NCBI RefSeq assembly: GCF_013085465.1
Contig: NZ_CP049838.1
Location: forward strand, 2,294,001-2,358,000
Source of the DNA: Streptomyces asoensis
Lineage (GTDB): Bacteria > Actinomycetota > Actinomycetes > Streptomycetales > Streptomycetaceae
Length of the DNA stretch: 64,000 nucleotides
Reading direction: 5' to 3'
The notes beneath the pieces are model-generated. The model did no database searches, was not told the DNA's origin, and worked only from the letters and a program-made list of their open reading frames with translations. The position numbers and the translations under genes were made by a program. Every line of letters starts with the position of its first letter. The stretch's first letter is position 1. This document shows positions 1 to 64,000 of this stretch, in pieces.

Positions 1-1754
1 CCGGTGTTCGCCACCGTGTCGATGGAGCGTCCGGTGTCCGCGCCCTGCTTTCCGGTGATGAGGGTACGGATGTAAACGATCCGTTCGCCCTTCTTTCCGG
101 AGATCCGAGCCCAGTCGTCGGGGTTGGTGGTGTTCGGCAGGTCCTCGTTCTCCTTGAACTCGTCCACGCAGGCCTGGAGGAGGTGGGAGACCCGAAGGCC
201 CTTCTGGTTGTGGTCGAGGAAGTCCTTGATGGCCATTTTCTTGGCACGGCCGACGATGTTCTCGATCATCGCGCCGGAGTTGAAGTCCTTGAAGTAGAGG
301 ACTTCCTTGTCGCCGTTGGCGTAGGTGACTTCCAGGAAGCGGTTTTCCTCGGATTCGGCGTACATGTGTTCCACGGCCGTCTGGATCATGCTCTGGACGG
401 TGGTGGTCCTGTCGCCGCCGTGTTCGCCCACGTCCTCGGCATGCAGGGGAAGGCGTTCGGTGAGGTACTTCTGGAAGATGTCCTTGGCCGCTTCGGCGTC
501 CGGACGCTCGATCTTGATCTTCACGTCGAGGCGGCCGGGGCGCAGGATCGCGGGGTCGATCATGTCCTCACGGTTGGAGGCGCCGATGACGACCACGTTC
601 TGAAGGCCCTCGACGCCGTCGATCTCGGCGAGGAGCTGCGGGACGATGGTGTTCTCCACGTCCGAGCTCACGCCGGAGCCGCGGGTGCGGAAGAGGGACT
701 CCATCTCGTCGAAGAAGACGATGACGGGGGTGCCCTCGGAGGCCTTCTCCCTCGCACGCTGGAAGACGAGGCGGATCTGCCGCTCGGTCTCGCCGACGTA
801 CTTGTTGAGGAGCTCGGGACCCTTGATGTTGAGGAAGAAGCTCTTGCCGGTGGCCTGACCGGTGACCTCGGCGACCTTCTTGGCCAGCGAGTTGGCGACG
901 GCCTTGGCGATGAGCGTCTTGCCGCATCCGGGAGGTCCGTAGAGCAGGACGCCCTTGGGCGGGCGCAGCTCGTGCTCCTTGAAGAGGTCGGGGTAGAGGT
1001 ACGGGAGCTCGACGGCGTCGCGGATCATCTCGATCTGTCCGCCGAGGCCACCGATCTGCTCGTAGCCGATGTCGGGGACCTCTTCGAGGACGAGTTCCTC
1101 GACCTCGCTCTTGGGAACGACCTCGTAGACATACCCGGAGCGGGGCTCGAGCAGGAGGGCGTCGCCGGGACGGATGACGACGTCGAGGAGCGGCTCGGCG
1201 AGCCGGACCACTCGTTCCTCGTCGGTGTGCCCCTGCACGAGGGCGCGCACGCCGTCCTCGAGGATCTCCTTGAGGGTGACGATGTCGCCGACGCTCTCGT
1301 ACTCCATGGCCTCGACCACGTTGAGCGCTTCGTTGAGCATCACTTCCTGGCCGCGTCGGAGCTCTTCGAGCTCGACGCTCGGGCTGACGTTCACCCGGAG
1401 TTTGCGGCCTCCGGTGAAGATGTCGGCCGTGCCGTCCTCGTTCGCCGTGAGGAAGACACCGAAGCCGGCCGGCGGCTGGGCGAGCCGGTCGACTTCTTCC
1501 TTGAGGGCCACGATCTGGTCGCGGGCCTCACGGAGTGTGTTCGCGAGTCGCTCGTTCTGGGCGGACACGCCGGCCAGGTTTGTCTGTAGCTCGACGATCC
1601 GCTCTTCGAGAATCCTCGTGTGCCGCGGAGAGTCGGCGAGCTTGCGTCGCAGGACGGCGATCTCCTGCTCAAGATAGGCAATCTGCCCGGACGGGTCGTC
1701 GGACCCTCGTCCCGGGCGGATGCCGCGGTTCATGTCGTCGTCGTGGGCTGCCAC
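1..1754 (-). CDS. arc: Proteasome-associated AAA ATPase ARC/Mpa (3' end cut by window edge)
   Basis: This is the ring ATPase that recognises pupylated proteins and feeds them to the 20S proteasome. I start it at the GTG at 1754, preceded by GGAGGAGGTGAGGACC. About 584 residues are visible and roughly the last four codons lie outside, so the C-terminal tail that docks on the proteasome (Tyr near the end in this family) cannot be checked. Residues about 19-75 are a coiled coil (Pup-binding in the family), then an OB-type interdomain region. The AAA domain has Walker A GPPGCGKT at 273-280 and Walker B VIVFFDE ending at D349-E350, followed by a sensor ASNRED motif. It is divergent from the ferredoxin gene. 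The family call is secure. Confidence 0.96.
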
Positions 1755-1997
1755 GGTCCTCACCTCCTCCAAGGGGAGCTGGACGCTTCCAGACCCTACC
1801 TGGGCGGGTGTCGATTGAAACCCCTAGATCACAAAGACTGTCGGGGTGTGTCCGATCTTCACCCTTGCGCTCTCCCTCACGCCAGGGGAATACCCACCGA
1901 ACACGGTCCGGAAGCCGCCGAGGGTAGGGTCGAAGTGTTCAACACCCGTCAGAGCCTGCATCGTTCCCTTGCGGCTCGACAGTAAACGGCAGGAGAT

Positions 1998-2303
1998 ATG
2001 GGCGTGCAGCAGGAGACCGGTGTCGGCAGCGAGGAGCTGGAGGTCTGGATCGACCAGGATCTCTGTACCGGCGACGGGATCTGCGCCCAGTACGCGCCCG
2101 AGGTGTTCGAGCTGGACATCGACGGCCTGGCCTATGTCAAGAGCGCCGACGACGAACTGCTCCAGGCCAAGGGCGCCACGACCCCGGTGCCGTTGCCGCT
2201 GTTGACGGACGTGGTGGACTCGGCACGGGAGTGTCCGGGCGACTGCATTCATGTGCGACGCGTTTCGGACAGCGTCGAGATCTACGGTCCGGACGCGGAG
2301 TGA
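1998..2303 (+). CDS. Single-cluster [3Fe-4S]-type ferredoxin
   Basis: A 101-residue acidic electron carrier. The N-terminal cluster motif is C23-x2-D26-x2-C29, with Asp where a [4Fe-4S] ferredoxin has the second Cys, and the last ligand is in ARECPGDC. This pattern is typical of [3Fe-4S] ferredoxins that serve cytochromes P450 and other oxygenases. It is longer than the usual ~65 residues because of an insert of about 20 residues (around 52-72) between the two cluster halves. The start ATG has AGGAGAT just upstream. It is divergent from ARC with 243 bp between; no redox partner lies next to it, so its client is unknown. Confidence 0.85.
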   Translation: MGVQQETGVGSEELEVWIDQDLCTGDGICAQYAPEVFELDIDGLAYVKSADDELLQAKGATTPVPLPLLTDVVDSARECPGDCIHVRRVSDSVEIYGPDAE

Positions 2304-2360
2304 GCTTTCGCACGCGGACTGTGACGCCTGTCTGATTTCTCACAGGACCGATGGCCCGGA

Positions 2361-2993
2361 TCAGACGCTGTGGGCGCCCGCGGGAGTCGAGCGGATGAAC
2401 CTGTCGTCCTTCCACTGCCACTTGGCGCTGTCCTTCACGTCGGGGCAGCAACTGGGTACGTCGGCCGTGGAGTAGCCGAGGAGCGTGGCGAGGACGGCGC
2501 CGTCGGTGACGGAGAGGCTCGTGACGGTGTTGCGGGCCTTGGGGTCGACGAGGGTCGCGACCACGCGCGCGTGCGTGCCGTCCGCGCCCTGGGTGAGGAC
2601 GTAGACGCCGTCGGGCGGGGTTCCCATGGGGGCGTCGCAGTGGACCACGGCGACGGTTTCCGGGGCTCCGTCGCCGTCGAGGTCGCCGCTGGCCTTCTTG
2701 ACCACGAGGGCCTGCACGGGGCCGCATTCGAGGGGGAAGTCGACACCGGTGGTGGCGGGGGCCGCGGTGGTGACGGGGGCCGGCTTGGCCTCCGGGCCGG
2801 CCGCCTGGGCGGCTGTCGCGGGTTTGGGCTGGAGAAGTGAGGAGAGGGCGACGACGCCGGCGAGAGCGGCGGCGGTCGCCACCCAGTGGATCGGCCGGGT
2901 GTGGGTGTGTGCCAGTTCCGGGAGGGCGGATTGCTGCACTGGCAGTGTCTCCTGTGGTGGCTGTGCCGGTGGGGGTGGGGGATTGGCCAGCAT
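2361..2993 (-). CDS. Hypothetical membrane-anchored or secreted protein
   Basis: A 210-residue protein if it starts at the ATG at 2993; the frame stays open to 3146 but the added N-terminus is not convincing. Residues about 5-20 are Pro-rich and cytoplasmic, followed by one hydrophobic segment (VATAAALAGVVALSSLL), so the rest is probably extracytoplasmic. An Ala/Pro-rich linker leads to a folded domain containing DLDGDGAPETVAVV, like the calcium-binding loops of FG-GAP/VCBS proteins, and a later SCC pair. No strong ribosome binding site is seen. It lies between the long hairpin after trmI and the ferredoxin. Function unknown. Confidence 0.7.
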   Translation of the reverse strand: MLANPPPPPAQPPQETLPVQQSALPELAHTHTRPIHWVATAAALAGVVALSSLLQPKPATAAQAAGPEAKPAPVTTAAPATTGVDFPLECGPVQALVVKKASGDLDGDGAPETVAVVHCDAPMGTPPDGVYVLTQGADGTHARVVATLVDPKARNTVTSLSVTDGAVLATLLGYSTADVPSCCPDVKDSAKWQWKDDRFIRSTPAGAHSV

Positions 2994-3138
2994 CGTGCCA
3001 CACGTCACAGGGTGGGGGAACGGCGGGGTACGGGATATCGGACGTGGATATCGCACGTGCCACCCTTCGATGCCCAGCCGTGCCGACCACTGTCCGAGCG
3101 GTGCCGGACCGGTGCCGGGCAGGTGTCCGGTCGACGCC

Positions 3139-3203
3139 AACGACAAGGCGCCGCGGCCGAGTTCCGGGTCGGTCCGGGAACTCGGTCACGGCGCCTTGTC
3201 GTT
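3139..3203. terminator. Long inverted repeat after trmI
   Basis: Arms 3139-3165 and 3177-3203 are 27 nt each with only two mismatches and an 11-nt loop. It lies 22 bp past the trmI stop on the minus strand, so a Rho-independent terminator without U-tract is the simplest reading. Confidence 0.75.
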
Positions 3204-3224
3204 GAACGCTGTGCTGGGGCGGCG

Positions 3225-4127
3225 TCAGCGGCCGCTGCCTCCGTCGGCGTTGGGGCCGGTGTAGTCCTCGCCGTAGGCACCCTTGGCGGGGCGGCGGCGG
3301 CGCATCGGCGGCTCGACGCCGTCGGCGAGGCGACGGGCGGTGAGCAGGAAGCCGGTGTGGCCGATCATCCGGTGGTCCGGGCGGACCGCCAGGCCCTCCA
3401 CGTGCCAGTTGCGGATCATCGACTCCCAGGAGGTCGGCTCGTTGAAGGAACCGATCTCGCGGATGGACTCGACGGTGCGGGCGAGCTGGGTGGTGGTGGC
3501 CACGTAGCAGCACAGGATGCCGCCGGGCACGAGCGCCTTGGAGACGGCCTCCAGGCACTCCCAGGGGGCGAGCATGTCGAGGATGACGCGGTCGACGTCC
3601 GTGTCGGACAGGTTGTCCTGGAGGTCGCCGACGGTGAGCTGCCAGGCGGGGTGCGGGCCGCCGAAGTAGCGCTCCACGTTCTGCTGGGCGATCTCGGCGA
3701 AGTCCTCGCGGCGCTCGTAGCTGTGCAGCATGCCCTGGTCGCCGATGGCGCGCAGCAGGAAGCTGCTGAGCGAGCCGGAGCCGACGCCGGCTTCGACGAC
3801 GCGGGCGCCGGGGAAGATGTCGGCGAAGGCGAGGATCTGCCCCGCGTCCTTCGGGTAGACGACGGCAGCCCCGCGGGGCATGGACAGGACGTAGTCGGGG
3901 AGCAGGGGGCGCAGCGCGAGGTAGGCGACGTTCCCGGTGGTGCGGACAACGCTGCCCTCGGGAGCACCGATCAGTTCGTCGTGGGGGAAGGAACCCTTGT
4001 GGGTGTGGAAGTTCTTCCCGGCCTCGAGCGTGAACGTGTAGTGGCGGCCCTTGGGGTCGGTCAGCTGAACCTGGTCCCCGACCTTGAAGGGCCCGCGCCT
4101 GCGGGCGGCACCGGTCGGTTCGGACAT
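3225..4127 (-). CDS. trmI: tRNA (adenine(58)-N1)-methyltransferase TrmI
   Basis: A SAM-dependent enzyme that makes m1A58 in the T-loop of tRNAs. The 300-residue protein has the N-terminal beta domain of the family (GPFKVGDQVQLTD) and a Rossmann methyltransferase domain with motif I VEAGVGSGSL at 111-120 and the catalytic VILDMLAPWE at 181-190 (Asp184 and following). A basic C-terminal tail (MRRRRPAKG) is common in actinobacterial members. Its neighbours, ARC on one side and the RecB-like nuclease on the other, match the mycobacterial Rv2118c neighbourhood as I recall it. Confidence 0.95.
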   Translation of the reverse strand: MSEPTGAARRRGPFKVGDQVQLTDPKGRHYTFTLEAGKNFHTHKGSFPHDELIGAPEGSVVRTTGNVAYLALRPLLPDYVLSMPRGAAVVYPKDAGQILAFADIFPGARVVEAGVGSGSLSSFLLRAIGDQGMLHSYERREDFAEIAQQNVERYFGGPHPAWQLTVGDLQDNLSDTDVDRVILDMLAPWECLEAVSKALVPGGILCCYVATTTQLARTVESIREIGSFNEPTSWESMIRNWHVEGLAVRPDHRMIGHTGFLLTARRLADGVEPPMRRRRPAKGAYGEDYTGPNADGGSGR

Positions 4128-4179
4128 GTGAACAGCCTACCGGGGTTTGCCGGGGCCGCCGACCACGGGGACGGCCCGG

Positions 4180-5733
4180 CTAGGACGGCCTGGCCATGGC
4201 CTTGACGAAGGCGCGCTCGACGTCGGCCGCGGACAGGACACCGAAGATCTCGCCGGTCTCCTCGACCACGAGGTACTCGGTGGCGGGCGTGGCGCGCAGG
4301 ACGTCGAGGAGGTCCTCGCCGGCCAGCTCGGCGGAGACGCGCATGCCGTCGGTGAGGTCCTGGGCGAGGCCGCTGACGGCGACCCAGGGGCGGCGGTGTT
4401 CGGGCACCCCGACGATGGCGGCCTCGCGGACGAGGGAGAGGGGTTCGCCGTGGGCGTCGACGACGACGAGTGCGCGGGCGCCGGCGTCGTTGGCGCGGCG
4501 CAGGGCCTCGGAGAGGGGGGTGTGGGTCTCGACGGGGACGGCACGCCGGGTGAGGGTGCGGGCGCGCAGTTCGGGGAGGTGTTCGCGCAGGCGGGCCATG
4601 CGCAGGCTGTTGCCGGCGCCGGTCCAGATGATCGCGGCGAGGATGGCCGCGAGGAGGGCGTCGGTGACGGTGTCCATGCCGACGCTGTCCTCGGCGCTGG
4701 AGCCGAGGGCGCCGGACTGGGTGAGCAGGGGCAGGCCGATGAGGACGGAGACCGCGAGGGCGCGGCCGACCCAGGCGGCGGCGATGGTGCCGTTCATGGG
4801 CTTGCCGGTGAGCTTCCAGACGACGGCGCGGAGCATGCGGCCGCCGTCGAGCGGGAGGCCGGGCAGGAGGTTGAAGATCGCCACGATGAGGTTGGAGATC
4901 ATCAGGCCGGCCAGCAGGACGCCCGGGACGGTGCCGGGCTCCACGGGCTGCATGGCGAGGTAGAAGACGCCGGCGAGGACGAGGGAGAGCAGCGGGCCGA
5001 CGAAGGCGAGCCAGAACTCCCGGCCGGGGGTCTCGGCCTCCTTCTCGATCTCGGAGACGCCGCCGAAGAACTGGAGCTGGATGCGGCGGACCGGGAGCTT
5101 GAAGCGGAGGGCGGCGATGGTGTGGGCGAGTTCGTGGATGAGTACGGAGGCGTAGAAGGCGACCGCGAAGAAGAGGGAGACGAGGTAGCGGATGGCGCCG
5201 AGTTCGGGCAGCACGCGGTCGAGCTGGTTGCCGAAGACCCAGGTGATGAGGGCGGCGACGAGGAACCAGCTGGGCGCGACGTAGACGGGGACGCCGAAGG
5301 GGCGGCCCATGAGGAGGCCGCCGCGCGGCTGCTCCGGGGGGCGCTGGGGCGGGGGGCCCTTGGGGAGGGTCGGGGCGGGGGCGGGAGGTGCCGGTTGCCC
5401 GGCCCCGGTGCCCGCCCCGGTGCCGGCACCGGCCTCGGACCGGGTCCCGGTTTCGCTCTTGCCGTCCCCGTTCGCACCGGCCGCGCTGTGGTCGTCGTCG
5501 CCGGGTGCCGAGGGACCCTGTGGAGCGTCACCGCCCTCGGCGGGAGCGGCTTCGCTCGGCGTCGGGGCCTCGGACGTGGTCGGCGCGGGTTCCGTGTCGG
5601 GCGTGGCCGGGCCGGGGGTGCCGGGGTCCGGGGTCTGCGCGAGGTCGGTGGCCGGAGACGCAGGTGTCGCGGGGTGCTCGGCCGACTGTTCGTTGTCCGG
5701 CCGCGGTCGCCCGGTCCCGCCGCTTTCCACCAC
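4180..5733 (-). CDS. Site-2-protease-type M50 metalloprotease with CBS domains
   Basis: An intramembrane zinc protease of the SpoIVFB/Rv2625-like type. The start is GTG at 5733 with GAGGGG upstream. Residues 1-138 are a disordered Pro/Ala/Thr/Glu-rich cytoplasmic tail, unusually long for the family. Membrane segments follow, with the zinc motif HELAH at 200-204 and the second ligand motif LPGLPLDGG (Asp296). After the last membrane segments, residues about 385-510 form two CBS modules, which in relatives bind adenine nucleotides and set activity. The substrate is not evident; regulated cleavage of an anti-sigma factor or similar protein is an inference. Confidence 0.93.
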   Translation of the reverse strand: MVESGGTGRPRPDNEQSAEHPATPASPATDLAQTPDPGTPGPATPDTEPAPTTSEAPTPSEAAPAEGGDAPQGPSAPGDDDHSAAGANGDGKSETGTRSEAGAGTGAGTGAGQPAPPAPAPTLPKGPPPQRPPEQPRGGLLMGRPFGVPVYVAPSWFLVAALITWVFGNQLDRVLPELGAIRYLVSLFFAVAFYASVLIHELAHTIAALRFKLPVRRIQLQFFGGVSEIEKEAETPGREFWLAFVGPLLSLVLAGVFYLAMQPVEPGTVPGVLLAGLMISNLIVAIFNLLPGLPLDGGRMLRAVVWKLTGKPMNGTIAAAWVGRALAVSVLIGLPLLTQSGALGSSAEDSVGMDTVTDALLAAILAAIIWTGAGNSLRMARLREHLPELRARTLTRRAVPVETHTPLSEALRRANDAGARALVVVDAHGEPLSLVREAAIVGVPEHRRPWVAVSGLAQDLTDGMRVSAELAGEDLLDVLRATPATEYLVVEETGEIFGVLSAADVERAFVKAMARPS

Positions 5734-5920
5734 GGTGTCCCCTCGTCGATGCGTCTCCCGCTCGTGCAGGGCGGAAGGGTCTCGGACCGATGGTATGCGG
5801 CGGTCGTGACGTGTTCCGCCCCGGCACCCCCCGTGTTTCCCCGGTCGTCGCCGGTGTTCGGGACGAGCCGGGGTGCGCGGGCTGGGTGACTGTCAGTGGT
5901 GGGCCGTAAGGTCTGGGGTC

Positions 5921-6937
<1,017 letters not shown>

Positions 6938-6951
6938 AGAAGGAGACATAC

Positions 6952-7623
6952 GTGGCCATCCGCGTCCTACTGGTCGATGACCAGCCGCTGCTGCGTACCG
7001 GCTTCCGGATGATCCTGGAGGCCGAGCAGGATCTCGCGGTCGTCGGCGAGGCCGGAGACGGCCTCCAGGCTCTCGACCAGGTGCGGGCGTTGCAGCCCGA
7101 TGTGGTGCTGATGGACATCCGCATGCCGCGGATGGACGGGGTGGAGGCGACCCGGCAGATCACCGGGCCGGGGCGGGACGGGCCGGCGAAGGTGCTGGTG
7201 CTGACCACCTTCGACCTCGACGAGTACGTGGTGGAGGCGCTGCGGGCCGGGGCGAGCGGGTTCCTGCTGAAGGACGCGCCCGCCAATGAACTGGTCCAGG
7301 CGATCCGGGTGGTGGCCTCGGGTGAGGCCATGCTGGCGCCGAGCATCACGCGTCGGCTGCTCGACAAGTACGCCACGCATCTGCCCTCCGGCGACGAGCC
7401 GGTGCCGGACACGCTGCACACGCTCACCGACCGTGAGGTGGAAGTGCTGAAGCTGGTGGCGCGCGGGCTGTCGAACGCCGAGATCGCCGCCGACCTCTTC
7501 GTCAGCGAGACCACCGTGAAGACGCACGTGGGTCACGTGCTGAACAAACTGGGGTTGCGCGACCGGGTGCAGGCCGCGGTGTACGCGTACGAGAGCGGTC
7601 TGGTGCGTCCCGGCGCGCAGTAG
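6952..7623 (+). CDS. NarL/FixJ-family response regulator (orphan)
   Basis: A 223-residue two-component regulator. The open frame extends upstream, but GTG at 6952 with AAGAAGGAGACATAC is the clear start and gives a receiver domain beginning VAIRVLLVDDQ. Acidic pocket D9-D10, phosphoacceptor Asp55 (LMDIRMPRMDG), switch Thr in VLTTFD and Lys in LLKDAP are all present. The C-terminal LuxR-type helix-turn-helix covers about 155-215 (LTDREVEVLKLVARGLSNAE). No histidine kinase lies nearby. It is probably co-transcribed with the nuclease gene and ends at a strong hairpin. Confidence 0.93.
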   Translation: MAIRVLLVDDQPLLRTGFRMILEAEQDLAVVGEAGDGLQALDQVRALQPDVVLMDIRMPRMDGVEATRQITGPGRDGPAKVLVLTTFDLDEYVVEALRAGASGFLLKDAPANELVQAIRVVASGEAMLAPSITRRLLDKYATHLPSGDEPVPDTLHTLTDREVEVLKLVARGLSNAEIAADLFVSETTVKTHVGHVLNKLGLRDRVQAAVYAYESGLVRPGAQ

Positions 7624-7664
7624 CGCCGAACGAGTTGGAAGAACCGGAAGAACTGGCAGCAGAA

Positions 7665-7694
7665 GAAGGCGCCCCCTGGTCAGGGGGCGCCTTC
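7665..7694. terminator. Bidirectional terminator hairpin
   Basis: Arms 7665-7678 and 7681-7694 are perfectly complementary (core AAGGCGCCCCCTG). It sits between the response regulator stop and the stop of the convergent binding-protein gene, so it can serve both. Confidence 0.85.
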
Positions 7695-7715
7695 CTGCGT
7701 GTGGCTGTCGGGTCG

Positions 7716-9293
7716 TCAGCTCTTGCTGAGCTCCCAGAAGCGGAACACCGTGGAGGCGTCCAGGCAGTTCTCCAGGCCGTAGACGTTCTCGCCGACGACC
7801 GCGTACTGCTTGGCCTGCCAGAGGGGCAGGACGGGCACCTGCTCGGCGACGATGTTCTGAAGTTCGGCGTAGTCCGCGTCGGTGGCCGTGCGGTCGCTCT
7901 GCGCGGCGGTGCGCGGGATGAGCGTGCCGGTGATGGCGGTGTCGGCGTAGTTGTTGCTCAGCACATTGCCCTTGCCGAAGAAGGGCGAGGTGAAGTTGTC
8001 GGCGTCCGGGTAGTCGGGCACCCAGCCCTTGACGTAGACGCCGTACTTGCCGGCGGCGACGTCCTTCTCGTACTGGCCGTAGGCGACGGAGCGGACGTCG
8101 GCGTCGAACAGGCCGCTGGCGTTCAGCTGGGCCGCGATCGCCTTCAGTTCCTGGTCGGTGGCCGGGCCGTAGCGGGTCGGGGTGGACCAGAGGGTGAGCT
8201 TCACCTTGTCGGTGATGCCCTCGTCGGCGAGCGCGGCGGCCGCCGCGGCCCGGGAGGGACGGGCGCCGTAGCGGTCGAAGAAGGCGGTGTTGTGGCCCGC
8301 GATGCCGGCCGGGATGATCGAGTAGAGGGGGTCGGCGGTGCCCTCGTAGACGTCCTTGATCAGGGCTTCGCGGTCGACCAGGTGGGCGATGGCCTGGCGG
8401 ACACCGAGCTTTCCGGCGACCGGGTCGTCCATGTTGAAGACGAGGTGCTGGACCTCGGCGCTGCTGCCCTCGACGACCTCGGCGCCCCCGTCGGCGGTGC
8501 TCTGCTGGATGTCGGAGACGTCGGCGGCGGTGAGGCCCCGGTAGGCGATGTCGATCTCGTTCGCGAGGAGGGCCTGCTTGAGGGCCTTCTGGTCGCCGCC
8601 GAAGAACTTCAGGGTGACGCCGGTGTTGTTGGCCTCGCCGGCGCTGCCCCGGTAGCTGTCGTTGACGGAGAAGACGGCCTCGTCGTCGCCGAAGGAGTCC
8701 AGCTTGTAGGGGCCGGAGCCGACGGCGGCGCCGTCCTCGCGCAGGCCGTCGGCGTCGTACTCCTTGTGGTCGACGATGGAGCCGGCGCCCGAGGCGATCT
8801 TGCTCGGGAAGGTGGCGTCGGGGACCTTGAGGCGGAAGACGACCGTCTTGGCGTCGGGTGTCTCGACCTTGTCGAGCATGGGGAACATGATGGCCGGGCC
8901 GGCCTCGTCGTCGATCTTCAGCATGCGGTCGAAGGAGAACTTGACGTCCTCGGAGGTGAGCGCGTCGCCGTTGCTGAACTCCAGTCCGTCCTTCAGCGTG
9001 CACGTGTAGACCTGGGTCCGCGTGTCCGTGAAGGAGCATTCCCGGGCCGCGTCCGGCTCGGGTTCCGTGCCGCCCTTGGGGAAGCTCAGCAGCGACTGGA
9101 AGACGTTGTTGAACAACAGCCAGGAGCCCGGGTCGTAGCCGGAGGCGGGGTCCGTGGCCAGAACGTCGTCGGACATCCCCAGGACCACGGAGGAGGCGTC
9201 ACCCCCGGAGCCGCCGCTCTGGGTGCCGCAGCCGGTCAACAGGCCGGAGGCCAGTCCCGCCACGATCGGCAGGACTGGCCACTGGTTACGCAT
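7716..9293 (-). CDS. Family 5 (oligopeptide-type) ABC solute-binding lipoprotein
   Basis: A 525-residue SBP_bac_5 protein. Starting at ATG 9293 gives a lipoprotein signal peptide with lipobox LLTGC. The body has the family signature region (GLEFSNGDALTSEDVKFSFD) and the C-terminal LPLWQAKQYAVVG block. It is a close paralogue of the next gene (shared blocks such as LPLWQ-KQY, PDYPDADNF/PDFPDADNF, YGPAT-QE). No permease or ATPase gene accompanies it, so it must use a transporter encoded elsewhere. Ligand is probably a peptide or other amine; not determinable here. Only 73 bp separate it from the upstream paralogue, so they may share a transcript. Confidence 0.9.
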   Translation of the reverse strand: MRNQWPVLPIVAGLASGLLTGCGTQSGGSGGDASSVVLGMSDDVLATDPASGYDPGSWLLFNNVFQSLLSFPKGGTEPEPDAARECSFTDTRTQVYTCTLKDGLEFSNGDALTSEDVKFSFDRMLKIDDEAGPAIMFPMLDKVETPDAKTVVFRLKVPDATFPSKIASGAGSIVDHKEYDADGLREDGAAVGSGPYKLDSFGDDEAVFSVNDSYRGSAGEANNTGVTLKFFGGDQKALKQALLANEIDIAYRGLTAADVSDIQQSTADGGAEVVEGSSAEVQHLVFNMDDPVAGKLGVRQAIAHLVDREALIKDVYEGTADPLYSIIPAGIAGHNTAFFDRYGARPSRAAAAAALADEGITDKVKLTLWSTPTRYGPATDQELKAIAAQLNASGLFDADVRSVAYGQYEKDVAAGKYGVYVKGWVPDYPDADNFTSPFFGKGNVLSNNYADTAITGTLIPRTAAQSDRTATDADYAELQNIVAEQVPVLPLWQAKQYAVVGENVYGLENCLDASTVFRFWELSKS

Positions 9294-9366
9294 GTTCACA
9301 AAATGCCTTGTCGTCGGTTCTCTGCACACCGGGGCCGCCGTCCCGGGCCCCGGAAGGGGGGGTGCG

Positions 9367-10974
9367 TCAGTTGCTCACACCGCGACCGAGCTCCCACAGC
9401 TGAAGGGTCGCGGAGGAGTTCAGCACGTAGGCCGTGCCGGTGACGTCGTTGTTCGCGGCCACGTACTGCTTGCCCTGCCACAGCGGCAGGACCGGAACGT
9501 CCCTGGCGACGATGTCCTGGATCTCCGTCAGGCTCTTCGCGGCGCTGAGGCGGTCGGCCTCGCGGCGGGAGGCCGGGATCAGGTTGTCGATGATGTCCGT
9601 GTTGGAGTACGGGGACTTGAGGAAGTTGTCCTTGTCCAGGAACGGGGCGACGAAGTTGTCGGCGTCGGGGAAGTCGGGGAACCAGCCCATGCCGTAGACG
9701 GCGTACTCGCCCTTGCGCTCGGCCGGGACGAACGTGTCCCAGGGGGAGCCCTTGATGGTGACGTCGAACAGGCCGCTGTCGTTGAGCTGCTTCTGAAGCA
9801 CCTCGAACTCCTGCTTGGTGGCCGGGCCGTAGTGGTCGGTCGTGTAGTTCAGCGTCAGCTTCACCGGGGCGGTGACGTCCGCGTCGGCCAGGAGGGACTT
9901 GGCCTTCGCGACGCTCGGGTCGCCGTAGGTGTTGAAGAACGAGTTGGAGTGGCCCGTGAGGGTGGCCGGGACCAGCGAGTAGAGGGGCTCGGCCTGGGAG
10001 CCGTACACCTCGGAGACGAGCGCGCTGCGGTTGACGACCTGGGCCATCGCCTGACGCACGGCCTTGGCCTTGACCGCCGGGTCGGTGGTGTCGAAGGCCA
10101 GGTAGCGGATCTCGAGGCCGTTCAGCTCGACGAGGTCGATGTCCCCGGTCGCGGCGGCGTCGGAGAGCTTCTGGATCTGCTCCGGCGACATGGTGCGGGT
10201 CATCAGGTCGATGTCGCCCTTTTCGAGGGCGGTGCCCATGGCGTCGGCGTCCTCGTAGGAGACCATGTCGACCTGGTCGTTGTTCACGTCCAGCGTCCCC
10301 TTGTAATTGGGGTTCTTGGTGAACACGGCCTTGGTCATCTCGTCGCCGTCGGTCTCGGCCTTGAGGGTGTAGGGGCCGGAGCCGTCGACCGAGAAGCCGT
10401 CGCGCAGCTTGTCCTTCTCGTAGTCGTCGGGGTTGACGATGCCGGCGACCGGAGTCGACAACTTGAAGGGGAAAGTGGCGTCGGCGGTCTTGAGATGGAA
10501 GATGACTTCGTTGTCACCCTGCGTCTCGATGGTGTCGATCGTGGACAGCAGGGCGAACACGCCGGAGTCGGCCTTGATGGTGCGGGCGCGCTCGATGGAG
10601 AACTTGACGTCCTCGGCGGTGACCGCGTCGCCGTCCGCGAACTTGAGGCCGCTGCGCAGCTTGCACGCGTAGCGCTCGTTGCCGGTGTCGGTGAAGCCGC
10701 AGCTCTGGGCCGCCTCCGGGACGGGTTCGCCCTCGCCCTTGGGCTGGATCATCAGGGTCTGCACGGTCTGGCGCAGGATGTTCCAGGTGCCGACGTCATA
10801 GGAGTACGCCGGGTCGAACGGCGCCGGGGCGTCCTTGGTGACGGTGAACCGGTCGGTGGTGCCCATGACGATGGCGTCCCCACTGCCGCTACCGCCGTCG
10901 GACCCGCCGCAGGCGGCGAGTACGGGCGCGAGCAGACTGACCACGGCCGGCAGCACCAAAGTCTTGCGGTTCAT
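9367..10974 (-). CDS. Family 5 ABC solute-binding lipoprotein, paralogue of the next gene
   Basis: A 535-residue SBP_bac_5 lipoprotein. ATG 10974 has GGAG 13 bases upstream and gives signal peptide ending in lipobox LAAC. Sequence blocks GLKFADGDAVTAEDVKFS and PVLPLWQGKQYVA place it in the same subfamily as the downstream gene. The pair looks like a tandem duplication followed by divergence. As with its partner, transport components are absent. Confidence 0.9.
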   Translation of the reverse strand: MNRKTLVLPAVVSLLAPVLAACGGSDGGSGSGDAIVMGTTDRFTVTKDAPAPFDPAYSYDVGTWNILRQTVQTLMIQPKGEGEPVPEAAQSCGFTDTGNERYACKLRSGLKFADGDAVTAEDVKFSIERARTIKADSGVFALLSTIDTIETQGDNEVIFHLKTADATFPFKLSTPVAGIVNPDDYEKDKLRDGFSVDGSGPYTLKAETDGDEMTKAVFTKNPNYKGTLDVNNDQVDMVSYEDADAMGTALEKGDIDLMTRTMSPEQIQKLSDAAATGDIDLVELNGLEIRYLAFDTTDPAVKAKAVRQAMAQVVNRSALVSEVYGSQAEPLYSLVPATLTGHSNSFFNTYGDPSVAKAKSLLADADVTAPVKLTLNYTTDHYGPATKQEFEVLQKQLNDSGLFDVTIKGSPWDTFVPAERKGEYAVYGMGWFPDFPDADNFVAPFLDKDNFLKSPYSNTDIIDNLIPASRREADRLSAAKSLTEIQDIVARDVPVLPLWQGKQYVAANNDVTGTAYVLNSSATLQLWELGRGVSN

Positions 10975-11452
10975 GCTCGAGTTTCTCCAGAGCTGTCGAG
11001 TCCGTGTACCCGGCATGCAGGGGTGTCGCGGCGGATCACGGGGTTAGGGCGAGGTTCTCGCGATGAGATTAGTCCGCACCAGCACGACGGTTCGCGGTCA
11101 CCGGAGTTGAAACTCCATCACGCTGTGAAACCGGCTGCGAACGCACTGAACAACCGTCAGCGGAAGGATTCGTACAGCCGCCCATCAATCGGGACACAAG
11201 GACGCGCCGAAGCCCTCTCCATCAGGCCGTAATGCACACGGAGAGTCAGCTGTCGACCCCCGGACGGGTGGGGAACGTCACACGCCGTACGGGGTTCCGA
11301 TGCGGTGGAATTCGGCCGCCGCCGGAGCCTTGCCGAAGATCGGAATTCCACCGCGCGCACACCCGCCGAATTCCTTGTTATCGGCGGTGCACGCTGGGTG
11401 AACGCCTATCGCATTTCCGTCATCGGCCGATCACCAATGATCGCGGTGCCGA
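10975..11452. other. Intergenic region, no gene seen
   Basis: About 480 bp between the binding-protein start and the HAD phosphatase stop, both minus. I see no coding sequence I trust. It holds the upstream region of the binding-protein pair and, near 11302-11354, an inverted repeat. Confidence 0.6.
11302..11354. repeat. 12-bp inverted repeat GCGGTGGAATTC / GAATTCCACCGC
   Basis: Perfect arms at 11302-11313 and 11343-11354 are separated by 29 nt, which themselves can pair as TTCGGC/GCCGAA. It lies about 100 bp beyond the HAD phosphatase stop. It could be a terminator or a protein-binding site. Confidence 0.6.
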
Positions 11453-12151
11453 TCATCGGAGCGGCATCAGGTCGCGCAGAAATGCCAGGTCGACCTGTTC
11501 CAGCGAGGGGACGACGGTGCGTCCGCGGGACGGCGCGATCGGCGCCACGGAGGGCACCGCGACCACGTGACAGCCCGCCGCCTCGGCCGAGGCGACCCCC
11601 GTCGCGGTGTCCTCGATGACGGCGCATCTCGTCGGGTCCACGCCGAGTCCGGCGGCCGCGAACAGATAGGGGTCGGGGTACGGCTTGGTCCGCGGGACCT
11701 CGTCGCCGGCCACGCTCAGACGGAAGTGCTCGGCGCCGAGCGAGGTGAGGACGCGGTCGATGATGCGCCGGTGGGAGGCGGAGACGAGGGCCGTGGGCAC
11801 CTCGTGCTCGGCCAGCTCGGCAAGGAGCCGGGCGGCGCCCGGCATCAGGGGCAGGGCGCGGGTGATGCGGTCCTCGAACCCCTCGTTGAGCAGGACGGTG
11901 AGTGCGGCGAGGTCGATGCCGGCCCCGGTCGCCTCGATCAGGAACCCGGCGCTGCGGCTCATCGGGCCACCGACCACGACATGGCGCCAGGAGTCGTCGA
12001 GGGTGTGACCCAGGCCGGCGAAGATCTCGACCTCGACGTCCCACCAGAAGCCCTCGGTGTCCACCAGGGTGCCGTCCATGTCGAGCAGCACGGCCTCCAG
12101 GGCGGAGCCCTCGGCCGTACGGGTTACTGGCGCGGGAACCGTACTGGTCAT
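11453..12151 (-). CDS. HAD-family phosphatase (beta-phosphoglucomutase/CbbY-like)
   Basis: A 232-residue hydrolase. Two ATGs lie at 12157 and 12151; the second has AAGGAGGT at proper spacing and is chosen. The nucleophile motif is DMDGTLVDTE with Asp24 and Asp26, followed by the helical cap, then VSASHR (motif II Ser) and the VIEDTATGVASAEAAG motif IV region with the acidic pair. Substrate is a small phosphomonoester but cannot be named. It lies just downstream of metH, separated by a hairpin. Confidence 0.9.
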   Translation of the reverse strand: MTSTVPAPVTRTAEGSALEAVLLDMDGTLVDTEGFWWDVEVEIFAGLGHTLDDSWRHVVVGGPMSRSAGFLIEATGAGIDLAALTVLLNEGFEDRITRALPLMPGAARLLAELAEHEVPTALVSASHRRIIDRVLTSLGAEHFRLSVAGDEVPRTKPYPDPYLFAAAGLGVDPTRCAVIEDTATGVASAEAAGCHVVAVPSVAPIAPSRGRTVVPSLEQVDLAFLRDLMPLR

Positions 12152-12176
12152 CCACATACCTCCTTGAGGGACGAGC

Positions 12177-12205
12177 AGGCCGGTTCCCGCTGGGGGAACC
12201 GGCCT
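12177..12205. terminator. Hairpin after metH
   Basis: Perfect 12-bp arms AGGCCGGTTCCC (12177-12188) and complement (12194-12205), 5-nt loop. Position downstream of metH on the minus strand suggests a terminator or partial attenuator before the HAD gene. Confidence 0.75.
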
Positions 12206-12263
12206 TCGGTGGACCGACCAGTGTACGGCTTATCCGATCAGTGTGCTCAGTGGCACGTCCGCG

Positions 12264-15200
12264 TCACCGTGCGTTGAAGTACTTCGCCTCGGGGTGGTGG
12301 ATGACGATGGCGTCCGTGGACTGCTCGGGGTGGAGCTGGAACTCCTCCGACAGGTGGACGCCGATCCGCTCGGGCTGGAGCAGCTCGGCGATCTTGGCGC
12401 GGTCCTCCAGGTCGGGGCAGGCGCCGTAGCCGAGGGAGAAGCGGGCGCCGCGGTACTTCAGGGCGAACATGTCCTCGACGTCGGCCGGGTCCTCACCGGC
12501 GAAGCCGAGTTCGGAACGCACGCGCGCGTGCCAGTACTCGGCGAGGGCCTCGGCCAGCTGCACGGACAGGCCGTGCAGTTCGAGGTAGTCACGGTAGGAG
12601 TTGGACTCGAAGAGCTTGGCGGTCTCCTCGCCGATGCGGTTGCCGACGGTGACGATCTGGAGGCCCACGACGTCCGTCTCCCCCGTCTCCTCCGGGCGGA
12701 AGAAGTCGGCCAGGCACAGACGGCGGCCGCGGCGCTGGCGCGGGAAGGTGAAGCGGGTGCGCTCGTTGCCCTGCTCGTCCAGGATGATCAGGTCGTCGTC
12801 CTTGGACACACAGGGGAAGTAGCCGTAGACGACGGCCGCCTCGAGGAGGTTGTCGGTCTGGAGCTTGTCCAGCAGGCCGCGCAGCCGGGGCCGGCCCTCG
12901 GTCTCGACGAGTTCCTCGTAGCTCGGTCCGTCCCCGGTGCGGGCCTGCTTCAGGCCCCACTGGCCCTTGAAGAGGGCGCCTTCGTCGAGCCAGGAGGCGT
13001 ACTCCTTGAGCTGGATGCCCTTGATGACGCGGGAGCCCTCGAACGGCGGCTTCGGGACGGGGTTGTCGGTGGCTACGTCGGAACGGACGTGGCCCTCCTC
13101 CGGGCGTTCCTCGGCCTCGACGGCGGCGGCGCTCGGGCGGACCCGGCGCTGCTTCAGCTCCGGCAGCTGGGCCCCGGGCACCCCGCGCTTGACGCCGATC
13201 AGGGCGTCCATCAGGCGCAGGCCCTCGAAGGCGTCACGGGCGTAGCGGACCTCGCCCTGGTAGATCTCGTGCAGGTCCTGCTCGACGTAGGCCCTGGTCA
13301 GGGCGGCGCCACCGAGGATGACCGGGTAGTCCGCGGCCATCTTGCGCTGGTTCAGCTCCTCCAGGTTCTCCTTCATGATCACCGTGGACTTGACCAGCAG
13401 GCCCGACATGCCGATGACGTCGGCCCGGTGCTCCTGGGCGGCGTCCAGGATCGCGGAGACGGGCTGCTTGATGCCGAGGTTGACGACGTTGTAGCCGTTG
13501 TTGGACAGGATGATGTCGACGAGGTTCTTGCCGATGTCGTGGACGTCGCCGCGCACGGTGGCCAGCACGATGGTGCCCTTGCCCTCGGCGTCCGACTTCT
13601 CCATGTGCGGTTCGAGGTAGGCCACCGCGGTCTTCATGACCTCGGCGGACTGGAGCACGAACGGCAGCTGCATCTGGCCGGAACCGAACAGTTCGCCGAC
13701 CACCTTCATGCCGTCCAGGAGCGTCTCGTTGACGATGTCGAGGGCGGGGCGGGTCTGGAGGGCCTCGGCGAGGTCGGTGTCCAGGCCGTTCTTCTCGCCG
13801 TCGATGATCCGGCGCTTGAGGCGCTCGTCCAGCGGCAGCGCGGCCAGTTCCTCGGCCTTGCCGGCCTTGAGGGACTTGGTGGTGGCGCCCTCGAACAGCG
13901 CCATCAGCTTCTGGAGCGGGTCGTAGCCCTCCGCGCGGCGGTCGTGGATCAGGTCGAGGGCGGTGTTGACCTCTTCCTCGCTGAAGCGGGCGATGGGCAG
14001 GATCTTCGACGCGTGGACGATCGCCGAGTCCAGGCCCGCCTTCACACACTCGTCGAGGAAGACCGAGTTGAGCAGGATGCGCGCGGCCGGGTTCAGGCCG
14101 AAGGAGATGTTCGACAGGCCCAGCGTGGTCTGTACGTCGGGGCGGCGGCGCTTGAGTTCGCGGATCGCCCCGATGGTGGCGATGCCGTCCTTGCGGGACT
14201 CCTCCTGGCCGGTGCAGATGGTGAAGGTCAGGGTGTCGATGAGGATGTCCGACTCCTGGATGCCCCAGTTCGTCGTCAGGTCGTCGATGAGCCGCTCGGC
14301 GATGGCGACCTTCGTCTCGACGGTACGGGCCTGGCCCTCCTCGTCGATGGTCAGCGCGATCAGCGCGGCGCCGTGCTCCCGGGCCAGCTCGGTGACCTTG
14401 GCGAAGCGGGACTCCGGACCGTCGCCGTCCTCGTAGTTCACGGAGTTGATGACCGCGCGGCCGCCGAGCCGCTCCAGGCCCGCCCGGATGACCGGGACCT
14501 CGGTGGAGTCCAGGACGATCGGCAGCGTGGAGGCGGTGGCGAAGCGGCCGGCCAGCTCGTCCATGTCGGCGACGCCGTCGCGGCCCACGTAGTCGACGCA
14601 CAGGTCGAGCATGTGCGCGCCCTCCCGGATCTGGTCCCGGGCCATCTCCACGCAGTCGTCCCAGCGGCCCTCCAGCATGGCCTCGCGGAACTTCTTCGAG
14701 CCGTTGGCGTTGGTGCGCTCACCGATCGCCATGTAGGCGGTGTCCTGGCGGAACGGGACGGTCTGGTAGAGCGAGGCGGCGCCGGGCTCGGGCCGCGGCT
14801 GCCGCTCGGCGGGCGAGGCCCCCCGGACCCGCTCCACGAGCTGCCGCAGATGCTCGGGTGTCGTACCGCAGCAGCCGCCGACCAGGTTCAGCCCGTAGTC
14901 GCGTACGAAGGTGTCCTGGGCGTCGGCCAGGCCCTCGGCGTCGAGCGGGAAGTGCGCGCCGTCCTTGGTGAGGATCGGCAGACCGGCGTTGGGCATGCAC
15001 AGCAGCGGGGTGCGGGAGTGGCGGGCCAGATAGCGCAGGTGCTCGCTCATCTCGGCCGGGCCCGTCGAGCAGTTCAGGCCGATCATGTCGATGCCGAGGG
15101 GCTCGAGGGCGGTCAGGGCCGCGCCGATCTCCGAGCCGAGCAGCATGGTGCCGGTCGTCTCGAACGCCATCGAGACCAGCAGGGGCACCTCGACGCCGGT

Positions 15201-15782
15201 CGCCTCCATGGCGCGCCGGGCGCCGAGGATGGAGGACTTGGTCTGGAGCAGGTCCTGCGTGGTCTCCACGATCAGGGCGTCCGCGCCACCGGCCAGCAGG
15301 CCCTCCGCGTTGGCCTGGAAGCCGTCGCGCAGGGTGCCGTAGGCGATGTGGCCGAGGGTGGGCAGCTTGGTGCCGGGGCCGATCGAGCCCAGCACCCAGC
15401 GGGTGCGTCCGTCGCGTCCGGCGAAGGCGTCGGCGGTCTCACGGGCGATGCGTGCGCCCGCCTCGGACAGCTCGAACACCCGCTCGGAGATGTCGTACTC
15501 GGCCATGGCCGAGTGGTTTGCGCCGAACGTGTTGGTCTCGACGCAGTCCACGCCCGCGTCGAAGTACTCCTCGTGCACGGAGCGGACGATGTCCGGCCGG
15601 GTGACGTTGAGGATCTCGTTGCAGCCCTCGAGGTTCTCGAAGTCCTCGAGGGTGGGCTCCTGGGCCTGGAGCATGGTGCCCATGGCTCCGTCGGCCACCA
15701 CCACACGGGTGGCCAGGGCCTCTCGGAGCGCGGACACACGGGTCCGGCTGTCGGCGGAAGGGGTCGGCGGCACAGAGGCCAT
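12264..15782 (-). CDS. metH: Cobalamin-dependent methionine synthase
   Basis: Transfers the methyl group of 5-methyltetrahydrofolate to homocysteine through bound cobalamin. The 1172-residue length is close to the family norm. Domains in order: homocysteine-binding barrel (about 1-330; zinc Cys in GLNCSTG and GGCCGT), pterin-binding domain (about 345-620; GERTNANGSKKF), cobalamin domain with the axial-His motif GDVHDIGKN, and the SAM-dependent reactivation domain ending with RFSLGYGACPDLED. Start ATG 15782 has GGGAG upstream. I looked for a cobalamin or SAM riboswitch in the leader and saw none. It supplies methionine beside the salvage block further right. Confidence 0.97.
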   Translation of the reverse strand: MASVPPTPSADSRTRVSALREALATRVVVADGAMGTMLQAQEPTLEDFENLEGCNEILNVTRPDIVRSVHEEYFDAGVDCVETNTFGANHSAMAEYDISERVFELSEAGARIARETADAFAGRDGRTRWVLGSIGPGTKLPTLGHIAYGTLRDGFQANAEGLLAGGADALIVETTQDLLQTKSSILGARRAMEATGVEVPLLVSMAFETTGTMLLGSEIGAALTALEPLGIDMIGLNCSTGPAEMSEHLRYLARHSRTPLLCMPNAGLPILTKDGAHFPLDAEGLADAQDTFVRDYGLNLVGGCCGTTPEHLRQLVERVRGASPAERQPRPEPGAASLYQTVPFRQDTAYMAIGERTNANGSKKFREAMLEGRWDDCVEMARDQIREGAHMLDLCVDYVGRDGVADMDELAGRFATASTLPIVLDSTEVPVIRAGLERLGGRAVINSVNYEDGDGPESRFAKVTELAREHGAALIALTIDEEGQARTVETKVAIAERLIDDLTTNWGIQESDILIDTLTFTICTGQEESRKDGIATIGAIRELKRRRPDVQTTLGLSNISFGLNPAARILLNSVFLDECVKAGLDSAIVHASKILPIARFSEEEVNTALDLIHDRRAEGYDPLQKLMALFEGATTKSLKAGKAEELAALPLDERLKRRIIDGEKNGLDTDLAEALQTRPALDIVNETLLDGMKVVGELFGSGQMQLPFVLQSAEVMKTAVAYLEPHMEKSDAEGKGTIVLATVRGDVHDIGKNLVDIILSNNGYNVVNLGIKQPVSAILDAAQEHRADVIGMSGLLVKSTVIMKENLEELNQRKMAADYPVILGGAALTRAYVEQDLHEIYQGEVRYARDAFEGLRLMDALIGVKRGVPGAQLPELKQRRVRPSAAAVEAEERPEEGHVRSDVATDNPVPKPPFEGSRVIKGIQLKEYASWLDEGALFKGQWGLKQARTGDGPSYEELVETEGRPRLRGLLDKLQTDNLLEAAVVYGYFPCVSKDDDLIILDEQGNERTRFTFPRQRRGRRLCLADFFRPEETGETDVVGLQIVTVGNRIGEETAKLFESNSYRDYLELHGLSVQLAEALAEYWHARVRSELGFAGEDPADVEDMFALKYRGARFSLGYGACPDLEDRAKIAELLQPERIGVHLSEEFQLHPEQSTDAIVIHHPEAKYFNAR

Positions 15783-15949
15783 GAAAGGGCTCCCTCAGAT
15801 GCGACGGCTGTCGGCTTTGCGTCACCTCAAGGATGCGGGCAGAAAGGCTTCCCGAGACGAGCGCACGCCGTCAGGGTAGCCGGGACGGAGGCCTTATGGT
15901 CAGGGGCGTCCACGGGACGGACGGGCGTCGCGGCCTTTCACAGGGCGGC

Positions 15950-16015
15950 CACGAGCCGGGCACGACCGGAGCACGACCGGACCACGACCGGAGCACGACC
16001 GGAGCACGAGCGGGC
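15950..16015. repeat. Six tandem 11-bp repeats, unit CACGACCGGAG
   Basis: Units begin at 15950, 15961, 15972, 15983, 15994 and 16005; the inner four are nearly identical and the outer two are degenerate. The 11-bp period is about one helical turn, so bound proteins would lie on the same face. It is upstream of gylR and not in a credible gene. Confidence 0.8.
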
Positions 16016-16097
16016 GACGGCCGTGTCACTCCGTGGAGACGCGCGGTGTAACACGTATCGACCGAACATTAGCGAGAGGTCGGCATGGACCGGTAGT

Positions 16098-16114
16098 GTT
16101 CGACATTGCCGAAC
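16098..16114. promoter_or_regulatory. Palindromic operator candidate before gylR
   Basis: GTTCGACATTGCCGAAC pairs with itself at all but two base pairs around the central base. A copy identical at 15 of 17 positions lies before glpF at 17136. GylR is known to repress its own gene and the glycerol operon in S. coelicolor; assigning this site to GylR is inference. Confidence 0.6.
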
Positions 16115-16167
16115 GACGGCAGTAGATGCCGTGCGTGGACGGTCCAGGGGACGGAGGCAGGACGGCG

Positions 16168-16932
16168 ATGGCACGGAACATCCAGTCGGTCGAACGTGCG
16201 GCCGCGATGCTGCGGCTGCTCGCCGGCGGCGAGCGGCGGCTGGGCCTGTCGGACATCGCCTCGTCCACGGGCCTGGCCAAGGGCACCGCCCACGGCATCC
16301 TGCGCACCCTCCAGCAGGAGGGCTTCGTCGAGCAGGACGACGCCTCCGGGCGGTATCAGCTGGGTGCGGAGCTGCTGCGCCTGGGCACCACCTACCTGGA
16401 CGTGCACGAGCTACGCGCGCGTGCCCTGGTATGGACGGACGACCTGGCCCGGTCCAGCGGCGAGAGCGTGCACCTGGGGGTGCTGCACCAGCAGGGCGTG
16501 CTGATCGTGCACCACGTCTTCCGGCCCGACGACAGCCGGCAGGTGCTGGAGATCGGGGCGATGCAGCCGCTGCACTCCACGGCCCTGGGCAAGGTGCTGT
16601 CGGCCTACGACCCGGTCGCGCACAGCGAGGTCCTGGAGGCCGAGCGCAAGCCGTTCACGGACCGTACGGTCTGCGAGCCGGAGGCCTTCGAGCGGATGCT
16701 CGACCTCACCCGCGCGCGGGGATACGCGGCCGACGTCGAGGAGACCTGGGAGGGCGTCGCCTCCATCGCCGCGCCCATCCACGACCGGCGGCGCATGCCC
16801 GTGGGCGCGGTCGGCATCACCGGCGCGGTGGAGCGGCTGGGCCGGGACGGCGAGGTGCGCCCCGAGCTGATCGCCGCGGTACGGGACTGCGCCCGCGCGG
16901 TCTCGCGCGACCTGGGCGCCGGGCGCTTCTGA
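16168..16932 (+). CDS. gylR: IclR-family regulator of glycerol catabolism
   Basis: A 254-residue repressor. ATG 16168 is chosen with GGAGG at 16153-16157. The winged helix-turn-helix occupies about 8-65 (LGLSDIASSTGLAKGTAHGIL) and the IclR effector domain the rest, with MQPLHSTALGKVL and GVASIAAPI typical of the family. It is followed by a terminator and then glpFKD, the same order as the S. coelicolor gyl operon. In that system glycerol-3-phosphate is the inducer. Confidence 0.93.
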   Translation: MARNIQSVERAAAMLRLLAGGERRLGLSDIASSTGLAKGTAHGILRTLQQEGFVEQDDASGRYQLGAELLRLGTTYLDVHELRARALVWTDDLARSSGESVHLGVLHQQGVLIVHHVFRPDDSRQVLEIGAMQPLHSTALGKVLSAYDPVAHSEVLEAERKPFTDRTVCEPEAFERMLDLTRARGYAADVEETWEGVASIAAPIHDRRRMPVGAVGITGAVERLGRDGEVRPELIAAVRDCARAVSRDLGAGRF

Positions 16933-16947
16933 GAAGTACACAAGAGC

Positions 16948-16980
16948 AGGCCGGGACGTCCTACGACGTTCCGGCCTTTG
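16948..16980 (+). terminator. gylR terminator
   Basis: A 13-bp stem with one G-U pair (arms 16948-16960 and 16965-16977), 4-nt loop, followed by TTT. It begins 15 bp after the gylR stop. Confidence 0.75.
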
Positions 16981-17281
16981 TCATACGCCGAAATATCAGC
17001 TCGAACTGGGCAAAAAGGGCGAGAGTATGCGCACCGGCGCGAAGATCGATAACTCGCAGCGATCAATAACGATCGCACTTTCGATAACAACACTCTTGAC
17101 GCACACGTAACGCCGCGGCAAGACTCCCGTCCACCGGTCGACATTGTCGAACACCTAACGGCAATACGCGCTAGAGTGTGACAACGCCAAAGGCCGGCAT
17201 CGCTCTCACCCCCGAGGGCGCTCGAACCCCCGGTGGGACCCGGGGTTCGGCTTCCCTGGACGAAGGACAAAGGAGTCGCGG
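16981..17281. promoter_or_regulatory. glpF upstream control region
   Basis: No gene. The stretch is less GC-rich than its surroundings. It contains three direct 9-mers of form (A/T)TCRATAAC at about 17045, 17062 and 17080, the palindrome-related site GGTCGACATTGTCGAAC at 17136-17152, and a possible -10 TAGAGT at 17172-17177. The operator would overlap the -35 of that promoter, fitting repression. Confidence 0.55.
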
Positions 17282-18076
17282 GTGTCCAGCTCCGACATCT
17301 TCATCGGCGAGACCATCGGTACCGCCATACTCATCCTGCTCGGCGGTGGCGTCTGCGCCGCCGTCACGCTGAAGGCCTCCAAGGCCCGTAACGCCGGCTG
17401 GCTCGCCATCACCTTCGGGTGGGGTTTCGCCGTTCTGACGGCTGTCTACACCTCGGCGCCCCTGTCGGGCGCCCATCTCAACCCGGCGGTCACGCTCGCA
17501 CTCGCGATCAAGGACGACGACTGGAGCAACGTTCCGGTCTACTGGGCCGGGCAGCTGCTCGGTGCCGCCATCGGCGCCACCCTGGTCTGGGTCGCCTACT
17601 ACGGCCAGTTCCACGCGCACCTCACCGACAAGGAGATCGTCGGCGAGCCGGAGGCGGAGACCGCGAAGGCCAAGTCGGTCGAGGCGCGGGAACAGGGCGC
17701 CGGCCCGGTCCTGGGCGTCTTCTCCACCGGCCCGGAGATCCGGGTCGTCTGGCAGAACCTCGCCACGGAGATCATCGGCACCATCGTGCTCGTCCTCGCC
17801 GTGCTCACGCAGGGCCTGAACGACAAGGGCAACGGCCTCGGCAACCTGGGCGCGCTGATCACCGCGCTGGTGGTCGTCTCGATCGGTCTGTCCCTCGGTG
17901 GCCCGACCGGTTACGCGATCAACCCGGCCCGTGACCTCGGTCCGCGCATCGTGCACGCTCTCCTGCCCCTGCCCAACAAGGGCGGCTCCGACTGGAGCTA
18001 CGCCTGGATCCCGGTGGTCGGTCCGCTGATCGGCGGCGCGATCGCTGCGGGTATCTACAACGTCGCTTTTGCTTAA
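17282..18076 (+). CDS. glpF: Glycerol facilitator (MIP family aquaglyceroporin)
   Basis: A 264-residue channel for glycerol entry. GTG 17282 has AAAGGAG upstream. Six membrane segments and the two half-helix motifs are visible: LNPAVT in the first half and INPARD in the second; the Asp after NPAR is typical of glycerol facilitators rather than water-only channels. A polar stretch of about 45 residues ([16 protein letters not shown] to STGPE) is inserted between the third and fourth segments. First gene of glpF-glpK-glpD. Confidence 0.95.
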
Positions 18077-18150
18077 GAGCACCAGCCACACCGCGTAGTG
18101 ATCAGCGCCGTACAGACAGCCCCCTCACCACGGAACCCCAGGAGCACACC

Positions 18151-19689
18151 GTGACCGACGCGCACACCGCCGGCCCCTTCATCGCCGCCATCGACCAGGG
18201 CACCACCTCCTCGCGCTGCATCGTCTTCGACCGGGACGGCCGTATCGTCTCCGTCGACCAGAAGGAGCACGAGCAGATCTTCCCGAAGCCGGGCTGGGTC
18301 GAGCACGACGCCAACGAGATCTGGACCAACGTCGAGGAGGTCGTCGCCTCCGCCATCGAGAAGGCCGGCATCACCCGCGACGACATCAAGGCGATCGGCA
18401 TCACCAACCAGCGTGAGACCACGCTGCTGTGGGACAAGAACACCGGTCAGCCCGTCCACAACGCCATCGTCTGGCAGGACACCCGCACCGACGCGCTCTG
18501 CAAGGAGCTCGGCCGCAACGTCGGCCAGGACCGCTTCCGCCGCGAGACGGGCCTCCCGCTGGCCTCGTACTTCGCCGGTCCGAAGGCGCGCTGGCTGCTC
18601 GACAACGTCGAGGGCCTGCGCGAGCGTGCCGAGGCGGGCGACATCCTCTTCGGCACCATGGACAGCTGGGTCATCTGGAACCTGACGGGCGGTGTGAACG
18701 GCGGCAGGCACGTCACCGACGTCACCAACGCCTCCCGCACCATGCTGATGAACCTGCACACCATGGAGTGGGACGAGAAGATCGCCGAGTCCATCGGCGT
18801 CCCGCTGGCGATGCTGCCGGAGATCCGCTCCTCCGCCGAGGTGTACGGCGAGATCACCGGCGGCAAGCTGGGCGACCTGCTCGGCGGCATCCCGGTCGCC
18901 TCCGCGCTCGGCGACCAGCAGGCGGCCCTGTTCGGCCAGACCTGTTTCGCGGAGGGCGAGGCCAAGTCCACGTACGGCACCGGCACCTTCCTGCTGATGA
19001 ACACCGGCGAGAAGCCGGTCAATTCCTACAACGGCCTGCTGACCACGGTCGGTTACCGCATCGGCGACCAGAAGGCGGTCTACGCCCTCGAAGGATCGAT
19101 CGCCGTCACCGGTTCGCTGGTGCAGTGGATGCGCGACCAGATGGGCCTGATCTCCACCGCCGCCGAGATCGAGACCCTCGCGCTCTCGGTCGAGGACAAC
19201 GGCGGCGCCTACTTCGTGCCGGCCTTCTCCGGTCTGTTCGCCCCGTACTGGCGCTCCGACGCCCGCGGTGTGATCGCCGGCCTCACCCGGTACGTCACCA
19301 AGGCGCACCTCGCGCGCGCCGTCCTGGAGGCCACGGCCTGGCAGACCCGTGAGATCACCGACGCCATGACGAAGGACTCCGGCGTCGAGCTCGCGGCGAT
19401 CAAGGTCGACGGCGGCATGACCTCCAACAACCTGCTGATGCAGACGCTCTCGGACTTCGTGGACGCCCCCGTGGTGCGCCCGATGGTCGCCGAGACCACC
19501 TGCCTCGGCGCCGCCTACGCCGCCGGCCTCGCCGTCGGCTTCTGGACCAGCACCGACGATCTGCGCGCCAACTGGCGCCGGGCCGCCGAGTGGACCCCCC
19601 GCATGGACGCGGAGACCCGCGACCGTGAGTACAAGAGCTGGCTCAAGGCCGTCGAGCGGACCATGGGCTGGCTCGAGGACGAGGAGTAA
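18151..19689 (+). CDS. glpK: Glycerol kinase
   Basis: Phosphorylates glycerol to glycerol-3-phosphate with ATP. The 512-residue FGGY kinase starts at GTG 18151 with CAGGAG upstream and shows the N-terminal nucleotide motif DQGTTSSR, the substrate region QRETTLLW and the C-terminal [10 protein letters not shown] block. It lies 74 bp after glpF and 9 bp before glpD, so the three are one operon with the channel, kinase and dehydrogenase in pathway order. Confidence 0.97.
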
Positions 19690-19698
19690 GAACCCCAC

Positions 19699-21315
19699 AT
19701 GACCAGTCAGACCACCCTGAAGTCCGTGCCTGCCCTGGGGACGCACCCGGCGTCCGGCTCGAACCCGAGCCGTGCCGAGACCCGGGAGCAGCTCTCCAAG
19801 GCGTCGTTCGACCTTCTCGTCATCGGCGGCGGCATCCTGGGCATCTCCACCGCCTGGCACGCCGCGCAGTCCGGGCTCAGGGTGGCTCTGGTCGACGCCG
19901 GCGACTTCGCCGGCGCCACCTCCTCCGCCTCCTCCAAGCTCCTCCACGGCGGTCTGCGCTACCTCCAGACCGGCGCGGTGAAGCTGGTGGCGGAGAACCA
20001 CTTCGAGCGCCGTGCGGTCTCCCGCCAGGTGGCCCCCCACCTGGCGAATCCGCTCACGTTCTACCTCCCCGTGTACAAGGGCGGGCCGCACGGCGCGGCG
20101 AAGCTCGGGGCGGGCGTCTTCGCCTACTCCGCGCTGTCGGCGTTCGGCGACGGCGTCGGTCACCTCCTGTCCCCGGCCAAGGCCGCGCAGGACGTGCCCG
20201 AGCTGCGCACCGACAACCTCAAGGCCGTGGCCGTGTACGGCGACGACCAGATGAACGACGCGCGCATGGCGCTGATGACGGTCCGCGCGGCCGTCGAGGC
20301 GGGTGCCGTCGTCCTCAACCACGCCGAGGTCTCCGGGCTGCGCTTCACCAAGGGCCGGGTCACGGGCGCCGAGCTGCGCGACCGGCTCTCCGGTGACGAG
20401 TTCGGCGTGAGTGCCCGGCTGGTGCTGAACGCGACCGGTCCGTGGGTCGACCACCTGCGCCGGATGGAGGACCCGAACGCGGCTCCGTCCATCCGCCTGT
20501 CCAAGGGCGCCCACCTGGTCCTGAAGCGCACCGCCCCCTGGAAGGCCGCGCTCGCGACCCCCATCGACAAGTACCGCATCACCTTCGCCCTCCCCTGGGA
20601 GGACATGCTGCTGCTCGGCACCACCGACGAGGAGTTCGAGGGCGACCCGGCGGACGTCTCGGTCACCGAGAAGGACACCGCCCAGATACTCGACGAGGCC
20701 GCGTTCTCCATCCGCGACCAGCAGCTGGACCGGGACCTGATCACGTACGCCTTCGCGGGTCTGCGGGTGCTGCCGGGCGGTCCCGGCAGCACGGCGAAGG
20801 CCAAGCGCGAGACCGTGGTGACCGAGGGCAGGGGCGGCATGCTGTCCGTCGCCGGCGGCAAGTGGACGACCTTCCGGCACATCGGCCGTACGGTCATGCA
20901 GAAGCTGGAGGCGCTGCCCGGCCACCCGCTGGGCGACGACTTCGAGCCGATCTCCTCGCTGCCGAAGAAGCTGCCGCTGCCCGGCGTCGCCAACCCGCGC
21001 GCGGTCGCCCACCGGCTGCTGGTCGACAACCCGGCGCCCGGCCCGCGCATGGCGGCCGACACCGCCAGGCACCTGGCCACCCACTACGGCTCGCTGGCCT
21101 TCGACATCGCGCGGCTGGCCAACGAGAACCCCGAGCTGGGCGCGCGCGTCCACCCGGACGCCCCCGAGATCTGGGCGCAGGTCGTCTACGCCCGCGACAA
21201 CGAGTGGGCACAGACGGCGGACGACGTGCTGCGCCGCCGTACGACGCTGACGATCCGCGGTCTCGCCACGGACGACGTCCGCGGCAAGGTGCAGGACCTG
21301 CTCGACAAGAAGTAG
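19699..21315 (+). CDS. glpD: FAD-dependent glycerol-3-phosphate dehydrogenase
   Basis: Oxidises glycerol-3-phosphate to dihydroxyacetone phosphate at the membrane, passing electrons to quinone. The 538-residue protein has the FAD dinucleotide motif VIGGGILGIS near residues 40-49, the SSKLLHGGLRYL signature, and the VAGGKWTTFR block. Last gene of the operon; a strong hairpin follows. Confidence 0.96.
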   Translation: MTSQTTLKSVPALGTHPASGSNPSRAETREQLSKASFDLLVIGGGILGISTAWHAAQSGLRVALVDAGDFAGATSSASSKLLHGGLRYLQTGAVKLVAENHFERRAVSRQVAPHLANPLTFYLPVYKGGPHGAAKLGAGVFAYSALSAFGDGVGHLLSPAKAAQDVPELRTDNLKAVAVYGDDQMNDARMALMTVRAAVEAGAVVLNHAEVSGLRFTKGRVTGAELRDRLSGDEFGVSARLVLNATGPWVDHLRRMEDPNAAPSIRLSKGAHLVLKRTAPWKAALATPIDKYRITFALPWEDMLLLGTTDEEFEGDPADVSVTEKDTAQILDEAAFSIRDQQLDRDLITYAFAGLRVLPGGPGSTAKAKRETVVTEGRGGMLSVAGGKWTTFRHIGRTVMQKLEALPGHPLGDDFEPISSLPKKLPLPGVANPRAVAHRLLVDNPAPGPRMAADTARHLATHYGSLAFDIARLANENPELGARVHPDAPEIWAQVVYARDNEWAQTADDVLRRRTTLTIRGLATDDVRGKVQDLLDKK

Positions 21316-21401
21316 GTCCAGCGGAAGACCTTTCGCCGGCCCACTCCCCTGACCAGGGCCGGCGTCAGGGAACGGCCCCTCCGTACCGGGGCCGGAACCA
21401 C

Positions 21402-21441
21402 GAGACGGGGCGGCTCCACCGAGGTGGAGCCGCCCCGTTTC
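21402..21441. terminator. Bidirectional terminator between glpD and mtnK
   Basis: Core 16-bp perfect stem (21405-21420 with 21423-21438), extendable by three pairs including one G-U. It stands between two convergent genes. Confidence 0.88.
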
Positions 21442-21481
21442 GTGATGCGACGCCGACGGCCGGGCGCCGGTGACGGTCGGT

Positions 21482-22654
21482 TCAGCCGAGCGACTCCACG
21501 ACCGCCCGTACCGCCTCGATGTCCGTCAACTCCTCGCGGCGGACGATCAGTTCGCGGCCCAGCAGCAGTGCGCGCCGGGAGGCGGGCACCGGGTCCGGCA
21601 GGGTCGTCAGGTCGGTCAGATGGGCGAAGCCGATGATGCGGCGGACGATCTCCGTGCCGGCGTAGCCGACGGAGTCGGTCCAGACGCGGCGCAGGAAGCG
21701 GTCGAGATAGGCGTCGTCGAAGAAGGTGTCGACGCGGGTCGGCCACAGACGGCGGAACTCGGCCTCGAACGCCTCCCAGGAGAGGCGGAGCTGCTCGGCG
21801 TGGTCGGACGGCGCGCCCAGTGCCCGCGCCCGTTCCTCGGAGACCAGCACATTGGCCCAGTAGAGGCCGAGGTCGTAGCCGATGGGGCCGACGAAGGAGA
21901 ACTCGGGGTCGAAGACCCGTACCACGGGCGCGTCTTCGCGTCTGCCGACCATCACGCTGCCGGTGTGCAGGTCGCCGTGGAGGAGGGCCTGGGCGCTGGT
22001 CATGAAGGTGTGGCGGAGGTCGGCGACCTCGGTGCGCAGCCGGGTGTCGGCGCGGAAGGCGGCGGCCAGGTCGTCGAGGCCGGGGTGCCAGTGGTTGTGT
22101 TCGTGCTCGACGTACGGCTCGGACAGCACGACGTCTTCGGTGATCTTGCACAGCTCCGGGCTGACGGAGGCGGCGATCAGCGCCTTGCGTTCGGCGGACG
22201 GCATGCCGAAGTCACTGGTGGCGAAGGAGAACTGGGCGACGAACTCGCCGATCCTCGCCGAGGTGTGCGGGCCGTAGGCCGCTCCCTCGTTGAGCAGCGT
22301 GCGCAGCACCTCGAGGTCGGACATGTCCTCCATGACGAGGGCGTAGTTCTCGGGGTCGTAGCCGTGGACCGCCGGGATCTTGTCGGGGGCGACCTTGGCG
22401 ACCTGCTCGTAGGCCCGGGCCTCGGCGTCGGCGCGGTCGGGGTTCATCGGCCAGGAGGGGCCGGCGACGCGGACCCAGGGCAGAGCCTGCTTGACGGCGA
22501 GGCTGCGGGTGCCGTCGGCGGAGGAGGCCAGGAACACCCGGTTCATGTTGCCGTCCGACACCTCCCGGACCCGGATGTCCGCGAGGTCCTCCCAGTGGCC
22601 CCGCTCGCCCAGGTAGGCGGGGATGTCGTCGGTCTCCAGGATGCGGTAGCCCAT
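21482..22654 (-). CDS. mtnK: S-methyl-5-thioribose kinase
   Basis: Phosphorylates methylthioribose to methylthioribose-1-phosphate, the entry step of methionine salvage from MTR. The 390-residue protein has the APH-like kinase fold with EVSDGNMNRVF near 31-41, catalytic Asp228 in LLHGDLHTGSVMV and metal-binding Asp249 in DPEFSFVGPIGYDLG, all characteristic of MtnK. It is the last gene of a four-gene minus-strand operon behind an ABC importer, 14 bp from the permease, so the imported ligand is probably MTR itself. Confidence 0.92.
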   Translation of the reverse strand: MGYRILETDDIPAYLGERGHWEDLADIRVREVSDGNMNRVFLASSADGTRSLAVKQALPWVRVAGPSWPMNPDRADAEARAYEQVAKVAPDKIPAVHGYDPENYALVMEDMSDLEVLRTLLNEGAAYGPHTSARIGEFVAQFSFATSDFGMPSAERKALIAASVSPELCKITEDVVLSEPYVEHEHNHWHPGLDDLAAAFRADTRLRTEVADLRHTFMTSAQALLHGDLHTGSVMVGRREDAPVVRVFDPEFSFVGPIGYDLGLYWANVLVSEERARALGAPSDHAEQLRLSWEAFEAEFRRLWPTRVDTFFDDAYLDRFLRRVWTDSVGYAGTEIVRRIIGFAHLTDLTTLPDPVPASRRALLLGRELIVRREELTDIEAVRAVVESLG

Positions 22655-22668
22655 GGTCGTGAACTCCC

Positions 22669-23715
22669 TTATGCGGTGCGGCGCTTGGACAGGGTGAAGC
22701 TGAAGACCAGGGCGAGGATCAGCACGGTGCCCTCGACGACGTCCTGCGTGTAGTACGGCAGGCCCTTGATGGTCAGGCCGGTGGTGATGATGCCGATGAG
22801 CACCGCGCCGAGGGCGGTGCCCCAGACGTTCGGCCGGCCACGGCCCAGGACGGAGGTGCCGACGAGTGCCACCGCCACCGCCTCCAGCAACTGGGAGGTA
22901 CCGGCCGACACATCGCCCTGGCCGATCCTGGACGCCAGGATGAGGCCGCCCACCGAGGCGAGGACGCCGGAGATGACGTAGGCCAGGGCGCGGTAGGCGC
23001 CGACCCGGATGCCGGCCAGCCGGGAGGCCTCGGGGTTGGCGCCGATGGCGTACAGGACGCGGCCCCAGCGGGTGCGGGCGAGGAAGACCCAGGCGGCGAT
23101 CGTCAGACCGCCGAAGATCAGCACGGAGATCGGGATGCCGAGGACCGTGCCGCGGTCGATCTTCAGGAAGCCGTCGGTGAACCTGCCGGGTGCGGTCGAT
23201 CCGTCGGACATCGTCATGCCCGGAGTGATCGACTGGCCGTCGACGAGGATCAGCTTGCTGCCCTGGATGACGAACATCGTGCCGAGCGTGGCCAGCATGT
23301 CGGGGATCTTCAGTACGACGATCAGCAGGGCGTTGAGCAGGCCCGCGAGCGCGCCCGCCACCAGCACCGCGAGGATCGCGACCGTGCCGACCTGGTTGAA
23401 GACGACCATCGTCTGCGCGGCGACGGAGACGCCCAGTCCGGCGACGGCCCCGACGGACATGTCCATTCCGCCGACGGCCATGGTGAGCGTGACACCGAGA
23501 CCGAGGATCGCGGCGACGGAGACGTACCGCAGGGTGTCGAGCAGGGTGGCCGACTCGCGGAAGGAGCCCTCGCTCAGCGCGAAGTACAGGAACAGCGCGA
23601 CCGTCACGAAGATGAAGCCGTACTTGATCACGGCGTTCTGGACGCGCGCCGCGGTGCCGGTCGCCGGCCGGATCGCCGCCTTGGTGGGGACCTCGGTGCT
23701 CTGGGTGGTGGTCAT
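22669..23715 (-). CDS. Sugar-type ABC permease (RbsC/BPD_transp_2 family)
   Basis: A 348-residue membrane permease with about ten hydrophobic segments and the family motifs GVTLTMAVGGMDMSVGA and ANPEASRLAGI (EAA-like loop). It starts at ATG 23713-23715 with AGGAA upstream. It pairs with the RbsA-like ATPase and the lipoprotein encoded upstream and precedes mtnK. Candidate substrate is methylthioribose, by context only. Confidence 0.9.
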   Translation of the reverse strand: MTTTQSTEVPTKAAIRPATGTAARVQNAVIKYGFIFVTVALFLYFALSEGSFRESATLLDTLRYVSVAAILGLGVTLTMAVGGMDMSVGAVAGLGVSVAAQTMVVFNQVGTVAILAVLVAGALAGLLNALLIVVLKIPDMLATLGTMFVIQGSKLILVDGQSITPGMTMSDGSTAPGRFTDGFLKIDRGTVLGIPISVLIFGGLTIAAWVFLARTRWGRVLYAIGANPEASRLAGIRVGAYRALAYVISGVLASVGGLILASRIGQGDVSAGTSQLLEAVAVALVGTSVLGRGRPNVWGTALGAVLIGIITTGLTIKGLPYYTQDVVEGTVLILALVFSFTLSKRRTA

Positions 23716-23752
23716 GGGGTGATTCCTGGGCCTTCGTGGGGGCGGCCCGGCG

Positions 23753-25291
23753 TCAGACGGACGCCGAGATGGTCTGGATCACGCGGTCACGTTCCGCGTC
23801 TTCGCCGTACGCGTCGAGGTGGACCTCACCGGCCGCGAGGACGACGACCCGGTCGGCCACCTCCAGGACCTCGTCGACGTCGGCGGACAGGACGAGGACG
23901 GCCGTGCCCTCGGCGGCGAGGGCACGGGCCCGGCGGCCGATGTCGCGCCGGGCGCCGATGTCCACGCCTCGGAACGGTTCGTCCAGGATGAGGACACGCG
24001 GGGTGTGGGCGAGCCAGCGGCCGACGACGACCTTCTGCTGGTTGCCGCCGGACAGTTCCTCGACGGTGCTGTGCTCGTCGCGGGCGACGACACCGAGGGC
24101 GTCGATCGTCTCGCGGCCGAGGGCGTCCTCCTTCGGCCGGTTCATGAGACCCGCCCGGGAGAAGGACTTCAGGAACGGCAGCGAGATGTTCCGGGCGACC
24201 GACCAGCCGGGCACCAGGGCGTCGGCGTGCCGGTCCTCGGGGACGAGGTGGACGCCGGCACGGATGGCGTCGGAGGGGCGACGGGGCGCGTAGGCCGTGC
24301 CGTCCAGTTCGACGGTGCCGGTGGCGAAGGGTTCCGCGCCGAACAGGCCGCGGGCCAGCTCGGTCTTGCCCGCGCCCAGCAGGCCCACGACGCCGGTGAC
24401 CTCCCCGGCGCGCAGGTCGAGGTCGAGGGGGGTACGGCCGTCGAAGAGGCGGACGCCGCGCAGCGAGAGGGCGACCTCCCCCTCGGCCCCTTCCCTGACG
24501 GGCCGGGCGGTCGTCACCTCCTGGGACTGGGCCAGCATCGCGCGCAGGGCCGCGTCCCAGTCGAAGGGCCTGGCCTGGTCCTCGGTGAGAAGACCGTCGC
24601 GCAGGACGACCAGCCGGTCGGCGAGCGCGTCGATCTCGCCGAGCCGGTGGGACACGTAGAGCACGGCGATGCCGTCCGCGCGCATCCTCTCGACGAGCGC
24701 GAACAGCCGCTGCGCCTCGGCGGCGGAGAGCGCGGAGGTCGGCTCGTCGAGGATGAGCAGGCGGGGGCGGGTCGCCAGCGCGCGGGCCAGGATCAGCAAC
24801 TGCCGGTCGGAGATGCCGAGTTCGCCGACATCCTGCTTGAGCACCGGGTCGCTCCAGTCCAGGTCGAGGCCGGCCTGGATCTCGCGGGCGCGGGCGAGCG
24901 TGCCGCGGCCGCTCAGGAACGGGTTGCCGCGTTTCTGCGCGAGCTCCTCGAAGACCAGGTTCTCGGCGACCGTGAGGCCGGGCACGATGCCCTCGCCGAT
25001 CCGCTGGTGCACCGTCTGGATGCCCAGCTGACGGGCGGCCAGCGGCGAGGCGAGGGCGACGGGCGTGCCGTCGACACGCACCTCTCCCCCGTGGTCCGTG
25101 TGGACGCCCGAAAGGATCTTGATCAGCGTGGACTTGCCGGCGCCGTTCGCGCCGAGCAGCGCGACGACGCTGCCCGGTGCGATGTCCAGCGTCACGGAGG
25201 CGAGCACCGTCTTGCCGCCGAAGGCCATGCTGACGTCGGTGAGACCGACCGCCGGGACGGCCCGCGAAGGGCTGGGCTCAGTGGGCGACAT
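23753..25291 (-). CDS. Sugar-type ABC ATPase with two nucleotide-binding domains (RbsA-like)
   Basis: A 512-residue tandem ATPase. Domain 1 has Walker A GANGAGKST and a divergent signature (VGELGISDRQLLILARAL); domain 2 has GLLGAGKTE and signature LSGGNQQKVVVG with Walker B VLILDEPFRGVD. It overlaps the end of the binding-protein gene by 14 bp, a sign of translational coupling. Works with the downstream permease. Confidence 0.92.
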   Translation of the reverse strand: MSPTEPSPSRAVPAVGLTDVSMAFGGKTVLASVTLDIAPGSVVALLGANGAGKSTLIKILSGVHTDHGGEVRVDGTPVALASPLAARQLGIQTVHQRIGEGIVPGLTVAENLVFEELAQKRGNPFLSGRGTLARAREIQAGLDLDWSDPVLKQDVGELGISDRQLLILARALATRPRLLILDEPTSALSAAEAQRLFALVERMRADGIAVLYVSHRLGEIDALADRLVVLRDGLLTEDQARPFDWDAALRAMLAQSQEVTTARPVREGAEGEVALSLRGVRLFDGRTPLDLDLRAGEVTGVVGLLGAGKTELARGLFGAEPFATGTVELDGTAYAPRRPSDAIRAGVHLVPEDRHADALVPGWSVARNISLPFLKSFSRAGLMNRPKEDALGRETIDALGVVARDEHSTVEELSGGNQQKVVVGRWLAHTPRVLILDEPFRGVDIGARRDIGRRARALAAEGTAVLVLSADVDEVLEVADRVVVLAAGEVHLDAYGEDAERDRVIQTISASV

Positions 25292-26375
25292 TCGAGATCC
25301 AGTCCGCGGTGGAGACCTGCGACAGGTTCAGCGCGGGCAGCGCCTCCCGCAGCTGGTCCATGTTCGCGATCTTCTTCTCGCGCAGGAAGTCCTGCGTGAT
25401 GGCGACGGCCGGGAACTCGACGGAGGTCTTGTTCAGCTGACCGGCCAGCTCCAGCGCGGTGGTGCGTACGACGGCCGCGCCGACGGCGGAAGGGTCGGTG
25501 CCCGCCGTGGCGACCCAGGGGCTGTCGGCGGCGGTCATCTGCTGGATGTCGGCGTTGGAGACGTCGGCGCCGAAGACCTTCACCTTGTCCTGGAGCTTCT
25601 TGTTCTGCACGGCGAGCACGGTGCCCTTGGCGAGCTCGTCGTAGGGCGCGAAGACGCCGGCCACGTCGGAGTGCTGGGTGAGCGCGGCGGAGACGAGGGG
25701 AACGTTGTCGGTGGCCGTGGAGTCGGTGACCTTGCCGACCTTGAACTGCTGCTTCCAGGCCTGCGAGGTCACCGTCGACTTCCAGACGCTGTCGCGCTTG
25801 TCGAGGGCCGCGTAGCCGGCGACGTTGACGTAGCCGACCTTGGCGTTCTTGCCGACCTCCTTGGCCATCACGTCGAGGACGGCCTGGGCCATGCTCGCGT
25901 CGTCCTGCTTGGTGGAGACGACACCCGCGGTGGCGGTCTCGACGTCGTAGACGACGACCTTGATGCCCTTCTTCACGGCCTTGTCGATCTCCGGCTGGAT
26001 GGTCGCCGGGAAGCCGTGGTCGATGATGATCGCCTTCGCCCCGGAGTTGATCGCCGAGGACAGGTCGGTGGCCTGCTTGGCGTTGTCGGCCTGGGCGTCG
26101 TACACGGTCAGGTCGATACCGAGCGCCTTGGCCTGGGCCTTCGCGCCGTTGCCCCACTGCTCGAAGTAGTCGCCGGCGCCGCTCTGCCGGACCAGGGCCA
26201 CCTTGACCGCGCCCGCGCTGAAGGGGGCGGGCTTCTTGCCGGTGGCGGCGGAGGCCGAGGCGGCGGAGTTGCCGGTGTCCTTCGAGGCGTCCGTGGACTG
26301 CGCGCAGCCGGAGAGGACCAGGGCGGAGACGGAGGCCAGCGAGAGCGCGGCGAGAGGCAGACGGACACGGGACAT
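25278..26375 (-). CDS. Periplasmic-type sugar-binding lipoprotein of the MTR-linked importer
   Basis: A 365-residue Peripla_BP_4 protein. The frame is open further upstream, but ATG 26375 with GGAG gives a normal signal peptide and lipobox LSGC. The body resembles RbsB-like proteins (KVALVRQSGAGDYFEQW; DHGFPATIQPEIDKAVKKG). First structural gene after a short leader ORF at 26527-26598. Ligand probably methylthioribose given mtnK at the operon end; ribose, autoinducer-2 or another pentose are alternatives. Confidence 0.88.
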   Translation of the reverse strand: MSRVRLPLAALSLASVSALVLSGCAQSTDASKDTGNSAASASAATGKKPAPFSAGAVKVALVRQSGAGDYFEQWGNGAKAQAKALGIDLTVYDAQADNAKQATDLSSAINSGAKAIIIDHGFPATIQPEIDKAVKKGIKVVVYDVETATAGVVSTKQDDASMAQAVLDVMAKEVGKNAKVGYVNVAGYAALDKRDSVWKSTVTSQAWKQQFKVGKVTDSTATDNVPLVSAALTQHSDVAGVFAPYDELAKGTVLAVQNKKLQDKVKVFGADVSNADIQQMTAADSPWVATAGTDPSAVGAAVVRTTALELAGQLNKTSVEFPAVAITQDFLREKKIANMDQLREALPALNLSQVSTADWISNVAH

Positions 26376-26486
26376 GAGGGGCTCCAGGTGCGGGGTGACG
26401 CAGAGGGGTGGGGCGGAGGGGAGGCGAAGCAGGGGTGCGTGAGCCCGGAGCGAAGGACGGGAACAAGCCACCGCGCACGGCGGGGA

Positions 26487-26507
26487 GCGCCCCGGGAACG
26501 GGGGCGC
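26487..26507 (-). promoter_or_regulatory. Possible attenuator hairpin
   Basis: GCGCCCC (26487-26493) pairs with GGGGCGC (26501-26507) around a 7-nt loop, 20 nt past the leader stop on the minus strand. Its position suits an attenuator or anti-terminator controlled by leader translation; not proven. Confidence 0.4.
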
Positions 26508-26526
26508 GTCGGAGCTCCGGGAGGGG

Positions 26527-26598
26527 TCAGCGACAGCTGGCAGTGGTCGACCGGAGCAAGTCCACGTACAGCCGCCGCACGAGCAGCAGCGTCTTCAT
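26527..26598 (-). CDS. Cys-containing leader peptide before the MTR importer operon
   Basis: A 23-residue ORF ending LVRRLYVDLLRSTTASCR-stop. The RRxxVDLxR...CR pattern is that of small actinobacterial leader peptides found before sulfur-metabolism genes; a Cys codon close to the stop lets ribosome stalling report cysteine supply. No Shine-Dalgarno is seen, but the predicted transcription start falls on the ATG, so it is probably a leaderless message. The binding-protein gene begins 152 bp downstream with a hairpin between. Confidence 0.75.
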   Translation of the reverse strand: MKTLLLVRRLYVDLLRSTTASCR

Positions 26599-26604
26599 AT
26601 GCAG

Positions 26605-26634
26605 ATCATGAGAACGATTCCAGCCACCCGTCAA
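26605..26634 (-). promoter_or_regulatory. Promoter for the leader and MTR importer operon
   Basis: On the minus strand TTGACG (complement of 26629-26634), an 18-bp spacer and CATGAT (complement of 26605-26610). Transcription would start about 7 bp on, at or next to the leader ATG at 26598. Confidence 0.6.
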
Positions 26635-26749
26635 AGAAATGGACGCAGCATCTCAATATTCAAGACAACGATTACGTCACAGGCGGTGGACGTGCCGCCG
26701 GGAGTTACCATCACGGAACCGGCATCCGACCCGGCACAGCGAGGCCCCG

Positions 26750-26860
26750 ATGACGACTCCCCCACTCTCGGCTCCGCTCGAGCGGGGGGACCCCCGCCGC
26801 GCGAACGCGCTGCGCATGCCCTGCATGCGGCGCTGTCCCGGCGCGCCGTGTCGCGGCTGA
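26750..26860 (+). CDS. Cys-rich leader peptide before mtnD-mtnC-mtnB
   Basis: A 36-residue ORF (or 14 residues from the internal ATG at 26816) ending RMPCMRRCPGAPCRG-stop with three Cys codons in the last twelve. GAGG lies before the first ATG. Its RCPGAPCRG end resembles the RCAGDGCRG end of the leader at 30199. It stops 93 bp before mtnD. The amino-terminal half lacks the usual RRxxVDL pattern, so it is a less certain member than the other two leaders. Confidence 0.6.
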   Translation: MTTPPLSAPLERGDPRRANALRMPCMRRCPGAPCRG

Positions 26861-26953
26861 GTGACCGTCCCCGCCGCCCGCCTCTCCCTTCTCCGCCCCG
26901 TCCGATCCGTCTCGGTATCCGGACATCCCTTACAGAATCCTGGAGTTGCTTCC

Positions 26954-27553
26954 ATGACGCTGCTGACGACCTGGTCCGAGTCCGGCCCGGAGACCCTGGT
27001 CCGCCGCACCTCCGACCCCGTCGAGATCGCCGCGGCCCTCAAGCCGCTGGGCGTGCGCTACGAACAGTGGCCGGTCCGCGCGGACGTGCCGTTCGACGCC
27101 GACAGCGAGACGGTGTTCGCGGCGTACGGCCCGGAGATCGAGAAGCTGAACGCGGAGGAGGGCTTCACCACCGTCGACGTCCTCGGTCTGCACCCGAGCG
27201 ACGACCCGGAGTTCCCGGCGAAGGCGAAGGCGGCCCGCGAGAAGTTCCTCCAGGAGCACACCCACGACGACGATGACGAGGTCCGCTTCTTCGTCTCCGG
27301 CTCCGGCATCTTCTACCTGCACGTGAACGGCGAAGTGCACGCGGTCTTCTGCGAGAAGGGCGATCTGCTGGGCGTGCCGCGCGGCACCACCCACTGGTTC
27401 GACATGGGCACCGAGCCCTCGTTCACGGCGATCCGTTTCTTCCACGAGGAGGACGGCTGGATCGGCAGCTTCACCGGCTCCACCATCGCCGGCCGCTTCC
27501 CGGACTACGACACGATCGCAGCCGGCTACGAGGCCGACCGGGCCGCCGCGTGA
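26954..27553 (+). CDS. mtnD: Acireductone dioxygenase
   Basis: Oxidises the acireductone intermediate to 2-keto-4-methylthiobutyrate (with Fe) in methionine salvage. The frame is open upstream, but ATG 26954 with TGGAG gives the standard 199-residue cupin. Metal ligands His102, His104, Glu109 (HTHDDDDE) and His147 (GTTHWFD) are present. Its TGA overlaps the GTG of mtnC by 2 bases within GTGA, so translation is coupled. Confidence 0.95.
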
Positions 27554-28284
27554 GCGTGCGGGGCCTGACGTACGACGTGGACGCCGTGGTGCTCGACATC
27601 GAGGGCACCACGAGCGCCACGGGCTTCGTGGTGGACGTGCTGTACCCGTACTCGCGCGCCCGCTTCGCCGAGCTGCTCACCGAGCGGGCCGAGGAGCCCG
27701 TGGTGGCACGGGCGATCGAGCAGGTGCGGGAGCTGACGGGCGAGCCGGACGCCGACGCGGCCACGATCGAGAAGACGCTGAACGCCTGGCTCGACGAGGA
27801 CCGCAAGGCGACCCCGCTGAAGAGCCTCCAGGGCGTCATCTGGTCCGAGGGCTTCGCGCGCGGCGACCTCGTCTCGCACTTCTACGACGACGTCGTGCCG
27901 CGGCTGCGCGCCTGGCACGCGGCGGGGCTGCGACTGTACGTGTACTCGTCGGGTTCGGTGTCCGCCCAGCGGGCGTGGTTCACCAACAGCCCGGCGGGCG
28001 ACCTCACCGCGCTCCTCTCCGGGCTGTACGACACCGAGAACGCCGGCCCCAAACAGGAGCCGGAGTCGTACCGCCGTATCGCCGGGTCGACCGGCGTGCC
28101 GGCGATACGGCTGCTCTTCCTCTCCGACCGGCCGGGGGAGCTGGACGCGGCCCGCGAGGCCGGCTGGCACGCGGTCGGGATCCGGCGGCCGGGAGAACCG
28201 TATTTCCAGCAGGGCGTCGGCGACCACGCGCAGGCGGGGGCGTTCGACGAGATCACCGTCAGCAATTCCAGGAGCACCTCATGA
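27550..28284 (+). CDS. mtnC: Enolase-phosphatase E1
   Basis: A HAD enzyme that enolises and dephosphorylates 2,3-diketo-5-methylthiopentyl-1-phosphate. The 244-residue protein has nucleophile motif LDIEGTTS (Asp16, Glu18 instead of the usual second Asp, as in the E1 family), YVYSSGSV for motif II, the motif-III lysine in GPKQEP and [13 protein letters not shown] for motif IV. Overlaps both neighbours by GTGA and ATGA. Confidence 0.95.
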
Positions 28285-28889
28285 CCGCCGACCTCACCAC
28301 ACTCGACCTGGAGGAGGCGGGGGCGGTCCTCGCCGCCGAGTCCGCCCGGTTCGCCTCCTTCGGCTGGATGCGCGGCACCTCCGGCAACCTCTCGGTGGTC
28401 CTCGCCCGCGACCCGCTGCGGCTCGCGGTCACGGCGAGCGGCCACGACAAGGGTGAACTGACCCCCGCGGACGTGGTGCTGGTCGACGGGAACGGCGCCG
28501 CCGTGCACGAGGGCAAGCCGTCCGCCGAGGCCGAACTGCACGCGCGCGTGGCCGCGCTGACCGGTGCGGGCGCGGTCGTGCACGTGCACACGGTGGCCTC
28601 CGTGGCGCTCGGCCACCGGCACCCGGGCGGGATCGTCTTCAAGGACATCGAGATGCTCAAGGGCGTCGGCCAGCCGGCGCACGACGTCGAGGTGACCCTG
28701 CCGGTCATCGCCAACAGCCAGGACATGAAGGTCCTCGGCGACCGGCTGGAGGCGGCCCGCGAACCCCGGATGCCCGCGGTGGTCGTGGCCGGGCACGGCC
28801 TGTACGTGTGGGGCGACACCCCGCGCCAGGCCCGTCACCACACCGAGGTCGTCGAATGGCTCCTGGAGCTGGAGCTGACGCGGCGCTGA
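28281..28889 (+). CDS. mtnB: Methylthioribulose-1-phosphate dehydratase
   Basis: Dehydrates methylthioribulose-1-phosphate to the diketo compound used by MtnC. The 202-residue class II aldolase-fold protein has GTSGNLSVV, the zinc ligands His101 and His103 (VVHVHTVASVALGH), Glu85, and a third His in VVAGHGLYVWG. Start ATG overlaps the mtnC stop (ATGA). Final gene of mtnD-mtnC-mtnB; convergent with mtnA across a strong hairpin. Confidence 0.94.
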   Translation: MTADLTTLDLEEAGAVLAAESARFASFGWMRGTSGNLSVVLARDPLRLAVTASGHDKGELTPADVVLVDGNGAAVHEGKPSAEAELHARVAALTGAGAVVHVHTVASVALGHRHPGGIVFKDIEMLKGVGQPAHDVEVTLPVIANSQDMKVLGDRLEAAREPRMPAVVVAGHGLYVWGDTPRQARHHTEVVEWLLELELTRR

Positions 28890-28907
28890 CCACGCGAGAC
28901 ACGCGAG

Positions 28908-28951
28908 ACACACCGAAGGCCACGGTCCCTCGACCATGGCCTTCGGTGTGT
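28908..28951. terminator. Bidirectional terminator between mtnB and mtnA
   Basis: 19-nt arms at 28908-28926 and 28933-28951 with one mismatch and a 6-nt loop, between convergent genes. Confidence 0.85.
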
Positions 28952-28979
28952 CCGGCGCAGCCGGTGTGCTCGGCGCAGC

Positions 28980-30011
28980 TCAGCGCAGCCGGTCCCCGGG
29001 CAACTCCCCCGCGGACACCTCCAGTACGCCCCGCTCGGTCACCAGGCCCGTCACCAGCCGGCCCGGCGTGACGTCGAACGCCGGGTTGTGGCCGCGCGAC
29101 TCGGCGGGCGCCGTCCGCACCCCGCCCCACTCCAGCACCTCGTCCTCGCCGCGGAGTTCGATGTGGATGGCGGCGCCGTCCGGCGTCGAGAGATCGACCG
29201 TGGTGGTGGGCGCCGCCACCAGGAACGGGATGCCCGCGTCGGCGCAGGCGAGGGCGACCCCCACCGTGCCGACCTTGTTGGCGGTGTCGCCGTTGGCCGC
29301 GATGCGGTCGGCGCCCACGATCGCCGCGTCGACCTCGCCGCGCAGGATGGTGCCGGCGGCGGCCCCGTCCGCCTGGACGAAGTGCGGGATGCCCTCCTGG
29401 ACCAGCTCCCAGGCGGTCAGGCGCGACCCCTGGAGCAGCGGACGGGTCTCGTCGGCGTAGACGACCTCGAGGCGTCCGCGCGCGTGCAGTTCGCGGATGA
29501 CACCGAGAGCGGTGCCCCAGCCGGCGGTGGCCAGCGCGCCGGTGTTGCAGTGCGTCAGGATCCGCAGCGGGCGGTCCGCGTCGATCCGCTTCAACAGCCA
29601 GTCCGCGCCGAACGCGCCCATCGCGCGGTTCGCCTCGACGTCCTCGCGCTGCACCGCGGCAGCCTCCGCCAGGACCGCGTCGAGCCCGTCGTCGAAGCGG
29701 GTCATGACCCGGTCCACGCACACCATGAGGTTCACGGCGGTCGGGCGGGCCTCGCGGACGCGGGCGACGGCCTCGCGCGTCTCGCTCTCCGTCCAGCCCT
29801 CACGCGCGCCCTGGAGCAGCGCGATCGCGACACCGTACGCGCCCGCCGCGCCGATCGCGGGGGCGCCGCGTACGACCAGCCGCTGGATCGCGTCGACCAG
29901 GGTGTCCACATCGTGGACATCGACGGTCGTGGTGCGGTGCGGGAGAGCTGTCTGGTCGATCAGCGCGAGGCCGGTTCCGGTCCACTCGACGGCGCGCAGT
30001 TCCTGGGACAT
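28980..30011 (-). CDS. mtnA: S-methyl-5-thioribose-1-phosphate isomerase
   Basis: Converts methylthioribose-1-phosphate to methylthioribulose-1-phosphate, the step feeding MtnB. The 343-residue protein has RGAPAIGAAGAYG, catalytic Cys155 (LTHCNTGALAT) and Asp235 (VGADRIAANGDTANK), diagnostic against the related eIF2B family. The reading frame stays open far upstream, antisense to the neighbouring ABC operon; I start at ATG 30011 with AGGAGC upstream. Divergent from the nucleoside importer operon, convergent with mtnB. Confidence 0.95.
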   Translation of the reverse strand: MSQELRAVEWTGTGLALIDQTALPHRTTTVDVHDVDTLVDAIQRLVVRGAPAIGAAGAYGVAIALLQGAREGWTESETREAVARVREARPTAVNLMVCVDRVMTRFDDGLDAVLAEAAAVQREDVEANRAMGAFGADWLLKRIDADRPLRILTHCNTGALATAGWGTALGVIRELHARGRLEVVYADETRPLLQGSRLTAWELVQEGIPHFVQADGAAAGTILRGEVDAAIVGADRIAANGDTANKVGTVGVALACADAGIPFLVAAPTTTVDLSTPDGAAIHIELRGEDEVLEWGGVRTAPAESRGHNPAFDVTPGRLVTGLVTERGVLEVSAGELPGDRLR

Positions 30012-30198
30012 AGCGGGACGCTCCTGATGTTCCAATAGTGTTCGACACCGTACATGACCTCGAAGAACCCTCGAGGAACGGTGGGCGAACCACAGTTCGA
30101 GACACCCCGGCGGATGTCCGGAAACGAGTGTTAGAGTCCAGCACCTGCATCCGCAGGGCGATACCAGCATCCCGCAGAACGAGACGAAGGGGGAAGAC

Positions 30199-30267
30199 AT
30201 GCCGCTGCTCACCAGGCGCCGCTTCCTCGACTTCGGCCGCTGCGCCGGCGACGGCTGTCGCGGCTGA
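30199..30267 (+). CDS. Cys-containing leader peptide before the nucleoside-type importer operon
   Basis: A 22-residue ORF containing LTRRRFLDFGRCAGDGCRG before the stop, preceded by GAAGGGGG. It fits the RRxxLDxxR...CR pattern of actinobacterial Cys leader peptides and shares its RCxGxxCRG end with the leader before mtnD. The binding-protein gene begins 122 bp downstream; only weak hairpins lie between. Confidence 0.75.
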   Translation: MPLLTRRRFLDFGRCAGDGCRG

Positions 30268-30389
30268 GTCCGTCCCCTCGGCCCTCCCCCGCGGTCTCTG
30301 CCGCACCGAGCACCGTCGCTCACCTCACCCCGCCGTGCGCGCACCTCAGCATCGTGATGCGCCTCTCGGCATACCCGGAAGGTTCCCCG

Positions 30390-31445
30390 ATGCCCCGCAG
30401 ACACCGCCGCTCCGTGCAGCTCGCCGCCCTCGCGACCGGCACCGTGCTCCTCGCCACCGCCTGCAACGCCGCCGCGAAGAAGGACGACTCCGCCACGAGC
30501 GCGAGCGGCGGCAGCGGCAAGTCCTTCACGCTCGTCACCCCCGACGCCGTCGGCCAGAACGAGTTCCTCAAGCTCGCGGTCACCGGCATCAAGAGCGCGG
30601 CCGAGCAGCACGACGGGACCCAGAAGGTCTACGAGTCCACCGACACCGCCTCCCAGCAGCAGAACGTGCAGGCCGCGGTGGACGCCAAGCCGGACGTCAT
30701 CGTCCTCGTCGGCTTCGAGTTCGCCGACATCGTCGCCCAGCAGGCCGAGAAGAACCCGAGCCAGCAGTTCCTGATCATCGACGCGTGCACCACCAAGACC
30801 TTCAAGAACGTCAGCTGCGCGGTCTTCCGTGAGCACGAGGGCGTCTACCTCGCCGGCGCCGAGGCGGGCCTGCTGAGCAAGTCCGGCAAGGTCGGCGCGG
30901 TCGACGTGCTCGACACGCCCCAGTTCCGCCGCTACAGCGACCCGTTCGCGGCCGGCGCCAAGAAGGTCGCCGCCAAGACGGAGACGTCGACCCGCTTCGT
31001 CGGCGGCCAGTCCCCCTTCGACGACTCGGCCCGCGCCAAGGAGCAGGCGAACACCCTGCTCGCCAAGGGCTACGACCAGATCATGGCGGCCGCGGCGGCC
31101 GGCAACTACGGCGTCTTCGAGGCGGCGAAGGCCAAGGGCGCGTTCGCGTACGGCGTCGACGTCAACCAGTGCGCCTCGGCGCCCGGCACGGTCGTCGACA
31201 ACGTGATCAAGCGCACGGACATCGCCGTCGAGAAGGGCATCGAGTCGGTCCTCGGCGGCACGACCGGCACGTCCGTCTCGTACGGCCTCAAGGAGGGCGG
31301 CATCAGCCTGACCGGCCTGGAGGACGGCGTGGACACGTCCAAGTGCGTGATCGCCGACCACAAGGACGTCCTGACGAAGGTCGAGGCGCTGCGCGACCAG
31401 ATCGTGTCCGGAGAGCTGAAGGTCGATGACCCGGCCGCCAGCTGA
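30390..31445 (+). CDS. BMP-family (PnrA-like) nucleoside-binding lipoprotein
   Basis: A 351-residue basic membrane protein family binding protein. ATG 30390 with GGAAGG gives a signal peptide with lipobox ATAC. The body has KSFTLVTPDAVGQNEF, then ANTLLAKGYDQIMAAAAAGNYG and YGVDVNQCASAPG regions of PnrA-like proteins, which bind purine nucleosides. First structural gene after the leader ORF. Given the downstream phosphorylase and deaminase, methylthioadenosine or other purine nucleosides are the likely ligands (inference). Confidence 0.9.
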   Translation: MPRRHRRSVQLAALATGTVLLATACNAAAKKDDSATSASGGSGKSFTLVTPDAVGQNEFLKLAVTGIKSAAEQHDGTQKVYESTDTASQQQNVQAAVDAKPDVIVLVGFEFADIVAQQAEKNPSQQFLIIDACTTKTFKNVSCAVFREHEGVYLAGAEAGLLSKSGKVGAVDVLDTPQFRRYSDPFAAGAKKVAAKTETSTRFVGGQSPFDDSARAKEQANTLLAKGYDQIMAAAAAGNYGVFEAAKAKGAFAYGVDVNQCASAPGTVVDNVIKRTDIAVEKGIESVLGGTTGTSVSYGLKEGGISLTGLEDGVDTSKCVIADHKDVLTKVEALRDQIVSGELKVDDPAAS

Positions 31446-32982
31446 ACCCGAGAGCGGCGCGGGCGGGACCGGCGTCGCCGTCGAGCTCCGGGGAATTACC
31501 AAGCGGTTTCCCGGCACGCTCGCCAACGACGCCGTCGACCTGACCGTCCGTCACGGTGAGATCCACGCCCTGATGGGCGAGAACGGCGCGGGCAAGTCCA
31601 CGCTGATGTCGGTCCTGTACGGCATGGAGCGCGCCGACGCCGGGTCGATCCGGATCGACGGGCGGGAGGTGCGTTTCACGAGCCCCGCCGACGCCATGGC
31701 CGCGGGGCTCGGCATGGTCCACCAGAGCTTCAAGCTGTTCGACTCGCTGACGGTCGCCGAGAACGTCGTCTACGCCGCCGAGCCGCGCCGCTTCGGCCTG
31801 GTGGACCGGGCGGCGGCCCGCCGCCGGGTGCGTGAACTCGCCGAGGAGCACGGGCTGGCCGTCGACCCGGACGCCCGGGTGGGCGACCTGCCGGTCGGGC
31901 TGCGTCAGCGCGTGGAGATCCTCAAGCTGCTGCACCGGGGCGCCCGTACGCTGATCCTCGACGAGCCGACGGCCGTGCTCACCCCGGCCGAGGCGGACAC
32001 CCTGTTCGGCGTGCTCAAGTCGCTGACCGCGCAGGGCCGTACGGTCGTCCTCGTCACCCACAAACTGCGCGAGGTGCTGGAGGGCAGCGACCGGGTGACG
32101 GTCCTGCGGGACGGCCGGGTCGCCGCCCGGCTGGTCACCTCCGACACGACGGCCGACGAGATCGCCGCCGCGATGACCGGCCGCGCGGTGGAACTGGACC
32201 GTGTCCACGCACCGGGCACGCCCGGTGAGGCAGTGCTGCGGGTAACCGGTTTCAGCACCGATTCCGTCCACGATGTGGACCTCACCGTGTACGCCGGTGA
32301 GATCGTCGGTATCGCGGGCGTCGCCGGGAACGGCCAGAGCGAGCTGGTCGAGGCGCTGGCCGGACTGCGTCCGGTCGCCGCCGGACAGGTCACCCTCCAG
32401 GGCGACGACATCACGCACGCCTCGGCCACCGAGCGGCGCGTGAAGGGACTCGCCTACGTCCCCGAGGACCGGCACGCGGTCGGTACGGCCCCCGCCGCCT
32501 CGGTCGCGGACAACCTGGCGATGGGCCACCACCGCACCACCCTCTCGGCCCGCGGCCTGCTGCCGCCCGCGGCCGTCCGCGCGCACGCCCGGCGGCTCGT
32601 CGAGCGCTTCGGCATCAAGGCGGCGACCACCGAGGTCCCCGCCTCCGCGCTGTCCGGCGGCAACCTCCAGAAGCTGCTCATCGGCCGCGAACTCGCCCAT
32701 GACGCACCGCTGTTGCTGGTCGAACAGCCGACCCGGGGCGTCGACATCGGCGCCATCCAGAACATCCACGACCAGCTGATCGCCTACCGCGACGCCGGTC
32801 ACGCCGTCCTCCTCGTCTCGGCCGAGCTCAGCGAGATCCGCGGCCTCGCGGACCGTGTGCTCGTCATGTACGAGGGCCGGGTCGCGGCCTCGTACACCAA
32901 GGAAGAGGCGGACGAGCGGACGCTGGGCCTCGCGATGGCGGGCGCCCCCGTGGAGGCCACCGACATGAACCCACTGACATGA
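31426..32982 (+). CDS. Nucleoside-type ABC ATPase with two nucleotide-binding domains
   Basis: A 518-residue tandem ATPase like those of nupABC/yufO systems. Domain 1 has Walker A GENGAGKST, signature LPVGLRQRVEILK and Walker B LILDEPTAVL; domain 2 has the degenerate GVAGNGQSEL P-loop and signature LSGGNLQKLLIGREL usual for this group. It overlaps the binding-protein gene by 20 bp. Confidence 0.93.
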   Translation: MTRPPAEPESGAGGTGVAVELRGITKRFPGTLANDAVDLTVRHGEIHALMGENGAGKSTLMSVLYGMERADAGSIRIDGREVRFTSPADAMAAGLGMVHQSFKLFDSLTVAENVVYAAEPRRFGLVDRAAARRRVRELAEEHGLAVDPDARVGDLPVGLRQRVEILKLLHRGARTLILDEPTAVLTPAEADTLFGVLKSLTAQGRTVVLVTHKLREVLEGSDRVTVLRDGRVAARLVTSDTTADEIAAAMTGRAVELDRVHAPGTPGEAVLRVTGFSTDSVHDVDLTVYAGEIVGIAGVAGNGQSELVEALAGLRPVAAGQVTLQGDDITHASATERRVKGLAYVPEDRHAVGTAPAASVADNLAMGHHRTTLSARGLLPPAAVRAHARRLVERFGIKAATTEVPASALSGGNLQKLLIGRELAHDAPLLLVEQPTRGVDIGAIQNIHDQLIAYRDAGHAVLLVSAELSEIRGLADRVLVMYEGRVAASYTKEEADERTLGLAMAGAPVEATDMNPLT

Positions 32983-34025
32983 CACGCATATCCGGAGCCC
33001 TGCGCTCCCCCCTCACCTTCTCGGTCCTCGCGGGCCTCGTCATCGGCGCGCTGTTCCTGCTCGGCACCGGCGCGGATCCGGTCACGGCGTACGAGGCCGT
33101 GGTGACCGGCGCGCTCGGCGCCGACGGCATCGGCTCGACCCTGACCACCGGCACCAGCGTGCTCGGTCTGGCGCTCGCGCTGGCGATCCCGCTGCGGGCC
33201 GGGCTGATCAACCTCGGCGGCGACGGGCAGATGGTGCTCGGCGGGATCACGGCCGCCGTGACCGGTCTCTACTCGCCGCTCCCCGCCCCCCTCACCGTGG
33301 CCCTGGCCCTGCTGGCCGGCCTGGCCGCGGGCGCCGGGTACGCCGTCCTGGCCGCCCTGTGCGAGAACCATCTCGGGGTCCCGCTGCTGGTCAGCAGCTT
33401 GCTGCTCAGCTATCCGGCGGTGTCGCTCGCCTCCTACCTGGCGCGCTACCCGCTCAAGGAGCCGGGCTCCAGCCTGCCCCAGACCCGTGCGCTGCCGGAC
33501 GGGGTGGCACTGCCCGCCTTCGGCGACTCCACGGTCACCCTCGGGCTCGTCCTCGTCGCGCTCGCCGCTGCCGCGTACTGGTTCACCGACAAGCGCACCG
33601 CCGTCGGCTACGAGATCCGCATGACGGGCCTCAACCCCCGCTTCTCCGCCTACGCGGGCGTCGAACGCCGGGGCCTGACCCTGAAGTTGATGGCGCTCTC
33701 CGGCGGCCTCGCCGGACTCGTGGGCGCCATCGGCGTACTGAGCTTCCCCTACCGCTTCGTGGACGGCTCGCTCACCGCCCCCGGCTACACCTGGACGGGC
33801 CTCACGGCGGCCCTGCTCGCCGCCGCGGCTCCGCTGGGCACGGTGGTCGCCGCGTTGTTCTTCGCCGTCCTCCAGGTCGGCGGGCTGGCGATGGAGCGCA
33901 CCACCGAGGTGCCGCGCGAACTGACCCAGGTGCTCCAGGCCATCGTGATCGTGTTCCTCGCGGCCCGGCTGCGCTTCCCCAGCCGCTGGTTCGGCCGTCG
34001 CACCCGGGAAAGCGAGGCGGTGTGA
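32979..34025 (+). CDS. Nucleoside ABC permease subunit 1
   Basis: A 348-residue membrane permease (BPD_transp_2). Motifs: LRAGLINLGGDGQMVLGG after the early segments and GLNPRFSAYAGVERRG as the ATPase-contact loop. Start ATG overlaps the ATPase stop (ATGA). Confidence 0.9.
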   Translation: MTRISGALRSPLTFSVLAGLVIGALFLLGTGADPVTAYEAVVTGALGADGIGSTLTTGTSVLGLALALAIPLRAGLINLGGDGQMVLGGITAAVTGLYSPLPAPLTVALALLAGLAAGAGYAVLAALCENHLGVPLLVSSLLLSYPAVSLASYLARYPLKEPGSSLPQTRALPDGVALPAFGDSTVTLGLVLVALAAAAYWFTDKRTAVGYEIRMTGLNPRFSAYAGVERRGLTLKLMALSGGLAGLVGAIGVLSFPYRFVDGSLTAPGYTWTGLTAALLAAAAPLGTVVAALFFAVLQVGGLAMERTTEVPRELTQVLQAIVIVFLAARLRFPSRWFGRRTRESEAV

Positions 34026-34891
34026 TGTTCCTCGACTCCGATCTCCTCATGTCGGCGCTGCGCGCCCTCACCCCGATCCTGCTGGCGGCCCTCGGCGGCG
34101 CCCTGTGCGAGCGCGCCGGGGTCTTCAACATCGGCCTCGAGGGCATGATGCTGATGGGCTGCTTCACCTCCGTGGCGACCAGCTGGTTCACCGGCAGCCC
34201 CTGGCTCGGCGTCCTGGCGGCGGCCCTCGCGGCGGCCGCGTACTCGCTGATCCTGGCCGTGGGGGCGGTCACCCTGCGCGGGGACGCGGTGGTCCTCGGC
34301 ATCGCCATGAACCTGCTGGCGGTCGGCCTGACCAGCTTCCTGCTGCGCACGGTCTTCGGCGTGCAGGGCACCTTCGACGATCCGTCCCTCGCCGGGCTGC
34401 CGCTGATCGGTGGCTTCACCCCGCTCGCGTACCTGTCGTGGGCGGCGGTCGCGGTCGCCGCCCTGCTGCTGTCGCGGCATGTGTGGGGGCTCCGGCTGCG
34501 CGGGGTCGGCGAGGCGCCCGACGCGGCGGCCACCCTCGGGGTGAGCCCGGCGAAGTACCAGTACGGCGCGATCCTGCTGTCGGGAGTGCTGTGCGGACTC
34601 GCGGGCGCCCAGCTCGCCCTCGGCAACGTCACGTTGTTCACGGAGAACATGACGGCGGGGCGTGGTTGGATCGCTGTCGTGGCCGTCATGCTGGGCCGCG
34701 CCGCGCCCCTGGGCGTCCTGCTCGCCGCGCTGCTGTTCGGGCTCGCCGAAGCGGCCGGGTTCCGCCTCCAGGGTCTCGGCCTGCCGCAGCAGGCGACCGA
34801 CGCCGCGCCCTACGTCGTCACGCTCGGCGCCCTGTTCCTCACGACGGCCCGCCGCCGTCGCCGCCCCCGTACCACCGGAGCCGTCCAATGA
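34025..34891 (+). CDS. Nucleoside ABC permease subunit 2
   Basis: A 288-residue permease that heterodimerises with the upstream one. Start ATG 34025 shares its A with the preceding TGA. It has CERAGVFNIGLEGMMLMG and LRGVGEAPDAAATLGVS loops. The longer open frame upstream is a shadow inside permease 1. Confidence 0.9.
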   Translation: MFLDSDLLMSALRALTPILLAALGGALCERAGVFNIGLEGMMLMGCFTSVATSWFTGSPWLGVLAAALAAAAYSLILAVGAVTLRGDAVVLGIAMNLLAVGLTSFLLRTVFGVQGTFDDPSLAGLPLIGGFTPLAYLSWAAVAVAALLLSRHVWGLRLRGVGEAPDAAATLGVSPAKYQYGAILLSGVLCGLAGAQLALGNVTLFTENMTAGRGWIAVVAVMLGRAAPLGVLLAALLFGLAEAAGFRLQGLGLPQQATDAAPYVVTLGALFLTTARRRRRPRTTGAVQ

Positions 34892-35640
34892 CGCAGGACC
34901 TGCTGCCCGTCACCCGCATCCCGCGCACCGGTCTCCCGGCGCACGCCGTGGTCGTCGGCGACCCGGCCCGCGCCGCGGCCGTCGCCGCGCTCCTCGACGG
35001 CGCCGAGGAGGTCTCGTACCACCGCGAGTACCGGGTGTTCAGCGGAAGCTGGAAGGGCGTGCCGGTCGTCGTCGCCTCGCACGGGGTGGGTGCGCCGGGC
35101 GCGATCCTGCTCTTCCAGGAGCTGGCGGACGCGGGCGTGCGCACCTTCCTGCGGTTCGGCACCGCGGGCGCGATGAAGCCGGGTATCGGGGACGGCGACC
35201 TGGTCATCGCGGAGGCGGCCGTCCGCGACGACGGCGTCACCCATCAGCTGCTGCCCCCGGAGTACCCGGCGGTGTCCGCGCCCGAGGCGGTCCTCGCCCT
35301 CCAGCGCGCGGCCCGCCAGGCCGGCGCCCCGCACCACCGGGGCGTCGTGTGGACCCGGGCGGCCTTCCAGCCGGGTCTGCTCCCGCTCTTCTCCTACGCC
35401 GGCGCCGGGCTCGCCGCCATCGAGATGGAACTGTCCGCGCTGCTGGTCACGGCCTCGCTGCGCGGCCTGGTCGCGGGCGGTGTGCTGGTGATCGACGGGG
35501 CGAACGCCGACGAGCTGGTCGACGAGCAGACGACCGGTGGCTACGACCCGCACCGGGAGGTCGTCGCGGCCGGCGTCGAGCGGGGCGCGGTGGTGTCCCT
35601 GGACGCGCTGCGGCTGCTGGCGGAAGGTGAGCAGGCGTGA
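34888..35640 (+). CDS. Nucleoside phosphorylase (uridine phosphorylase/PNP family)
   Basis: A 250-residue phosphorolytic enzyme. It shows the phosphate loop HAVVVGDPARAAAV, SHGVGAPGAILLFQEL, RFGTAGAMKPGIGDGDL and the ribose-binding AIEMELSAL. This COG2820-type fold uses uridine in enterics, but here it is followed by an MTA/SAH-deaminase-like gene and preceded by a nucleoside importer, so methylthioinosine or inosine is a plausible substrate. Overlaps both neighbours (ATGA before, GTGA after). Family sure, substrate open. Confidence 0.85.
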   Translation: MTQDLLPVTRIPRTGLPAHAVVVGDPARAAAVAALLDGAEEVSYHREYRVFSGSWKGVPVVVASHGVGAPGAILLFQELADAGVRTFLRFGTAGAMKPGIGDGDLVIAEAAVRDDGVTHQLLPPEYPAVSAPEAVLALQRAARQAGAPHHRGVVWTRAAFQPGLLPLFSYAGAGLAAIEMELSALLVTASLRGLVAGGVLVIDGANADELVDEQTTGGYDPHREVVAAGVERGAVVSLDALRLLAEGEQA

Positions 35641-36932
35641 GCATCGACCTGCTGGTGCACGGCGGCGAGGTCCTGACGATGGACGACGCCGGAACCGTCG
35701 TACGGGACGGGGCGGTCGCGGTCCATGAGGGCGGCATCCTCGCCATAGGGCCGGCCCGCGAGCTGCGCGAGCGCTACACCGCCGCCGAGGAGATCGACGC
35801 CGCCGGCTGTCTCGTCCTCCCCGGGCTGATCAACACGCACACCCACCTCGCGATGACCCTGCTGCGCGGCCGCGCCGACGACGTCACCCTCCAGGGATTC
35901 CTGGAGCGGGTCCTGAAGTGGGAGGCGGAACTGCTGGCGCCGGAGAACGTGGCGGCGGCGGTGCGGCTGGCGGTCGCGGAGAGCCTGCGGGCCGGGGTGA
36001 CCTCGGCGCTGGACATGTACTGGTTCCACGAGGCGGCCGAGCGGGCGGCCCACGAGACGGGCTGGCGGCTGCACACCGGGCCCACCTTCATGGACGTGCC
36101 CGGGCCACCGGACGGCATCACGTACGAGGAGCGGCTCGGGTGGGCGCGACGCGACCTCGAGGCACGCGGGCCCGCCCGGCCCGGACACCGGCCGGTCGTC
36201 TTCGCGCACTCGACGTACACCCTCTCCCCCGGGCAGCTCACCGAAGTCTTCGCGCTGGCCCGGGAGTTCGGGGCGCTGGTGCACATCCACGCGGCCGAGA
36301 ACGCCACCGAGGTCGCCACCGTCGAGGTGCAGCACGGGAAGCGGCCGGTGGAGCTGCTGGACTCCCTCGGGCTGCTCGGCCCCGATGTGCTGCTCGCGCA
36401 CGCCGTCGACCTCACCGGGCCCGAGATCGCGGCGCTGGCCCGCACCCGCACCGCCGTCGCCCACTGTCCGGTGTCGAACCTGAAGCTGGGCTGCGGCATC
36501 GCACCCGTGCCGCGGCTGCTGAGCGCGGGCGTGACGGTGGGGCTGGGCACGGACGGCGCCGTCAGCTCCAACTCGCTGGACGTGCTGGGGGCCGTACGGC
36601 AGGCGGCGCTGGTGCACAAGGCGGCGGGCGATCCGACGGCGGTCGGCGCCGAGCAGGCCGTACGGATGGCGACGATCGAGGGCGCGCGGGCGCTCGGGCT
36701 CGGCGAGCAGCTCGGTTCGCTGGAGGCGGGCAAGCGGGCCGACCTGATCGTCCTCGACCTGGACGCACCGCATCTGCGGCCGCGCCACGACCCGTGGTCG
36801 ACGCTGGCGTACGCGGCGCACCCGTCGGACGTGCGGGACACCGTCGTCGACGGACGGGTGCTGATGCGCGATCGTGGGCTCACCACGGTCGACGAGCGGG
36901 CGGTGATCGCAGATCTGGAGGCACTGCTCTGA
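35637..36932 (+). CDS. MTA/SAH-deaminase-like amidohydrolase (SsnA/MtaD family)
   Basis: A 431-residue zinc amidohydrolase expected to deaminate a purine nucleoside or base. Metal ligands: His68 and His70 (INTHTHLAMT), His in HIHAAENATEV and LLAHAVDL, and Asp in LGTDGAVSSNS. LDMYWFHEAAERAA resembles the MTA/SAH deaminase subgroup. GTG start overlaps the phosphorylase stop. Together they would convert methylthioadenosine to methylthioinosine and then methylthioribose-1-phosphate. Guanine or other aminohydrolase activity is the main alternative. Confidence 0.82.
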   Translation: MSIDLLVHGGEVLTMDDAGTVVRDGAVAVHEGGILAIGPARELRERYTAAEEIDAAGCLVLPGLINTHTHLAMTLLRGRADDVTLQGFLERVLKWEAELLAPENVAAAVRLAVAESLRAGVTSALDMYWFHEAAERAAHETGWRLHTGPTFMDVPGPPDGITYEERLGWARRDLEARGPARPGHRPVVFAHSTYTLSPGQLTEVFALAREFGALVHIHAAENATEVATVEVQHGKRPVELLDSLGLLGPDVLLAHAVDLTGPEIAALARTRTAVAHCPVSNLKLGCGIAPVPRLLSAGVTVGLGTDGAVSSNSLDVLGAVRQAALVHKAAGDPTAVGAEQAVRMATIEGARALGLGEQLGSLEAGKRADLIVLDLDAPHLRPRHDPWSTLAYAAHPSDVRDTVVDGRVLMRDRGLTTVDERAVIADLEALL

Positions 36933-36940
36933 TCTGCCCT

Positions 36941-36996
36941 CATAATGGCGCTGAGACATCCGATGTCTGGATCCGATGTCTGGATCCGATGTCTGG
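36941..36996 (+). promoter_or_regulatory. -10 element and triple-repeat operator before the FadR-type gene
   Basis: CATAAT at 36941-36946 resembles a -10 box; no -35 is clear. Directly after it, 36954-36968 is the palindrome AGACATC-C-GATGTCT, and ATCCGATGTCTGG is repeated three times end to end (36958, 36971, 36984). A repressor bound there would block transcription; autoregulation by the adjacent GntR protein is inferred. Confidence 0.65.
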
Positions 36997-37021
36997 GCGA
37001 TGAACGACAGGGAGGCCGGTC

Positions 37022-37693
37022 ATGGCAGTCACCGACGAGGCGATCGAGAAGATCAAGGGCATGATCGTCTCGGGTGCGCTGCGCCCCGGGGACCGGCTCC
37101 CCAAGGAGAGCGAGCTGGCCGCCGATCTGGGTCTGTCCCGCAACTCCCTGCGGGAGGCGGTGCGCGCCCTGTCGCTGATCCGGATCCTGGACGTGCGGCA
37201 GGGCGACGGCACCTATGTCACCAGCCTCGATCCGCAACTGCTCCTCGAGGCGCTGAGTTTCGTCGTCGACTTCCACCGCGACGACACGGTCCTGGAGTTC
37301 CTCGCCGTGCGCCGCATCCTGGAGCCGGCCGCCACCGCGATGGCCGCCCTGCGGATCAGCGAGCAGCAACTGGACGCGCTCGACGCCCAGTTGGACAAGC
37401 TCGGGGCGGAGCCCTCGGTGGAGGAACTGGTCGCCGGCGACCTGGAGTTCCACCGGGGCATCGTGCAGAGCGCCGGCAACTCGGTGCTGTGCTCGCTGCT
37501 CGACGGACTGTCCGGGCCCACCACCCGGGCCCGCATCTGGCGCGGCCTGACGCAGGAGGACGCGGTCACCGGCACGCTGCGCGAGCACCGGGCGATCCTG
37601 GCGGCCCTGCGCGACCGGGACGCGGAGGCGGCGCGGTCGTGGGCGACGGTGCACATCGCGAGCGTGGAGCAGTGGCTGCGCTCGACGCTGTGA
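37022..37693 (+). CDS. FadR-subfamily GntR regulator
   Basis: A 223-residue regulator. ATG 37022 has GGGAGG upstream. Residues about 5-70 are the GntR winged helix (GDRLPKESELAADLGLSRNSL), and the rest is an FCD ligand domain (LAVRRILEPAATAMAALR; EFHRGIVQSAGNSVL). It follows the amidohydrolase by 89 bp that contain the operator-like repeats, so it probably controls itself and perhaps the salvage genes. Ligand unknown. Confidence 0.9.
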   Translation: MAVTDEAIEKIKGMIVSGALRPGDRLPKESELAADLGLSRNSLREAVRALSLIRILDVRQGDGTYVTSLDPQLLLEALSFVVDFHRDDTVLEFLAVRRILEPAATAMAALRISEQQLDALDAQLDKLGAEPSVEELVAGDLEFHRGIVQSAGNSVLCSLLDGLSGPTTRARIWRGLTQEDAVTGTLREHRAILAALRDRDAEAARSWATVHIASVEQWLRSTL

Positions 37694-37885
37694 GTCCGCG
37701 GCGCGCACCCACCCTGTGCGCCGCCTGTGAGTCGATGCCGTGAGTCGGGTCCGGCAGGGGGTGTTCGGGGGTGGCGAACGGGGCAGTGATCCGTTCACTC
37801 CCCCGTGCAAGGGGGCTGCGAGCGCCCCCGCGGAACGCCGTAAGGTTGGGTGGTCAAGCGAGGGCACGTCGGAAGGAGGCGCTGG

Positions 37886-38821
37886 GTGATCGAGCTCGAG
37901 GGGGTTCCCGAGCTGATCGACCCGGTCATGGTGGCCGCGTTCGAGGGCTGGAACGATGCCGGCGACGCCGCCTCCACCGCGGTCGGGCACCTGGAGCGGG
38001 AGTGGAAGGGCGAGGTGTTCGCGGCGCTGGACGCCGAGGACTACTACGACTTCCAGGTGAACCGCCCCACGGTGTGGATGGACGCCGGCGTGCGCAAGAT
38101 CACGTGGCCGACGACAAGGTTGTCGGTCGTCCGGGTCGGCGGCGAGAAGCCACGCGACCTGGTGCTCGTCCGCGGCATCGAACCGTCCATGCGCTGGCGC
38201 TCGTTCTGCAACGAGCTGCTGGGCTTCGCGCACGAGTTGGGCGTGGAGCTGGTGGTCATCCTGGGCGCCCTGCTCGGTGACACCCCGCACACGCGTCCGG
38301 TTCCGATCAGCGGGACCACGTCCGACGCGGACCTGGCGCAGCGGATGGACCTGGAGGAGACCAAGTACGAGGGCCCCACGGGCATCGTCGGCGTCCTCCA
38401 GGAGGCGTGCACGCACGCGGGGGTGCCCGCGGTGAGCCTCTGGGCGGCCGTGCCGCACTACGTCTCGCAGCCGCCGAACCCGAAGGCGACGCTGGCCCTC
38501 CTCAACCGCCTGGAAGACCTGATCGACGTACGCATCCCCCTGGGCGAGCTGCCCGAGGACGCGCGTGCCTGGCAGGTGGGCGTGGACCAGCTGGCCGCCG
38601 AGGACACCGAGGTCGCCGAGTACGTGCAGACGCTGGAGGAGGCGCGGGACACCGCGGAGCTGCCGGAGGCGTCGGGCGAGGCGATCGCCCGCGAGTTCGA
38701 GCGCTATCTGCGGCGCCGGGACGGCGGCGGCCCGCCGGACCCCGGGGAGCGGACCCGGCCCCCGAAGCCGCCGAAGCCGAGCGGCGACGCCTCCGACGAC
38801 AGCGATTCCTCGGAGGACTAG
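37886..38821 (+). CDS. PAC2-family protein (ParJ-like)
   Basis: A 311-residue protein with the PAC2 fold of proteasome assembly chaperones. GTG 37886 with AAGGAGG is the start. Motifs: ELIDPVMVAAFEGWNDAGDAAS and ILGALLGDTPHTRPVP. The C-terminus is a disordered Pro/Asp/Ser tail. From memory the S. coelicolor orthologue next to mshC is ParJ (SCO1662), which affects ParA polymerisation, and Mycobacterium has a PAC2 protein in the same wider neighbourhood as its proteasome ATPase. Which activity applies here is unknown. Confidence 0.88.
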   Translation: MIELEGVPELIDPVMVAAFEGWNDAGDAASTAVGHLEREWKGEVFAALDAEDYYDFQVNRPTVWMDAGVRKITWPTTRLSVVRVGGEKPRDLVLVRGIEPSMRWRSFCNELLGFAHELGVELVVILGALLGDTPHTRPVPISGTTSDADLAQRMDLEETKYEGPTGIVGVLQEACTHAGVPAVSLWAAVPHYVSQPPNPKATLALLNRLEDLIDVRIPLGELPEDARAWQVGVDQLAAEDTEVAEYVQTLEEARDTAELPEASGEAIAREFERYLRRRDGGGPPDPGERTRPPKPPKPSGDASDDSDSSED

Positions 38822-38846
38822 GACACCGGGCGGGACGGAGGACCGA

Positions 38847-38878
38847 GAGGGGCGGTGCGCATCTGCGCACCGCCCCTC
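38847..38878. terminator. Bidirectional terminator between PAC2 gene and mshC
   Basis: Perfect 15-bp stem, arms 38847-38861 and 38864-38878, between convergent genes. Confidence 0.88.
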
Positions 38879-38906
38879 GTCCTACCCGGTGTACGGGCGC
38901 CTTCGG

Positions 38907-40136
38907 CTACAGCGCCACGCCCAGCAGTGCGTCCACGGCGCGCGAGACGACACCGGGGGCGCCGATGTCCGTACCGCCGTGCTCCTGCTGGAGCGCGGCC
39001 CAGCGGTCGACGGCGGCGAGTGCGGCCGGGGCGTCGAGGTCGTTGCCGAGCGCCTCGCGGATCTCCTCGACGAGCGCCTCGGCGGGCGGCCCGTCGGGCC
39101 GGGAGACGGCGGCACGCCAGCGCCCGAGCCGGGCCTCGGCGTCCACCAGGACCTGGTCGGTCCACTCCCAGTCGGCCCGGTAGTGGTGGGCGAGGAGGGT
39201 GAGCCGGATGGCGGCGGGGTCGACGCCGTCCTGGCGCAGCTTCGAGACGAAGACCAGGTTGCCCCGGGACTTGGACATCTTCTCGCCGTCCAGGGCGACC
39301 ATGCCGGCGTGGACGTACGCCTGGGCCATGGGGAACTCGCCGGTCAGCACCTGGGCGTGGGAGGCGCCCATCTCGTGGTGCGGGAAGGCGAGGTCGGAGC
39401 CGCCGCCCTGCACGTCGAAGCCCATCCCGAGGTGGTCCAGGGCGATGGCCACGCACTCGATGTGCCAGCCCGGTCGGCCGCGGCCGAGCGAGCCGCCGTC
39501 CCAGCTGGGCTCGCCCTCGCGGGCCGCCATCCAGAGCATCGGGTCGAGCGGGTTCTTCTTGCCGGGACGGTCCGGGTCGCCGCCGCGCTCGGCGGAGAGC
39601 AGCCGCATGGCGGCCGCGTCCAGGCCCGAGACCCGGCCGAAGTCCGGGTCGGACTCGACGGAGAAGTAGACGTCCCCCTCGAGCTCGTAGGCGGCGCCCG
39701 CGTCCCGCAGCCGCTCGACGAGCGGGACGATCCCGGGTATCGCCTCGACGGCGCCTATGTAGTGCCGCGGCGGCAGCATCCGCAGGGCGGTCATGTCCTC
39801 GCGGAAGAGGGCCGTCTCCTTCTCGGCGAGGGCGACCCAGTCGACGCCGTCGCGCACGGCCCGCTCCAGCAGCGGGTCGTCGACGTCGGTGACGTTCTGG
39901 ACGTAGTGAACCTGCCGCTTGGTGTCGAGCCACACGCGCTGAACGAGGTCGAACGCGTTGTAGGTCGCCGCGTGACCCATGTGGGTCGCGTCGTACGGCG
40001 TGATGCCGCAGACGTAGATACGGGCGACGGGACCGGGGTCGAGGGAGACCAAGCCGCCGGTCGCGGTGTCGTGGATCCTCAGGTCGCGGCCCTGACCAGG
40101 CAGGGCGGGGACCTCGGAAGCGGGCCAGGCATGCAT
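38907..40136 (-). CDS. mshC: Cysteine:GlcN-Ins ligase of mycothiol synthesis
   Basis: Joins L-cysteine to glucosaminyl-inositol using ATP, making the precursor of mycothiol, the main thiol of actinobacteria. The 409-residue protein is a shortened cysteinyl-tRNA synthetase: Cys43 zinc ligand (YVCGITPYD), THMGHA near 52-57 in place of [13 protein letters not shown], and KMSKSRGN near 288. It lacks the tRNA anticodon-binding domain, which separates it from CysS. First gene read on the minus strand from 40136. Confidence 0.95.
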
Positions 40137-40249
40137 GTCATGAGCCTAACCGGACGGAAGTTGCGTATACGAACCGGAGCAGGCCAGATGGCCGGGAAGG
40201 CCCTCTTGTGTGATTCCGTCCGGCATGCGTGTCGGCGTGCGCGGGGCGA

Positions 40250-41083
40250 TCAGACCGGGGGCCAGGGGATGGCCGGCCAGTCGCCGCTCGGCTCCGGGTG
40301 CTTCCCGGCCTCCAGCAGCGCGTCGGCACGCGCGCGCGTGGCGTCGACTTCGGCGGGGGTGACGAGCGCGGCCAGTGTGACCGCCAGCCGCCCGCCGGGC
40401 TCCAGGGCCCCTCTGAGGCCCTTGAGCACGTCGACGGCCTCGCCGGTCAGGGGCTCCCCCGCCCAGCCCCACAGGAGCGTACGCAGCTTGTTCTCGGCGT
40501 TGAAGGTGACCCCGTGGTCGATGCCGTACAGCCGGCCGTCGGCGGTGGGCAGCAGGTGGCCGCCCTTGCGGTCGGCGTTGTTGATCACCGCGTCGAGGAC
40601 GGCGAGCCGGCGCAGCCGTTCGTCGTCGGCGTGCACGAGCAGCGCGGTCCGGCCCTCGCCGACCTCGGCGAAGCCGATCGCCCTCCAGCCCGGCTCGGGC
40701 TCCTCCGCGTCCACCAGGGCGAGCAGTTCGGCCTCCGGGGCCGTCTCGATCCACAGCTGGCACATGCCCTCGCCGTACGGCCCCTCCCGCAGCACGGTGG
40801 GCGGCACGAGGCCCCAGCCGGTCGCCTCGGAGACCTCGTAGGCGGCGACCTCGCGCTGGGCGAGGGTGCCGTCGGGGAAGTCCCACAGCGGCCGCTCCCC
40901 GGCGACGGGCTTGTAGACGCAGGCGGCCTCGCGGCCCTCGTGCGCGACGGTGCAGTACAGGGCCGCGTTCGAGGCGTCGCGGATGCGCCCGCGGACGGTG
41001 AGCTCGCCGCGCGCGAGGAGTTCGGCGGCGGCCGGGTCGGTGGTCGTCACGCCCCCCGGCGGTATCCGTTCTGGCGCGGACAT
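40250..41083 (-). CDS. SCO1664-family protein (PI3K/HipA-like fold, uncharacterised)
   Basis: A 277-residue conserved actinobacterial protein. Start ATG 41083 lies inside the end of the DUF3090 gene (37-bp overlap), which implies coupled translation. AACVYKPVAGERPLWDFP, VLDAVINNADRKGGHLL and GIDHGVTFN resemble the Lys, catalytic Asn/Asp and metal Asp motifs of phosphatidylinositol-kinase-like proteins. It always travels with DUF3090 and mshC in the genomes I recall. Function unproven. Confidence 0.85.
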   Translation of the reverse strand: MSAPERIPPGGVTTTDPAAAELLARGELTVRGRIRDASNAALYCTVAHEGREAACVYKPVAGERPLWDFPDGTLAQREVAAYEVSEATGWGLVPPTVLREGPYGEGMCQLWIETAPEAELLALVDAEEPEPGWRAIGFAEVGEGRTALLVHADDERLRRLAVLDAVINNADRKGGHLLPTADGRLYGIDHGVTFNAENKLRTLLWGWAGEPLTGEAVDVLKGLRGALEPGGRLAVTLAALVTPAEVDATRARADALLEAGKHPEPSGDWPAIPWPPV

Positions 41084-41637
41084 ACGTGTCCTTCCGGATC
41101 GAGCGGCAGGCTGCACAGCGGGCACGGCGGCCGGCCCGCGTTGACGACGTCGAGGGCGCGCTTGGCGAAGGCCCTGGCCTGCGCGCCGGTGAGCCGGACC
41201 CGCAGCATCGGGGGCCCGTTCTCCTCGTCCTGGAGGAGCTTCTCCTCGGCCTCGGCGAGGTCCTCCTCGGAGTCCGCGTCGAGCTCCACGAGGGCCTGCG
41301 CCTCGACGATCATGAGCTGTTCCTCGCCGTCCCAGGCGAGGGCCATGGTGCCGACCCGGAACTCCTCCTCGATCGGTGTGTCGAGGGGGGCCGTGTCGGT
41401 GTTCTCGGCGGGCGACATCGCGGGCACGGGGGCGCTGCCGCCGCTCCGGCGTACGACCTCGTCCAGCAGTTCGTCCATGCGCTCGGCGAGCGCGGCGACC
41501 TGGGTCTTCTCCAGGGCCACGCTGGTCACTCGGGAGCCGGCGGTGGCCTGGAGGAAGAAGGTACGGCGCCCGGGCAGTCCGACCGTACCGGCCACGAAGC
41601 GGTCCGGGGGGTCGTAGAGGAACACCTGACGGGACAC
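41047..41637 (-). CDS. DUF3090 family protein
   Basis: A 196-residue conserved protein beginning VSRQVFLYDPPDRFVAGTVG at GTG 41637, with GGAG upstream. The C-terminus carries CPLCSLPLDPEGHVC, a likely zinc knuckle. An acidic helix (DADSEEDLAEAEEKL) precedes it. Coupled to the SCO1664-like gene by a 37-bp overlap. No known activity. Confidence 0.88.
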   Translation of the reverse strand: MSRQVFLYDPPDRFVAGTVGLPGRRTFFLQATAGSRVTSVALEKTQVAALAERMDELLDEVVRRSGGSAPVPAMSPAENTDTAPLDTPIEEEFRVGTMALAWDGEEQLMIVEAQALVELDADSEEDLAEAEEKLLQDEENGPPMLRVRLTGAQARAFAKRALDVVNAGRPPCPLCSLPLDPEGHVCPRQNGYRRGA

Positions 41638-41748
41638 GTCCTGTCTCCATGGGAATCGTGGGTCATCGTGGGCCGGGGAACGAGTGGGGGAACGTCCCTG
41701 CGGGTACGCGCGCGTTTGCGGACCGCTTCACCCTACTGCGGCCGACGA

Positions 41749-42435
41749 TCACGGTGCGCCCGCACCACCCCCGACCGTCGCGTCCCCGGCCGGCGGCTCC
41801 TCGCGCGGGGCGAGCGACGCGAAGTCGCCGGTGTCGCCGAGGCGCACGAGAAAGGGGCGCAGCCGGGTGTAACGGATCGCGGTGACGGAACACGGTTCCA
41901 CAGAGATCCGCTGGAAGAGGTCGAGATGAAGCCCGAGGGCGTCCGCCACGAGCGACTTGATGATGTCGCCGTGCGAGCACATCAGATAGACGGCGTCGGC
42001 GCCGTGGTCGCGCTCCACGCGCGCGTTCCACTCCCGCACCGCCTCGGCGGCGCGGGTCTGCATGGCCCGCATGGACTCGCCGCCGGGGAACGCGGCGGCG
42101 GAGGGGTGCGCCTGCACGACCTCCATCAGGGGCTCGTCCATCAGTTCGGCGAGCTTGCGTCCCGACCAGTCGCCGTAGTGGCACTCCCCGATCCGCTCGT
42201 CGGTGTGGGCGCGCAGCCCGGGGCGGGCGTCGAGGAGCGGCCGGATCGTCTCCTGGCAACGCTGGAGGGGGCTTGCGACGACCTCGGCGATCGGCAGCGC
42301 TTCGAGCCGCCCGGGCAGGGCGGCGGCCTGCGCGGCTCCGCGCTCGTCGAGGGCGACGCCGGGCGTCCAGCCGGCGAGCAGTCCGGAGGTGTTGGCGGTG
42401 GACCGGCCGTGCCGGACAAGGATCAACGTGGGCAT
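41749..42435 (-). CDS. Histidine phosphatase (phosphoglycerate-mutase-like)
   Basis: A 228-residue branch 1 histidine phosphatase with LVRHGRSTANTSG at the N-terminus (catalytic His), SPLQRCQET, GECHYGDWSG and the second His in MCSHGDIIK. MSMEG/Rv2135c-type proteins occupy this place in relatives. Substrate unknown; start ATG 42435 chosen because RHG follows at the usual distance. Confidence 0.9.
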   Translation of the reverse strand: MPTLILVRHGRSTANTSGLLAGWTPGVALDERGAAQAAALPGRLEALPIAEVVASPLQRCQETIRPLLDARPGLRAHTDERIGECHYGDWSGRKLAELMDEPLMEVVQAHPSAAAFPGGESMRAMQTRAAEAVREWNARVERDHGADAVYLMCSHGDIIKSLVADALGLHLDLFQRISVEPCSVTAIRYTRLRPFLVRLGDTGDFASLAPREEPPAGDATVGGGAGAP

Positions 42436-42488
42436 GCGGCCCAGGGTAGGCGCACGCGGGCGTGCGCCGGTGAGCGCCGGAAAGGAGA

Positions 42489-43493
42489 ATGCGCCGAGTG
42501 ATCGTCGACTGCGCTGTCTATCGCGACGGGCACCGTACGGAGGGCCCGGAGGACTTCTCGGACGCCCTGGCCGAGGCACGGGCCGCGGGCGGTTTCGTGT
42601 GGATCGGGCTGCACGAGCCGACGGAGAAGGAGTTCGACCACGTCACGCACGAGTTCGGCCTGCACCCGCTCGCCGTCGAGGACGCCCTGAAAGCCCACCA
42701 GCGGCCCAAGCTGGAGATCTACGACGACTCGCTCTTCCTGGTGTTCAAACCGGTCGTCTACGAGACCGAGAGCGACGCGGTCTCCTCCGGTGAGGTGATG
42801 GTCTTCCTCGGTGACGGCTTCGTGGTGACCGTCCGGCACGGCGAGGGCTCTCCGCTGGCCGCCGTACGGCACCGTCTGGAGCACGAGCCGCAGCTGCTCG
42901 CCAAGGGCCCCACGGCGGTGGTGTACGCGATCGCCGACGCCACCGTGGACCACTACCTGGACGTGGCGACGGAACTCCAGACGGACCTGGAGGAGCTGGA
43001 GGCGGAGGTGTTCTCGCCGGACGGCGGCGGCTCACGGCACACCGCGTCGCGGATCTACCGGTTCAAGCGGCAGATCCTGGAGTTCCGCCGGGCCACCGGC
43101 CCGCTGGGGCCACCGCTGACCCGGCTGGCAGGCACCGGCATGTCCGGCGCGGGGGTGCCCTTCGTGGACGACCGGGCGCGGCCCTTCTTCCGCGACGTCA
43201 GCGACCATCTCATGCGGGTGAACGAGTCCGTGGAGGGGCTGGACCGGCTGGTCACGGACATCCTCTCGGCACATCTGGCGCAGATGAGCGTCCGGCAGAA
43301 CGACGACATGCGGAAGATCTCGGCGTGGGCGGCGATGGCTGCGATCCCCACGATGATCGCGGGGATCTACGGCATGAACTTCGAGCACATGCCGGAGCTG
43401 CGGTGGGTGTGGTCGTATCCGGCGGTGATCGCGCTGATGGCCGGGCTCGAGGTGCTGCTGTACCGGTTGTTCAAGCATCGCGGATGGCTCTAG
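42489..43493 (+). CDS. corA: CorA-family magnesium/cobalt transporter
   Basis: A 334-residue channel. The N-terminal cytoplasmic domain (VWIGLHEPTEKEFDHV; EDALKAHQRPKLEIYDD) leads through a long helix to two C-terminal membrane helices, with the selectivity motif GMNFEHMPEL in the loop between them. Start ATG has GGAAAGGAGA upstream. Convergent with the next gene. Confidence 0.93.
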   Translation: MRRVIVDCAVYRDGHRTEGPEDFSDALAEARAAGGFVWIGLHEPTEKEFDHVTHEFGLHPLAVEDALKAHQRPKLEIYDDSLFLVFKPVVYETESDAVSSGEVMVFLGDGFVVTVRHGEGSPLAAVRHRLEHEPQLLAKGPTAVVYAIADATVDHYLDVATELQTDLEELEAEVFSPDGGGSRHTASRIYRFKRQILEFRRATGPLGPPLTRLAGTGMSGAGVPFVDDRARPFFRDVSDHLMRVNESVEGLDRLVTDILSAHLAQMSVRQNDDMRKISAWAAMAAIPTMIAGIYGMNFEHMPELRWVWSYPAVIALMAGLEVLLYRLFKHRGWL

Positions 43494-43527
43494 GGACGGT
43501 TCCGGGGCCGGCCCGCGCGGTCGGGGC

Positions 43528-44316
43528 TCAGGCGTACTCGGGAGCCGCGACCGCCGGACCGCCGAGCGCGTCGCGACGCTCGGGCATCTCCAGGGAGACC
43601 ATCCGCCGCCAGCCCGCGAACCGCTCCCACGCGTACACGGCGTGGATGCCGGCCGCGAGGAACGCCGACCTGGCCCTCGGCCAGCCGAGGAGGTCTCCCA
43701 TGTGGGCCATGACGGCCAGGCTCACGTCGCGGTAGATCCGGATCTCGGCGAGCGCGCACCCGCGGAGCGTCTGCTGGATGGCGCGGCCGTGCCCCGCGCG
43801 GGCGAGGCGCAGCAACTCCTCGTGGCAGTAGGCGAGGTGGTTGTCCTCGTCGTTCGAGATCATCTTCACCGCGCGGCCGAGGTCGGGGTGGTCGGCGAAG
43901 TGCCTGCGCAGCAGCTCCATCTGCTCGGAGGCGCGCTGTTCGGTGACCCGGCTGTGGGCGAGGTAGATGACGAGGTCGTGCACGGTCAGCGGGTGGTCGG
44001 CCCGGAGCCGGTCGTGCGCGAGGCCGATGCCGGCGCGCTCCAGGAGCATCGTGTAGTCGGTGTCGCGCGGGACGGGCACGGGGGCGAGCCCGCGCTTGCG
44101 CATCAGGGCGTTGAAGATCCGGCCGTGCTTGTCCTCGTCGGCGCCGTGCCGGGCGATCTTGGGAGCGAGGTGGCGTTCGCTCTGCGGGACGAGCGCGGCG
44201 ATCCTGGCGTTCTCCCAGCCGCCCTGCGACTCCCCGCCGGCGGCGATGGAACAGAAGAGCGCGAAGGACTCGTCGTTGTCGATGATCTCCTGGAACAGAC
44301 TCTTGGCCGAAAGCAT
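43528..44316 (-). CDS. Ferritin-like di-iron protein
   Basis: A 262-residue helical protein. Acid/His motifs GADEDKHGRIFNAL and SNDEDNHLAYCHEEL are spaced as in ferritin-like four-helix carboxylate di-iron domains. The closest description is a ferritin-like oxidase/hydroxylase or iron-handling protein; it is too long for a classical ferritin. Upstream (44370-44375 on the opposite strand) lies a possible -35 TTGACT. Confidence 0.75.
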   Translation of the reverse strand: MLSAKSLFQEIIDNDESFALFCSIAAGGESQGGWENARIAALVPQSERHLAPKIARHGADEDKHGRIFNALMRKRGLAPVPVPRDTDYTMLLERAGIGLAHDRLRADHPLTVHDLVIYLAHSRVTEQRASEQMELLRRHFADHPDLGRAVKMISNDEDNHLAYCHEELLRLARAGHGRAIQQTLRGCALAEIRIYRDVSLAVMAHMGDLLGWPRARSAFLAAGIHAVYAWERFAGWRRMVSLEMPERRDALGGPAVAAPEYA

Positions 44317-44558
44317 CGTGGGGCACCTCTCCGCATCGCGCAGGATTCCGCAGCATTCCGCAAGGAACGAGTCAAATGCGGCACGGGAGGCGCTGCAACA
44401 GCTGTGTCGGACAACTCCGCCGAAAGGGGGACCCCGGGAGTCGGCCCGGGAGCGTAACCGCGCGCCGTGTGGCGCGTTGTTCCGCGTGACGGCCGTGGCG
44501 GGGAAGACCCCCGAGCCCCCACCACGGCCGCTGGAATTCCCGGAATCCCCCGTCCCGG

Positions 44559-45614
44559 CTAGCCCAGACCGGCGAGCTCGATGGCCTGCGCGCCGGCCCG
44601 CAGCGAGGCGAGGCGCTCGTCCAGGGTGAAGCCCGAGGGGGCGAGGGTGAGCGTGGTGACACCGGCCGCCGCGTAGGCCTTCATCCGGTCGGCGATCCGC
44701 TCCACCGAGCCCAACAGCGTGGTCCGGTCGATCAGCTCGTGCGGTACGGCGGCCGCGGCGCCCTGCTTGTCACCGGACAGGTACTTGTCCTGGATCTCGT
44801 CGGCCGCGGCCTCGTAGCCCATGCGGCGCGCGAGCTGGTTGTAGAAGTTCTGCTTGCGGCTGCCCATGCCGCCGACGTACAGGGCGGTGTAGGGGCGGAA
44901 GGTGTCGGCGAGCCGCTCGACGTCCTTGTCGTCACCGAGGGCCAGCGGCAGCGTCGGACAGACGTCGAAGCCCTCGAGGGTCTTGCCCGCCTTCTCGCGC
45001 CCGGCCCGCAGGTGCTTGATCGCGGTGTCCTCGAGGTGCTCGGCGGACGGGAAGATGAGCAGGGCGCCGTCGGCGATCTCGCCGGTCTGCTCCAGGTTCT
45101 TCGGGCCGATCGCGGCGATGTACAGCGGGATGTGCTCGCGCTCCGGGTGCACGGTCAGCTTGATCGGCTTGCCCGGGCCGCCCGGCAGCGGCAGCGTCCA
45201 GTGCTCGCCGTCGTACGACAGCCGCTCCCGCGTCATCGCCTTGCGGACGATCTCCACGTACTCGCGGGTGCGGGACAGCGGCTTGTCGAACTTGACGCCG
45301 TACCAGCCCTCGGAGACCTGCGGTCCCGAGACACCGAGGCCGAGGCGGAAACGGCCGCCGGAGAGCGAGTCGAGGGTGGCGGCGGTCATCGCGGTCATCG
45401 CCGGCTGGCGGGCCGGGATCTGGAAGATCGCCGAGCCGACGTCGATGCGCTCGGTCTGCGCGGCCACCCAGGTGAGGACGGTGGCCGCGTCGGAGCCGTA
45501 GGCCTCGGCGGCCCAGCAGACGGCGTATCCGAGGCGGTCGGCCTCCTGGGCGACGGCGAGGTTGTCGCCGTCCATTCCGGCACCCCAGTAGCCGAGGTTG
45601 ATCCCGAGCTGCAT
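44559..45614 (-). CDS. F420-dependent LLM-class oxidoreductase
   Basis: A 351-residue luciferase-like monooxygenase-fold enzyme that would use reduced F420. Family features: QLGINLGYWG start, IFQIPARQPAMTAMTAATLDSLSGGRFRLGLG, GPKNLEQTGEIADG. The gene begins 12 bp after a perfect 14-bp palindrome and is divergent from an aldo-keto reductase. Substrate unknown. Confidence 0.9.
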   Translation of the reverse strand: MQLGINLGYWGAGMDGDNLAVAQEADRLGYAVCWAAEAYGSDAATVLTWVAAQTERIDVGSAIFQIPARQPAMTAMTAATLDSLSGGRFRLGLGVSGPQVSEGWYGVKFDKPLSRTREYVEIVRKAMTRERLSYDGEHWTLPLPGGPGKPIKLTVHPEREHIPLYIAAIGPKNLEQTGEIADGALLIFPSAEHLEDTAIKHLRAGREKAGKTLEGFDVCPTLPLALGDDKDVERLADTFRPYTALYVGGMGSRKQNFYNQLARRMGYEAAADEIQDKYLSGDKQGAAAAVPHELIDRTTLLGSVERIADRMKAYAAAGVTTLTLAPSGFTLDERLASLRAGAQAIELAGLG

Positions 45615-45626
45615 GGCCGATTCCCC

Positions 45627-45640
45627 TTACTGATCAGTAA
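45627..45640. promoter_or_regulatory. TetR-type operator TTACTGATCAGTAA
   Basis: A perfect 14-bp palindrome 12 bp before the LLM oxidoreductase start. A weaker relative, GTTCTGGCCAGTAA (10 of 14 identical), is at 45790-45803, 11 bp before the aldo-keto reductase. TetR-family repressors commonly bind TTACT-N4-AGTAA. No such regulator is in the window. Confidence 0.7.
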
Positions 45641-45814
45641 CGACGCTGTTGCGGAGACCTTAGCGCGGGGGCCGGGGGCCGGGGAGGGCGGTGTGGCGAG
45701 GGTCGCGCCGATCGGCGCCGGGGTCCCGGCCTGCGGAACTCGGCTCCCCCTCCCGGAAATTCGGTTATCCACAGGCAACCCACTGCCCAGTTCTGGCCAG
45801 TAATCTCGGCGTTC

Positions 45815-46801
45815 ATGGAGCAGAGGCATCTCGGCCGCACCGGCCTGCGTGTGTCCCGCATCGGGCTCGGCACCCTGACCTGGGGCCGCGACACCGACGA
45901 GCACGACGCCGCGGACGTCATGAAGACGTTCTGGGAGGCGGGCGGGACCCTCGTCGACACGGCCGACGTCTACGGCGACGGGGACGCCGAATACCTGCTC
46001 GGACGGCTGATGGAGGGCCTGGTGCCGCGCCGGGACCTGATCATCTCGACCAAGGCGGGCAGCGTCCCCGACCCGGACCGCCGCTACGACGGCTCACGGG
46101 GGCACCTCCTCGCCGCCCTCGACGCCTCACTGGCCCGGCTGGGCACGGACCACGTCGACCTGTGGCAGGTGCACGCCTTCGACCCCGACACCCCGCTGGA
46201 GGAGACCCTCCAGGCCCTCGACATCGCTGTCGCCAGCGGCCGCGCCCGCTACGCCGGGGTCTCCAACTTCTGCGGCTGGCAGCTCGCCAAGGCGGCCACC
46301 TGGCAGCTCTCCGCGCCGGGCACCCGAACCCGCCTCGCGGCGACCCAGATGGAGTACTCGCTGCTCCAGCGCGGCGTCGAGCGCGAGGTGCTGCCGGCCG
46401 CCCTGGATCTGGGCGTAGGCCTGCTGCCTTCCTCTCCGCTGGGCCGCGGCGTCCTCACCGGCAAGTACCGGGGCGACGCACTGCCGCCCGACTCGCGCGG
46501 CGCCTCGGACCACTTCGGGCTCTTCGTCGAGCCGTATCTCGACGACACCGCGAGCCGCATCGTGGACGCCGTCTCCACCGCCGCGGACGGGCTGGCGGTG
46601 ACCCCGCTCCAGGTCGCCCTGGCCTGGGTCCGCGACCGGCCCGGCGTGGCCGCCCCGATCGTCGGCGCGCGCAACGCGCAGCAGCTCACGGCCGCATTGT
46701 CAGTGGAGGCCCTTAGTCTTCCTGACGAGATCTGCCGGGCCCTCGACGACGTGTCGGCGCCCGTGCACCGCTATCCCGATCACGACTGGAGCACGCTGTG
46801 A
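45815..46801 (+). CDS. Aldo/keto reductase
   Basis: A 328-residue TIM-barrel NAD(P)H-dependent reductase. Catalytic tetrad visible as Asp (LVDTADVYGDGDAE, with its Tyr), Lys in ISTKAG and His in WQVHAFDPD. The cofactor region SSPLGRGVLTGKY and PIVGARNAQQL fits the family. Overlaps the following gene by GTGA, so co-translated. Confidence 0.93.
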   Translation: MEQRHLGRTGLRVSRIGLGTLTWGRDTDEHDAADVMKTFWEAGGTLVDTADVYGDGDAEYLLGRLMEGLVPRRDLIISTKAGSVPDPDRRYDGSRGHLLAALDASLARLGTDHVDLWQVHAFDPDTPLEETLQALDIAVASGRARYAGVSNFCGWQLAKAATWQLSAPGTRTRLAATQMEYSLLQRGVEREVLPAALDLGVGLLPSSPLGRGVLTGKYRGDALPPDSRGASDHFGLFVEPYLDDTASRIVDAVSTAADGLAVTPLQVALAWVRDRPGVAAPIVGARNAQQLTAALSVEALSLPDEICRALDDVSAPVHRYPDHDWSTL

Positions 46802-49137
46802 GCACGGAGTCGGTTCCCCCGGAGAGCACCGAGAACGCCGGACCGGCGACGCCGGACGCCGCCGGGGAGCCCGGGACCCCGGACGACACCGCGACGGCAC
46901 AGCCCGAACCGGCGCCGGCCGACAGCGCCTCGACCGCGCGCGACACAGAGGGCGTGAGCGAGGGCGAGGAGACAGTCGCCGTAGAGACGGACGCAGCCGC
47001 AGCCGCAAACCCAGAAGCAGAAGCGGAAGCAGAGACAGAAGCGGGCAAGGCCGCCGAAGCCGCCGCGCAGCTCTCCGAGGCGCAGGCCGAGCTCGCCGCG
47101 CAGAAGCTCGAGCGGGAGCGGATCGAGCGGCGCCGGGCCGAGAAGGCGGAGCCCATCGCCAGCGGGACCAAGCTGAGCGGAAAGGCCGCCGACCTGCTGG
47201 CGGCGGTGCGTGCGGTGGAGGGCGGGGCGAAGCCCCCGGCCACCGTGTTCGCCGAGCCGGCGCCCGCCCCGCGCCGCCCCGCCCCGGAGCCGGTACGCCG
47301 TCCCCAGCCGGTGGCCGCCGTACCGGCCGCGGACGCCGCACCGGCACCCGCGGCGGAGGCCGTCGAGGGCGTGCGGCGCGTGCTCGCCGACGGCGGCGCA
47401 CCCGAGACACTCGCGCCCCAGACCGCCGCCGCGCTCGGTGAGGGCGCCGAGGAACTGCTGCGTGAGGACCCGTGGCAGCTGCTGCGCGTCCCCGGTGTGC
47501 GTCCCGAGCAGGCCGACGGGTTCGCGCGGGCGCTGCTCGGCCCGGAGTGCGCCCCCGACGACGAACGGCGCGGCCGCGCGGTGACGGTCTGGCTGCTGGA
47601 ACAGGCCGCCCTGGCCGGGCACACCGCCCTGGAGTTGCCGACGCTCACCGCCGCCCTCGGCCGACAGGCCGTGCCGGACGCCGAGGCGGCCGTACAGAGC
47701 GCGCTGGCCGAGGGCGAGGCCCTCGTCTTCCAGGACGCCCTGGACCCCGTGGACGCCGCCCGGTCCGGTCAGCCCGACGGGACCGCCGAGAACGGCGCGA
47801 AGGGCGTGAACGGCGAGGACGAGAGCGGGGAGGACGGCGAGGAGTCCCGGCCGGTCCGTGTCCTGGTGGGTCTGGAGCGGTACGCGCTGGCGGAGGAGAG
47901 CCTCGCCGACGCGCTGGCCCGGGTGGTCAACTCCCTGGCCAAGGAGGCCTCCGCGCGCTGGGAGTCGGTGACGGCCGGCGCGTCCGGCAGCACGGCCGAA
48001 CTGCTGCGCGCCGTCGCCGGACACGGTCTGGTGCTGCACACCGGCGGCGACGCCTCCCGCGCCGAACCGGCGGCGCTGCTCACCGCGGCCCGGACCCTGG
48101 GCCTGCGCGCGGTCGCGGCCTGCCACACGCCGGACGGACGGCAGCGGTTCACGGCTCTCCTCGGCGAACAGGCAGCGGACGGCGCCGTCGTCACCGTCCC
48201 CGGGCTGCTCGCCGGCACCGAGGGTCCCGGGCGGGACACCGACGGGGCCTTCGCCCTCGACCTGCTGGTCCTGCTCGACGCGCCGCAACTGGACGTGGAG
48301 AGCGCCGCGATGCTGGCGGAGTCGCTGCCGGACGGGGCTCGGCTGGTGCTCAGCGGTGATCCGGCGGTGCTGTGGTCGGCCGGCCCGGGCCGGGTCTTCG
48401 CCGATCTGCTCGCGGCGCGCGCCTGCCCGCAGGTCGCTTCGCGCACGCCCGACCCGGGGCCGATCGGCGAACTCGTCTCCGGCGTCGGCATCGGCGAGCT
48501 GAACCAGGTCGACGCGCCCGGCAAGGAGATCGTGATCGTGCCGGTGCGGGATGCGGGCGAGGCCGTGCACCGGACCGTGCAGCTCGTCGCCGACTCGGTG
48601 CCGCGGGCCTTCGGGATCACCCCCGAGGAGACGGTGGCGATCACTCCGGGGCACGGCGGTGCGGCCGGCACGCGCGCGCTGAACGCCGCCCTCAAGGAAC
48701 GGCTCAATCCCGGCCCCGGCCGCTTCGGCGGCTTCGACCCCGGCGACCGGATCGCCTACTCGCCCGCGCCGGGCCGTACGGTCCCCGGCCGGGTGGTGAC
48801 GGCCGACGCGGAGGGGCTGCACCTGTCCTGCGCCGACGGCCCGGTGGTCGTACCGAGGGAACGGGTGGAGCAGGCCGTACGCCACGGGTGGGCGCTGACC
48901 GCGCACCAGGCCGTGGGCAGCCGGTGGCCCGCGGCGGTCGTGGTCCTGCCCGGGGATGCCGCGCAGGCCCTCTCGCGCCCCTGGGTGTACACGGCGTTCG
49001 GCCGGGCGGAGCGCCATCTGTCCGTGGTGCACGGCGTCGAGCAGGTCCTGCCGAAGGCCGTCGCCGAGGTTCCGGCGAAGCCCCGCACGACCCGGCTTCC
49101 GGTGCTGCTGCGCACCCAGGTCCCGGCGGCCGAGTAG
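46798..49137 (+). CDS. RecD2-like helicase homologue with degenerate ATP site
   Basis: A 779-residue protein. The N-terminal ~200 residues are an acidic/Ala-rich tail with a charged coiled coil. A helix-hairpin-helix region (LREDPWQLLRVPGVRPEQADGF) and the order of later blocks match RecD2 helicases. However the P-loop position reads LVLHTGGDASRAE instead of GGPGTGKT, the Walker B DEAS is LDAPQLD, and the HKxQGSE motif is HQAVGSR. It keeps LSGDPAVLWSAGPGRVFADLL and YTAFGRAE. It is therefore probably not an active helicase. GTG start overlaps the reductase stop. Confidence 0.78.
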   Translation: MSTESVPPESTENAGPATPDAAGEPGTPDDTATAQPEPAPADSASTARDTEGVSEGEETVAVETDAAAAANPEAEAEAETEAGKAAEAAAQLSEAQAELAAQKLERERIERRRAEKAEPIASGTKLSGKAADLLAAVRAVEGGAKPPATVFAEPAPAPRRPAPEPVRRPQPVAAVPAADAAPAPAAEAVEGVRRVLADGGAPETLAPQTAAALGEGAEELLREDPWQLLRVPGVRPEQADGFARALLGPECAPDDERRGRAVTVWLLEQAALAGHTALELPTLTAALGRQAVPDAEAAVQSALAEGEALVFQDALDPVDAARSGQPDGTAENGAKGVNGEDESGEDGEESRPVRVLVGLERYALAEESLADALARVVNSLAKEASARWESVTAGASGSTAELLRAVAGHGLVLHTGGDASRAEPAALLTAARTLGLRAVAACHTPDGRQRFTALLGEQAADGAVVTVPGLLAGTEGPGRDTDGAFALDLLVLLDAPQLDVESAAMLAESLPDGARLVLSGDPAVLWSAGPGRVFADLLAARACPQVASRTPDPGPIGELVSGVGIGELNQVDAPGKEIVIVPVRDAGEAVHRTVQLVADSVPRAFGITPEETVAITPGHGGAAGTRALNAALKERLNPGPGRFGGFDPGDRIAYSPAPGRTVPGRVVTADAEGLHLSCADGPVVVPRERVEQAVRHGWALTAHQAVGSRWPAAVVVLPGDAAQALSRPWVYTAFGRAERHLSVVHGVEQVLPKAVAEVPAKPRTTRLPVLLRTQVPAAE

Positions 49138-49142
49138 CGCGA

Positions 49143-49185
49143 ACGGCGGCGGTCCCGAGGGTCTCCCCCTCGCGACCGCCGCCGT
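49143..49185. terminator. Bidirectional terminator after the RecD2-like gene
   Basis: 18-nt arms 49143-49160 and 49168-49185 with one mismatch and 7-nt loop, between convergent genes. Confidence 0.85.
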
Positions 49186-49242
49186 CATGAAGACTCGGAG
49201 GCTTCCGCTTCCCGCTTGCCGTTTGCCGCTGTCGGCTGCCGG

Positions 49243-49929
49243 TTAGCGGTCCGCGTCCAGTCGCTCCAGTTCCTCGTCCTCGATGTCGTCCACGAGATCC
49301 TCGTCGTCGCCGTCGTCACCGTCGTCGAGCTCGTCGAAGACCGAGCTCACGTCGAAGCGGCAGATGACCCGCCCGGGGTCGGCCTGCTCGAACGGTGTCT
49401 CCAGCCACTCGCCCGGCTCGGCCGGTTCGTCTGCCGCCAGCACCCACAGCGTGGAGTCGCTCTCCTCCAGGCCGAACTCCTTGTGCCGGGAGGCGATCTC
49501 GTCCGGCTCGAACTCGCCGAACAGAATGCCCAGCGCCCCGTGCACCGTGTCCGAGACCGCCCCGCCCACTCCCTCGTCGTCCGCCGCCTCGATCCGCTGG
49601 GCCTGCGCCAGCAGCCGCTGTGGCTCCGCGACGGCGTAGTCGCGGCGGATCAGCACACTCAGCGCGTTCGGCTCCTCGGGACCCGCGTACGGCGGCAGGG
49701 AGTCCTCCGCGCCGGGGATCTCGAAGGGCGTGACCTCGTCATGGCGGTCGTAGAGCAGTTCGTCGTAGACCTCGGCGGCCGCGGCCAGCTCGTTGAACGC
49801 CTCGTAGACAGCCGGGTCGTCCTCCCCCGTCCTGCGTTCGACCGCCGCCAGGTGGCGGTCGAGCGCGGTCTTGACCGCCTCGGCGGCGGCGCGTACCTCG
49901 GCAGCGGTGGGCTGCGCAGCATCAGACAT
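49243..49929 (-). CDS. Conserved hypothetical acidic protein
   Basis: A 228-residue protein starting at ATG 49929. The first half is helical (AAEAVKTALDRHLAAVERR; NELAAAAEVYDELLYDRHDEV). The C-terminus is strongly acidic (DELDDGDDGDDEDLVDD). No catalytic motif or membrane segment. Streptomyces genomes I recall carry it next to the DUF5703 gene. Function unknown. Confidence 0.8.
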   Translation of the reverse strand: MSDAAQPTAAEVRAAAEAVKTALDRHLAAVERRTGEDDPAVYEAFNELAAAAEVYDELLYDRHDEVTPFEIPGAEDSLPPYAGPEEPNALSVLIRRDYAVAEPQRLLAQAQRIEAADDEGVGGAVSDTVHGALGILFGEFEPDEIASRHKEFGLEESDSTLWVLAADEPAEPGEWLETPFEQADPGRVICRFDVSSVFDELDDGDDGDDEDLVDDIEDEELERLDADR

Positions 49930-49976
49930 AGTGCAGACGCTATCCGTACCGGACCCCAGACCGCACAATAGATGCG

Positions 49977-50165
49977 ATGCCGGAATACGAATTTGTCGAC
50001 GTCTACGTACCGCGCGGGGTCTCCCGCAAGGACGCGACCCGACTGCTGACCGACCATGCCGAGTACGGACACTGGGAGTTGGACCGCCTGAGCCTGCTGC
50101 GTGACGGCAGCCGCAGGGTGCGGCTGCGCCGGCGGATCATCCGCCAGGTGCGGGCCACGTGGTGA
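49977..50165 (+). CDS. DUF5703 small basic protein
   Basis: A 62-residue protein: MPEYEFVDVYVPRGVS at the start, then an Arg-rich C-terminal half (RRVRLRRRIIRQVRATW), which could bind nucleic acid or acidic partner. Divergent from the acidic protein, 47 bp away. A 17-bp hairpin follows. Confidence 0.85.
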   Translation: MPEYEFVDVYVPRGVSRKDATRLLTDHAEYGHWELDRLSLLRDGSRRVRLRRRIIRQVRATW

Positions 50166-50180
50166 GGTGAGCCGACGGAT

Positions 50181-50216
50181 ACGGAGCGGGCCCCGCCGAG
50201 GCGGGGCCCGCTCCGT
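50181..50216. terminator. Bidirectional terminator before chpC
   Basis: Perfect 17-bp stem, arms 50181-50197 and 50200-50216, between convergent genes. Confidence 0.9.
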
Positions 50217-50234
50217 CGTGGGCTCCCCGGAGGC

Positions 50235-51128
50235 CTACGCGGAGGGGCGCGCCTTGCGGTAGAGCACCGCTCCCGCGAGCAGCGCGCCCGCGCCGGCCGG
50301 CAGGGCGAGGCCCATCGGCAGCTCGCTGCCGGTGTGCGCGAGCTGCGCGGCGTGGGCGGCGGGCCGGTGGACGGCGGAGGCGCCGGCCGGGGTCACGTGA
50401 TCCGAGGTGGACGGCACGCCCCCGGGTCGGGACGGGTTGGACTGTCCGTGCCCGCCCGGCTTGCCGGGGCCGTGCTCTCCGGGCTTGCCCGGCGTCTCGT
50501 GGCCGCGGGACGGGGGTGTGTGGGCGCCGGTACCGCTGTCGTTGGCGCAGTCGTTGCCGAAGGACGGGTTGAGGATCCCGACGACGTCGATGCTGTTGCC
50601 GCACACGTTGACCGGCACGTCGATCGGCGCCTGGACGTGGTTGCCGGAGCCGACACCGGGTGATCCGCCGGTGTGCCCGCCCGCGTGCGCGCCACCGGAG
50701 CCGCCGTGCGCGCCGGAGCCGCCATGGCTGCCGCCGTGGTTCCCGCCGCCGTGGTTTCCGCCGTGGTTTCCACCCCGGCCACCGCCGCCCTGGTGGTCGC
50801 CGTAGCCACCGCCCTGGTGGTCGCCGTGACCACCGCCGTGACCACCGCCCCGTTGGTCGCCGTAGCCGCCCGACCGCGCACCGCCGCCCTTGTTGGCGCA
50901 GGAGTTGCCGAAGGTCGGGTTGAGCGCCCCGACGACGTCGATGGTGTTGCCGCAGACGTTCACCGGAACGTTGACCGGCGCCTGCACCGAGTTGCCCGAC
51001 AGGACGCCGGGCGAGTCGGTGGCGATGCCGTTCGCGCCGGAGTCGGCGTGGGCGTAGCCGCCCGCGGCGGCGATCACTCCCGTCGCCGCCGCCACGGTCA
51101 TGAGGCTTTTACGGGTGACCTGTCGCAT
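50235..51128 (-). CDS. chpC: Long chaplin with sortase signal
   Basis: A cell-wall-anchored surface protein that helps assemble the hydrophobic amyloid sheath of aerial hyphae. The 297 residues comprise a signal peptide (1-29), chaplin domain 1 (about 33-80; Cys59, Cys77), a Gly/His-rich linker (81-155), chaplin domain 2 (about 156-197; Cys176, Cys194), a Pro-rich spacer, and sorting signal LAHTG (263-267) with membrane helix and RK tail. Position beside chpH matches S. coelicolor SCO1674. Confidence 0.94.
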   Translation of the reverse strand: MRQVTRKSLMTVAAATGVIAAAGGYAHADSGANGIATDSPGVLSGNSVQAPVNVPVNVCGNTIDVVGALNPTFGNSCANKGGGARSGGYGDQRGGGHGGGHGDHQGGGYGDHQGGGGRGGNHGGNHGGGNHGGSHGGSGAHGGSGGAHAGGHTGGSPGVGSGNHVQAPIDVPVNVCGNSIDVVGILNPSFGNDCANDSGTGAHTPPSRGHETPGKPGEHGPGKPGGHGQSNPSRPGGVPSTSDHVTPAGASAVHRPAAHAAQLAHTGSELPMGLALPAGAGALLAGAVLYRKARPSA

Positions 51129-51245
51129 TGCTGAATCCCTGCTTTCAATCTCGTCACTCGTCCCGAATTTGCTCGCATCATGGCAGCTGTTCGATTTACT
51201 TCGGGCTCTTCGACTTCTTCGGCTTTTCCTTCGGAAAAAGACCGG

Positions 51246-51282
51246 TCGGCCCCGGAGCGCATGGCGCGCGCTCCGGGGCCGA
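51246..51282 (-). terminator. chpH terminator
   Basis: 15-bp stem, arms 51246-51260 and 51268-51282, 7-nt loop, 35 bp past the chpH stop. Confidence 0.8.
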
Positions 51283-51316
51283 CGGTGTGGACGGACGACC
51301 CCTCAGCGGGTCGACG

Positions 51317-51550
51317 TCACTTGTTGATGCAGGTGTTGCCGAAGGCGGGGTTCAGCAGCCCGATCACCGAGATCGTGTTACCGCAGACGTTCACCGGGAC
51401 GTGCACGGGCACCTGGATCACGTTGCCCGAGGCGACACCCGGGGAGTGCACGGCAGCACCCTGGGCACCGGCATCGGCAACAGCCAGACCCGCGCCCGCG
51501 AGAACCAGCCCACCAGTGGCAGCCGCAGCAGCGACGACCTTCTTGATCAT
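51317..51550 (-). CDS. chpH: Short chaplin
   Basis: A 77-residue secreted protein: signal peptide to about residue 26 (ending LAVADA), then one chaplin domain with Cys56 and Cys74 (CGNTISVIGLLNPAFGNTC). Short chaplins self-assemble at the air-water interface and let aerial hyphae rise. ATG 51550 has AAGGAGGAATA, a strong ribosome site. Its hairpin terminator separates it from chpC, so the two may be independently expressed. Confidence 0.95.
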   Translation of the reverse strand: MIKKVVAAAAATGGLVLAGAGLAVADAGAQGAAVHSPGVASGNVIQVPVHVPVNVCGNTISVIGLLNPAFGNTCINK

Positions 51551-51716
51551 TATTCCTCCTTGTTGGCAATGCGATCCCAAGCAGCGGATCGCATCACCAG
51601 TAACGAGGGGGAATTAATGAGGCTACGCGCTTATCGGCGCATTCACTCTTCCCAGTCGCGCCCGCACAGGCGGCCGATTATTCTCGCCCGGTGGAATCTC
51701 GTTTCACCGGGACAAT

Positions 51717-53045
51717 TCAGGACGCGTCGATGAACCGGTCGAGCACGCGCACCCCGAACTGGAGCCCGTCCACCGGGACCCGCTCGTCCACGCCGTGGAA
51801 CATCCCGGCGAAGTCCAGCTCCGGCGGCAGCTTCAGCGGGGCGAAGCCGAAGCCTCGGATACCGAGGTCGTCGAAGGACTTGGCATCCGTGCCGCCGGAG
51901 AGCATGTAGGGGATGGCCTTGGCGGTCGGGTCCTCGGCGAGCAGGGAGGACTGCATCGCCTCGACCAGCGGCCCGTCGAAGGAGGTCTCCAGCGCCTTGT
52001 CGGAGTGCACGTCCTCGCGGCGCACCTTCGGGCCGAGGATCCGGTCGAGGTCGGTGAGGAACTCGTCCTCGTGCCCCGGCAGGAACCGCCCGTCGACGTG
52101 CGCGGTGGCCTCCCCCGGGATGACGTTGACCTTGTAGCCGGCGCCCAGCTGGGTCGGGTTGGCGGTGTTGCTCAGGGTCGCGCCGATCAGCTTGGCGATC
52201 CCGCCCAGCCTGGCGAGGGTCGACTGCATGTCCTCGGGGTCCAGCTCGGTGCCGAGCGCGTCGCCGAGCTCGTCGAGGAAGGCGCGGGTCGTCTTGGTGA
52301 CCCGCACCGGGAAGGTGTGCCGGCCGAGCCGCGCGACCGCCTCGGAGAGCTCGGTGATCGCGTTGTCCCGGTGGATCATCGAGCCGTGTCCGGCGGTGCC
52401 GGCCACGGTCAGCTTCATCCAGTGCATGCCCTTCTCGGCCGTCTGGATGAGGTAGAGCCGCCGCTCCTCGCTCACGGTGAACGAGAACCCGCCCACCTCG
52501 CTGATCGCCTCGGTGACGCCCTCGAACAGGTCCGGGTGGTTGTCGACGAGGTGACGGGCGCCGTAGGTGCCGCCCGCCTCCTCGTCGGCGAGGAACGCGA
52601 GCACGATGTCGCGGGGCGGCCTGCGCCCGGAGCGCATCCGGTCGCGGACGACCGCCAGCGTCATCGCGTCCATGTCCTTCATGTCGACCGCACCCCGCCC
52701 CCACACGCATCCGTCGGCGACCTCGCCGGAGAAGGGGTGGTGGGTCCAGTCGACCGCGTTGGCCGGTACGACGTCGAGGTGACCGTGGATGAGCAGCGCG
52801 GGCCTGGACGGGTCCTCGCCCTCGATGCGGGCCACCGTGGAGGCGCGGCCCGGGTGCGACTCGAAGATCTTCGGTTCGAGTCCCACTTCGGCGAGCTTCT
52901 CGGCGACCCATTCGGCCGCCTTGCGTTCACCCGGACCCGAGTGGTCGCCGTAGTTGCTGGTGTCGATCCGGATCAGCTCGCGGCAGAGGTCCACGACCTC
53001 GTCCTCGCCGGTGACGCTCCTGGCCGTGCCGTCGGTCGCGCTCAC
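51717..53045 (-). CDS. M20-family metallopeptidase
   Basis: A 442-residue zinc hydrolase (peptidase or amidohydrolase of the ArgE/DapE/CPG2 group). GTG 53045 preceded by GGGAGG is preferred to the GTG at 53066. Metal and catalytic motifs: LIHGHLDVVPA, GRGAVDMKDM, FLADEEAGG (catalytic Glu pair), and the C-terminal His in MFHGVDERVP. The dimerisation domain lies between. Substrate unknown. Confidence 0.92.
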   Translation of the reverse strand: MSATDGTARSVTGEDEVVDLCRELIRIDTSNYGDHSGPGERKAAEWVAEKLAEVGLEPKIFESHPGRASTVARIEGEDPSRPALLIHGHLDVVPANAVDWTHHPFSGEVADGCVWGRGAVDMKDMDAMTLAVVRDRMRSGRRPPRDIVLAFLADEEAGGTYGARHLVDNHPDLFEGVTEAISEVGGFSFTVSEERRLYLIQTAEKGMHWMKLTVAGTAGHGSMIHRDNAITELSEAVARLGRHTFPVRVTKTTRAFLDELGDALGTELDPEDMQSTLARLGGIAKLIGATLSNTANPTQLGAGYKVNVIPGEATAHVDGRFLPGHEDEFLTDLDRILGPKVRREDVHSDKALETSFDGPLVEAMQSSLLAEDPTAKAIPYMLSGGTDAKSFDDLGIRGFGFAPLKLPPELDFAGMFHGVDERVPVDGLQFGVRVLDRFIDAS

Positions 53046-53202
53046 GCTGGTTCCTCCCGCTGTCACTGCTGGTGGGTCCCTCTCATCCTCCCTCTCCCCC
53101 GCCCCCGGCCCAAGGCCGGTCCCGGCCCGTCACACGCCGTTCACGCGGGACGCGGCATCCGCCGGGGCGACCGCCCGTGATCGGGCACCCCGGAAAGCCT
53201 GG

Positions 53203-53208
53203 TAATGT
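53203..53208 (+). promoter_or_regulatory. Possible -10 element of the tRNA gene
   Basis: TAATGT in a locally AT-richer stretch, 44 bp before the mature tRNA end; no good -35. Confidence 0.35.
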
Positions 53209-53251
53209 TTACGACGTCGCCGCGGGGGAAACCCCGCACGACAGACACCTT

Positions 53252-53336
53252 GTCCGGGTGGCGGAATGGCAGACGCGCTAGCTTGAGGTGCTAGTGCCCT
53301 TTATCGGGCGTGGGGGTTCAAGTCCCCCCTCGGACA
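53252..53336 (+). tRNA. tRNA-Leu, anticodon GAG
   Basis: Acceptor GTCCGGG pairs with CTCGGAC with one G-U. The anticodon stem CTAGC/GCTAG holds loop TTGAGGT with GAG at 53285-53287. A long variable arm (class II) and the T arm GGGGGTTCAAGTCCCCC follow. CCA is not encoded. Confidence 0.95.
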
Positions 53337-53388
53337 CAGAAGCAGAACCAGTCGGAACGTTCGTAAGATCGTCCTCGACAAGTTCACG

Positions 53389-53425
53389 AATTGCTGGTGA
53401 GTCACATGACTCACCAGCAATTTTT
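53389..53425 (+). terminator. tRNA-Leu terminator with T-tract
   Basis: Perfect 16-bp stem (53389-53404 with 53407-53422) followed by TTT; less GC-rich than the other hairpins here and the only one with a clear T-run. Confidence 0.9.
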
Positions 53426-53532
53426 CGTTCCTGGAGCCTGCGGGCTCCCGCTCGCTGCGGCATCGACCCGGCCGTGCCGGCCCGGGCCCGTCCTGGGCCG
53501 CGCCCGCCGATCCGGTCACTGATACTGGGAAA

Positions 53533-56313
53533 ATGGGCAAACTTGGGCAATATGTCCTAGCGAGCCGACGGGCCGACCGCGTGCCACCGAAAGGCGGGCC
53601 GCCGGAGGCCGGCCCGAAGGCCCGTCACCATTCGGCCGGCCGACGTCTGCTGTCGTTGCGGAAACCGCGCAGCGTCGCCGGTCAGGTCTTCCTGCTCCAG
53701 CTGGTGGTCGTCCTCCTGCTCATCGCCACGGCCGTGGTGGTGCTCGTGATCCAGGACCGCAACCGCGCGATCCAGGAAGCCGGCGACCGGTCACTGGTGG
53801 CGGCCGAGTCGTTCGCGAACGCCCCGGGCACCGCGGAGGCGATGAAGAGCGATGACCCGACGGCGGCACTCCAGCCACACGCCGAGGCGGTGCGCAAGAG
53901 GACCGGCGTCGACTACGTCGTGGCGCTGAGCCCCTACGGCTTCCGGTGGACCCACCCGGACCCGGACCAGATCGGGAAGCACGTCTCCACCTCCTACGGC
54001 CAGGCGCTCGAAGGCGAGCCCCACCAGACCACGTTCGACAGCAGTCTGGGGAAGGCGGTCGACTCGACGGTGGCCGTCTTCGACGAGAAGGGGACCGCGG
54101 TCGGCCTCGTCACCGTGGGAGTCACGGTGGACAAGGTGACCAGTGTGGTGCAGCACCAACTGCCGGTGATCTTCGCCGCCGGCGGTGTCGCACTGCTGCT
54201 GGCCGCGGGTGGGTCGGCACTGGTCAGCGGGCGTTTGCGGCGGCAGACCCGGGGCCTCGGGCCGGTGGAGATGACCCGCATGTACGAGCACCACGACGCG
54301 GTGCTGCACGCGGTCCGCGAAGGCGTGCTCATTCTGGACGGTGACGCAAGGCTGTTGCTGGTCAACGACGAGGCGCGCCGGCTGCTCGCACTGCCCCCGG
54401 AGGCCGAGGGCAGGCCGGTCACCGGACTCGGGCTGAGCCCGGCCCTGGCCGGACTGCTGGCATCGGGCCGGGCGGCCACGGACAAGGTCTTCCTGGCCGG
54501 GGACATCCTGCTCGCGGTCAGCGTGCGGCAGGTGGGCTCGCAGGGGGGCAGCGTGGCCACCCTGCGGGACACCACGGAGCTGCGCGCCCTCGCGGGCCGG
54601 GCGGACGTGGCGGGCGGGCGCCTCCAGCTGCTCTACGAGGCCAGCACGCGGATCGGTACCACCCTCGACATGAAGCGCACCGCCGAGGAACTGACCGAGG
54701 TGGCGGTCCCGCGCTTCGCCGACTTCGCCACCGTCGAGTTGCTGGAGCCCGTGCTGCAAGGGGGTGAACCGACGGGGGCGAGCAGGGAAATGCGCCGTAT
54801 CGCAGCCGAGGGCATCCGGGACGACGTGCCCCTCTACCCCGTCGGGAGGCGTATGCGCTACGCGCCCGACAACCCCGTGGCCATCGGTATGACCACCGGC
54901 CGACCGGTCCTGGTGGCGGACCTCGCCTTGGCCGACGGATGGCGGGTCCAGAACCCGGAGCGGGCCCGGAAGGTCATCGAATTCGGTATCCACTCCATGA
55001 TCTCGGTGCCGCTCCAGGCCCGAGGCCAATTGCTGGGTGTCGTGGAGTTCTGGCGTTCGGAGCAGGACCCCTTCGAGCCGGACGACCTGTCCCCCGCCGA
55101 GGAACTCGCCGCCCGGGCGGCCGTGTGCATCGACAACGCGCGGCGGTACACCCGCGAGCACACCACGGCCGTCACCCTCCAACGCAGCCTGCTGCCCGGC
55201 GCACTCCCCGAGCTGTCCGCCCTGGAGGTCGGGCACCGGTACCTGCCCGCCAAGGCGGGGGTGGGCGGCGACTGGTACGACGTCATCCCGCTGCCGGGGG
55301 CCCGGGTGGCCCTGGTGGTCGGCGACGTCGTCGGACACGGTCTGCACGCCGCCGCGACGATGGGTCGCCTGAGGACCGCGGTGCACAACTTCGCCGCCCT
55401 GGACCTGCCTCCGGACGAGCTTCTCGCGCACCTCGACGACCTGATCACCCGGATCGACCAGGACGCGGCGGCCGAGGGCAACACCGAGGCCGTCACCGGT
55501 GCCACCTGCCTGTACGCGGTCTACGATCCGGTCTCCGGGCGGTGTGTTCTCGCCCGGGCCGGTCATCCCGGTCCGGCGCTGGTCTCGCCCGACGGCTCCG
55601 TGACCTTCCCCGACATCCCCGTCGCCCCGCCACTCGGCGTGGGAGGAGGTCTGCCGGTCGAGACAGCCGTACTCCGACTGGCGGCCGACAGCCGGCTGGT
55701 CCTCTACACCGACGGCCTGGTCGAGGCCCGCGGCCGTGACATCGACACCGGGCTCGGCATGCTGAGGCAGGCGCTCGCCCATACGGACGGCACCACCCCG
55801 GACGACACCTGCCGGGCGGTGCTCGACGCGATGCTGCGCACCAGGTCGAGTGACGATGTCGCCCTGCTCGTCGCACGCACCCGGCTGCTCGACCCGGAGC
55901 AGGTCCAGGAGTGGGAGGTGCCCGACGACCCCGCGGCCGTCTCCCGGATCCGCGCCGAGGCCACCCGCAGGCTGGAATCCTGGGGGCTCGGCGAGGCCGC
56001 CTTCACGACCGAGCTGATCCTCAGCGAACTCGTCACGAACGCCATCCGGTACGGAGCGAGCCCCATCAGCCTGCGGCTGCTGCGCGACCGCGACAGTCTG
56101 ATCTGCGAGGTCGCCGACGGCACCAGCACCTCCCCGCACCTGCGCCGCGCGGCCTTCACCGACGAAGGGGGTCGTGGGCTGTTCCTCGTCGCGCAGATGT
56201 CCCGCCGCTGGGGGACCCGGTACACCGACCGAGGCAAGATCATCTGGGCTGAGCAGGCACTCGACGCCGGAGCCGCCGGGGACCTGAGCGGTCTCCTGAT
56301 GGCGGACCTGTGA
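53533..56313 (+). CDS. Membrane sensor with PAS, GAF, SpoIIE/PP2C phosphatase and HATPase domains
   Basis: A 926-residue regulator. TM1 about 50-73 and TM2 about 210-232 flank an extracytoplasmic sensor like CitA/DcuS (VVALSPYGFRWTHPDPDQIGKH). Then a PAS-like domain (about 255-365), GAF (about 385-545), a PP2C phosphatase (about 570-770; GGDWYDVIPLPG, VVGDVVGHG) and a C-terminal anti-sigma-type HATPase (LILSELVTNAIRYG). Such proteins dephosphorylate anti-sigma-factor antagonists to set sigma factor activity. The partner is not in the window. Start ATG has GGGAAA; an internal start at 53581 is possible. Confidence 0.9.
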   Translation: MGKLGQYVLASRRADRVPPKGGPPEAGPKARHHSAGRRLLSLRKPRSVAGQVFLLQLVVVLLLIATAVVVLVIQDRNRAIQEAGDRSLVAAESFANAPGTAEAMKSDDPTAALQPHAEAVRKRTGVDYVVALSPYGFRWTHPDPDQIGKHVSTSYGQALEGEPHQTTFDSSLGKAVDSTVAVFDEKGTAVGLVTVGVTVDKVTSVVQHQLPVIFAAGGVALLLAAGGSALVSGRLRRQTRGLGPVEMTRMYEHHDAVLHAVREGVLILDGDARLLLVNDEARRLLALPPEAEGRPVTGLGLSPALAGLLASGRAATDKVFLAGDILLAVSVRQVGSQGGSVATLRDTTELRALAGRADVAGGRLQLLYEASTRIGTTLDMKRTAEELTEVAVPRFADFATVELLEPVLQGGEPTGASREMRRIAAEGIRDDVPLYPVGRRMRYAPDNPVAIGMTTGRPVLVADLALADGWRVQNPERARKVIEFGIHSMISVPLQARGQLLGVVEFWRSEQDPFEPDDLSPAEELAARAAVCIDNARRYTREHTTAVTLQRSLLPGALPELSALEVGHRYLPAKAGVGGDWYDVIPLPGARVALVVGDVVGHGLHAAATMGRLRTAVHNFAALDLPPDELLAHLDDLITRIDQDAAAEGNTEAVTGATCLYAVYDPVSGRCVLARAGHPGPALVSPDGSVTFPDIPVAPPLGVGGGLPVETAVLRLAADSRLVLYTDGLVEARGRDIDTGLGMLRQALAHTDGTTPDDTCRAVLDAMLRTRSSDDVALLVARTRLLDPEQVQEWEVPDDPAAVSRIRAEATRRLESWGLGEAAFTTELILSELVTNAIRYGASPISLRLLRDRDSLICEVADGTSTSPHLRRAAFTDEGGRGLFLVAQMSRRWGTRYTDRGKIIWAEQALDAGAAGDLSGLLMADL

Positions 56314-56335
56314 AGTGGGACGGAAACCGGACCGC

Positions 56336-56360
56336 CGCTCCGGGGTGGGCGCCCGGAGCG
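56336..56360. terminator. Short bidirectional hairpin
   Basis: CGCTCCGGG (56336-56344) pairs with 56352-56360 around a 7-nt loop between convergent genes. Confidence 0.6.
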
Positions 56361-56361
56361 T

Positions 56362-57240
56362 TCAGGAGCCGTCGCCGACCGTGAAGTACGGGATCTTGGC
56401 CGGGTCCTGGCCGAAAGCGGCCCCGAGATAGACGGCCGACAGTTTGGTGAGCGTTCCGTCGTCGATCAGCTGCCTGATGATCCGGTCCAGCTCGTCCTTG
56501 TCGGGTGACCCCTTCGGGTAAAGGGCGCCGTAACCCTGGTCGGTCCTGTACTGGCCCACGAGACGCACCTTGCCCTCCCGCTTCTGGGGATACGCCAGCA
56601 GAATCGTCGTGTCGTGGACGACCGCGTCGATTCGTCCCTCCTCCAGCGCCGTGACCATCTCCGGGTCGTTGGGGAAGGCGGTGACGGGCTTGGCGGGCTT
56701 GAGGCGCTTCTTGACGAACTCCTCGCCCGTGGTGCCCTCGGCCACTCCGATGCGGACGTCACGGATGTCGGCTTCGTCGATCTTCTCCTCGTCCCTGATC
56801 AGCACTCCCAGGGTCGAGGAGAGGTAGGGCGGGGAGAACTCGGCCACCTTGCTGCGTTCCGGGGTGATCGTGATCTGCGCCAGGGCCAGGTCGAAGTCCT
56901 TGGTCCGGCCGGACACGACCTCCGGAAAGGGGGCGTTCTCGACCTTCACCCGGTCAAGTCCGGATCGATAGGCGATGTTGGCGGCCATGCAGTACTCGTA
57001 GCCGCTCTTGATGGAGTCCGGTGTGTCGCCGTTCCACCAGCCGGGCGCGGGCAGGGTCGTTCTGACCGTGAGGGCGCCCGCCGTCTCGGGTGACAGGTGG
57101 AACTCCCCGTAATGTCCCGAGACCGGGCAGTCGCCGTAGTGGGCATTCGGCGACTGCGACCCGCCCTGGTCACAAGCCGATGTCGCGACGATGAGCGCGA
57201 CGCCGACAGCCAGAGAGCCGATCGCTGCCGCGGCGCGCAT
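56362..57240 (-). CDS. Family 3 (amino-acid-type) ABC solute-binding lipoprotein, orphan
   Basis: A 292-residue SBP_bac_3 protein. Two ATGs (57243, 57240) follow GGAGGTGCA; the second has better spacing. Lipobox TSAC. Features: DFDLALAQITITPERSKVAEFSPPYL and GVAEGTTGEEF of the glutamate/polar amino-acid group. No permease or ATPase nearby. It is convergent with the sensor-phosphatase gene. Confidence 0.88.
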   Translation of the reverse strand: MRAAAAIGSLAVGVALIVATSACDQGGSQSPNAHYGDCPVSGHYGEFHLSPETAGALTVRTTLPAPGWWNGDTPDSIKSGYEYCMAANIAYRSGLDRVKVENAPFPEVVSGRTKDFDLALAQITITPERSKVAEFSPPYLSSTLGVLIRDEEKIDEADIRDVRIGVAEGTTGEEFVKKRLKPAKPVTAFPNDPEMVTALEEGRIDAVVHDTTILLAYPQKREGKVRLVGQYRTDQGYGALYPKGSPDKDELDRIIRQLIDDGTLTKLSAVYLGAAFGQDPAKIPYFTVGDGS

Positions 57241-57720
57241 CATTGCACCTCCGGTAGGGGCATACTCCTCGGTTCACCATAAATCACCACAGCCCATACG
57301 CCTGTCGGAGCCACGTCGGATCCGGTCCCGGTCCCGGTCCCGGACCAGGGGGATCGCCCGCCGAGGTGCCGGGCGGTTTGGGGTTTCGGGAGTTCCGGCC
57401 GATCGGCCGGGCCACTCTCGCTGTGTCCATCCCGTTCCCGCCCTCGGCGCCCGCACCTCAAACCGGGACATCAGGTCGACAGAGGCGCCCTTCCCGTCGA
57501 TGTGGGGCAAGTCTCGCCGCAGCGCGAAGCTTGCAGGTCAGAGCGTTGTCGTTGATCTTCCACGGCACCCGGACGGCCTCCCCGGGTGGCCGGGCCCCTG
57601 CGGCGAGCCTAGCGTCGTACTAAAATTTCCGGCTTGTTACGGAGCTGGACCGGACAACCCCAGGCAGACCTGCGGGCCCGCCGGCTCCCCGGAGGCTTCC
57701 GGATCGAGACGCGAGGACCG
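57241..57720. other. Upstream region of the synthetase gene, no gene seen
   Basis: About 480 bp between divergent genes. It contains GGTCCC repeated about three times near 57327 and an AT-rich patch (TACTAAAATTTCC, about 57617-57629) that could hold a -10 for the synthetase. No credible ORF. Confidence 0.5.
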
Positions 57721-60700
57721 ATGGCAGCCATCGACGAGAGCAGTGCTCTCGGCCTGCTCGACGAAGAAATCCGCGCACAACTCGGCGACACCGCCCGCTT
57801 CTCCGGCGGCCCCGCCGCCTCCCCCCGCACCCTCGTCGACATCTTCGACGCGTCCGTGCGGTCGTTCCCGGACGAGCTCGCCCTGGACGACGGCAGCACG
57901 ACCCTCACCTACCGCGCCCTCGCCGTCGAGGTGGAGAACCTCCGGCGCCGGCTCTCCGCCGCCGGGGTCGGACTCGGCGACCGGGTGGGCATCCGTGTCC
58001 CCTCCGGCACCAACGACCTCTACGTGGCGATCCTCGCCGTCCTCGCCGCCGGCGCGGCCTACGTCCCGGTGGACGCCGAGGACCCCGACGAGCGGGCCGA
58101 GCTGGTCTTCGGGGAGGCGGACGTCCGGGCCGTCGTCGGCACCGGGCACGAGATCACCGTCCACGGCACGCCGACGTCGGCCGCCGCCCGGCCCGGCATC
58201 GAGCACGACGCCTGGATCATCTTCACCTCCGGCTCCACCGGTAAGCCCAAGGGCGTCGCCGTCAGTCACCGCAGCGCCGCCGCCTTCGTGGACGCCGAGG
58301 CCGCGCTGTTCCTCACCGAAGAGCCGATCGGACCCGTCGACCGGGTCATGGCCGGGCTCTCCGTGGCCTTCGACGCCTCCTGCGAGGAGATGTGGCTGGC
58401 CTGGCGCTACGGGGCCTGTCTGGTGCCCGTGCCCCGCTCCCAGGTCCGCAGCGGCGCCGATCTGGGGCCCTGGCTGGTCGAGCAGGAGATCACGGTCGTC
58501 TCCACGGTGCCTACGCTGGCCGCGCTGTGGGAGCCCGAGACCCTCAACGACGTACGGCTGCTGATCTTCGGCGGTGAGGCCTGCCCGCCCGAGCTGGTGC
58601 AGCGGCTGGTGACGGAGGGGCGGGAGGTCTGGAACACGTACGGGCCGACCGAGGCCACCGTCGTCGCCTGTGCCTCGCTGATGTCCGGCGCGGAGCCGAT
58701 CAGGATCGGGCTGCCGCTCAGGGGCTGGGAGCTGGCCGTCGTGGACGAGGCCGGGGAGCCCGTGCCGCTGGGCGGCAGCGGGCAGCTGGTGATCGGCGGG
58801 GTCGGGCTCGCGCGGTATCTCGACGCCGAGAAGGACGCGGAGAAGTACGCGCCGCTGAAGTCGCTGGGCTGGGAGCGGGCGTACCGCAGCGGTGACCTGG
58901 TGCGCGCCGACGCCGAGGGGCTCGTCTTCCTCGGGCGGGCCGACGAGCAGATCAAGCTCGGCGGGCGGCGGATCGAGCTGGGCGAGGTGGACGCGGCACT
59001 CCAGGCGCTGCCGGGTGTCGCGGGGGCCGCCGCCGCCGTGCGGACCGCCCGCAGCGGCAACCAGCTCCTGGTCGGGTACGTCGTGACGCAGGACGGCTGG
59101 GACCAGGCGGCGGCCGTGCAGCGGCTGCGCGCCGAGCTGCCCGCCGCCCTGGTGCCGCTGCTCGCGCCGGTGGCCGACCTGCCGACCCGCACCTCGGGCA
59201 AGGTCGACCGCAACGCCCTGCCCTGGCCCCTGGAGGGCGTGGAGACGGGCGGCCCGGCCGAGCAGCTCTACGGCACCGAGGCCTGGCTGGCGGAGCAGTG
59301 GACCGAGGTCCTCGGCATCCCCGTGGGCAGTGCCCGTGACGACTTCTTCGCGATCGGCGGCAGCAGCCTCGCCGCCGCCCAGCTGACGACACGGCTGCGC
59401 ACCCGCTACCCCAGCGCGGCCGTCCTCGACATCTACCAGCAGCCCACCCTGCGCAAGCTGGCCCGGCATCTGGAGAAGTCGGCGCAGGACGACGGGGCGA
59501 CGCGCGTCGTCGCCCCGGTGCCCGCGCGCGCCAAGGTGATCCAGACGCTGCTGCTCGTACCGCTGTTCACGCTGCTGGGGCTGCGCTGGACGGTGCCGCT
59601 GGCCGCTCTCGGCAACCTGCTGCCGGGGTACTCCTGGCTGCCGACCGCCCCGTGGTGGCTGGTCGTCTCCGGCGCCCTGCTGCTGTTCAGCCCGCCCGGA
59701 CGGCTCGCGATCGCCGCGGGCGGGGCGCGGCTGCTGCTGCGCGGTGTGCAGCCGGGGCGCTACGCGCGCGGTGGCGGCGTCCATCTGCGCCTGTGGACGG
59801 CGGAGCGGCTGGCCGAGTTCAGCGGGGCGACCTCGCTGACCGGATCCTGGCTGGAGCGCTACGCGCGGGCCCTGGGGGCCAAGGTCGGGCCGGACGTGGA
59901 CCTGCACTCGCTGCCGCCGGTGACCGGCATGCTGAAGCTGGGCCGGGGCGCGGCCGTGGAGTCCGAGGTGGATCTGTCCGGCTGGTGGCTGGACGGCGAC
60001 CGGCTGGAGCTCGGGACGGTCAAGGTGGGCGCGCACGCCGTCGTCGGCACGCGCAGCATGCTCTTCCCCGGCGCCCGGGTCGGCAAGCGGGCCGAGGTGG
60101 CGCCGGGTTCGGCGGTCACCGGTCAGGTCCCCACCGGTCAGCGGTGGGCGGGCGCGCCCGCGGCCAAGCTCGGCAAGGCCAAGCGCAACTGGCCCAAGGA
60201 GCGGCCGGCGCGGGGCACGGCCTGGCGTGTGCTGTACGGCCTGTCCGGTTTCGCGCTGACCTCGTTGCCGGTGCTGGCGGCCGGGGCGGCCCTGCTGGTG
60301 GCGAGCCGCTTCGTGACCCCGGGCGGCGGGCTCGGTGAGGCCCTCCGGGGCGCCGCGCTCGCCCTGGTCCCGGCCACGCTCGCCTTCGGTCTGGCCTACG
60401 CCGTGCTGCTGCTGATCGCCGTACGGCTGCTGAGCATCGGTCTGCGCGAGGGCACGCATCCGACGCACAGCAGGATCGGCTGGCAGGCCTGGACCGTCAC
60501 GCAGCTCATGGACCACTCGCGCGAGACCCTCTTCCCGCTGTACGCGGGGCTGGTCACGCCGGTGTGGCTGCGGTTGCTCGGGATGCGGATCGGCAAGGGC
60601 GCCGAGGTGTCGACCGTCCTCGCGCTGCCCAGCCTGACCACGGTCGGTGAGGGCGCGTTCCTGGCCGACGACACGCTGACCGCGCCGTACGAGCTCGGCG

Positions 60701-61587
60701 GCGGCTGGATGCGGATCGGGCGGGCGGAGATCGGTCGGCGGGCGTTCCTCGGCAACTCGGGGATGACCGCGCCGGGGCGGAGCGTGCCGGACGGCGGCCT
60801 GGTGGGTGTGCTGTCGGCTACGCCGAAGAAGGCGAAGAAGGGCAGCTCGTACCTGGGGCTGCCGCCGGTGAAGCTGCCGCGGAACACGACCGGCGGTGAC
60901 CAGAGCCGGACGTACGAGCCGCCCGCGCGGCTGCTGTGGGCGCGTGCCCTGGTGGAGTTGTGCCGGATCGTGCCGGTGTTCTGCTCGGCGGGGCTGGCCG
61001 TGCTGACGGTGGCGGTGCTGTGCGCGCTGGGCGTCTGGGCGCCGCTGCTGTCCGGGCTCGTCCTGCTCGGGGCGGGGGGCGCGGCGGCCGTCGTCTCGAT
61101 CGTCGCCAAGTGGCTGCTCGTCGGACGGCATCGCAGCGGCGAGCACCCGCTGTGGAGCGGCTTCGTGTGGCGCAACGAGCTCGCGGACACGTTCGTGGAG
61201 GTCGTGGCGGTGCCGTGGCTGGCGGGCGCCGTGCCGGGCACGCCGGTGATGACGGCGTGGCTGCGCGGGCTCGGCGCACGGATCGGCAAGGGCGTGTGGG
61301 TGGAGAGCTACTGGCTGCCCGAGTCGGACCTGGTGACGCTCGAGGACGGGGCGACGGTCAACCGTGGGTGCGTCCTCCAGACTCACCTCTTCCACGACCG
61401 GATCTTGCGGACGGATACTGTGGTCCTCCGTGAGGGTGCCACGCTGGGCCCTGGCGGGATCGTGCTGCCCGGCAGCACGATCGGGGCCCGGACGACCCTG
61501 GGTCCCGCGTCGCTCGTCATGGCCGCGGAGTCCGTCCCGGACGACACCCGCTGGCTCGGCAACCCGATCGAGGCATGGCGTCCCTGA
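57721..61587 (+). CDS. Pls/PosA-type membrane non-ribosomal homopolymer synthetase
   Basis: A 1288-residue single-module synthetase with the layout of epsilon-poly-L-lysine synthetase: adenylation domain (about 20-515; FTSGSTGKPKG, NTYGPTEATV, GKVDRNALP), carrier domain (GGSS, Ser549 for phosphopantetheine), then membrane helices alternating with soluble left-handed-beta-helix-like domains and no thioesterase. Reading the ten specificity positions by GrsA alignment gives D-A-E-S-I-G-T-V-V-K (Asp218 first), close to the lysine code I recall. ATG 57721 has GAGG upstream. Product probably a cationic isopeptide polymer; other basic amino acids possible. Confidence 0.87.
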   Translation: MAAIDESSALGLLDEEIRAQLGDTARFSGGPAASPRTLVDIFDASVRSFPDELALDDGSTTLTYRALAVEVENLRRRLSAAGVGLGDRVGIRVPSGTNDLYVAILAVLAAGAAYVPVDAEDPDERAELVFGEADVRAVVGTGHEITVHGTPTSAAARPGIEHDAWIIFTSGSTGKPKGVAVSHRSAAAFVDAEAALFLTEEPIGPVDRVMAGLSVAFDASCEEMWLAWRYGACLVPVPRSQVRSGADLGPWLVEQEITVVSTVPTLAALWEPETLNDVRLLIFGGEACPPELVQRLVTEGREVWNTYGPTEATVVACASLMSGAEPIRIGLPLRGWELAVVDEAGEPVPLGGSGQLVIGGVGLARYLDAEKDAEKYAPLKSLGWERAYRSGDLVRADAEGLVFLGRADEQIKLGGRRIELGEVDAALQALPGVAGAAAAVRTARSGNQLLVGYVVTQDGWDQAAAVQRLRAELPAALVPLLAPVADLPTRTSGKVDRNALPWPLEGVETGGPAEQLYGTEAWLAEQWTEVLGIPVGSARDDFFAIGGSSLAAAQLTTRLRTRYPSAAVLDIYQQPTLRKLARHLEKSAQDDGATRVVAPVPARAKVIQTLLLVPLFTLLGLRWTVPLAALGNLLPGYSWLPTAPWWLVVSGALLLFSPPGRLAIAAGGARLLLRGVQPGRYARGGGVHLRLWTAERLAEFSGATSLTGSWLERYARALGAKVGPDVDLHSLPPVTGMLKLGRGAAVESEVDLSGWWLDGDRLELGTVKVGAHAVVGTRSMLFPGARVGKRAEVAPGSAVTGQVPTGQRWAGAPAAKLGKAKRNWPKERPARGTAWRVLYGLSGFALTSLPVLAAGAALLVASRFVTPGGGLGEALRGAALALVPATLAFGLAYAVLLLIAVRLLSIGLREGTHPTHSRIGWQAWTVTQLMDHSRETLFPLYAGLVTPVWLRLLGMRIGKGAEVSTVLALPSLTTVGEGAFLADDTLTAPYELGGGWMRIGRAEIGRRAFLGNSGMTAPGRSVPDGGLVGVLSATPKKAKKGSSYLGLPPVKLPRNTTGGDQSRTYEPPARLLWARALVELCRIVPVFCSAGLAVLTVAVLCALGVWAPLLSGLVLLGAGGAAAVVSIVAKWLLVGRHRSGEHPLWSGFVWRNELADTFVEVVAVPWLAGAVPGTPVMTAWLRGLGARIGKGVWVESYWLPESDLVTLEDGATVNRGCVLQTHLFHDRILRTDTVVLREGATLGPGGIVLPGSTIGARTTLGPASLVMAAESVPDDTRWLGNPIEAWRP

Positions 61588-63017
61588 GAAGGGGCTACTC
61601 GGAGTCGGTGGGCGGTGCACCGGCGGCGGGTGGTTCGAGCACAGGTCAGGGAGCGGACGGGGAAGTGGCAGTTCAGCAGTCGGTCGGGCCGGATCCGTAT
61701 TTCCCGGCGAACGGTGACCCCCGTTACCGGGTGCACCGCTACGAGCTCACGCTGGACTACCGCCCCGGCCCCAACCGGCTGTCGGGCGCGGCACGGATCA
61801 ACGCCATCGTGGGACGCTCGGCGCTGCCGGAGTTCCAGTTGAACCTGGCCGACTTCAAGATCGGCCGGGTCCGGGTGGACGGCCGGCCGACGCACTACAC
61901 CCACCGCGGCGGCCGACTGCGCGTGCGGCCGGCCAAGCCGCTGCGCGCCGGGGCCGCGTTCACCGTCGAGGTGCAGTGGTCGGGCAACCCCAAGCCGGTG
62001 AACAGCCCCTGGGGCGGGATCGGCTGGGAGGAGCTGAGCGACGGGGCGCTGGTGGCGAGCCAGCCCGTCGGGGCGCCCTCCTGGTACCCGTGCAACGACC
62101 GGCCCGCGGACAAGGCGTCGTACCTGATATCGGTCACGACACCGTCGGCGTACTCGGTGGTGGCGGGCGGCCGGCTGCTGACGCGGACCACGAAGGCCTC
62201 GACGACCACGTGGGTGTACGAGCAGTCGGCGCCGACGTCGAGCTATCTGGTCGGCCTGTCGATCGGGAAGTACCAGACCGTCCTGCTGGGCGATCCGGGG
62301 CTCGGGGGCATCCCCCAGCACGGGCACCTCCCGGCGGAGCTGCTGGCGGAGTTCTCGCGGGACTTCGCACGGCAGCCCGGGATGATGCACCTCTTCCAAC
62401 AGCTCTTCGGGCCCTACCCGTTCGACGAGTACGCGGTCGTGGTGACGGAGGAGGAGCTCGATGTCCCCGTCGAGGCCCAGGGGTTGTCGCTGTTCGGCGC
62501 CAACCATGTGGACGGCTCGCGGGGTTCGGAGCGGCTGGTGGCGCACGAGCTGGCGCACCAGTGGTTCGGCAACAGTGTGTCCATCGCCGACTGGCGGCAC
62601 ATCTGGCTGAACGAGGGGTTCGCGAAGTACGCGGAGTGGCTGTGGTCGGAGCGGTCGGGCGGGCGCAGTGCGCAGCGGCTCGCCGCGGTCGCGCACCGGT
62701 CACTGTCCTCGCTGCCACAGGATCTGCGCCTGGCCGACCCCGGCCGCAAGTCGATGTTCGACGACCGGCTCTACGAGCGCGGCGGGCTCACCGTGCACGC
62801 GTTGCGCTGCGCCCTCGGCGACGACGCGTTCTTCCGGATGCTGCGCGCCTGGCTCGGGCTGCACCGGGGCGGGTCGGTGACGACGTCGACGCTCACCGCG
62901 CACGTGGCACGGTTCGCACCGGAGCCACTGGACGAGCTGTTCGAGGCATGGGTGTACGGCACGGCGCTGCCGCCGCTGCCGGTCCCGTCGGTGGAGCGGG
63001 GCGCCGAGTCGGCGTAA
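61575..63017 (+). CDS. M1-family zinc metallopeptidase
   Basis: A 480-residue aminopeptidase-type protein, shorter than full M1 aminopeptidases. Catalytic site HELAHQWFG with His324, His328 and Glu347 (NEGFAKY). The upstream strand domain (RYELTLDYRPG) and GGIGWEEL region are normal, and no signal peptide is clear. Overlaps the synthetase gene by 13 bp, so co-translated. A role in trimming or degrading the synthetase product is inferred. Confidence 0.9.
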   Translation: MASLRRGYSESVGGAPAAGGSSTGQGADGEVAVQQSVGPDPYFPANGDPRYRVHRYELTLDYRPGPNRLSGAARINAIVGRSALPEFQLNLADFKIGRVRVDGRPTHYTHRGGRLRVRPAKPLRAGAAFTVEVQWSGNPKPVNSPWGGIGWEELSDGALVASQPVGAPSWYPCNDRPADKASYLISVTTPSAYSVVAGGRLLTRTTKASTTTWVYEQSAPTSSYLVGLSIGKYQTVLLGDPGLGGIPQHGHLPAELLAEFSRDFARQPGMMHLFQQLFGPYPFDEYAVVVTEEELDVPVEAQGLSLFGANHVDGSRGSERLVAHELAHQWFGNSVSIADWRHIWLNEGFAKYAEWLWSERSGGRSAQRLAAVAHRSLSSLPQDLRLADPGRKSMFDDRLYERGGLTVHALRCALGDDAFFRMLRAWLGLHRGGSVTTSTLTAHVARFAPEPLDELFEAWVYGTALPPLPVPSVERGAESA

Positions 63018-63082
63018 GCGCTCCGCTGTGCTTGGGGTGATGAACCGGCCGGTGGTGAGTCGGCACGGTGTTCGGCCTGCGG

Positions 63083-63140
63083 GCGGGTGGGGGCTGATCG
63101 CGCAGTTCCCCGCGCCCTTTACGGGGCACGACGCCCCCCG
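63083..63140. repeat. Common Streptomyces intergenic repeat element
   Basis: Contains GGGGCTGATCGCGCAGTTCC and following CCGCGCCCTTTACGGGGC, a sequence I recall as widely scattered between Streptomyces genes. It lies between the M1 peptidase and the YchJ gene. Confidence 0.6.
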
Positions 63141-63175
63141 ACGGGCGCGATCGGTGGGGCGGGCACAATGGGGTC

Positions 63176-63601
63176 ATGGCCCGACGTACCGCCCGCCCGC
63201 GAGAGCGTGCCTCCGCCGCCGTCCCGTCCCACTGCCCGTGCGGGCTGCCCGCGGTCTACGAGGCCTGCTGCGGTCGCTACCACTCGGGTGCCGAGGCCGC
63301 GCCCGGTGCCGAGGCGCTCATGCGGTCGCGGTACAGCGCCTTTGTGCGGGGTGACGTGGGGTATCTGCTGCGGACGTGGCATCCGCGGACGCGGCCGGAG
63401 CGGCTCGAGCTCGATCCGGGGATGCGGTGGACGGGTCTGGAGATCCTCGGGACGGCGGACGGAAGCGCCTTCCACACGACCGGGACCGTGGAGTTCCGGG
63501 CCTCCTACCGGGGCGGCGCGCTGCATGAGCGCAGCCGGTTCGAGCGGGTGGCCGGGGCCTGGGTGTACGTGGACGGGGAGTTCCCGGAGAACCCCGAGTA
63601 G
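63176..63601 (+). CDS. YchJ family protein (UPF0225)
   Basis: A 141-residue protein. N-terminal SEC-C-like zinc motif CPCGLPAVYEACCGRYH and a SnoaL/NTF2-like core with AEALMRSRYSAFVRGDV and TGTVEFRASYRGG. Start ATG at 63176 with no strong ribosome site. Function not known. Confidence 0.88.
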   Translation: MARRTARPRERASAAVPSHCPCGLPAVYEACCGRYHSGAEAAPGAEALMRSRYSAFVRGDVGYLLRTWHPRTRPERLELDPGMRWTGLEILGTADGSAFHTTGTVEFRASYRGGALHERSRFERVAGAWVYVDGEFPENPE

Positions 63602-63605
63602 CGCG

Positions 63606-64000
63606 CTAGGGCGCCAGGATGTCCAGTTCCTGGAGGGCGCCGACCGTGATCTCCCGGGTCAGTTGTTCCGCGCGGGCCGCGTCGCCCTCGCGGACCGCCT
63701 CCGCGACCTGGACGTGGAGGGTGACGGCGGCCGGGTCGGGGTCCTCGAACATGACCTCGTGATGGGTGCGGCCCGCCAGGACCTCCGCGACGACGTCGCC
63801 GAGGCGGGCGAACATCTCGTTGCCCGAGGCGGCGAGGATCACCCGGTGGAAGGCGACGTCGTGGACGAGGTATCCCTCCAGCCGGTGGCCGCGTGAGTTG
63901 GCCACCATGCCGAGCGCGCACTCGGTGAGCTCGGCGCACTGCTCCGCCGTGGCGTGTTTCGCCGCCAGGCCCGCCGCGACCGGCTCGATCGCCGAGCGCA
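63606..64000 (-). CDS. FadR-type GntR regulator, C-terminal part (5' end outside)
   Basis: About 130 residues of the FCD ligand domain are visible (EPVAAGLAAKHATAEQCAEL; HDVAFHRVILAASGNEMF), with the DNA-binding half beyond the edge. An internal ATG at 63908 is not the start because the frame continues with family-typical sequence to 64000. Confidence 0.85.
   Translation of the reverse strand, partial: RSAIEPVAAGLAAKHATAEQCAELTECALGMVANSRGHRLEGYLVHDVAFHRVILAASGNEMFARLGDVVAEVLAGRTHHEVMFEDPDPAAVTLHVQVAEAVREGDAARAEQLTREITVGALQELDILAP

Follow-up and report, generated by a model that had tools for sequence, protein, structure and literature searches.

Small cysteine-containing leader peptides described in other actinobacteria are the nearest precedents for the locus that we analyse here. 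According to the accessible text of the sources, cysteine-responsive leaderless short ORFs attenuate sulfur genes in mycobacteria (Canestrari 2020, via PMC9031893, PMC9094748 and PMC13236596; Shell 2015, PMC4633059). Candidate cys leader peptides have been put forward for Mycobacterium, P. acnes and B. longum (Seliverstov 2005, PMC1262725); the accessible portion of that paper names no Streptomyces cys leader and reports no conserved RNA structures for methionine operons. In S. lividans, metL, located before metNIQ, is interpreted as a methionine leader in the accessible sections of PMC8079986. A literature search, with most subscription papers beyond its reach, returned no cysteine leader of methionine salvage and no description of a UGU bias in leaders. 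We have analysed a 64,000-nucleotide stretch of Streptomyces asoensis DNA (contig NZ_CP049838.1, positions 2,294,001 to 2,358,000; hereafter the window), in which three short ORFs precede three units of proposed methionine-salvage genes. As far as the mycobacterial cysteine ORFs are described in the accessible text, ORF1-3 resemble them in being short, in carrying Cys near the stop and in preceding sulfur genes, and ORF1 is probably leaderless also. However, the mycobacterial form has contiguous Cys codons ahead of cysteine-metabolic and other genes, whereas ORF1-3 carry from one to a few spaced Cys codons, with a fixed UGU, ahead of methylthio salvage. The leaders in the accessible portion of Seliverstov 2005 (PMC1262725) share Cys near the stop and the lack of a conserved terminator hairpin, but belong to other genes. 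As presented in the accessible sections of PMC8079986, metL likewise belongs to Streptomyces, has Cys and Met close to its end, precedes an importer linked to methionine and lacks a clear terminator, but it differs in sequence, in target and in its methionine reading. These comparisons suggest that, while cysteine gauges are known in relatives, the methylthio-salvage targets and the fixed UGU set the present leaders apart.

We propose, with a probability of roughly 0.78, that ORF1-3 are translated leaders that gauge charged cysteine tRNA via one UGU codon and raise three methylthio units when cysteine is low. The sensor would be a single UGU codon two or three codons ahead of the leader stop. 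At low cysteine the cell would make more of the methylthioribose importer and kinase, of mtnDCB, and of the proposed functions for MTA import, deamination and phosphorolysis, with cysteine acting as a general sulfur signal for salvage units. Salvage yields methionine, and transsulfuration can turn methionine into cysteine. The cysteine response of the three units is what we infer from their sequences. The initial annotation had read the ORFs as Cys leaders acting by attenuation, an interpretation favoured by their conservation, by Cys near the stop and by the rare UGU, but weakened by the missing terminator and by the loci at which ORF2 was missed.

The short ORFs lie where they had been placed before the three units, and the peptide motifs ascribed to them match the translations. 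ORF1 (26527..26598, minus strand) encodes MKTLLLVRRLYVDLLRSTTASCR before the methylthioribose importer, ORF2 (26750..26860, plus strand) encodes MTTPPLSAPLERGDPRRANALRMPCMRRCPGAPCRG before mtnDCB, and ORF3 (30199..30267, plus strand) encodes MPLLTRRRFLDFGRCAGDGCRG before a BMP-type importer; each ends at a stop codon, and the distance from leader stop to gene start is 55-216 nt. Comparison with the best 80 of 132 relatives places short conserved ORFs directly upstream of the operons, as in cysteine attenuator leaders, and their conservation raises them above chance. Counted over two overlapping sets of loci from related species, so that the numbers are not independent, ORF1 stands upstream of the methylthioribose importer in 77/77 loci holding the importer, and ORF3 upstream of the BMP-type importer in 53/59 loci holding the downstream gene. 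ORF2 was recognised in 54 of the 77 importer-bearing loci and went unrecognised in 23. Where both of its motifs are present, the distance from start to Cys is in frame in 46/46, across six lengths, and its last ten codons carry no codon-position signal (entropy 0.65/0.54/0.52). By codon position, entropy is 0.29/0.30/0.50 in ORF3, with flanks at 1.47 and 1.54, and 0.12/0.01/0.11 in ORF1, with flanks at 0.69 and 1.31; a block upstream of ORF1 is also conserved in the alignment. The kept frame of ORF2 and the codon-position signal of ORF3 hint at translation, and on our proposal all three ORFs would be translated. Two features stressed in the initial annotation carry less weight. Cys within the last twelve codons is true of all three ORFs, but it is equally true of 95 of the 275 window ORFs that are 10-60 codons long, and we dropped it as evidence. 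In this genome ORF2 and ORF3 both close with RCxGxxCRG, but as a shared ending this is not conserved: ORF3 finishes with Arg in 39/54 distinct sequences and with Gly in 7/54, and ORF2 finishes with Gly in 44/54.

The choice of cysteine codon, which the initial annotation had not noticed, is the strongest argument for cysteine sensing. Cys occupies the aligned position in every distinct sequence (69 of ORF1, 54 of ORF2 and 54 of ORF3), a constancy that is partly by construction because the search motifs required Cys; the codon choice is exempt from this. At the last Cys codon, TGT stands in 69/69 sequences of ORF1, where it is codon 22 (26533..26535, minus strand) and the proposed sensor, in 54/54 of ORF3 (30256-30258, plus strand) and in 52/54 of ORF2 (TGT codons at 26834-26836 and 26849-26851, plus strand). 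By comparison, TGT makes up 14.7% of Cys codons (208/1414) in the 768 genes predicted at 80 loci and, in non-coding window DNA, 285 of the 788 TGY triplets. In ORF3, third positions elsewhere are variable, and just 25/54 sequences use TGT for the first Cys codon. ORF1 is near-invariant at all three codon positions, so its TGT taken alone could reflect a constraint at the RNA level. A rare UGU at a fixed place argues for sensing of Cys-tRNA, and the comparison points to codon decoding, rather than the Cys side chain, as the likely object of the bias. The ORF1 of this genome has a single Cys, and its ORF2 and ORF3 have spaced ones; the contiguous run of the mycobacterial form is absent, with adjacent Cys pairs only in some orthologues.

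What do the three units encode? All genes of the first lie on the minus strand. It opens with a substrate-binding lipoprotein of a proposed methylthioribose importer (25278..26375, start used 26375; PF13407, 1e-36; RbsB-like below cut-off; next to mtnK), followed by the importer ATPase (23753..25291; PF00005), the permease (22669..23715; PF02653) and the S-methyl-5-thioribose kinase mtnK (21482..22654; TIGR01767, 421 bits, cut-off 275). A promoter-like TTGACG-18-CATGAT (26605..26634, minus strand) lies within conserved upstream sequence (one found, 0.1 expected); its -10 element is 6 nt from the ORF1 ATG, so ORF1 is probably leaderless. The second unit, on the plus strand, holds acireductone dioxygenase, mtnD (26954..27553, start used 26954; PF03079, 5e-28, with no NCBIfam match at 1e-10), acireductone synthase, mtnC (27550..28284; TIGR01691, 223 bits, cut-off 128) and methylthioribulose-1-P dehydratase, mtnB (28281..28889; TIGR03328, 175 bits, cut-off 137); methylthioribose-1-P isomerase, mtnA, follows on the minus strand (28980..30011; TIGR00512, 421 bits, cut-off 279). 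At other Streptomyces mtn loci the outcome is divided: ORF1 and, less regularly, ORF2 recur at importer-bearing loci, but among 33 mtnD loci in which no importer gene was found an ORF1-type end occurs in one (L076, at a contig edge), 13 of the 33 holding at most 1.5 kb of upstream sequence. Cysteine control thus probably does not extend to Streptomyces mtn genes in general, and a cysteine leader common to all mtn loci is disfavoured, also by the ORF2 misses.

The third unit, on the plus strand, comprises a BMP/PnrA-type substrate-binding protein of a proposed MTA importer, bmp (30390..31445, start used 30390; PF02608, 5e-45), the importer ATPase and two permeases (31426..34891; PF00005; NF047929 and NF047928 below cut-offs), a nucleoside phosphorylase of the uridine/purine phosphorylase type (34930..35640, start approximate; TIGR01718, 143 bits, below the cut-off of 280; PDB relatives) and an amidohydrolase resembling MTA/SAH deaminases (35637..36932; NF006549, 390 bits, below the cut-off of 540; PDB 4dyk, 4gbd and 4f0r, E 9e-80 to 3e-77). 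A putative B6 transporter is the closest named family for the importer parts, with scores far below the cut-offs (NCBIfam, 60 bits for bmp, cut-off 400), so MTA as the substrate is proposed from the neighbouring enzymes; methylthioribose as the substrate of the first importer is likewise proposed. With only part of each genome's candidates scored, a BMP-type importer (E 1e-40 or better) occurs in 21/199 genomes, all 21 of which fall within the 43 that bear mtnD, and ORF3 is present in 17 of the 21. This co-occurrence disfavours ORF3 as a general nucleoside-importer leader apart from salvage and, together with the deaminase-like and phosphorylase-like genes, upholds the assignment of the unit to methionine salvage. 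Because of these enzymes, a role in methylthio salvage is plausible for all three units, with each leader standing before an operon of sulfur metabolism, in the third unit on the indirect grounds just given.

How could a stalled ribosome be turned into output? In a trp-type attenuator, segments 3 and 4 pair to form a terminator. ORF1 has an analogous layout of four segments, in which either 1:2 and 3:4 or else 2:3 can pair and the sensor codon separates segment 1 from segment 2; unlike the trp case, 3:4 would cover a ribosome-binding site, and no intrinsic terminator was found. All four segments are on the minus strand. Element 1 (GCUCCGG, 26551..26557) lies within ORF1 codons 14-16 and is complementary to element 2 in 97.5% of the alignment cells. 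Element 2 (CCGGAGC, 26514..26520) sits directly past the ORF1 stop, its CCGGAG occurring in 53/57 sequences. Element 3 (GCUCCGG, 26445..26451) can pair with element 2 (93.0% of aligned cells) or with element 4 (90.9% of cells), which is the ribosome-binding site of the importer substrate-binding protein gene (GGAGC, 26381..26385). The complement of element 2, which is element 3, was found in 45/53 sequences against 5.8 expected. When a ribosome completes ORF1, element 1 would pair with 2 and leave element 3 to cover the ribosome-binding site; when it stalls at the UGU, between 1 and 2, element 2 would pair with 3 and free element 4. In this scheme the output step for ORF1 is likely to be translational. 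Sequences for folding were first stripped of near-identical members (ORF1 69 to 57, ORF2 54 to 46, ORF3 54 to 42). Covariation of the ORF1 pairings 1:2, 2:3 and 3:4 did not exceed that of shuffles, and RNAalifold did not choose the proposed helices on the ORF1 alignment. RNAalifold values for A1, A2 and A3 were -20.5, -1.3 and -6.5 kcal/mol, with two, zero and one pairs preserved through two-sided changes, and a common RNA fold of the leaders is unconvincing. In a ribosome-position model (site recognised by the script in 50/57, 38/42 and 46/46 sequences), the ribosome-binding site behind ORF1 has a predicted openness of 0.110 with UGU in the A site, 0.069 with the stop in the A site and 0.081 when no ribosome is present; all three values are low, and the spread between sequences is about 0.1. 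For ORF2 and ORF3 the modelled openness shows no shift with ribosome position. For ORF1, a trp-like switch acting on the importer ribosome-binding site is plausible, but the folding models back it only weakly. Exact 6-mers in the four-segment layout occur in 3/20 leaders, namely ORF1 and two that look chance-like (L121, L122), and the exact layout is absent from ORF2 and ORF3. A compensating GGAGU/ACUCC version of the switch in one clade is not claimed, because ACUCC occurs in other clades too. We hold tentatively, and at somewhat less than even chance, a broader picture in which a sulfur-status regulon that includes methylthio scavenging is sensed by one fixed rare UGU, ORF1 having a complete trp-like switch on the ribosome-binding site with a segment inside the codons L L R.

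A simple scan for intrinsic terminators returned none in 26300-27000 and 30000-30450, which leaves classical transcription attenuation unsupported. The same result in both leader regions is consistent with Rho-dependent attenuation, which would keep the signal and change the output step: a C-rich, G-poor stretch after the leader would be a Rho loading site, masked by ribosomes stalled at the UGU so that transcription reads through. The leader-to-gene spacers have C at 0.47-0.50 and G at 0.22-0.24 (57, 46 and 42 sequences), as against 0.39 and 0.30 in 311 other upstream regions; the C-minus-G excess of about 0.25, however, lies below the control 90% quantile of 0.28 and is high rather than exceptional, and ORF1 has the specific alternative described above. 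Rho has also been suggested for mycobacterial cys leaders, as a rather weak prediction in the accessible portion of PMC1262725. For the three leaders as a whole we regard this output step as possible but well short of probable; for ORF2 and ORF3, a Rho-dependent or other route may apply.

Other explanations would change the signal itself. The peptide RRxxVDxxR...C might stall the ribosome and sense a metabolite through the exit tunnel, with Cys decoding secondary; the ORF1 peptide is near-invariant in 69 sequences, that of ORF3 is strongly conserved, and the RRxxVD motif recurs before many different genes. We consider such arrest unlikely, since a peptide effect has no need of a synonymous UGU preference at one place and ORF2 matches no leader family. 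Very improbable is a role as small functional proteins, or as reinitiation devices that boost downstream translation without sensing. Leader genes can increase expression by reinitiation, according to the accessible text of PMC4833913, but the peak given there is at 10-11 bp, far from the spacing seen here, and both the UGU bias and the sulfur setting would be left unexplained. Slighter still is the chance that methionine is sensed: it is the pathway product and Met codons occur inside the ORF2 of this genome, but ORF1 lacks Met past the start in 68/69 distinct sequences, ORF2 orthologues such as MTTPCATATRRCTDAACRG have no internal Met, and the constant residue is Cys.

What would a cysteine gauge at these units imply? 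If the decoding of UGU is indeed the signal, streptomycetes would place methylthio uptake and recycling, together with other use of organic sulfur, under one cysteine gauge, the retention of a rare codon in leaders would be accounted for, and ORF1 would offer a compact example, from high-GC bacteria, of a ribosome controlling access to a ribosome-binding site. ORF1 is close to an already described leader family, NF042934 of NCBIfam (cis_reg_atten, putative leader peptide), to which it aligns over positions 1-19 of 19 with the motif RRxxVDLLR...CR, although at 25.1 and 22.9 bits it falls below the cut-off of 27. It shares with NF042934 the full-length motif and, through several family members in this genome, a position before sulfur genes, but differs in its methionine-salvage targets. 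ORF3 seems remotely similar to NF042933 (leader_Ms5788A; 14.4 bits, below the cut-off of 45), and ORF2 resembles no family; neither is listed among the NF042934 matches. At 17 further places in the genome, down to E 0.13, sequences match the leader family; 16 of them have Cys at the family's place, encoded by TGT in 15. Several precede sulfur genes: SfnG, above its cut-off, lies downstream of one or more, and TauD-, SsuA-, MoaD-, sulfite/nitrite-reductase- and sulfurtransferase-like proteins are found below their cut-offs. Five of the 17 stand before an ORF without a family and one before a ROK-type regulator.

The three short Cys-bearing ORFs proposed as leaders of methionine-salvage genes have the translations given in the initial annotation, and each stands 5' of one unit. 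ORF1 (26527-26598, minus strand) ends 151 nt 5' of the gene for a ribose-type substrate-binding lipoprotein (start 26375), behind which follow an ABC ATPase, a permease and mtnK (TIGR01767, 421 bits); from mtnK we infer that this unit serves methylthioribose (MTR) import and phosphorylation. ORF2 (26750-26860, plus strand) precedes mtnD-mtnC-mtnB. ORF3 (30199-30267, plus strand) precedes a BMP/PnrA-type importer, whose closest named NCBIfam models are parts of a 'putative B6 transporter' far under cut-off, with a nucleoside phosphorylase and an amidohydrolase behind the importer genes. The best solved relatives of the amidohydrolase are 4dyk and 4gbd, both the Pseudomonas MTA deaminase, and 4f0r, named 5-methylthioadenosine/S-adenosylhomocysteine deaminase. 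Pseudomonas has a known route that leads from MTA by way of methylthioinosine to MTR-1-P (PMC6302742). The uridine/purine-phosphorylase-like and MTA-deaminase-like genes of the operon behind ORF3 (34930-36932, plus strand) suggest that Streptomyces, too, may convert MTA to methylthioinosine. Given the deaminase relatives and the Pseudomonas route, this third unit probably takes up and converts MTA, supplying mtnA, which lies alone on the opposite strand.

How widely are the leaders conserved? We compared 30 loci from a 199-genome sample of the genus (43 with mtnD) and the best 80 of 132 from genome contigs, two sets that share species. ORF1 is present in 77/77 loci holding its importer gene and is near-invariant at every codon position, a pattern in which peptide and RNA constraint are not separable. 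ORF3 occurs in 53 of the 59 loci holding bmp and, at E < 1e-8, in 17 of the 21 genus-sample genomes with its importer, by coordinates always close upstream of it; its variation falls mainly on third positions (0.29, 0.30 and 0.50 bits by codon position, against 1.47 and 1.54 in the flanks). With a first search motif ORF2 was recognised at 56/110 mtnD loci, and with a second one at 61 (54 distinct sequences, the window counted in). Of 98 distinct regions upstream, 46 hold the motifs for both ends of ORF2, 48, 51, 57, 63, 66 or 99 nt apart, every distance being in frame. The original observation holds and its reading stands in outline, more strongly than stated for the ORF3 unit, but it probably does not extend to all Streptomyces mtn loci. 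Weaker matches to the ORF3 model are other leaders, of the type RRHIDxGRxSSAxCR, at 13 loci of other Streptomyces; 11 of the 12 examined (L157-L167 and L169) precede one lipoprotein family, which by eye looks substrate-binding.

TGT encodes the final Cys in 69/69 distinct sequences of ORF1, 54/54 of ORF3 and 52/54 of ORF2. Ordinary usage is 208 TGT among 1414 Cys codons (predicted genes, 80 of the loci), and non-coding DNA of the window has TGT at 285 of 788 TGY. The first Cys codon of ORF3 is TGT in only 25/54, and an extra Cys adjoining the sensor codon, found in 12 sequences, is TGC every time. Bacteria generally read both UGU and UGC with one tRNA (GCA), UGU via wobble. The preference for one synonymous codon at one place argues that what is sensed is its decoding by Cys-tRNA; we infer that cysteine may control the three units.

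Apart from ORF1, which scores just below the cut-off, 17 places in this genome match the putative leader peptide family NF042934 down to E 0.13. Cys occupies the family's position in 16, and by manual count it is TGT in 15 of these and TGC in L122; since the surrounding bases differ between these leaders, TGT itself is kept. The remaining place, L120, matches at the cut-off (27 bits), ends RVCSAIRFQD and has no Cys at that position. As downstream gene we took the one ORF with the highest third-position GC. SfnG lies above cut-off and, under cut-offs, sulfite/nitrite-reductase-, sulfurtransferase-, TauD-, SsuA- and MoaD-like products make up 6/17 with it; an ORF behind the MoaD-like gene resembles CysM by eye. 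Two NtaA/DmoA-type monooxygenases, a flavin reductase, an amino-acid permease and a peptide/nickel-type binding protein (5/17) could be sulfur-related; five further ORFs are without family and one is ROK-like. Besides sulfur genes, the family's places precede some genes whose connection to sulfur is not clear.

ORF1 seems leaderless, because a promoter-like site in a conserved block (TTGACG-18-CATGAT) leaves 6 nt before its ATG. Codons 14-16 carry GCUCCGG (element 1), and CCGGAG(C/T) (element 2) follows the stop at near-constant distance in 53/57 reduced sequences. Its full complement (element 3) recurs further down in 45 of the 53, against 5.8 expected in shuffled spacers; in the 40 of 45 with a script-recognised ribosome-binding site it is located 58-146 nt past the stop and in every case is complementary to the site's GGAG as well (element 4). 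Complementary cells reach 97.5% (1:2), 93.0% (2:3) and 90.9% (3:4), falling to 16-58% upon a shift by one to three columns. Covariation is no higher than in shuffles, so that support for pairing consists in conserved complementary blocks within a hardly alignable spacer. The putative layout has the four segments of the trp attenuator, differing in that a ribosome-binding site replaces the terminator, and a ribosome stalled at codon 22 would be located between elements 1 and 2. RNAalifold did not choose helices 1:2, 2:3 or 3:4, and in thermodynamic modelling the openness of the ribosome-binding site was 0.110 with UGU in the A site and 0.069 with the stop codon there, compared with 0.081 for RNA free of ribosomes and a spread of about 0.1 between sequences, a modelled shift in the right direction, but a small one. 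No segments of this type were found for ORF2 or ORF3. Rho-dependent control, which we regard as possible but less probable, would fit the leader-to-gene spacers of all three units: they are C-rich and G-poor, although not beyond the high end of what control regions show.

Control through cysteine leaders has precedents. Mycobacteria have known leader ORFs that respond to cysteine (Shell 2015, PMC4633059; Canestrari 2020, as cited in PMC9031893, PMC9094748 and PMC13236596, the last naming the mechanism translation attenuation). For other actinobacteria, cys leaders were predicted by Seliverstov 2005 (PMC1262725), who reported that methionine operons showed no conserved RNA structures. Our searches, with subscription papers mostly outside their coverage, found no description of methionine-salvage genes under cysteine leaders. 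The S. lividans metL before metNIQ, interpreted as a methionine leader in PMC8079986, ends RCMCRRMCAF; with three Cys near its end it may be a cysteine leader too. A further methionine-related cis element, a Streptomyces-metH RNA (RF03076, 95 bits; 15780-15925, minus strand), lies about 10 kb away, directly 5' of a 1172-aa ORF (12264-15782, minus strand) that by size and RNA is presumably metH. The ribosome-binding site of mtnD itself (26942-26952, plus strand) has a GGAG that could fold with CUUC, three bases further along, into a short hairpin directly ahead of the ATG, and by eye a similar hairpin is possible in many orthologues, though not all.
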